Of a stretch of 25,759 nt of DNA, positions 1-25,759 are shown one piece after another (position 1 is the first letter of the stretch; each line of letters opens with the position of its first letter). The notes beneath the pieces were generated by a model, which saw nothing but the letters and a program-made list of their open reading frames with translations, was not told the DNA's origin and ran no database searches. Both the position numbers and the translations under genes were made by a program. Source of the stretch: a virus; the IMG/VR virus record IMGVR_UViG_3300033273_000465, positions 1-25,759 of that record; one strand, given 5' to 3'.

Positions 1-1
1 A

Positions 2-364
2 ACTAGAAAAGAAACAACTATCCATAACTGGGATGAACATTACGAGTTTGAACCTGAGTACTTTCTTACTTATAAGTGCTTAATTGGAGATAAAGGAGAT
101 AATGTTCCAGGAGTTGACGGAGTCGGCCCAAAGCGTGCTACTCAGTTAATCGAACAGTATGGAGATATATTTGATATTATGGCGAGTTTGCCTCTTGATA
201 GTAAGTATAAGTTTATTCAGAACTTAAATGAGTTCGGAGCTGAAGGACTAGAAAGAGGTATAAAACTTATGGATTTAACCTACGATGTCGAAGGCGCAGT
301 ACTTGGACATGGACAAGAAATTATAGAATTGGTGGAGAATTATGTCAGTGAAGATAGACTATAG
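2..364 (+). CDS. 5'-3' exonuclease (FEN/T5 D15-like), C-terminal part, 5' truncated by window edge
   Basis: The reading frame is open from base 2 and ends with TAG-like termination at 364, giving about 120 residues of the C-terminal part. It contains the helix-3-turn-helix signature of flap/5' exonucleases: a GDKGDNVPG segment (about residues 30-38 of the visible part), then GVGPKRATQL. This signature binds the sugar-phosphate backbone and positions the metal site. Family members (T5 D15, T4 RNase H, the Pol I N-terminal domain) remove RNA primers and process flaps during phage replication. The N-terminal catalytic half is outside the window, so activity cannot be judged. The last 23 bases overlap the start of nrdA, which suggests translational coupling to the nucleotide-metabolism genes. 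The assignment to the 5'-nuclease superfamily is solid; which subfamily is not resolved. Confidence 0.88.
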   Translation, partial: TRKETTIHNWDEHYEFEPEYFLTYKCLIGDKGDNVPGVDGVGPKRATQLIEQYGDIFDIMASLPLDSKYKFIQNLNEFGAEGLERGIKLMDLTYDVEGAVLGHGQEIIELVENYVSEDRL

Positions 365-2117
365 TAAAGATGCCCTGCTAGACGAGTTTGCTCATGCAAC
401 TCTAAAAGATAGGTATATGATAGCAGGTGAAACATCGCCGCAAGAAGCATTTGCTCGGGCTGCTGAAGCTTTTGCAGATGACGCTGATCATGCACAGCGT
501 TTGTATGATTATGTGAGCAACCTCTGGTTTATGTTTGCTACACCAGTTCTAAGTAACGGTGGAACAAAAAGAGGATTGCCAATAAGTTGTTTTCTTAACT
601 ATGTAGATGATAGTAGGGAAGGTATTACAGATCATTATGTGGAAAATGCCTTCCTTTCATCTTTTGGAGGGGGTATCGGCGGTACTTGGAGTGATGTGCG
701 TTCAGTTGGAACTAAAACATCAAAAGGCTCCGAAAGTACTGGAGTTATTCCTTTTGTAAAAGTCGTAGACGCAGAGATGTTGGCTTTCTCACAGGGAGTC
801 ACAAGACGAGGAAGTTATGCTGCGTATCTACATATGTCACACCCTGAAATAGAGGAGTTTTTAGATGGAAGAAAACCAACGGGAGGGGACTCTAATAGAA
901 AGTTTCTTAACTTACACCATAGCGTTGTTATTCCTGATGAGTTTATGGAGTTAATCCATAGAGCTACACGAGAAGATAACTTTGATGATAGTTGGAAACT
1001 TATTGATCCTCACACAAAACAAGTAGTAAAAACAGTTAGTGCTAGAGCATTATGGGTAAAGATTTTACAGAATCGTATGGAAACTGGAGAACCTTATCTA
1101 ATGTTTGAAGATGCCGTGAATAATGCTTTACCAGATTTTCAGAAAAGAAAAGGATTACAGGTGCATCATAGTAACTTATGTTCAGAAATAACTCTTGCTA
1201 CAAATGAAGAGAGAACAGCAGTATGTTGTCTATCTTCTGTAAATCTAGAATACTATGATGAGTGGAAAAACCACCCTGCATTTATATCTGATTTAGTCAG
1301 AATGTTAGATAATGTACTAGAGTATTTTATTAATAATGCTCCAAATCAATTAGAAAAAGCTAAGTTTAGTGCTATGAGGGAGAGAAGCATTGGACTTGGT
1401 GCTATGGGATTTCACGCCTTCCTACAGAAAACAGGCATACCATTTGAAAGCGCGATGGCAAATGAAACAAACATAGAAATGTTTAGTCATATAAAAAGCC
1501 AAGCAGATTTAGTAACAAGACAACTCGCAGTAGAGAGAGGCGCGTGTCCAGATGATGATACCTGTTCAGTCAGAAATGCTCATCTGTTAGCAATTGCTCC
1601 TAATGCTAGTTCAAGTATTATTTGTGGAAATACATCTCCAAGTATCGAACCTTATCGTGCTAATGCTTACACACAGAAAACAAAAAGTGGAAGTAACTTA
1701 GTAAAAAATAAATATCTTGACAAGATACTAAAAGAAAAGTGTGTAAGTGAAGACGATTACTCAGAGATATGGAGAAGTATAATTGCAAATAAAGGAAGTG
1801 TTCAACACCTAGATATACTTGATGATTGGGATAAAGATGTATTTAAAACCGCAGTTGAGATTAATCAATCTTGGATTGTAGAACACGCATCAGTGCGACA
1901 ACAGTATATATGCCAGTCGCAGAGTGTTAATTTATTCTTTCCACCTGATGTTAATAAAGCAGACTTACATAATGTACACATGTTAGCATGGGCGAAAGAC
2001 TTAAAAACTTTATATTATCTTAGAAGTGAGGCTATCAGTAGAGCTGATAATGTTACTTCTCAAGCTAAAAGAGAGATAATCTTTGAACAACAAGATTGTC
2101 TAAGTTGTGAGGGATAA
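342..2117 (+). CDS. nrdA: Class Ia ribonucleotide reductase large (alpha) subunit, no ATP-cone
   Basis: It reduces ribonucleoside diphosphates to deoxyribonucleotides with NrdB and so supplies dNTPs for phage replication. All catalytic residues can be placed by comparison with E. coli NrdA: Cys83 (C225) and Cys295 (C462) as the redox pair, Asn278-x-Cys280-x-Glu282 (N437/C439/E441) at the active site, the Tyr558-Tyr559 radical relay (Y730/Y731), and a C-terminal Cys586-x2-Cys589 shuttle pair. The protein is 591 aa against about 760 in E. coli. The missing part is the N-terminal ATP-cone that senses ATP/dATP, so overall activity is probably not shut off by dATP. The ATG at 342 is preceded by GGAG about 5 bases upstream and lies inside the exonuclease gene. 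nrdB follows after one base. No thioredoxin or glutaredoxin gene is visible here, so the reductant must come from elsewhere. Confidence 0.96.
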   Translation: MSVKIDYSKDALLDEFAHATLKDRYMIAGETSPQEAFARAAEAFADDADHAQRLYDYVSNLWFMFATPVLSNGGTKRGLPISCFLNYVDDSREGITDHYVENAFLSSFGGGIGGTWSDVRSVGTKTSKGSESTGVIPFVKVVDAEMLAFSQGVTRRGSYAAYLHMSHPEIEEFLDGRKPTGGDSNRKFLNLHHSVVIPDEFMELIHRATREDNFDDSWKLIDPHTKQVVKTVSARALWVKILQNRMETGEPYLMFEDAVNNALPDFQKRKGLQVHHSNLCSEITLATNEERTAVCCLSSVNLEYYDEWKNHPAFISDLVRMLDNVLEYFINNAPNQLEKAKFSAMRERSIGLGAMGFHAFLQKTGIPFESAMANETNIEMFSHIKSQADLVTRQLAVERGACPDDDTCSVRNAHLLAIAPNASSSIICGNTSPSIEPYRANAYTQKTKSGSNLVKNKYLDKILKEKCVSEDDYSEIWRSIIANKGSVQHLDILDDWDKDVFKTAVEINQSWIVEHASVRQQYICQSQSVNLFFPPDVNKADLHNVHMLAWAKDLKTLYYLRSEAISRADNVTSQAKREIIFEQQDCLSCEG

Positions 2118-2118
2118 G

Positions 2119-3075
2119 ATGTTATTAGAAGATCGCAATTATTATAAACCCTTTGACTACCCATGGGCTTATGAAGCCTATAAAAAACAACAACAAATGC
2201 ACTGGCTACCTGATGAAGTACCGTTGCAAGATGATATTAAAGACTATAATCAAAAACTTACTCCTGAGAATAGAGAATTATTAGATAATATATTTAGATT
2301 CTTTACTCAGGCAGATGTTGATGTTTGTTGTGGATATGCTAAACACTATCTACCAACATTTAAGTCACCAGAAGTAAGAATGATGTTAGTATCATTTGCA
2401 GCAATGGAAGCAGTTCACCAGGATGCCTACTCGTTGTTGTTAGAATCCTTGGGTAAATCAGATGGGATTTACAAAGAGTTTATGGATATTCAAGAAATGG
2501 TTGAGAAACATGAGTATCTATCTAACTTTAGTATGAAAACTCCACATGAAATTGCAAAAACACTTGCAGTATATAGTGGGTTTACAGAAGGAGTACAATT
2601 GTTTAGTAGTTTTGCTATACTATTGAACTTCCCAAGACACAACCTTATGAAAGGTATGGGTCAGATTGTAACTTGGAGTATTCGAGATGAGACACTTCAT
2701 GTAGAAAATGTTTCCAAGTTATTTAGACAGTTTATTGCTGAAAATCCTGAAATATGGACAGATAAGCTAAAGTATGAAGTATATTGTGCAGCGGAACGCG
2801 TTGTTGAATTAGAAGATAAGTTTATTGATGTTTGTTTTAATAAAGCAGACATACCTGATTTAACAGCAGAAGAAGTAAAAGAGTATATTCGTTATATTGC
2901 GGATAGAAGATTGCTTGGACTCGGAATGAAAAATATATTCCATAGTGACAAGAATCCGTTACCTTGGATTGACATGCAAATAAACGCAGTTGAGCATACC
3001 AACTTTTTTGAAAACCGTGCTACCGAGTATGCTAAGAGTAGTACACAAGGAAATTGGCAGGATATATTTAAGTAA
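2119..3075 (+). CDS. nrdB: Class I ribonucleotide reductase small (beta) subunit
   Basis: This is the diiron-tyrosyl radical subunit that starts catalysis in NrdA. Numbered from the ATG at 2119 (318 aa), the metal ligands by alignment to E. coli R2 are Asp66, Glu97, His100, Glu157, Glu191 and His194 (in RDETLH). The radical tyrosine is Tyr104, four residues after the first His, as in E. coli Y122. All ligands are intact, so this is not one of the metal-free class Ie forms. I prefer the ATG at 2119 because GAGGG lies 5 bases upstream and it starts one base after the nrdA stop. An in-frame GTG at 2107 would add four residues and overlap nrdA. The stop overlaps the next ATG as TAATG. The ferritin-like core and length match phage NrdB proteins. 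Confidence 0.95.
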   Translation: MLLEDRNYYKPFDYPWAYEAYKKQQQMHWLPDEVPLQDDIKDYNQKLTPENRELLDNIFRFFTQADVDVCCGYAKHYLPTFKSPEVRMMLVSFAAMEAVHQDAYSLLLESLGKSDGIYKEFMDIQEMVEKHEYLSNFSMKTPHEIAKTLAVYSGFTEGVQLFSSFAILLNFPRHNLMKGMGQIVTWSIRDETLHVENVSKLFRQFIAENPEIWTDKLKYEVYCAAERVVELEDKFIDVCFNKADIPDLTAEEVKEYIRYIADRRLLGLGMKNIFHSDKNPLPWIDMQINAVEHTNFFENRATEYAKSSTQGNWQDIFK

Positions 3076-3272
3076 TGAATATTCAACAAAAAATAAGTAT
3101 CGATGGTATAGAGTATGATACAGATGATTTTACAAAAGACCAAAAACTGATTGTAGTTGCTATGAACTTTTGTGAAAACGAAATTGGTATGACTGAGCAA
3201 AGACTGGCCGCTTTAAAAACTGCCAGACAAGCATATATCAATGATTTAGGTCAACAACTGTCAGAGCAATAA
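3075..3272 (+). CDS. Small conserved phage protein (possibly DUF6447-like)
   Basis: A 65-aa protein whose ATG overlaps the nrdB stop by one base (TAATG), so it is probably translated by coupling. It starts with a short beta-prone segment (ISIDGIEYD). An amphipathic, probably helical region follows, ending in a QRLAALKTARQAY motif. This pattern resembles small proteins I recall from cyanophage and other marine phage genomes (DUF6447 family). That match is from memory and not verified. No catalytic motif, signal peptide or membrane segment is visible, and the function is unknown. Its place between nrdB and the glycosyltransferases does not point to a role. Confidence 0.72.
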   Translation: MNIQQKISIDGIEYDTDDFTKDQKLIVVAMNFCENEIGMTEQRLAALKTARQAYINDLGQQLSEQ

Positions 3273-3273
3273 T

Positions 3274-3930
3274 ATGAAAATCTTTATTGGCTTTGATAGT
3301 GACCACCCTGAAGCATATGAAGTATGTGCGGAATCTATTCGTAGATTTAATTCAAACCATGAGATTATACCACTGATAAAATCAGAATTACAAGAGAATG
3401 GGGTATATACAAGAGAGTATCAAGGTGAAAGTACAGAGTTTGCTTTTACTCGCTTTCTTGTACCATCTCTTTGTAATTATGAAGGACACGCTTTATTTTG
3501 TGATGGAGACTTCTTTTGGAGGTGCGACCCACAAGAAATAGAACACTTAATAAAAACTCTAAATGAAAATCATAGTGTATGGTGTGTTCAACATCCTCCT
3601 TTTCTAACAACTCCTAACAAGAAGATGTTAGGCAAATCAAATATGACCTACCCTAAAAAGTATTGGTCATCTCTTATGTACTTTAACAATACTTTATGTA
3701 CAAATCTTACACATGAATCTATAAATAACTGGAACGCAAGTTGGTTACATGAAATGGAATGGGCAGATGGAATAGGTAGCTTACCCGCAGAATATAATGC
3801 TATGGTAAATTATTATTTGTTCCCTAATGCTAAGGCTGTTCATTTTACCGATGGTGGACCGTGGTTAGATATTCATGACAACTTAGGATACTCAAACGAA
3901 TGGCTAAAAGTTTACAAGACTCTTCCATAA
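3274..3930 (+). CDS. GT8-like (GT-A fold) glycosyltransferase
   Basis: A 218-aa protein starting with an MKIFIGFDS strand typical of GT-A nucleotide-sugar binding folds. A DGD motif at Asp77-x-Asp79 fits the metal-binding DxD of GT8-type enzymes. Other family-like blocks are STEFAFTRFLVP (about residues 53-64), WSSLMYFNN (131-139), and HFTDGGPW near the C-terminus (190-197), where GT8 enzymes have a late metal-binding His and Gly-rich loop. It would move a sugar from a nucleotide donor to an unknown acceptor in the cytoplasm. No signal peptide or membrane segment is seen. It starts one base after the upstream stop and overlaps the next gene by 31 bases. Likely targets are host surface sugars, phage DNA bases or virion proteins; the sequence does not decide. 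Confidence 0.82.
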   Translation: MKIFIGFDSDHPEAYEVCAESIRRFNSNHEIIPLIKSELQENGVYTREYQGESTEFAFTRFLVPSLCNYEGHALFCDGDFFWRCDPQEIEHLIKTLNENHSVWCVQHPPFLTTPNKKMLGKSNMTYPKKYWSSLMYFNNTLCTNLTHESINNWNASWLHEMEWADGIGSLPAEYNAMVNYYLFPNAKAVHFTDGGPWLDIHDNLGYSNEWLKVYKTLP

Positions 3931-4544
3931 TATTAGTTGGTAACTCTGTCGAATTACTAAAATATAATTACGGTGACTACATTGATAGTTTTGATTATGT
4001 TGTGCGATTTGGACAAGGAGTTCCCGAAGATTATAACTACTCAGCAGTCGGTAGAAGAACTGATTTTTGGGTAACAGGATGGTTAAGAAAAAACTTTTGG
4101 CATCGTTTTCCTAATGCGAAGATTCTATTTAATCGTAGTAGAATCCATATGAATGTAGAGCCAAATATTGAACTACCGTTTGATAATCATACAATTATGT
4201 TCAATGATAAAGAACTTCTCAAGATATTTGAACAAATAGGAGCAACTAATGATAATGCCAGAGAGGGTGCAAGGCCTTCTGCAGGTTTTGTTGCTATTCT
4301 ATATTTTCTCAAAAAACTCAAATGCAAAAATATAACATTAATTGGATTTGACTTCTTTTCTAAAAAATTACCTATAAAGAGTGGTGGAGACCATCCAGCG
4401 AGTTGGCATTTGCCATTTAATAGCTCAGTAAAAAATCCACACAACCCTCATGAAAAAGGGTTGGTATGGAAGTGGTATAATGAAGGGAAGTTAGATTGGA
4501 AAATATTATCTAACTTAGATAGTGAGTTTCTAGATCTTTCCTAA
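3900..4544 (+). CDS. GT29 (sialyltransferase)-like glycosyltransferase
   Basis: A 214-aa protein with the layout of the GT29 sialyltransferase family. An L-motif-like block near the N-terminus (about residues 9-37) reads VGNS, then GDYIDSFDYVVRF, followed by VGRRTDF. An S-motif-like block (about 124-150) carries RPSAGF, a conserved-position Cys142, then LIGFDFF. A His/Glu cluster (His181, His184, Glu185) lies where GT29 enzymes place a catalytic His, but the spacing is not the exact VS motif, so this point is tentative. Known GT29 enzymes use CMP-activated sugars; the donor here is not knowable from sequence. There is no membrane anchor, unlike eukaryotic GT29. The start lies 31 bases inside the preceding glycosyltransferase gene. 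The 3' end overlaps the opposite-strand gene by 15 bases. Confidence 0.72.
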   Translation: MAKSLQDSSIILVGNSVELLKYNYGDYIDSFDYVVRFGQGVPEDYNYSAVGRRTDFWVTGWLRKNFWHRFPNAKILFNRSRIHMNVEPNIELPFDNHTIMFNDKELLKIFEQIGATNDNAREGARPSAGFVAILYFLKKLKCKNITLIGFDFFSKKLPIKSGGDHPASWHLPFNSSVKNPHNPHEKGLVWKWYNEGKLDWKILSNLDSEFLDLS

Positions 4545-5468
4545 TGAAAATCCTGCTGTTACTAGCTTACCAGCACTTTGTTTTTGTTTCTCTGATTTAA
4601 TTAATAATTTTTCATTTAATCTAGCATCTCTTAAATTGACTGGTATTTTATCAATTAATTTTGTATATAAATCCCAAGGAGTAGCTAGTTGAACTCCTGA
4701 TTGTAGATTATAATAATCTTTTTCTAAAAGATTTGGATGAATGTCCAAAGTATACGCTTTTCTTAACATAATATTATAATTAATTGTATCTAGTGTACCG
4801 ATTGCATCTAGTTCTAATAATGGGTCAAGTTTTCCATGCATATAAGTAGGCATTTTACTTACTCCATAAGTATTAAAATATTTCTGTATAGGTACTTCTC
4901 TTGCACCATTAATATATGCATCTATATCTGTTGTATTCACATGTTTTCTATTTGGTAATACTCCATCTTTAAAGAATAAATCTTGGTCTTGTTTATACTT
5001 TAATTCTTCCCAGTTCCAAATCATAAATGTCCAATCAGTTTGAAATCCTGAAGGTATTCCGAGTATGTCATAATAACTCTTAAACATACCATGATTATGA
5101 AATACATTTCTAGAACTAATTGCTCCTATATTCTTAAACCAAGAGTTTGGAGGTAATTGATTTCCAATTAACTCTCTTAAAAATATTGGTACACCTGTAT
5201 ACATTTGTACAATTTTATTTATAGGAAAGTTTTTTCTAAACCAATGTCTTTTAAATTGTAAAGACATTTTTGCCATGTGATGAGTTGTATAATCCGCTTG
5301 ATATATTTGAACATCATCAAAGTTTGCTATAATCCAAGTAATAAGTGCATCATCATAATCAGGTGGACTAATAAAGACATGCAAGCGGAATCGCTCTGTT
5401 TTATCTAACAGAGATGCAAGTGTAAACATTGAATACACTGGATGAAATCTAATTGCTATATCTATCAT
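4530..5468 (-). CDS. Protein of unknown function, last gene of the late operon
   Basis: A 312-aa soluble protein that I do not recognise. The N-terminus (residues 2-35) looks like an alternating strand-helix-strand region (IDIAIRF, then LHVFIS), as in Rossmann-like folds. A FHNHGMFK motif at residues 123-130 faintly recalls the HG..K element of CDP-glycerol/teichoic-acid-type GT-B transferases, which is too weak to assign. The C-terminus is basic. Its start overlaps the stop of the 297-aa upstream gene as ATGA, so the two are probably co-translated and may act together, perhaps in polysaccharide or virion sugar chemistry. Its 3' end overlaps the convergent GT29-like gene by 15 bases. The ORF is certainly coding in my view; the function is open. 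Confidence 0.8.
   Translation of the reverse strand: MIDIAIRFHPVYSMFTLASLLDKTERFRLHVFISPPDYDDALITWIIANFDDVQIYQADYTTHHMAKMSLQFKRHWFRKNFPINKIVQMYTGVPIFLRELIGNQLPPNSWFKNIGAISSRNVFHNHGMFKSYYDILGIPSGFQTDWTFMIWNWEELKYKQDQDLFFKDGVLPNRKHVNTTDIDAYINGAREVPIQKYFNTYGVSKMPTYMHGKLDPLLELDAIGTLDTINYNIMLRKAYTLDIHPNLLEKDYYNLQSGVQLATPWDLYTKLIDKIPVNLRDARLNEKLLIKSEKQKQSAGKLVTAGFSLGKI
4554..4590 (+). terminator. Candidate intrinsic terminator of the plus-strand operon
   Basis: Ten bases after the stop of the GT29-like gene there is a short inverted repeat, TGCTG (4554-4558) with CAGCA (4571-4575). A T-rich run, CTTTGTTTTTGTTT, follows immediately. This has the form of a weak Rho-independent terminator. It lies inside the coding sequence of the convergent minus-strand gene, so the base pattern could also be a by-product of that gene (a Lys/Gln-rich stretch). 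The stem is only 5 bp. Confidence 0.35.
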
Positions 5469-6358
5469 TTTATATTATAATCCCAAAAGTTTTCTAAGTA
5501 AAGATACATTCTTTCTTCTGCATCTTCATCAAAATCAAATATGATTCCTGATCTTTTACTAGACATTATCTTAAGTAATGCGTCTGTTGAACTTTTAATT
5601 CCTTTAGCAGAAATCGCATAGTATATACTTTCATATGTAAGTGGGTTTTTCTTTCTTACATCATATGGAGTAGACACTAAACTTAACTGTTTGTCGAGTA
5701 GTAATGCTATAATTCCCATTTCACTATTTGGACAAATTGCAGCTTCTTTACAATTCATCAATAGTTCAAAACCACCTTCCTTTTTTCCTAGAATATTATC
5801 TGTTCCTAGTTCTTTCTTTAATTTTGCTATCCAAACATGCGCTGTAATTGGATGTGGTTTTACTTTAAATCCTCTATCAACATGCTCTCTCATTCGTTTC
5901 CATGATATTATATTTTTATTCATTAAGTTACTTCCTGGTGGAAAGATAACTTTATCATGGTACTCTGGACTTGCTTGTAGAATATATTTATTATGTAAGT
6001 TATTTTTAATTTTTTCAATTCTATCCCAATCGATTTTAGTTTCTCTTGTTGCAATAGTATATAACAAGTTATGATTTGAGGGAACTGAGGGAACTCGAAT
6101 GTATATTCCATTCCCTAAAAAATCAGTATATAACCAACTTCTTAAAACAAATCTCTCATCAGTATTATACCAAAGATCATATTCAAAAGGTAATCCTCTG
6201 TATGTTCTTGGAATAATCCTCTCTTTAAATTGAGCCAGTCGATTAAGATCCTCTTTAGGTCTAAAACACGAACCTGACTTCATTATATGAGTAGGAATAT
6301 CACCGAGACTTTCATTAATAGTCATTGCGGCTATTGGATTAGATGATTTAACTCCCAT
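5465..6358 (-). CDS. Capsule polysaccharide transferase-like protein (putative)
   Basis: A 297-aa protein. A KPHP motif (residues 167-170) is followed about 40 residues later by a Cys-Pro-Asn-Ser-Glu-Met-Gly segment (NSEMG at 211-215) and a short hydrophobic helix. In GT-B type capsule and teichoic-acid transferases (KpsC/KpsS, polysialyltransferase, CDP-glycerol transferase families) a K.HP motif and a downstream Ser/Gly loop bind the nucleotide-sugar donor. I infer a related fold, but the N-terminal half shows no signature I know. It overlaps the upstream 58-aa gene by 11 bases and the downstream 312-aa gene by 4 bases. The setting, behind a fibre gene and opposite two glycosyltransferases, supports a sugar-related role. 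The specific substrate is unknown. Confidence 0.6.
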   Translation of the reverse strand: MGVKSSNPIAAMTINESLGDIPTHIMKSGSCFRPKEDLNRLAQFKERIIPRTYRGLPFEYDLWYNTDERFVLRSWLYTDFLGNGIYIRVPSVPSNHNLLYTIATRETKIDWDRIEKIKNNLHNKYILQASPEYHDKVIFPPGSNLMNKNIISWKRMREHVDRGFKVKPHPITAHVWIAKLKKELGTDNILGKKEGGFELLMNCKEAAICPNSEMGIIALLLDKQLSLVSTPYDVRKKNPLTYESIYYAISAKGIKSSTDALLKIMSSKRSGIIFDFDEDAEERMYLYLENFWDYNIK

Positions 6359-6524
6359 TTTGTTTTAACTCATATACTTGTTTTTCTAAGTTTTTAATTC
6401 TCTCCTCATTTTCGCCGATAGTATCAAAGAAAGCTGCCATCATTGATTCTAGCTTCTTATTAAGATAATCTGTATCGACCTTAGTTCGTTCATTCAAAGG
6501 AACTTTTGTATCTTGCATTGACAT
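6348..6524 (-). CDS. Small coiled-coil protein, 58 aa
   Basis: A 58-residue frame starts MSMQDTKVPLNE and ends NGS before a TAA at 6348-6350. Its ATG shares one base with the stop of the 845-aa gene (TAATG), and its end overlaps the 297-aa gene by 11 bases, so it fills what otherwise looks like a 165-base gap. The C-terminal half (about residues 38-57, NEERIKNLEKQVYELK) has a heptad-like pattern of hydrophobic residues and charged pairs, typical of a short coiled coil. This could make it an oligomerisation or chaperone-type partner of the repeat protein upstream. That role is inferred from position only. No homologue is recognised. Confidence 0.7.
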   Translation of the reverse strand: MSMQDTKVPLNERTKVDTDYLNKKLESMMAAFFDTIGENEERIKNLEKQVYELKQNGS

Positions 6525-9061
6525 TATGTTTCACTCCATTTTGAGCCATCCCAGTATGAGAATCCATAATCGTTATCGCTTGTGACTTCGGTATCGAATA
6601 AAGTTCCCAATGAGCTAGCAGTTAGTCTTTCAAATATCTGAGTCTGAGTTACAGTTGCAATCGTTGTCAGATGATCCGTTGTAATTGTTGTAAGTGTTGA
6701 CTTACTTGTGTTAAATGTTGTAGTAGTTGTGACCGTGGTGTTAAATGTAGTTGTAATTGTTGTGTTAAATGTTGTAGTTGTACCAAACCCTGTAGTAGTA
6801 GTTAGTGTTGTATTAAATGTTGTAGTTGTAGTTAAAGTTGTTTCAGTTTGTAAAGTTGTATTAAATGTAGAAACAGTATCTCTAGTTGTTTCAGTTGTTT
6901 CAGTAGTATTGAAAGTTGTAACAGTATCTCTAGTTGTAAGAGTTGATCTATCTGTATCAAATGTTGTTGTTCTATTTGTTTCGAATGTTGTAGTTGTACT
7001 TCTACTTGTCCCTGTTTGTCTAGAACTTGCATTTGATGTCTCAAAAGCAGTTTCAAATGTTGTTGTTCTTGAAGTTGATGTATTTGCTGCAAATTGTGTA
7101 GCAGTAGATACTGAAGTATTTGTACTTCTTGAAGTATTTGTATTAGCGTCAAATAAAGTAGTAGTTGATACTGAAGTATTTGTACTTCTTGTTGTACTTA
7201 CAGAAGTATTTGTTGATTTAGTTGTATTTGTATTAACTTCCCATAAAGTAATAGTTGATACTGAAGTATTTGTATTTCTTGTTGTACTTACAGAAGTATT
7301 TGTTGATCTTGAAGTATTTGTATCAACTGCAAATGTTGTGGTTGCTCCAAATTGAGTTACAAATGAAGTTGAGTTTGTAAATGCAGTATTTGCTCCAAAT
7401 TGAGTTACAAATGAAGTTGAGTTTGTAAATGCAGTATTTACTCCAAATGTAGTTACAAATGAAGTTGAGTTTGTAAATCCTGTACCTACAGAAGTATTTG
7501 TACCTCTTGAAGTTGATGTATTATCAACATAATAAGTTGTTCTACTTGTATTTGTAGCGTTTGTGAATCCTGTATTATCAACATAATAAGTTGTTCTACT
7601 TGTATTTGTAGAGTTTGTAAATCCTGTATTGTTTGTAAATCCTGTGTTATATGAAGTACTTCTTGTTGTTGATCTTGAAGTATTTGTATTTCTAGAAGTA
7701 TTTGTGTTTACTGCAGGTAGTCCTGTATTTCTGGTTGTATTTCTGCTTGTATTTGTATTTGTCGATTCTGTATAAAATACAAAAGTAGTTCCCTGCTCAT
7801 CACAAAAACTTGCTTCATGTACTGCGTAAACAGTTAAGTTAGTAAATGAAGTTGTAAACGAGGTAGACCTTGATGTGTTTGTAGAGTTTGTAAATCCAGT
7901 AGAGTTTGTAAATCCTGTATTATAAGCAGTATTTCTTGTTGTTGATCTAGAAGTATTTGTTGATCTTGAAGTATTTGTGTTTACTGCAGGTAGTCCTGTA
8001 TTTCTAGCTGTATTTGTTGATCTAGATGTATTTGTGTTTACTGCATCTAGTCCTGTATTTCTAGCAGTATTTGTAGAGTTTGTAAATGATGTGTTTACAC
8101 CAAATGTAGTTGTTCTAGTTGTATTTGTATTTCTTGTTGTACTTACGGAAGTATTTGTACCTCTTGAAGTATTTGTATTTCTTGTTGTACTTACGGAAGT
8201 ATTTGTACCTCTTGAAGTATTTGTAGAGTTTGTGAATCCTGTATTTGCAGCAAAGGTAGTAACAAATGAGGTACTAGCGCTAAATGCAGTTACTGTAGCT
8301 CTAGTTGTATTCGTAGAGTTTGTGAATCCTGTATTTGCAGCAAAGGTAGTAACAAATGAGGTACTAGCGCTAAATGCAGTTACTGTAGCTCTAGTTGTAT
8401 TCGTAGAGTTTGTAAATGCTGTAGACGCCGAAAATGCAGTTACTGTAGCTCTACTTGTATTTGTACTGTTTGTAAAGCCTGTACTTCTAGATGTTTCAAT
8501 TACTGTGTCATAATAAGTTGTATAAGCTGTAGTTGTATCATAAGCAGTAGTAGTTTCTCTAGTTGTATTATATGTTGTTGTTCTACTTGTCTCAAAAGTT
8601 GTTGTTGTTGTAAACTCTGTTGTAGTTGTAAGAGTTGTATTAAATGTAGTTACTGTACCAAATCCAGTTGTTGTTGTAATTGTTGTATTAAATGTAGTTG
8701 TAGTTAAGAAAGTGGTAACTGTACTTTGAGTAGTATTAAAAGTTGTAACAGTTTCTCTAGTTGTTTCTGTAGTTCTACTTGTATTGTATGTAGAAACTCT
8801 AGAAGTATTAAATGTAGAGATAGTATCTCTGGTAGTATTAAAAATTGTTGTTGTATTGAAAGATGTTTCTTGTGTACCAGAAATATAGGTAGTTTGAGTA
8901 TTAGTATTTCTATCAGTGACATAAACGATTTCAAATGGCCCTGCTAGAGCGCCATTATCATTTACATATACTTCATTAACACGACGAAGTGTTCCGCTAT
9001 CATTGATAGCAAGAAAGTCGATATTACGAAGAGTACCGCTGTCATTGATATATATTGCCAT
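6524..9061 (-). CDS. Giant Thr/Asn/Ser-rich repeat protein, putative tail fibre or virion appendage
   Basis: An 845-aa protein. Residues 1-46 hold three degenerate copies of a YINDSGTLRxI unit, which I recall from marine phage virion proteins. The rest is low-complexity repeats about two-fifths Thr in places. They include TTFNTT-type blocks (about 68-190 and 690-786), 30-residue blocks with FTNSTNTSRATVTAFSAS (about 195-280), 16-residue NTNTSRGTNTSVSTTR blocks, and 16-residue FTNSTSFVTQFGANTA blocks (about 526-575). By hand count there are about 60 N-x-S/T sequons. Breaks in the pattern are a unique segment at about 405-432 containing His and Cys, and a non-repetitive C-terminus (about 808-845, ending DGSKWSET). 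The composition and position among fibre genes suggest an extended beta-rich fibre. Function and receptor are unknown. Confidence 0.85.
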   Translation of the reverse strand: MAIYINDSGTLRNIDFLAINDSGTLRRVNEVYVNDNGALAGPFEIVYVTDRNTNTQTTYISGTQETSFNTTTIFNTTRDTISTFNTSRVSTYNTSRTTETTRETVTTFNTTQSTVTTFLTTTTFNTTITTTTGFGTVTTFNTTLTTTTEFTTTTTFETSRTTTYNTTRETTTAYDTTTAYTTYYDTVIETSRSTGFTNSTNTSRATVTAFSASTAFTNSTNTTRATVTAFSASTSFVTTFAANTGFTNSTNTTRATVTAFSASTSFVTTFAANTGFTNSTNTSRGTNTSVSTTRNTNTSRGTNTSVSTTRNTNTTRTTTFGVNTSFTNSTNTARNTGLDAVNTNTSRSTNTARNTGLPAVNTNTSRSTNTSRSTTRNTAYNTGFTNSTGFTNSTNTSRSTSFTTSFTNLTVYAVHEASFCDEQGTTFVFYTESTNTNTSRNTTRNTGLPAVNTNTSRNTNTSRSTTRSTSYNTGFTNNTGFTNSTNTSRTTYYVDNTGFTNATNTSRTTYYVDNTSTSRGTNTSVGTGFTNSTSFVTTFGVNTAFTNSTSFVTQFGANTAFTNSTSFVTQFGATTTFAVDTNTSRSTNTSVSTTRNTNTSVSTITLWEVNTNTTKSTNTSVSTTRSTNTSVSTTTLFDANTNTSRSTNTSVSTATQFAANTSTSRTTTFETAFETSNASSRQTGTSRSTTTTFETNRTTTFDTDRSTLTTRDTVTTFNTTETTETTRDTVSTFNTTLQTETTLTTTTTFNTTLTTTTGFGTTTTFNTTITTTFNTTVTTTTTFNTSKSTLTTITTDHLTTIATVTQTQIFERLTASSLGTLFDTEVTSDNDYGFSYWDGSKWSET
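7344..7487 (-). repeat. 48-bp tandem repeat (two identical copies plus one diverged) in the 845-aa gene
   Basis: Copies at 7344-7391 and 7392-7439 are identical. A third, diverged copy occupies 7440-7487. Each encodes a 16-residue unit of the FTNSTSFVT type, so copy-number changes would keep the frame. Confidence 0.88.
7518..7625 (-). repeat. 54-bp near-identical direct repeat in the 845-aa gene
   Basis: A 54-base unit beginning GTATTATCAACATAATAAG starts at 7518 and again at 7572, with only a few differences towards the 3' end. It encodes an 18-residue unit of the TNTSRTTYYVDNTGF type, so unit gain or loss stays in frame. Confidence 0.8.
8121..8216 (-). repeat. 48-bp perfect tandem duplication in the 845-aa gene
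   Basis: Bases 8121-8168 and 8169-8216 are identical. Each encodes the 16-residue block TSRGTNTSVSTTRNTN (circularly permuted). Perfect identity in a region where neighbouring repeats have diverged indicates a recent duplication or ongoing homogenisation. Confidence 0.9.
8223..8402 (-). repeat. 90-bp perfect tandem duplication in the 845-aa gene
   Basis: Bases 8223-8312 and 8313-8402 are identical over 90 positions and encode two 30-residue blocks containing TRATVTAFSAS and SFVTTFAAN. A shorter, diverged third copy follows from 8403. Like the 48-bp pair next to it, this looks like a recent in-frame duplication. Confidence 0.92.
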
Positions 9062-9064
9062 ATC

Positions 9065-9289
9065 TTAACTCGAATACACAAACCATATATGACCACTACT
9101 AGTGCTACCTACGCTTACTGGCGCAGTGGTAGTGATAGTATAAGGAAGTCGAGAAGAAGAAATTGTTCCACTATCGATCTTATCGGCAGAGATAGTTACA
9201 CTCGCCATTCCTCTACTTGAATCAATACTCTCTGTTCCATCTACGGATAGACCAGCGTCTTCGATGTTAAAGTTTAGTTTCTGTCCCAT
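9065..9289 (-). CDS. Small fibre-associated protein, 74 aa
   Basis: The protein carries an ISADKIDSGTISSSRLP segment (about residues 33-49), the same I-x-x-x-K-I-x-S-G-T-I pattern found in many phage tail fibres. It ends GHIWFVYSS, a C-terminal form I recall from fibre tips in marine phages (GDIWFVY). It sits 1 base after the 916-aa fibre stop and 3 bases before the 845-aa repeat protein start, in one transcription unit. It may be a stand-alone fibre tip or a connector between the two large proteins. No enzymatic motif is seen, and the role is inferred from motifs and position. Confidence 0.75.
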   Translation of the reverse strand: MGQKLNFNIEDAGLSVDGTESIDSSRGMASVTISADKIDSGTISSSRLPYTITTTAPVSVGSTSSGHIWFVYSS

Positions 9290-9290
9290 A

Positions 9291-12041
9291 TTATACCTCT
9301 ATTGTTGTTCTAATAAACTTGTAACTCATTGTATCAGTTGTCTCTGGAGTTACTAATAATCTTATATTCCCTGCATTTACATCTGCGTCAAATGTTGCCT
9401 GTGCAACATTATCAAATATAGAAGCGTACTGTGTTAGGTAAACTGTTGTACCATCATGGAATAATAATATCTCTAATACTTGATAATCACCATCAGTTGA
9501 GTTATGAACTTGTACTATATATTTAGCAGTTCTAAATGTAGCTGCTGCAAAAGAGTCCAATGCAAATTGTGTTGTTGAAGATGAACTTCCTGTACCTACA
9601 TCCATACCAGCTACTTCATCTATGTGAAGTTTCTGAACTGGTGCTGAATCTTGAATACCTAGTTTCTGAATATTTGTAATATCAGAAGTATCATCACCTA
9701 AGTTTACATTTCCTGAGAAAGTAACTGTACCAGACATTGTTTTGCCTGATAATCCAGCACTTGATAATTGTGTAGAAGTTACAGCATTTCCTGCTATTTC
9801 ACTTGAACCCACAGCGTTTGCTGCTATTTCACTTGACCCAACAGCATTGCCTGCTATCTTAGTGGCTGTTACTGCATTTGCTTGGATTTTTGCTTCTATG
9901 ACTGAATCTGTTGCTAAATGAATTGCATCAATAGAACCTGTTACTAATTCTGCTGAGTCTACTGAGTTTGCTGCTAATAAATCTGCTGTGATTAATCCAC
10001 TTGTAATAAAGTTTACACTATTAATAGCATTATCTGCAATATGTACAGAAGTGACTGCATCTGTTGCAAGTTCACTTGCTGTGATAGTGTTAAGAGCAAT
10101 TTTTGCTGAAGTAACAGCATTATCTGCAATATGAATTGCATCAATAGAACCTGTTACTAATTCTGCACTATCTACTGAGTTATCTGCAAGTTCTGATGAG
10201 CCTACTGCTCCTATTGCGATTTGTGTTGCTGTTACAGAGTTTCCTGCTAGTTCAGAAGCTGTAACTGCGTTTGCTACAATAGCTGCCGAGCCTACAGAAT
10301 CTGTTGCTATTTTATTTGTTGTTACTGCATTATCTGCAATATGATTTGCATCAATAGAGCCTGTTACTAATTCTGCACTATCTACAGTATTTGCAGCAAG
10401 TGATGTTGAAAGAGCAACTGCGCCTGTTCCATCAAAGTTTACACCTGAAGCTGTTACATCTCCTGTCAAAGAAAATGCTCTTGCGGTTTCTAAAGCTGTA
10501 GCTGTATCTGCATTACCTGTTAAGTTACCAGTAACATCACCTTCTACATTTACTACAACTGTTCCAGTTGTTACAGTTAAGTCTCCTGTTGAAGCACCTG
10601 TAAATGTACCTGTACCCATAGTAAACTTATCAACACTTTCATCAAATCCAATAAACGCATTATTTGAATCGCCTCTTTCTATGACGATACCTGCATCATT
10701 TGATGGAGTTCCTGTTGTTCCTGTACCGAGTTCCATTAATGGGTCGGCAATTGTTGTTGTAGTTGAGTTAACTGTTGTAGTTGTTCCGTTCACAGTTAAG
10801 TTTCCAGATAATGTTACATTACCTGAGAATGTTTGCCCACTCAATGCATCTGAAGCTAGTTCACTTGTGCTTACAGCATTTGCTGCTATTTGTGTAGCTG
10901 TTACTGCATTTCCAGCAATGCTTTCTGCTGTTACATTATTTGCAGTAATTTTAGCAGTAGTTATTGAATTATCTGCTAAGTCTGCGGTTACGATTGTTCC
11001 ACTTACTATTTTTGCGGAAGTTACAGAATTAGCTGCTAATTTGCCTTCGGTTACTTGTAAGTCTCCAATATGAATAGTATCTATACTACCTGTTACTAAT
11101 TCTGCGCTATCTACTGAGTTAGCGGCTATTTTGTCTGCTGTCACAGAATCTGTTGCTAAATGTATTGCATCTATTGAGCCACTTACTAATTCTGCACTAT
11201 CTACTGAGTTTGATGCTAATTCATCTGCTGTAACTACAGCTGTTCCTATATGTCGAGCTTGAATACTATTTGATGCTATCTTTGTTCCATCTACTGCGTT
11301 ATCTGCAATATTTCCTGTTGCAATAGTATTTGCTGCTATTTTTGCTGAAGTTACTTGGGCAGCTCCTAAATGTTCTGTATCAATTGCTCCTGCCGCTATA
11401 TGTTCTGAATCTATAGAGTCATCTGCAATTTTTGTGCCATCTACTGCATCAGCAGCTATTTTTCCTGTTGTTACTTGTAAGTCTCCAATATGAATAGTAT
11501 CTATACTACCACTAACAAGTTCTGCTGAATCTATTGAGTTATTTGCTATGTGATCTGAAGTAATTATTGCACTTAATCCACCAGGCAAATGAATTGCTCC
11601 GATAGAGTTTTGTGCTAATTCTGATGCACCAACTGCATTTGCTGCTATTTCTGTGCTACCAATTGAGTTAGAAGCTATTTCAGCTGAAGTGACTGCGTTT
11701 GCTGCTATCTTCGCTGTTGTAACTTGTCCTGAACCGATATGAATTGTATCAATTGATCCGCTTACTAATTCACTGGAATCAACTGAGTTTGCAGCTAGAG
11801 CTGCTGAATCTATTGAGTTATCTGCTACTGCTGTAATAGCAGATGCTTGTAACTGTGCTGTACCAACTGAATTGGTTGCTAATTCTGATGAGCCAACAGC
11901 ATTTGCGGCAATTTCTGAACTACCAACAGCATTTGCTGCTATCTCACTTGCAGTAATGGAATTACTTACAATTTCCGTAGTTCCAACTGCATTTGCCTCT
12001 AATACAGAGACTAAAGCGTTTTGTTTACCTATGAGTGCCAT
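9291..12041 (-). CDS. Large repeat-type tail fibre / virion structural protein
   Basis: A 916-aa protein. Residues 1 to about 400 and about 545-765 are arrays of 9-11-residue units of the form (A/D)NxVxSxEIA, with a common compound unit NSVDSAELVTGSIDxIHI. Between them (about 400-545) lies a beta-rich module with SGNVTLSGNLTVNG, TTTVNSTTTTIADP and GNLTGNADTATALETAR motifs, a module common in cyanophage and marine phage fibres. The C-terminal domain (about 765-916) includes VQKLHIDE and a compact beta-rich region with AKYIVQVHNS, GNIRLLVTPE and FIRTTIEV, resembling C-terminal domains of such virion proteins. The start shares a base with the upstream stop (TAATG). It probably forms an elongated trimeric fibre. 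The receptor-binding part cannot be located with certainty. Confidence 0.88.
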   Translation of the reverse strand: MALIGKQNALVSVLEANAVGTTEIVSNSITASEIAANAVGSSEIAANAVGSSELATNSVGTAQLQASAITAVADNSIDSAALAANSVDSSELVSGSIDTIHIGSGQVTTAKIAANAVTSAEIASNSIGSTEIAANAVGASELAQNSIGAIHLPGGLSAIITSDHIANNSIDSAELVSGSIDTIHIGDLQVTTGKIAADAVDGTKIADDSIDSEHIAAGAIDTEHLGAAQVTSAKIAANTIATGNIADNAVDGTKIASNSIQARHIGTAVVTADELASNSVDSAELVSGSIDAIHLATDSVTADKIAANSVDSAELVTGSIDTIHIGDLQVTEGKLAANSVTSAKIVSGTIVTADLADNSITTAKITANNVTAESIAGNAVTATQIAANAVSTSELASDALSGQTFSGNVTLSGNLTVNGTTTTVNSTTTTIADPLMELGTGTTGTPSNDAGIVIERGDSNNAFIGFDESVDKFTMGTGTFTGASTGDLTVTTGTVVVNVEGDVTGNLTGNADTATALETARAFSLTGDVTASGVNFDGTGAVALSTSLAANTVDSAELVTGSIDANHIADNAVTTNKIATDSVGSAAIVANAVTASELAGNSVTATQIAIGAVGSSELADNSVDSAELVTGSIDAIHIADNAVTSAKIALNTITASELATDAVTSVHIADNAINSVNFITSGLITADLLAANSVDSAELVTGSIDAIHLATDSVIEAKIQANAVTATKIAGNAVGSSEIAANAVGSSEIAGNAVTSTQLSSAGLSGKTMSGTVTFSGNVNLGDDTSDITNIQKLGIQDSAPVQKLHIDEVAGMDVGTGSSSSTTQFALDSFAAATFRTAKYIVQVHNSTDGDYQVLEILLFHDGTTVYLTQYASIFDNVAQATFDADVNAGNIRLLVTPETTDTMSYKFIRTTIEV

Positions 12042-12373
12042 TATGTTTGCTCCAAATATGACAGAGTCACATCGATACTATCGACTACATTACTCTGTAC
12101 CTTGATTGCATCGCCAGCCTCTAATACTACTTTGGCATCGCCACCAACCACAGCTATTGTTGTTCCACTTGGTATAGGAGCTCTTGAAGTTAACCCTACA
12201 TGATTTCCAGAGCTACTGTCATAAAACTCTACATTTGCCTCTACTGAACCACCACTTTGATTACATAAATATAATCCAATTATTGTTGCAGTGGTAGAAA
12301 CTGGGCAAGTATAAACCGTCTGCAAAGATGTATTTGCATTTGGTAAAGTTGCTGTTTTAAATGATGATGCCAT
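12041..12373 (-). CDS. Virion structural protein, beta-sandwich type, 110 aa
   Basis: The pattern is a beta-rich domain: a YTCPVSTTATIIGLYLCN region, then IPSGTTIAVVGGDAKVVL, and EAGDAIKVQSN before a final strand ending LSYLEQT. This matches small structural proteins I recall from many marine phages, with PxGTTATVIGL and VLEAGDAIKV blocks. They are usually annotated only as tail or virion proteins. It sits between an Mtd-N-like anchor protein (4 bases upstream) and the 916-aa fibre (one-base overlap), which points to a fibre or baseplate decoration role. The exact position in the particle is unknown. Confidence 0.78.
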   Translation of the reverse strand: MASSFKTATLPNANTSLQTVYTCPVSTTATIIGLYLCNQSGGSVEANVEFYDSSSGNHVGLTSRAPIPSGTTIAVVGGDAKVVLEAGDAIKVQSNVVDSIDVTLSYLEQT

Positions 12374-12377
12374 ATTA

Positions 12378-12581
12378 TTATCCTAGTGCGATGGCAAGTG
12401 CTAGTACATCTTCTTCAGTCTGTCCTCCTGTCGAGCCAACCTCTACTATACTACCATTTGCTGCTTTTGTATAAATCTTTCCGTCTGCTACATTCATAGC
12501 GATTTCATGTGTTTGCAAGTCTTCAGACGCTGGTACTGAACCGCTAGTTTCTGACCTCTTTGGCTTAATCACATGCGCCAT
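12378..12581 (-). CDS. Stand-alone Mtd-N-like fibre anchor domain, 67 aa
   Basis: The sequence follows the pattern of the N-terminal anchoring domain of major tropism determinant and related fibre proteins: basic strand IKPKRSETSG, then VPASEDLQTHEIAMNVADGKIYTK, and a final G-x-I-V-E-V-G. The 526-aa fibre directly upstream begins with the same pattern. Here only the anchor plus a short acidic tail (EEDVLALAIALG) is present, with no distal fibre. It may attach another fibre polypeptide, such as the 110- or 916-aa protein encoded next, to the tail. It might instead be a remnant of a longer fibre. Spacing is 1 base from the upstream gene and 4 bases to the next one. Confidence 0.75.
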   Translation of the reverse strand: MAHVIKPKRSETSGSVPASEDLQTHEIAMNVADGKIYTKAANGSIVEVGSTGGQTEEDVLALAIALG

Positions 12582-12582
12582 A

Positions 12583-14163
12583 TTAGAATGTACCTCCGTC
12601 TAATGTATTTGTCCAAGTTATTGTTCCGTTATTGCCAACTTGTAGTACTTGTCCTACTGAGTTGGTTGAGTCATATGCTCCGATAGCTAATCTAGTGTAT
12701 GAGCCACCGCCATTTGCTCCATAGAGTAAATCGCCTTCTGAAACTGAGCCGATACCTTTAATTCTTAATGTGTCTGAGTTGATTTCAATTGTTGCGTCAT
12801 CTACATTAACTGAAAGTGTGTTTCCTGATTTTGCTAAACCGTCTCCTGCAGTAACACTACCAGCTCCTGAGAACTGTGTAAATACTAAGTTATCTGTACC
12901 AAGTGTTGCAGAACCTGTTACGCTAGTTAATACAAAACCATTATCAGCATTAGTATCACCAGCTTCAACAAATGTAAATAATCCGCCAGTTACATCTGCA
13001 CTTGAATTAGCATCACCTGTTCTAGTAAGTACAAATGCTGTTGAAGCATCACCAACAGTTGTTACAGAGTAAATACCGTTTTCAGTTGATGTTGATTGGT
13101 CTTTAACAAGTACTCTATCTCCTGAAGATAATGAAACATTATCAACTGAGATTGCACCATTAGAATCGGCAGTAAGAGTTGCGCCATCGCCACTTGTTCC
13201 ATTATCATAAGTTGCAGATAAATCAGCAGTAGTTGCTACTTTAACTGAATCTTTGATATCAAGTGCTTGTTTTACGCTATCTACATATGCTTTTGTTGTT
13301 GCGTCTGTTGATTGGCTAGGAGTACCTATATTTCGTACTCTATTACCACCCATATCAATGGTATTAGTTGAAGCGACATTAAATCCTGCGCTAAAGTCAA
13401 CTGTATTTCCAAATGTTGAGTTACCACTGATAGTTATTGTGTCTGTAGAAGCATTTCCTAAAGTTACAGCACCGTTTGCTGTTAATGCTCCTGTTATACC
13501 TACAGTAGATGAGAAAGTTGCAGCATTAGTTACTCCTAATGTACCTGAAATGCTAGTATTACCTTCTCCTGATGAAACTGTAAACTTATCTGTGTTTACA
13601 GTAATATTTCCAACAACTCCTAAGTTACTTCCAATATTTGCTGTACTTGTTACCTCTAAAGTTCCGCCTGTATTTAGAGACATAGTACCCACATTAATGG
13701 ATTCTGAGCCGTTAGTTGTAATAAATGTTAAATAAGGAGTTGTACCTTCCTTAATTACAAAAGATGCTGCTTCATTGTCAGCAATTAATAAATCTGTGGC
13801 TTGTGCATCTACATCGATACTGCCTCCATGTGTAATCACTAAGTTTGCAGTTGGTGCGATATTTAAATCACCAGATGATGTAGAAATAGTATCTGAAGAT
13901 CCAGTTAAAACTATATTACCAGTCTTTAGCTGGTCTACTTTACTAGAAGCATCTACAACAATTGCAGAACTTGCGGTAAGTGTACCAGCAGTGTGATCCA
14001 ACATAGCGACATATAAGTCACCACCTATGGTTGTAACTGTTCCATCACTTGGAGCTCCAATAAATAGCTTCTGCGAATTAGAAGAATACGCTAATTCACC
14101 AGCACTTAGTGAAGTTGGCGAGGCGGAACTGCTACTTCTTTTAATTTTAATCGTTTGTGCCAT
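12583..14163 (-). CDS. Tail fibre protein with Mtd-N-like anchor, 526 aa
   Basis: Residues 1-48 form an anchor domain (IKIKRSSSS, AGELAYSSNSQKLFIG, TVTTIGG) like the separate 67-aa protein downstream. Residues 50 to about 285 are beta-rich repeats with TLGVTNAATFSSTV and LTANGAVTLGN motifs. TDATTKAYVDSV at about 287-298 is a hallmark of phage fibre shafts. It is followed by an DIKDSVKVATTADL domain with DRVLVKDQ and NGIYSVTTVGDAS blocks, as in many lambdoid and cyanophage fibres. The C-terminus ends TLDGGTF, echoed by the IDAGAF end of the 125-aa protein upstream. It is the second large fibre-type gene of the cassette. The binding target is unknown. Confidence 0.9.
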   Translation of the reverse strand: MAQTIKIKRSSSSASPTSLSAGELAYSSNSQKLFIGAPSDGTVTTIGGDLYVAMLDHTAGTLTASSAIVVDASSKVDQLKTGNIVLTGSSDTISTSSGDLNIAPTANLVITHGGSIDVDAQATDLLIADNEAASFVIKEGTTPYLTFITTNGSESINVGTMSLNTGGTLEVTSTANIGSNLGVVGNITVNTDKFTVSSGEGNTSISGTLGVTNAATFSSTVGITGALTANGAVTLGNASTDTITISGNSTFGNTVDFSAGFNVASTNTIDMGGNRVRNIGTPSQSTDATTKAYVDSVKQALDIKDSVKVATTADLSATYDNGTSGDGATLTADSNGAISVDNVSLSSGDRVLVKDQSTSTENGIYSVTTVGDASTAFVLTRTGDANSSADVTGGLFTFVEAGDTNADNGFVLTSVTGSATLGTDNLVFTQFSGAGSVTAGDGLAKSGNTLSVNVDDATIEINSDTLRIKGIGSVSEGDLLYGANGGGSYTRLAIGAYDSTNSVGQVLQVGNNGTITWTNTLDGGTF

Positions 14164-14183
14164 GTTATATTCCTATTGAGCTA

Positions 14184-14561
14184 TTAAAAAGCTCCTGCGT
14201 CTATCGTGTCTGAGTTTGCTGAATCGTTCCCGATCATTATCGGAACAAATGTCGCTGTTCCATCGACATCTCGATAAACTTTTAACTGATTATCATCAGT
14301 GTCATAAAATAAATCTCCCTCTGCTAAATCTGTTGTACCCGCAGTGGGAGCTGTTGTTGCAACATAAAATTGATTTGCTAAAAAATTAAGTGCGCCTTCT
14401 ACAGTGGTTTCATTTCCTAGAGTACCGACAGGGTTATTAAAACTAATACCTGCAGCATCTGATACATCTCCTCCGACAGCAGAAGAAATTGTCAGGGTTG
14501 TAGTTTGTGCCGTAGCATTAAGGGTTGTATTATTAGGAGTAATAGTTATCGTTGTTGCCAT
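14184..14561 (-). CDS. Short fibre/tail protein, 125 aa
   Basis: The N-terminus is Thr-rich and beta-prone (about residues 1-30). The middle has VGTLGNETTVEGALNFLAN, followed by GDLFYDTDDNQLKVYRD (about 82-98), a motif seen in the attachment ends of phage fibres (EGDLFYDTDDNxLKVY). The C-terminal six residues, IDAGAF, match the last residues of the next fibre (LDGGTF) in form. The start overlaps the stop of the 112-aa gene by one base. A 20-base spacer separates its stop from the 526-aa fibre start. It is probably a tail or fibre adaptor. No catalytic motif is present. Confidence 0.78.
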   Translation of the reverse strand: MATTITITPNNTTLNATAQTTTLTISSAVGGDVSDAAGISFNNPVGTLGNETTVEGALNFLANQFYVATTAPTAGTTDLAEGDLFYDTDDNQLKVYRDVDGTATFVPIMIGNDSANSDTIDAGAF

Positions 14562-14899
14562 TAGCGTGTCACATTTTGTGTAACTCTTGCTACACCCTGT
14601 ATCAGTCTAGTCATTGTATTCGCACTAGAGTTATATAGTTCTAAATCATAGTAGTATTTTCCTGCTTCAATATTCGCTGTTGTTGCATATCCAAGTTTCA
14701 TTTGTAATACACCATTTGCAGCATCTGTTATTGTACAGGTGAATGTTGCTGTAAGAGTATTTGAGGAAGGGGTTGGTCGAAGTTGAGCTGAAGCTGTATG
14801 TGTACTTAAGTTGAGTGCGCTTCCGTCTTGTGCAATAGTAATCGAGAGTGCAAAATCTGCGCCCTGATCGATAACTATGTCATAATTCCCAGCTGCCAT
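14561..14899 (-). CDS. Virion-associated beta-domain protein, 112 aa, first gene after promoter
   Basis: It has a QGADFALSITIAQDG strand region, HTASAQLRPTPSS, LQMKLGYATTANIEAGKYYYDLELYN, and ends GVARVTQNVTR. This layout (GADF..., A-x-x-R-x, TA-x-L-x-x-G-x-Y-x-Y-D-L, V-x-x-x-V-T-R) recurs in small structural proteins next to tail-fibre genes in many phages and is usually annotated as a hypothetical or tail protein. The start is well supported: AGGAG lies 6 bases upstream and the promoter's expected transcript start is about 15 bases upstream. It leads the fibre cassette. The particle location is not known. Confidence 0.78.
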   Translation of the reverse strand: MAAGNYDIVIDQGADFALSITIAQDGSALNLSTHTASAQLRPTPSSNTLTATFTCTITDAANGVLQMKLGYATTANIEAGKYYYDLELYNSSANTMTRLIQGVARVTQNVTR

Positions 14900-14905
14900 A
14901 AAATA

Positions 14906-14910
14906 CTCCT
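14906..14910 (-). promoter_or_regulatory. Ribosome binding site of the 112-aa gene
   Basis: AGGAG on the minus strand, 6 bases before the ATG at 14899. It is a stronger Shine-Dalgarno match than most junctions in the operon, where starts overlap stops. Confidence 0.85.
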
Positions 14911-14920
14911 ATATGCAATA

Positions 14921-14949
14921 ATTATATCAAAAACTTGAGGTGGTGTCAA
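14921..14949 (-). promoter_or_regulatory. Consensus sigma70-type promoter with extended -10
   Basis: On the minus strand, -35 TTGACA (14944-14949) and -10 TATAAT (14921-14926) are both perfect consensus and are separated by exactly 17 bases. The -10 is preceded by TG plus one base, an extended -10. Transcription should start near 14914, leaving a leader of about 15 bases that already holds the AGGAG at 14906-14910. It lies in the only sizeable gap between late genes and reads into the fibre cassette. A match this exact is unlikely by chance in 80 bases. Confidence 0.9.
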
Positions 14950-14979
14950 GAACTATTTTTGCGGGGGGTTTTCTTTACC

Positions 14980-15168
14980 CTACGATTTAGGATACTTGTC
15001 CTTGACTGCTTTTAGCTCTGTATAAAAAGAGGTTAATTTTGCATTATCCCCAAATACTCCGTCATCTATGGCGTGCCAAAGTAAATCAAGCTGAGTTCCT
15101 AAGGTTGGATAATATTTTTGTCTTTTATCAGAGTAAGTTGCATTTGCTGTTTCTAAATCTATATTCAT
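14980..15168 (-). CDS. Small conserved tail-region protein, 62 aa
   Basis: It contains YYPTLGTQLDLLWHAIDDG (about residues 19-37) and ends KAVKDKYPKS. This Y-P-x-x-G-x-Q-L-D-x-L-W-H pattern with a terminal VKxKYPK is a small family I recall beside fibre genes in many phages, generally of unknown function. It is largely helical by appearance, without a signal or membrane segment. Its start overlaps the stop of the 140-aa gene (ATGA). It is the last gene before the internal promoter, so it closes the upstream tail-tip segment. It could be a fibre-assembly helper; I have no direct evidence. Confidence 0.75.
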   Translation of the reverse strand: MNIDLETANATYSDKRQKYYPTLGTQLDLLWHAIDDGVFGDNAKLTSFYTELKAVKDKYPKS

Positions 15169-15587
15169 GCTAATCTCCTGTTTACTATTATATTTTGCCC
15201 CGCTGAATAATATTTATCTTTTTTAAATTGTAGTATATGGCGTCCTGCCATTGTTCCTGTAAAAGTTAAATCTCCGCTTTCGTATGTACCTTGTGATACT
15301 CTATTTAAAAATACTTCTGTCCCTGCTGGACACCCTGTAACTGTAACTACTCCATCTATATCTATAGTAGTTGCAGAAAAAGTTAAATTAAATGAATGAT
15401 ATCCGACTATATTATCTTCATTATCATTTACATAAAAATGGTCACACGCAGGTATTTGCTCTAAATCAAGAGATAAATATGATAATCCTAATGCTGCTTG
15501 TGAATCAATTATATCTTGTGTAACGGGAGCGTCTGCAGCCCATTTAATATTTTTATTTGAATCGTAAAATATATGATAGGTGCTCAT
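15165..15587 (-). CDS. Tail-associated protein with C-terminal beta domain, 140 aa
   Basis: The N-terminal half (about 1-60) resembles tail-fibre-assembly-like small proteins in style: YHIFYDSNKNIKWAAD, then a helix, then a region around HFYVNDNED. The C-terminal half (about 70-140) is a compact beta unit. It has TVTGCPAGTEVFLNR, then GDLTFTGTMAGRHILQFKK and YYSAGQNI, like the invasin or PEGA-type repeats in which a short loop (PAGTEV) is followed by a G-x-H/Y-x-L-x-F strand. It overlaps both neighbours by 4 bases (ATGA), indicating coupled translation with the MANR-family 193-aa protein and the 62-aa protein. Precise function is unknown. Confidence 0.72.
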   Translation of the reverse strand: MSTYHIFYDSNKNIKWAADAPVTQDIIDSQAALGLSYLSLDLEQIPACDHFYVNDNEDNIVGYHSFNLTFSATTIDIDGVVTVTGCPAGTEVFLNRVSQGTYESGDLTFTGTMAGRHILQFKKDKYYSAGQNIIVNRRLA

Positions 15588-16165
15588 AGCCCTAATCCTC
15601 CTGTAAAATCTTTTGCTTTAAAAATTACATATGCGTAATATATTGTTTGTTTATTTGTACCAAACTCTTCATCTGGTGCCGTACCTGCTGCATCATCTCC
15701 AACTTCAACATTGTGTCCAAACTCATGATTATAAATAGTAAGTTGAGTGGTACTCATTGATGTAGTTACTCCCATTGTAGATATTTCATCCCATGTAGAT
15801 TCTTCTTCTTCAATTAAATCATAGCCATAATTATTATTTCTTGCATGACTAGGAGAATACATTCTATTTGCAACACCGCTAGTTAAATCACTTGCATAAC
15901 ACCATCTTACTGCATACAAAGGTACATATCCTAAGCTATGAGATATAGTTGCTGTTGTCGGATTATCTAGCCCTGAATTATCATTAGTAGCATAGGGTGC
16001 GATTGAGCCCTCTCCTTTTGCATGAATTACTAAACCACGAACAGCACGAGAATCAAAAGCTAAAGGAGTTGTATTACTTGTATCAGTAACATCTACTCCA
16101 TTTTGAGAAACAAAAACACCAAAATCTGAAGTTCCTCTTTTTCCTACTATTACTCTATTTGCCAT
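15584..16165 (-). CDS. MANR-family tail protein, copy 3 (193 aa)
   Basis: The N-terminus MANRVIVGKRG..DFGVFVSQNGVDV is shared with the two genes upstream. After it come PLAFDSRAVRGLVIHAKG and a SHSLGYVPLYAVRW block, whose LGYxPL core also occurs in the 157-aa copy. The C-terminus includes IYYAYVIFKAKDF, similar in place to the KFIVLRIPC strand of the 157-aa copy. The family is probably a virion protein with a common docking N-terminus and variable distal part. It lies 2 bases after the 150-aa copy and overlaps the 140-aa gene by 4 bases. No enzyme motif is visible. I infer a role at the tail tip from the position directly after gpJ. Confidence 0.78.
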   Translation of the reverse strand: MANRVIVGKRGTSDFGVFVSQNGVDVTDTSNTTPLAFDSRAVRGLVIHAKGEGSIAPYATNDNSGLDNPTTATISHSLGYVPLYAVRWCYASDLTSGVANRMYSPSHARNNNYGYDLIEEEESTWDEISTMGVTTSMSTTQLTIYNHEFGHNVEVGDDAAGTAPDEEFGTNKQTIYYAYVIFKAKDFTGGLGL

Positions 16166-16167
16166 AA

Positions 16168-16620
16168 TTAAAAAAGTGCTGCTGTTGAAAAACCTTTAAT
16201 AACTGATACCGTTGCAGTTACAGAAGTATCTCCTGTATTACTTATTGTTCCACTTGTAGTTCCTGTATAATCACCATTTAGTGTTTGTTCAAAATTGCCT
16301 TCAAACACAAATGTTCCTTCAAAATCAGTATATAAAAGATTTCCTGTTCCTAGATTTTCAATACTTATTGCAGCTGTAGAACCACTTGCAACTGTAACAT
16401 TTGTAGAAGCATTTGTACCTCCAGCAATAGGTACTATCTGAAACTGTCCTATATCAATTGCTCCTGAAACAGACCCAAGATTATCCGTATTAAATATAAG
16501 TTGGTCTGCTGTACAAGTTGTTATGTCATCTCCTGGTCGAGAAATATATAAACCAAACTTTCCTCCTGAATGTCCAAGATTTGTATTTGTACTTTTTCCT
16601 ACTATAAGTCGATTTGCCAT
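16168..16620 (-). CDS. MANR-family tail protein, copy 2 (150 aa)
   Basis: It begins MANRLIVGKST and continues KFGLYISRPGDDI, the same start module as its two neighbours with a short insertion (NTNLGHSGG). The remainder differs from them. It is Thr/Ser/Gly-rich with beta-prone strands (TNVTVASGSTAAISIENLG, then GTFVFEGNFEQTLNG), and lacks the LGYxPL block of the other two copies. This suggests a shared docking end with an exchanged distal domain. Spacing to the neighbours is 1-2 bases. Function is unknown, but a virion role is likely by position. Confidence 0.75.
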   Translation of the reverse strand: MANRLIVGKSTNTNLGHSGGKFGLYISRPGDDITTCTADQLIFNTDNLGSVSGAIDIGQFQIVPIAGGTNASTNVTVASGSTAAISIENLGTGNLLYTDFEGTFVFEGNFEQTLNGDYTGTTSGTISNTGDTSVTATVSVIKGFSTAALF

Positions 16621-16621
16621 G

Positions 16622-17095
16622 TTAAGTCCATAAAGTTGCGTCGTTCATTTTGCCATACTGACAAGGTATGCGTAATACAATAAACTTGAAATTAGTTGCA
16701 GTTCTACTTACTCCTGCACCTCCACCTCCACCTTGGCCACTATCTACAAACTCTTCAAACTTTATTGGATTTATATTCGTTGTTGTTACTTCGTGCATTC
16801 CTGCTCTTTCTTGGTATCTTTCTTCTTCTGCACTAATATCATAACTTTCAATAGTTCCTTTTTTATCATCCATTGAAATACACAAAGGTATATATCCAAG
16901 AGTTCCTTTTGTAGATGACCAGTTTATTCCTGTAGTAGAGGCAGCACTGCCTCCCGCATAAGTCATTCCACTTCTTACAGAAGTAGAATCAAAGATTAAA
17001 GGCTCTGTAGGACTTAATACATTATCTCCTGGTTGAGATACTTGAAGTCCAAAATCCGTTGCGCCTATTTTTCCTAGTATTACTCTATTTGCCAT
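16622..17095 (-). CDS. MANR-family tail protein, copy 1 (157 aa)
   Basis: The first 30 residues (MANRVILGKIG..DFGLQVSQPGDNV) define the family shared by three consecutive genes. A GTLGYIPLCISMDD block, an acidic helix-like EEERYQERAG segment and a GQGGGGGAG linker at about residues 119-127 follow. It starts exactly at the gpJ stop (one-base overlap), as genes for tail-tip accessory proteins often do. It is probably a virion component associated with the tip. I know of no characterised homologue. Confidence 0.76.
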   Translation of the reverse strand: MANRVILGKIGATDFGLQVSQPGDNVLSPTEPLIFDSTSVRSGMTYAGGSAASTTGINWSSTKGTLGYIPLCISMDDKKGTIESYDISAEEERYQERAGMHEVTTTNINPIKFEEFVDSGQGGGGGAGVSRTATNFKFIVLRIPCQYGKMNDATLWT

Positions 17096-20000
17096 TAGTC
17101 TGAAATTAAAATCCTTTGATTAGTTGAATCAATTACAATATTTGCACTTGATATTGCAGATGCATTAATTGACCATCCTGCTACAGCTCCTCCAGTTTGA
17201 TTTGGAGAAGAGGCAGTAGTTCCATTTGCTTGACTGTTTGCACTATTTGCTGTAGTATGAGCATTAGCTGCATCACTAGCTGCATTAGCTGCATCACTTG
17301 CCGCATTATTTACTGAGTCTGAAGTAGCTCCACCTGCTCCTGTAATTGATCCAATTGCTATTGTTCCTTTGAATCCAGCATTACCATTTGTGTCTAAATA
17401 AAATTGGTTTGCTGAAATAAATCCATCTGATCCTAGTAATAATCCTCCGGTTGTTAAATATGTTCCATTTCCTGAAGTTGATGTACCTGCTGTATAGTTT
17501 CCAACTATGGCTCCACCTGCTAAGTGATACTGAGTAATTGTCCAACCACCTACTGTACCCCCGGTTTTATCATCGTCATTATCTTGGTAACCACTATCAT
17601 TAGTAAATCCACTAATATTATCACCTGGCTGAGCTGCAGTTGCTCCTGAAGCTGCACCTGATTCTATTGTAGAAGCTGCAGTGGCACCAATTTGTACTGA
17701 TTGTCCTATAGCTAATGTTCCATTTGCACTATAAAACTTAATAAACTTATTCCCTGAATCTTGTCCTATATTTACATTACCAGAACCATCAAAGTATACT
17801 CCTAAGTCTCCATCTGCAAATGTTGTTTTATTTGCTGTTACAAACTTACCATTATCTCCACTTGTTCCAAGTTGAATTGTATTTGCTATATTTGCTCTAT
17901 TTGTAAATGTGGTATTTGCACTTAATCTATTTGCAGCTAGTGTACCTTCTACGATAACTGAACCATCAAAAGTTTCTGTTACTAAGGCACTAAAGTTTGC
18001 CGCTGTTACTGAACCTGCAGCTGATACTGCTGATCCATTGTATATTCTTGTTCCAGCAGAATCTGCTGAATTATCTGTAACTGTTATTCTATCATTTGGT
18101 CTTAAGAATCCATCATCTGAGGATTGTATAACTGCATTTGCAACTGCAATTGCCGATGTATTATTTAATGTTCCTGCAAAGTTTACTGCCTGTGCTGCAC
18201 TTATTTCTGTAGTTGTTGACTCTTCAAAAGTAAATATTCCTGAGCCTCTAACACCGCTTGACCCATCAGCTCCCGCGTTTACTTTTACAAAAACAAGTGT
18301 TTTTGTAGCAACTGTTGCGCCGCCATCATTATCTATAATTGGAATTGTAACAGATCCTGTTTTTGTTGAGCCACTTCCAATTGCTGAGTTTGAGTTTAAA
18401 GAAACTACTCCACTTGCTGATACAGCTGAACTTACATTTACATCTGTTCTGGTTCCATATCTGAAACTATTTGCAGTATAAGGAGAACTTTCATCATAGC
18501 TATATACTTGACTTCCTTTGAATACAGTTGGACTTGAGCTAAAAGTTGTAAAATCGCTAATAGTACCACTACTGTTTGCATCAAAAGCATGTGATTCATT
18601 AGTAAAAATTACACTATATGCGTCTACTCCTGCTGCTCCATCAGCTCCATCGGCTCCATCTGCTCCATCGGCTCCATCTGCTCCATCTGCTCCGTCTGCA
18701 CCTTTTTCTCCACTTGCAAAGTTAATTAAAGTAAATGTACCACTTGTATTTGTAACTGAAGCAATAATTGAATCTTTTTGTCTATCAAATCGAAGAGTTT
18801 GTCTAAATAGATTTGCACTAGAGTAGCTTCTATCGGAGCCACTTACAACAGTCATTGAAGTATTACTTTCTACATGAGCAACTCTTGTCCAGAATCGAGA
18901 AGCACCTGCATCATCAAAAATTATTATATCTCCTGCTTGATAGTCTGATTCAAAAGTTGTAGAGCTACCTGTTACATTTGAAGAATATTGGCTTAAACTA
19001 AAAGTACCATTTGCTTGTGTTAAATCGTTATTTGGTTGTCCAAGTCTCTCAAAGAAACTAAAATAATATGGTACATTACTTGTGTTAGAGGCTGCTACAT
19101 TATCTGTTCCTAATACGATTGATCTTAGAGGGTCTGTTCTTGTTGTTCCCCTTGCTAAGTTGCCATCGTAGTCAAATAATAAATATCCTGTTTGACCATC
19201 TTCTAAACTACTGAATGATTGCTCTGTAAAATTAGTATTTCCACTTGTTATAGAAACTGCATCTACACCTGTTGGTGGTTGGAAAGTATAAGTTGAAGAA
19301 TCAAAACTTACTGTACCTGTAGAGGCGTTTATACTCATTCCTGTTGATAGTGTACCACCTCTTGCAATTACTTGGTTAATTCCTGCTCCAACTACATTTG
19401 AAGTAGGTACTGCCATATCCTGTGGAGAAAAAGTAAACTTCGCCTGAATAAACTCTGAAGTATATCCTTGTGTATTTACTGTTCTTACACGAACTCTATA
19501 CTCATCTCCTGTTGGAACATTTCGTATAGAAAAGCTATTCTGCCCTCTAGATCTAATCTCTTCTCTAGTAAATCCAATATTATTTTTTACTTTATCTGAT
19601 TGTGGAACATCATGCTCTAAATCAAATCCTGCTAAATGCTCATAAATATCATCTAGTGCATTTCCATCTTGGTCTGTTCTTATTGATTTTGGTGGAATCC
19701 ATTGTACTAATGCTTTGTATTTTGTTGTTGCATCTTCTACATCTGTGTTGTCCCCACCTTCATCATCTGGTACAATAGCTACTGTCACATTCTGTGGAAC
19801 AGGTACAATTTCTGTTCTTTTTGGAGGACGCATTACAGATGGTATATCTGGTATTACCCACCCTCTGTCTATCTGTGAAAACTTATCTACATCATATTCA
19901 GCTGCTGTAATTTCAAAGGTCATATCCTTTGTATTTTCTTTAATTCGAGTAATTATATATTCTTTTGCACTTCCTGTTACATCTGCTCCCTGTGCTGTTT

Positions 20001-22685
20001 GTCCTGTAATTGCATATATAACTTCACTATTTGGAGCTTCACTAAATGCGCTAGATACTGTAATATTTGATGAGTTATATGATGAGATTGGTTTTGTTTC
20101 GATTCTTTGATCCTCTGACCAAATAACTTGTACAAGTGCGCCTGCATCATCTTTTAATTGAGATGCAGAAGATTGAGTTGAGATAGCAGTACCGTTTGCG
20201 TGTTCTAGTATTAAATCTCCGACACTATAAGAACTTCCATTTATAGTTGCTGTTGGTTGTCCTAAATAAGCACCGCCTTTTGGAAAGATTAAATGTAAGT
20301 CAAAATTATCTGTGCCATTTAAAGAAATTGCTCTATCTGTTTCAATTACAGTAGTAGTAGAAGCTTTTGCACTAGATATACGCCCACTAAATTGAACACT
20401 GTCATTATCAGCGTCTTGAATTAAAACTACATCACCCGCTACAAGTGCACCACCATTTATACCTGTTTTAAATGTTACAACTTCTTTTTCTAATTTTTCA
20501 GTAAGTAAATGCCATCTACCAAGTCTTTGTGCTTGACCTTGTGAAGTACATCCAAGTGCTGGAATATCTTTTGTTACAACTCTTCCTGTCTCTGCTATAT
20601 TGTTATCGTCTGTAACAATTTCTACTGCTTGTTTGTATCTATTCTCAGGGTCATTCCAAGTAACTTTTACTTCATTTGTTCTAAATCTTTTTGAAGTTCC
20701 TGAGTACTCAAATGTTCCATCAATTACATTTGATTTACCAAAAGTATAGATTGGCCCTTTCTCTCTGTTTGAGTTTAAACTTATTTGACCGTTATGCCAA
20801 AGTAACATACCACGAATCATAGTGGTTAAATCTTTGAGTAGTCTTAAAGCGTCTTGACCTTTTTGAATATACAAATTACATGTAAATCTAGGCTCTGTGC
20901 TGCCTTTTCCATTTGGTACAAGTTCGTCACAATATTTTGCTAGATTGTATAATGTATATTTGTCGATTTGTGTAAAGTCAAAATCTGGGTCTACATACTT
21001 ACCAAGTCCATATCTTGGATTTGAAACTAAATCCATAAATATCCATACAGGGTTGTTACAATAAACAGGTTCATAGTTTGCAGAGGTAGCATCAAATGTT
21101 TTTTGGTCTCCTCTAAAGTTACCATCCCAGTCTACTTCTGATCCTGTATCTACACCAGTAGTTACATTTCTAGTATAAGCTGCAGCCGTTCTTCTTACTC
21201 CTGTAGAGTCATGTAATTCTTCTAGTGGAAAATAATTAGTAGGAACTTTTACACGAAGTCCTCTTACTTCATAAGCTCTTTCTGGAATATCATCGAAGTC
21301 TTCTGCGTCAACAACAACTCCTGCATATGCAGTATAAGGATAAGTTAATTTATCTGTAATAATGTTTTCGATTGAAACAACACTACCTTGGTTTGTCTGT
21401 TGCCATTTATTTTCTTTTTGATTAACTGGAGATACTCTTTGTATTTCTATTTTGTAGTCAGTAAATGGTTGATATTTTGAAATATCAAAACTAAAAATAC
21501 TATTAAAAGGTGCTTGTATCTTTCCATCTATAATTCCAGTACTTCCAGATTTTACACGAGTATTTGCATGATAAGCACTTGTACTACTAGATAAAGTTGC
21601 TCTACCAAAAACTACTTTTTGATTGTTTGAAAAATCATCAGTTGAATCTGTTTTGTATGAAAATACTATTCTATACTCAGCAAATCCAGCACCTGTTTTA
21701 CCATTTTCTTTTGTAGAAATCATAGAGGCATGGTTTAAAGTAATACGAATAAAATCAATTTCACCTGGATCCGCAATATTCATACCTGTAGATGCAACTC
21801 TAGAAATACCTGTTTCTCCATTTCTATTCGGAGAAATATCAGTATCAATTCCTAAAGCTGAGTTTGTAGGCTGCCCGATAGAGCGTAGGTCTGTTTGATC
21901 AAGAGCTTCATTTATTGAATGTGCTGAAGAAGCACTTCCAACTCCAGAAGGTGCTGATAAATAAGATTGGTCTCTTTCACCTGGTCTAAATGCCCATCCA
22001 AAGTTATTAAAGTTATACTTTAAAGGCTCTCCTGCGGCTACAGCTGGTGGAGATAGTAAAACTGCAGTTGGATTTGTATTGATTCCACCACCTGTTTCTA
22101 AAGTACATGTATTTCCAGAGTAACTTGCAACTTTATCTACTAAGTCTATAGAAACATTTGCAGATGATACTGTTTTAGCAGGTGGAGAGTCTACTCTTAC
22201 TGCTGTAGTATTTATATATTGTACAATTTGTCCTGCATATTCGCCATTTGCTACACCTGCTCCTTCAATTCTAATAAACTGATTAAGAGGTACTGTTTCA
22301 TCATATATGTCAGTATCAGCAAAAAATGCTGTTGATGTAGTAACAATTCGTGAACCTGCTGTTGTGCTACAGTCTGTTGCTCGCTTTTTACCTGCAATAA
22401 CTGAAGCGTATCTTTCTCCTTGTGTTGTAGTAATATCTTCAAATATATTTCCACCACCAATATCTGTAATAACTCCTGTAGTAGCTACATAAGAAGCATT
22501 GGGTGATCTAAACATTTGATAGTAAGTAGAAACATTTTGAGAAGCCGCAGGGTTTCCGTCTATTACAATACTATTTGGCCCATTAACTAATCCTTCTATT
22601 GGGCCTTCTGATATAGCATCATATATAACAGCAGTCTGATGTCTAGTGGACTTTGTTAATTTATTATATCTTGTAACTCCTGCCA

Positions 22686-22686
<1 letters not shown>
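17095..22686 (-). CDS. gpJ-like tail tip / host specificity protein with collagen-like segment
   Basis: An 1863-aa protein (lambda J is about 1130). Residues 20-36 hold the typical J start, DAISEGPIEGLVNG. The region to about 900 is the J-like core, with the YGLGKYVDPDFDFTQID block and a phage tail protein domain (WNDPENRYKQAVEIV). A fibronectin type III-like domain lies at about 960-1085 (RVRVRTVNTQG). Residues 1326-1355 are ten Gly-x-y triplets, seven of them GAD, forming a collagen-like stalk. The C-terminal 500 residues are fibre-like (NANRTxF, GWTITQYHLAGG, SDAANAASDAANAH), making this a J-fibre fusion. It would sit at the tail tip and bind the host receptor. It follows gpI with a one-base overlap (TAATG). 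Confidence 0.93.
18622..18711 (-). repeat. Collagen-like GAD triplet repeat in gpJ-like gene
   Basis: Ten consecutive Gly-x-y codon triplets (GEK, seven GAD, GAA, GVD) at residues 1326-1355. At DNA level the 9-base units vary at third positions (GCA/GCC/GCT, GAT/GAC), so it is not a simple slippage tract. It probably forms a trimeric stalk. Confidence 0.92.
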
Positions 22687-23368
<682 letters not shown>

Positions 23369-23372
<4 letters not shown>

Positions 23373-23683
23373 GTTGGTTCTAGTATAAATACCTCTTTTT
23401 GTGGGTAGGAAACAATTAAATATGGAATACCTACCGCATTACAGTTATCTATGTCATACTCACTTGGGCGACAATCCGAGTCGTAGTGACTATGGACAAC
23501 ATATTTTATATTTGATTTTAATTGATGATGAATGAACAACTTTGGGTCAATTTTAAACTGCGAATTGTCTTCGTGGAGATTTTCACTCGGAATATATTTT
23601 TCTCCGTTTTTATCCTGTATAACAAGTCCACAACATTCACCAGGCGCAGCTGATTCTGCATGGGCAAAAATATCCTCGATCAC
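23369..23683 (-). CDS. gpK-like JAMM-domain tail peptidase, without NlpC/P60
   Basis: A 104-aa protein with a complete JAMM metalloprotease motif: Glu16 in PGECCG, then His64-x-His66, seven residues, Ser74, two residues, Asp77. In lambda, gpK joins such a JAMM domain to a C-terminal NlpC/P60 cell-wall hydrolase domain. Only the first is here, and the next gene is gpI, so no separate NlpC/P60 is encoded in the window. Known JAMM proteins are zinc peptidases; in phage tails the role is thought to be processing during assembly or entry. It overlaps both neighbours by 4 bases (ATGA). The motif is intact, so activity is plausible. The substrate is unknown. Confidence 0.9.
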
Positions 23684-24912
23684 GAGAATGCCTTTGCTGC
23701 TGGGAAACCACCAAATGGTAAGTCAGCTCCCGTATTTGTTTTTGCTTTTCCTGTTGTACTAGAGTTTGCGGAATCTTTTGGTTGAAATCCAAATCTCAAT
23801 TTACATCCATCTAAACTTTTACTACAAGTATCTCCTCTCTGCCAGTAAACTCCAAAATCAGGTTTTACACTTTGTGAAGGTTTTACTGCTTTCCACATAA
23901 GAGTATAGTTGTAAGTTTCACTAGTTGATACATTGTCAGTAAAAGTTACATAATCGTTATATCTATCATCTGAATATGTAAAATATTCTGTACCATGTGA
24001 GTATGCATTGTACACTCTCACTGGTTTAAAGTTACTATTACTTACACTTATTGTTCCTGGACTTGCTGATGTTGCCGTAGCTTGCCAGTATAAGTTTTTT
24101 GTAACACTACTTGTTGTTCCGTTTGCATTAAATCGAGTTGTACTTACTTGTGTTTTGTAATACTCATCTATTGTAATACTTGCTGGAGTAGAAGATGGAG
24201 TTAATGCACTTACAATACTTTCATCAATAATATACTCATCGTCTACATTTGCATAAATGGTATATTCTGTTCCACCGTCATAGTTACTGTAAGAGATTTT
24301 TCTTTTGTTATCTACATTCCAAGTACACCCACTCTGTACTTTTTTATACTCTGGTAAATGGTCACTTGCGCCCTGATACATAAAAGGACATCTGTTCGCC
24401 ACAATAGAACGACCAGGTAGTTGTATTCCACTCAAATCAAAAGGTGAAGCAAGTTCTAAAGTAATTTGTACTTTATTTCTTGATTTAATTCTATCAACAT
24501 ACCATACTTGTCTAGGGTATTCTACTGGTGGACTTGCGTCTCCGCTTTCTCCATATAGATATTTCTTTAGAGTAAGTCTGCGAATAATTTTAAGTCCAAC
24601 TAAACTTTCATAATTAGTAGTACCAATCGCACCACTAAATGCTGTTGTTGCATTTGCAATTGCTAGTGTGGGCTTTGGTTGTGCTCCATCATTTTTTGTT
24701 TCAAACCCTTCTGCTTTAATTGGTATAGCAGTATAAGTTCTAACAGTTGCGTTATTACTATAGTCTCTCATTTGAACACTTGTCAAATCAGAGTCAAGTC
24801 CTGACATTACATACACATAATTATTTTTAGCATATTCAATTTCAAAAAGTTGTACTAGTTCTGATGCTGGGTCTAGCTTTTGTAAATCTTTTACTAATAT
24901 CTTTTCTGCCAT
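23680..24912 (-). CDS. gpL-like minor tail protein with four-Cys Fe-S site and large insertion
   Basis: A 410-aa protein (lambda gpL is 232). The N-terminal two-fifths has the gpL pattern: IEYAKNNYVYVMSG, YPRQVWYVDRIKSRNK, TLELASPFDLSG, ending NRCPFMYQG. Lambda gpL holds an iron-sulfur cluster via four Cys near its C-terminus. Here four Cys occur in the matching order, Cys175, Cys196, Cys363 and Cys370, with the last pair seven apart as in lambda (GDTCSKSLDGC). Between the second and third is a beta-rich insertion of about 167 residues with repeated Thr/Ser/Tyr strands. It sits between gpM-like and gpK-like genes, with overlaps of 1 and 4 bases. It acts at the tail tip. Confidence 0.92.
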   Translation of the reverse strand: MAEKILVKDLQKLDPASELVQLFEIEYAKNNYVYVMSGLDSDLTSVQMRDYSNNATVRTYTAIPIKAEGFETKNDGAQPKPTLAIANATTAFSGAIGTTNYESLVGLKIIRRLTLKKYLYGESGDASPPVEYPRQVWYVDRIKSRNKVQITLELASPFDLSGIQLPGRSIVANRCPFMYQGASDHLPEYKKVQSGCTWNVDNKRKISYSNYDGGTEYTIYANVDDEYIIDESIVSALTPSSTPASITIDEYYKTQVSTTRFNANGTTSSVTKNLYWQATATSASPGTISVSNSNFKPVRVYNAYSHGTEYFTYSDDRYNDYVTFTDNVSTSETYNYTLMWKAVKPSQSVKPDFGVYWQRGDTCSKSLDGCKLRFGFQPKDSANSSTTGKAKTNTGADLPFGGFPAAKAFS

Positions 24913-25289
24913 TATGCTTCGTAAACTCTCCTAAATGTTGCTTTTAAATCATAATAGTCATCATACTTCCAAGTCTGATTCCAACTTTCTACTACTACTT
25001 TTACTGTTTCTTCGTTTCCACTTTCGTTTGTATTTGCAAATGTATAATTAAATGCTGTTGCTCCGTTCTTTCCTGCAAAGAAGTCAACAATATCATCTAT
25101 TTCGTCTTTTGGTCGATTTACAAATGCCATTTCAAACTTTTGTTTTATATTATTTATACCGTTTGCTACTCTTTGTTCATAGCCGTCACCGAACTCTGCT
25201 CTAAATACTACAGTTTCATTACTTTGTGTAAATCCTCTATCTGGATTTACAACTCCAAGTGTTCCACCTACATCAAATCCTAGTGCCAT
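24912..25289 (-). CDS. gpM-like minor tail protein
   Basis: A 125-aa protein with the signature of Phage_min_tail (lambda gpM). It has VVFRAEFGDGYEQRVANGIN (about 27-46), FEMAFVNRPKDEIDDIVDFFAGKNGATAFNYTF (about 52-84), and a C-terminal strand ending ATFRRVYEA. It forms part of the tail tip that joins the tube to the central fibre. It starts 4 bases after the tape measure stop and shares one base with the gpL-like start. The length and order match the family. Confidence 0.9.
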   Translation of the reverse strand: MALGFDVGGTLGVVNPDRGFTQSNETVVFRAEFGDGYEQRVANGINNIKQKFEMAFVNRPKDEIDDIVDFFAGKNGATAFNYTFANTNESGNEETVKVVVESWNQTWKYDDYYDLKATFRRVYEA

Positions 25290-25293
25290 AATC

Positions 25294-25759
25294 TTATCCT
25301 GTTGGGTTTAGTATTCCGCCTGGTGCTTGCTCTTTTATGATTGTTGCCATTACAGAGGCGTTGATTGCTTCGGCAAGTTTTGCACCACCATCTGCTGTTA
25401 CATCAGCACTTGCTCCTGAGCCATCAATATTTACATTAATACTTGTGTTATTTGTAGACCCTGCACCTTTGCCTAAGTTTACTGGTATACTTCTATTATC
25501 TGGAAGAGGTACAACTGCTTCATTTTGTTTTCCTTCTCCAACTAAGTAGGTTGGCTGAGTTGCAATTCCACCACTTGCATATCTTGGAATTACACCACCA
25601 CTTGCTAATCCAATTGGCATTTTATTTCCAATAAGTCCACCTTTTGCAAAAGGTAAGAAAGAGAGTAATGGGCCAATACCTGGTATCATTGAGAGTAATG
25701 GTTTTAGAAGTCCTGATAAGCCTCCAGCACCCCCACCGAGTAATGTACCTAAGATTCCT
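25294..25759 (-). CDS. Tape measure protein, C-terminal end (cut by window edge)
   Basis: The frame is open to the window end, giving about 154 visible residues. The visible part has the form typical of tape measure C-termini: a Gly-rich hydrophobic LLGGGAGGLSG region and PFAKGGLIGNKMPIGLASGG. SGGIATQPTYLVGEG, EAVVPLPDNRSIPVNLGKG and a final helical segment follow. The tape measure sets tail length and enters the host envelope on infection. The gpM-like gene starts 4 bases after its stop. The bulk of the protein lies outside the window. Confidence 0.82.
   Translation of the reverse strand, partial: GILGTLLGGGAGGLSGLLKPLLSMIPGIGPLLSFLPFAKGGLIGNKMPIGLASGGVIPRYASGGIATQPTYLVGEGKQNEAVVPLPDNRSIPVNLGKGAGSTNNTSINVNIDGSGASADVTADGGAKLAEAINASVMATIIKEQAPGGILNPTG

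Follow-up and report, generated by a model that had tools for sequence, protein, structure and literature searches.

In the window, namely the whole virus record of 25,759 bases that was analysed, we have identified a site that is probably a late-class promoter of the host sigma70 type belonging to an uncultured T5-like phage. By analogy, this fibre promoter is most likely comparable to P-G25 of T5 and borders an exchangeable fibre cassette, and comparison with relatives suggests that it is one of about four promoters in the late cluster. The site and its surroundings are composed of the following features.

14949-14921, minus strand: promoter, TTGACA CCACCTCAAGTTTTTGA TATAAT, 12 of 12 consensus positions, spacer of 17 bases, TGA ahead of the -10
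14944-14949, minus strand: -35 hexamer TTGACA, found as such in 60 of the 66 promoter-bearing sequences, which were selected by TTGAC
14921-14926, minus strand: -10 hexamer TATAAT, extended by TGA in front; TATAAT in 35 of 35 representatives, the search pattern allowing TATAAT or TACAAT
14950-14960, minus strand: A-rich upstream element AAAAATAGTTC, -46 to -36, with column identities of 0.84-1.0 in the 35 representatives
14965-14966, minus strand: CC (-52/-51) in an upstream C-rich stretch, enriched at fibre and portal promoters
14915-14920, minus strand: discriminator TATTGC, the first base of which (T) is the proposed late mark from the early/late comparison
14906-14910, minus strand: AGGAG ribosome-binding site with a leader of about 15 bases, read from the sequence
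14561-14899, minus strand: first gene of the fibre cassette, LtfC-like, 112 aa (phrog_1084, 5.5e-28)
4530-14561, minus strand: rest of the cassette, fibre-like and terminal genes with small or no gaps, from the gene layout and PHROG matches
14980-15168, minus strand: gene of 62 aa immediately preceding the promoter, belonging to one of the three families that blastp grouping gives at this position

The original prediction had described a perfect-consensus promoter with an extended -10 (TGn), an AGGAG and a leader of about 15 bases, and this description holds. Indeed, TTGACA and TATAAT lie within the 16-18 bases of each other that are expected of a sigma70-type promoter. The distance from the promoter to the ATG at 14899 is 22 bases, and transcription would start at about 14914, 7 bases past the -10, to give a leader of 15 bases. 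The intergenic gap that accommodates these elements (80 bases, from the stop of the upstream gene at 14980 to the ATG) is the largest in the minus-strand cluster of the window. A stretch at 15010-14935 folds somewhat better than its shuffles (z -2.7) but was rejected as a terminator, since it precedes the start and lacks a T-run.

When positions 5001-25000 were searched for sigma70-like sites matching at least 9 of the 12 consensus positions, 76 were found against 79.6 expected from shuffles; because the count is at the level of chance, weak sites in this AT-rich window are uninformative. The fibre promoter is nonetheless the only 12/12 site in that range, and a search of the complete record for the exact TTGACA/TATAAT pattern, with spacers of 16-18 allowed, gives this one match. 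By a weight matrix trained on 82 sites from five relatives, without the fibre sites, it scores 37.1 bits and is the only match above 8 bits in the window; five random sequences of similar dinucleotide make-up, which were drawn from dinucleotide frequencies and are not exact shuffles, reached at most 14.6 bits.

The protein encoded directly behind the promoter also matches phrog_3304, “L-shaped tail fiber protein assembly” (3.5e-16), and gives 22.4 bits with PF23926 (LtfC), under the cut-off of 27. The promoter had been proposed to read into the fibre genes and into sugar-related genes at the end of the cluster. Fibre-like genes do follow, whereas the label “sugar-related” was not borne out for 6358-4530: the gene at 6358-5465 (minus strand) matches PHROGs of unknown function only, and Pfam and PHROG searches with the terminal gene at 5468-4530 (minus strand) gave no match.

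We then compared the window with 67 viral loci that had been found with the LtfC-like protein, making 68 sequences in total. A promoter, defined as TTGAC-N-17-TAYAAT within 90 bases upstream and hence with the spacing preset, is present in 66 of the 68 sequences encoding the LtfC-like protein, and the two without it (L066 and L067) are distant relatives (39%). The original assignment to a host sigma70-type site thus appears sound as far as sequence can tell. Among 35 representatives (less than 95% alike by ungapped comparison), the A-rich element, which is outside the selecting pattern, contrasts in its high column identities with the positions upstream of it, mostly at 0.25-0.5. The spacer is 17 in 95 of the 96 matches obtained with a pattern search of 18 records that allowed 16-18. 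Also, throughout the 398,434 bases of the 35 representative fibre loci, the fibre promoter is the only match to the motif, as scanned for sites beginning with TT and scoring above 20 bits.

The same motif, AAAATAGTTC-TTGACA-N17-TATAAT on average over 87 sites in five relative genomes (G001-G005) and accompanied there by the A-rich upstream element, occurs in about 20 copies in each of these genomes of 80-105 kb. Weight-matrix matches above 15 bits number 19-22 in each relative, these being the same genomes that were used for training, and random sequences gave 0-0.4 matches above 12 bits per sequence. Exact matches range from 2 to 17 in nine records of at least 40 kb and are one or two in smaller records, while a backwards control pattern gave 0 in 18 of 18 records. 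The search for the same sequence elsewhere, which had been suggested as a check, therefore comes out empty in the record itself and positive in its relatives, and the idea of the fibre promoter as an isolated oddity is rejected because it is one of about 20 such sites per relative genome.

These relatives look T5-like. The gene set of G002 (105 kb) is T5-like (Demerecviridae-like), with a terminase at 48% to that of Pectobacterium phage My1, an NAD ligase in two genes with D5 after it, DnaB, primase, polymerase and SbcD; D5 is found at 48-50% identity in all five genomes. The window, a fragment of 25.8 kb, has genes for tail, fibres and ribonucleotide reductase in common with the T5-like relatives, and its ribonucleotide reductase is closest to those of pelagiphages (66% in the top row). 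A DNA search of cultured phages gave no match. As for the host, a search for the LtfC-like gene in bacterial genomes gave 131 pattern matches, none of which was confirmed, and tRNAs as a clue amounted to one in 26 stretches.

What distinguishes the promoters of late genes from those of early genes, with early and late assigned by gene content and not by timing, is the base after the -10. When G001-G005 were scanned without scoring the discriminator, 17 of the sites above 20 bits fell within the late cluster and on the same strand as it, and the other 75 lay elsewhere. Each of G001-G004 contributes four late sites, which are at TerS, at a gene situated below one of 594 aa, at the gene in front of portal and at the fibre cassette; the partial genome G005 contributes one, at the fibre cassette. 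“AT” directly follows the -10 in 1 of the 17 late sites versus 59 of the 75 others. In further loci of two late genes (portal and TerS) and two early genes (primase and ligA), from which representatives less than 90% alike were taken by ungapped comparison, it does so in 1/61 late versus 31/32 early ones. A pyrimidine is found there in 55 of the 61 late representatives (portal, 19/21; TerS, 36/40) and in none of the 32 early ones, where the base is A throughout (primase, 22/22; ligA, 10/10). The fibre promoters have a pyrimidine in 34 of 35 representatives, and the one in the window has T; early promoters, as at primase and ligA, have A, mostly ATA. When 35 positions were compared, the contrast in pyrimidines between late and early sites was greatest at this very base, with 0.93 among 96 late and 0.00 among 32 early sites. 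A scan of viral contigs with the motif, in which any discriminator was accepted, showed T at 52 of the 55 late sites and A at all 28 early ones; it covered 80 listed loci of 119 stretches with 83 sites, and its 36 representatives comprised 20 late ones with a pyrimidine, two late ones with A and 14 early ones with A. The late sites with A after the -10 are TerS of G003 (the 1 of 17), the fibre locus L061, 6 of the 61 and 3 of the 55.

The samples behind these counts are not fully independent. Before counting at the four genes, we dropped the loci belonging to G001, G002 and G004 (two portal, one primase, three TerS and one ligA), one ligA locus matching from residue 110, and five loci too short upstream; the representatives left in partly repeat sites of the five genomes (e.g., L138, L218, L299 and L378, which are G002). 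The discriminator-free scan likewise includes L484 and L487, which are in G005 and G004 themselves, and others from records already sampled, and, under the ungapped comparison used for the fibre, four-gene and discriminator-free samples, an insertion may have caused near-copies to be counted twice. Because of the kinship among the sequences and the renewed use of some sites that defined the rule, p-values overstate the contrast and their exact values carry no weight. The portal promoter was not found in 15 of 76 loci, nor the TerS promoter in 23 of 75.

Among characterized phages, the closest parallel is provided by T5. According to passages of a published account (PMC7472727), all three gene classes of T5 are transcribed by the host sigma70 polymerase, strong sigma70 promoters lie ahead of early and late genes, and the J5 and G25 transcripts appear late in infected cells. 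A host-type site had been regarded as odd among phage late genes; given that the host sigma70 serves all gene classes in T5, late genes included (PMC7472727), such a site is to be expected among the late genes of T5-like phages. The same passages report that early and late promoters differ mainly in the discriminator; how classes are switched with one sigma factor is called unknown there, gpT5.026 being offered as a part of the mechanism (PMC7472727). The T5 record places promoters within the late region at G25, at J5 and before oad, and notes D5 as required for late transcription. Like these three, the fibre promoter is of the sigma70 type and lies inside a minus-strand late cluster; in the window as in its relatives, it sits in the structural cluster, reads in the direction of that cluster and has a discriminator unlike those of early promoters. 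P-G25, to which we liken it, comes after the pb2 gene, has pb3, pb4 and ltf, a fibre gene, ahead of it in its reading direction, and carries a GAGGAG leader. By analogy, therefore, the kind of promoter is one already known from T5.

The fibre promoter nonetheless differs from the T5 late promoters in its perfect -35, in its place directly before the fibre cassette, in its discriminator letters and in its C-rich box. G25 has TTGATA as its -35 and the oad promoter TTTACA, and G25, which follows an annotated terminator, is several genes away from ltf, whereas the fibre promoter immediately precedes the LtfC-like gene. The discriminators ATTGTT (G25), GTTAGT (J5) and ACTATT (oad) begin with A, G and A, respectively, while that of the fibre promoter is TATTGC, so that the late discriminator letters of T5 are not shared. 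T5 early promoters, mostly TTGCTW-17-TATAAT, have in common with the fibre promoter the spacer of 17 bases (in most), TATAAT and an upstream A-rich stretch; they differ in the -35 and, as labelled by position, in having A after the -10 in 35 of 38. In another T5-like phage, AKFV33, 32 host-polymerase promoters with an A-rich -43 region were predicted; the A-rich region is shared with the fibre promoter, while the consensus is TTGCTw with a spacer of 17-18, and the passages of that account give no rule on early and late discriminators (PMC3326045). Among the matches listed in a literature search, judged by titles and abstract openings, we found nothing on promoters of marine T5-like phages; nor did the matches listed include anything on T5 late promoters and fibres.

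If the fibre promoter is of the late class, the host RNA polymerase would start at about 14914 late in infection and produce an mRNA that has a 15-base leader with AGGAG and covers the LtfC-like gene, the fibre genes and those that follow, adding to read-through from upstream late promoters. A phage factor acting at the discriminator, or through D5, would hold the promoter back early. Several points speak against this reading: a promoter with perfect consensus and TGn might need no phage factor to be active; T5 G25, which is late in T5, would count as early under the present rule; and a tblastn search of G001-G005 with gpT5.026, the T5 protein linked to the switch, gave no recognisable relative (best E of 0.62). 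The original prediction was of fibres made independently, and perhaps early, from an unregulated host promoter. The perfect consensus, the TGn and the A-rich upstream element would suit such a promoter, as would a core that is the same as in the early-region promoters. We nonetheless consider it unlikely, in view of the late-class discriminator in 34 of 35 fibre representatives versus A in 32 of 32 early ones, and of the position in a late cluster where four relatives have three more sites. A start of its own for the cassette is probably correct, to judge from the sequence, while independence from the late programme is not favoured; the suggestion of early expression runs against the class mark and appears less likely.

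The late-class reading has a variant in which a phage protein, D5-like for example, binds the C-rich box and recruits RNA polymerase, and we regard this as a minor though serious possibility. All 56 fibre and portal representatives (35/35 and 21/21) have C at -17 from TTGACA, versus 3 of 32 early ones; D5 is conserved, and the T5 record lists it as required for late transcription. The box may be an activator site. On the other hand, the box pattern with CC is also found before early genes (28 of 83 matches), for which reason we rejected it as a late mark by itself, and it is mostly missing at TerS (7/40), for which reason we rejected it as a feature of all late sites. A perfect -35, moreover, should need no activator, and inspection by eye showed none at the three T5 late promoters. 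Even less probable than an unregulated promoter, and the least probable of the explanations that we considered, is a promoter that resembles the sigma70 consensus and serves a polymerase or sigma factor encoded by the phage. The motif is very uniform genome-wide, as such a factor would have it, but it is the exact sigma70 consensus, and the sigma region 2 family (PF04542) was absent from all five genomes while 10 of 14 control genomes were positive; single-subunit RNA polymerase (PF00940) was likewise not found in any of the five, a result that says little given that the controls of this search were silent as well.

The probable late-class promoter stands at a joint between genes of different kinship. 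The gene upstream of it belongs to three families (30, 23 and 13 of the 66 sequences) with no blastp similarity at 1e-4, in a sample which, having been found via the downstream gene, covers only cassettes starting with the LtfC-like gene; the promoter and the LtfC-like gene are thus kept while the upstream neighbour varies. Compared with G001, the window is 66-87% alike in the first five genes behind the promoter and 45% in the sixth, and 33-57% in the five upstream genes; compared with G003, it is 56-70% alike in the five upstream genes and 34-45% in the first five behind the promoter, one of them only partly. We infer that the promoter travels with the fibre cassette and marks the joint where cassettes exchange. 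A swapped cassette, if this is true, would stay correctly expressed, as its own late promoter comes along. The variable upstream gene and the switch in kinship at the site could also mean that the sequence is conserved mainly as a recombination joint, with promoter activity incidental. This seems very improbable, however: the conservation fits the logic of a promoter, in that the A-rich element and the hexamers are kept and the base following the -35 hexamer is unconstrained, and further copies of the motif precede replication genes at other places in the genome.

More broadly, and with somewhat less than even confidence, we propose that in this large, uncultured marine T5-like group the near-perfect and otherwise near-identical sigma70 promoters show their class chiefly by the base that follows the -10 (A early, pyrimidine late), that the early-to-late switch is read through the discriminator, and that the exchangeable fibre cassette carries its own late-marked promoter across backbones. 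These genomes offer a natural set of promoters with a shared core and a discriminator differing by gene class, which makes the question of the T5 switch directly testable.

Some further observations were made in the course of the analysis. In 35 of 40 TerS and 9 of 10 ligA representatives, TATAAT is followed by an ATG at a distance of exactly 7 bases, and mRNAs of TerS and ligA would accordingly start at or next to the start codon and be leaderless (in G002, L110:14478-14515 for ligA and L109:11362-11399 for TerS); the fibre promoter, in contrast, has a normal leader. Directly upstream of the TerS promoter is a 15-base palindrome, GCATCGTCACGATGC (L109:11415-11429, at 51415 of G002; L117:4710-4724, at 84710 of G001), with variants in most of the 25 TerS rows listed. 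Its pattern occurs once each in G001 and G002 and in none of G003, G004, G005 and the window, and the palindrome is possibly an operator. Near both ends of the 104-kb record G001, there are near-identical promoters with similar gene starts (L113:104-132 and L118:3389-3417, at 104 and 103389 of G001).

In the window, a protein encoded on the plus strand at 3900-4544 matches PF00777, glycosyltransferase family 29 (sialyltransferase), with 44.8 bits against a cut-off of 23, the match being limited to residues 11-57. This GT29-like gene, the sole sugar-type match, adjoins the fibre cluster in opposite orientation. Within the cluster, 6524-9061 (minus strand) encodes a protein of 845 aa that consists mostly of repeated Thr/Asn/Ser/Arg motifs (NTSRNTN and similar); in three relatives, its best match is confined to the first 64-93 residues, and in a fourth it spans a middle part at 37%.
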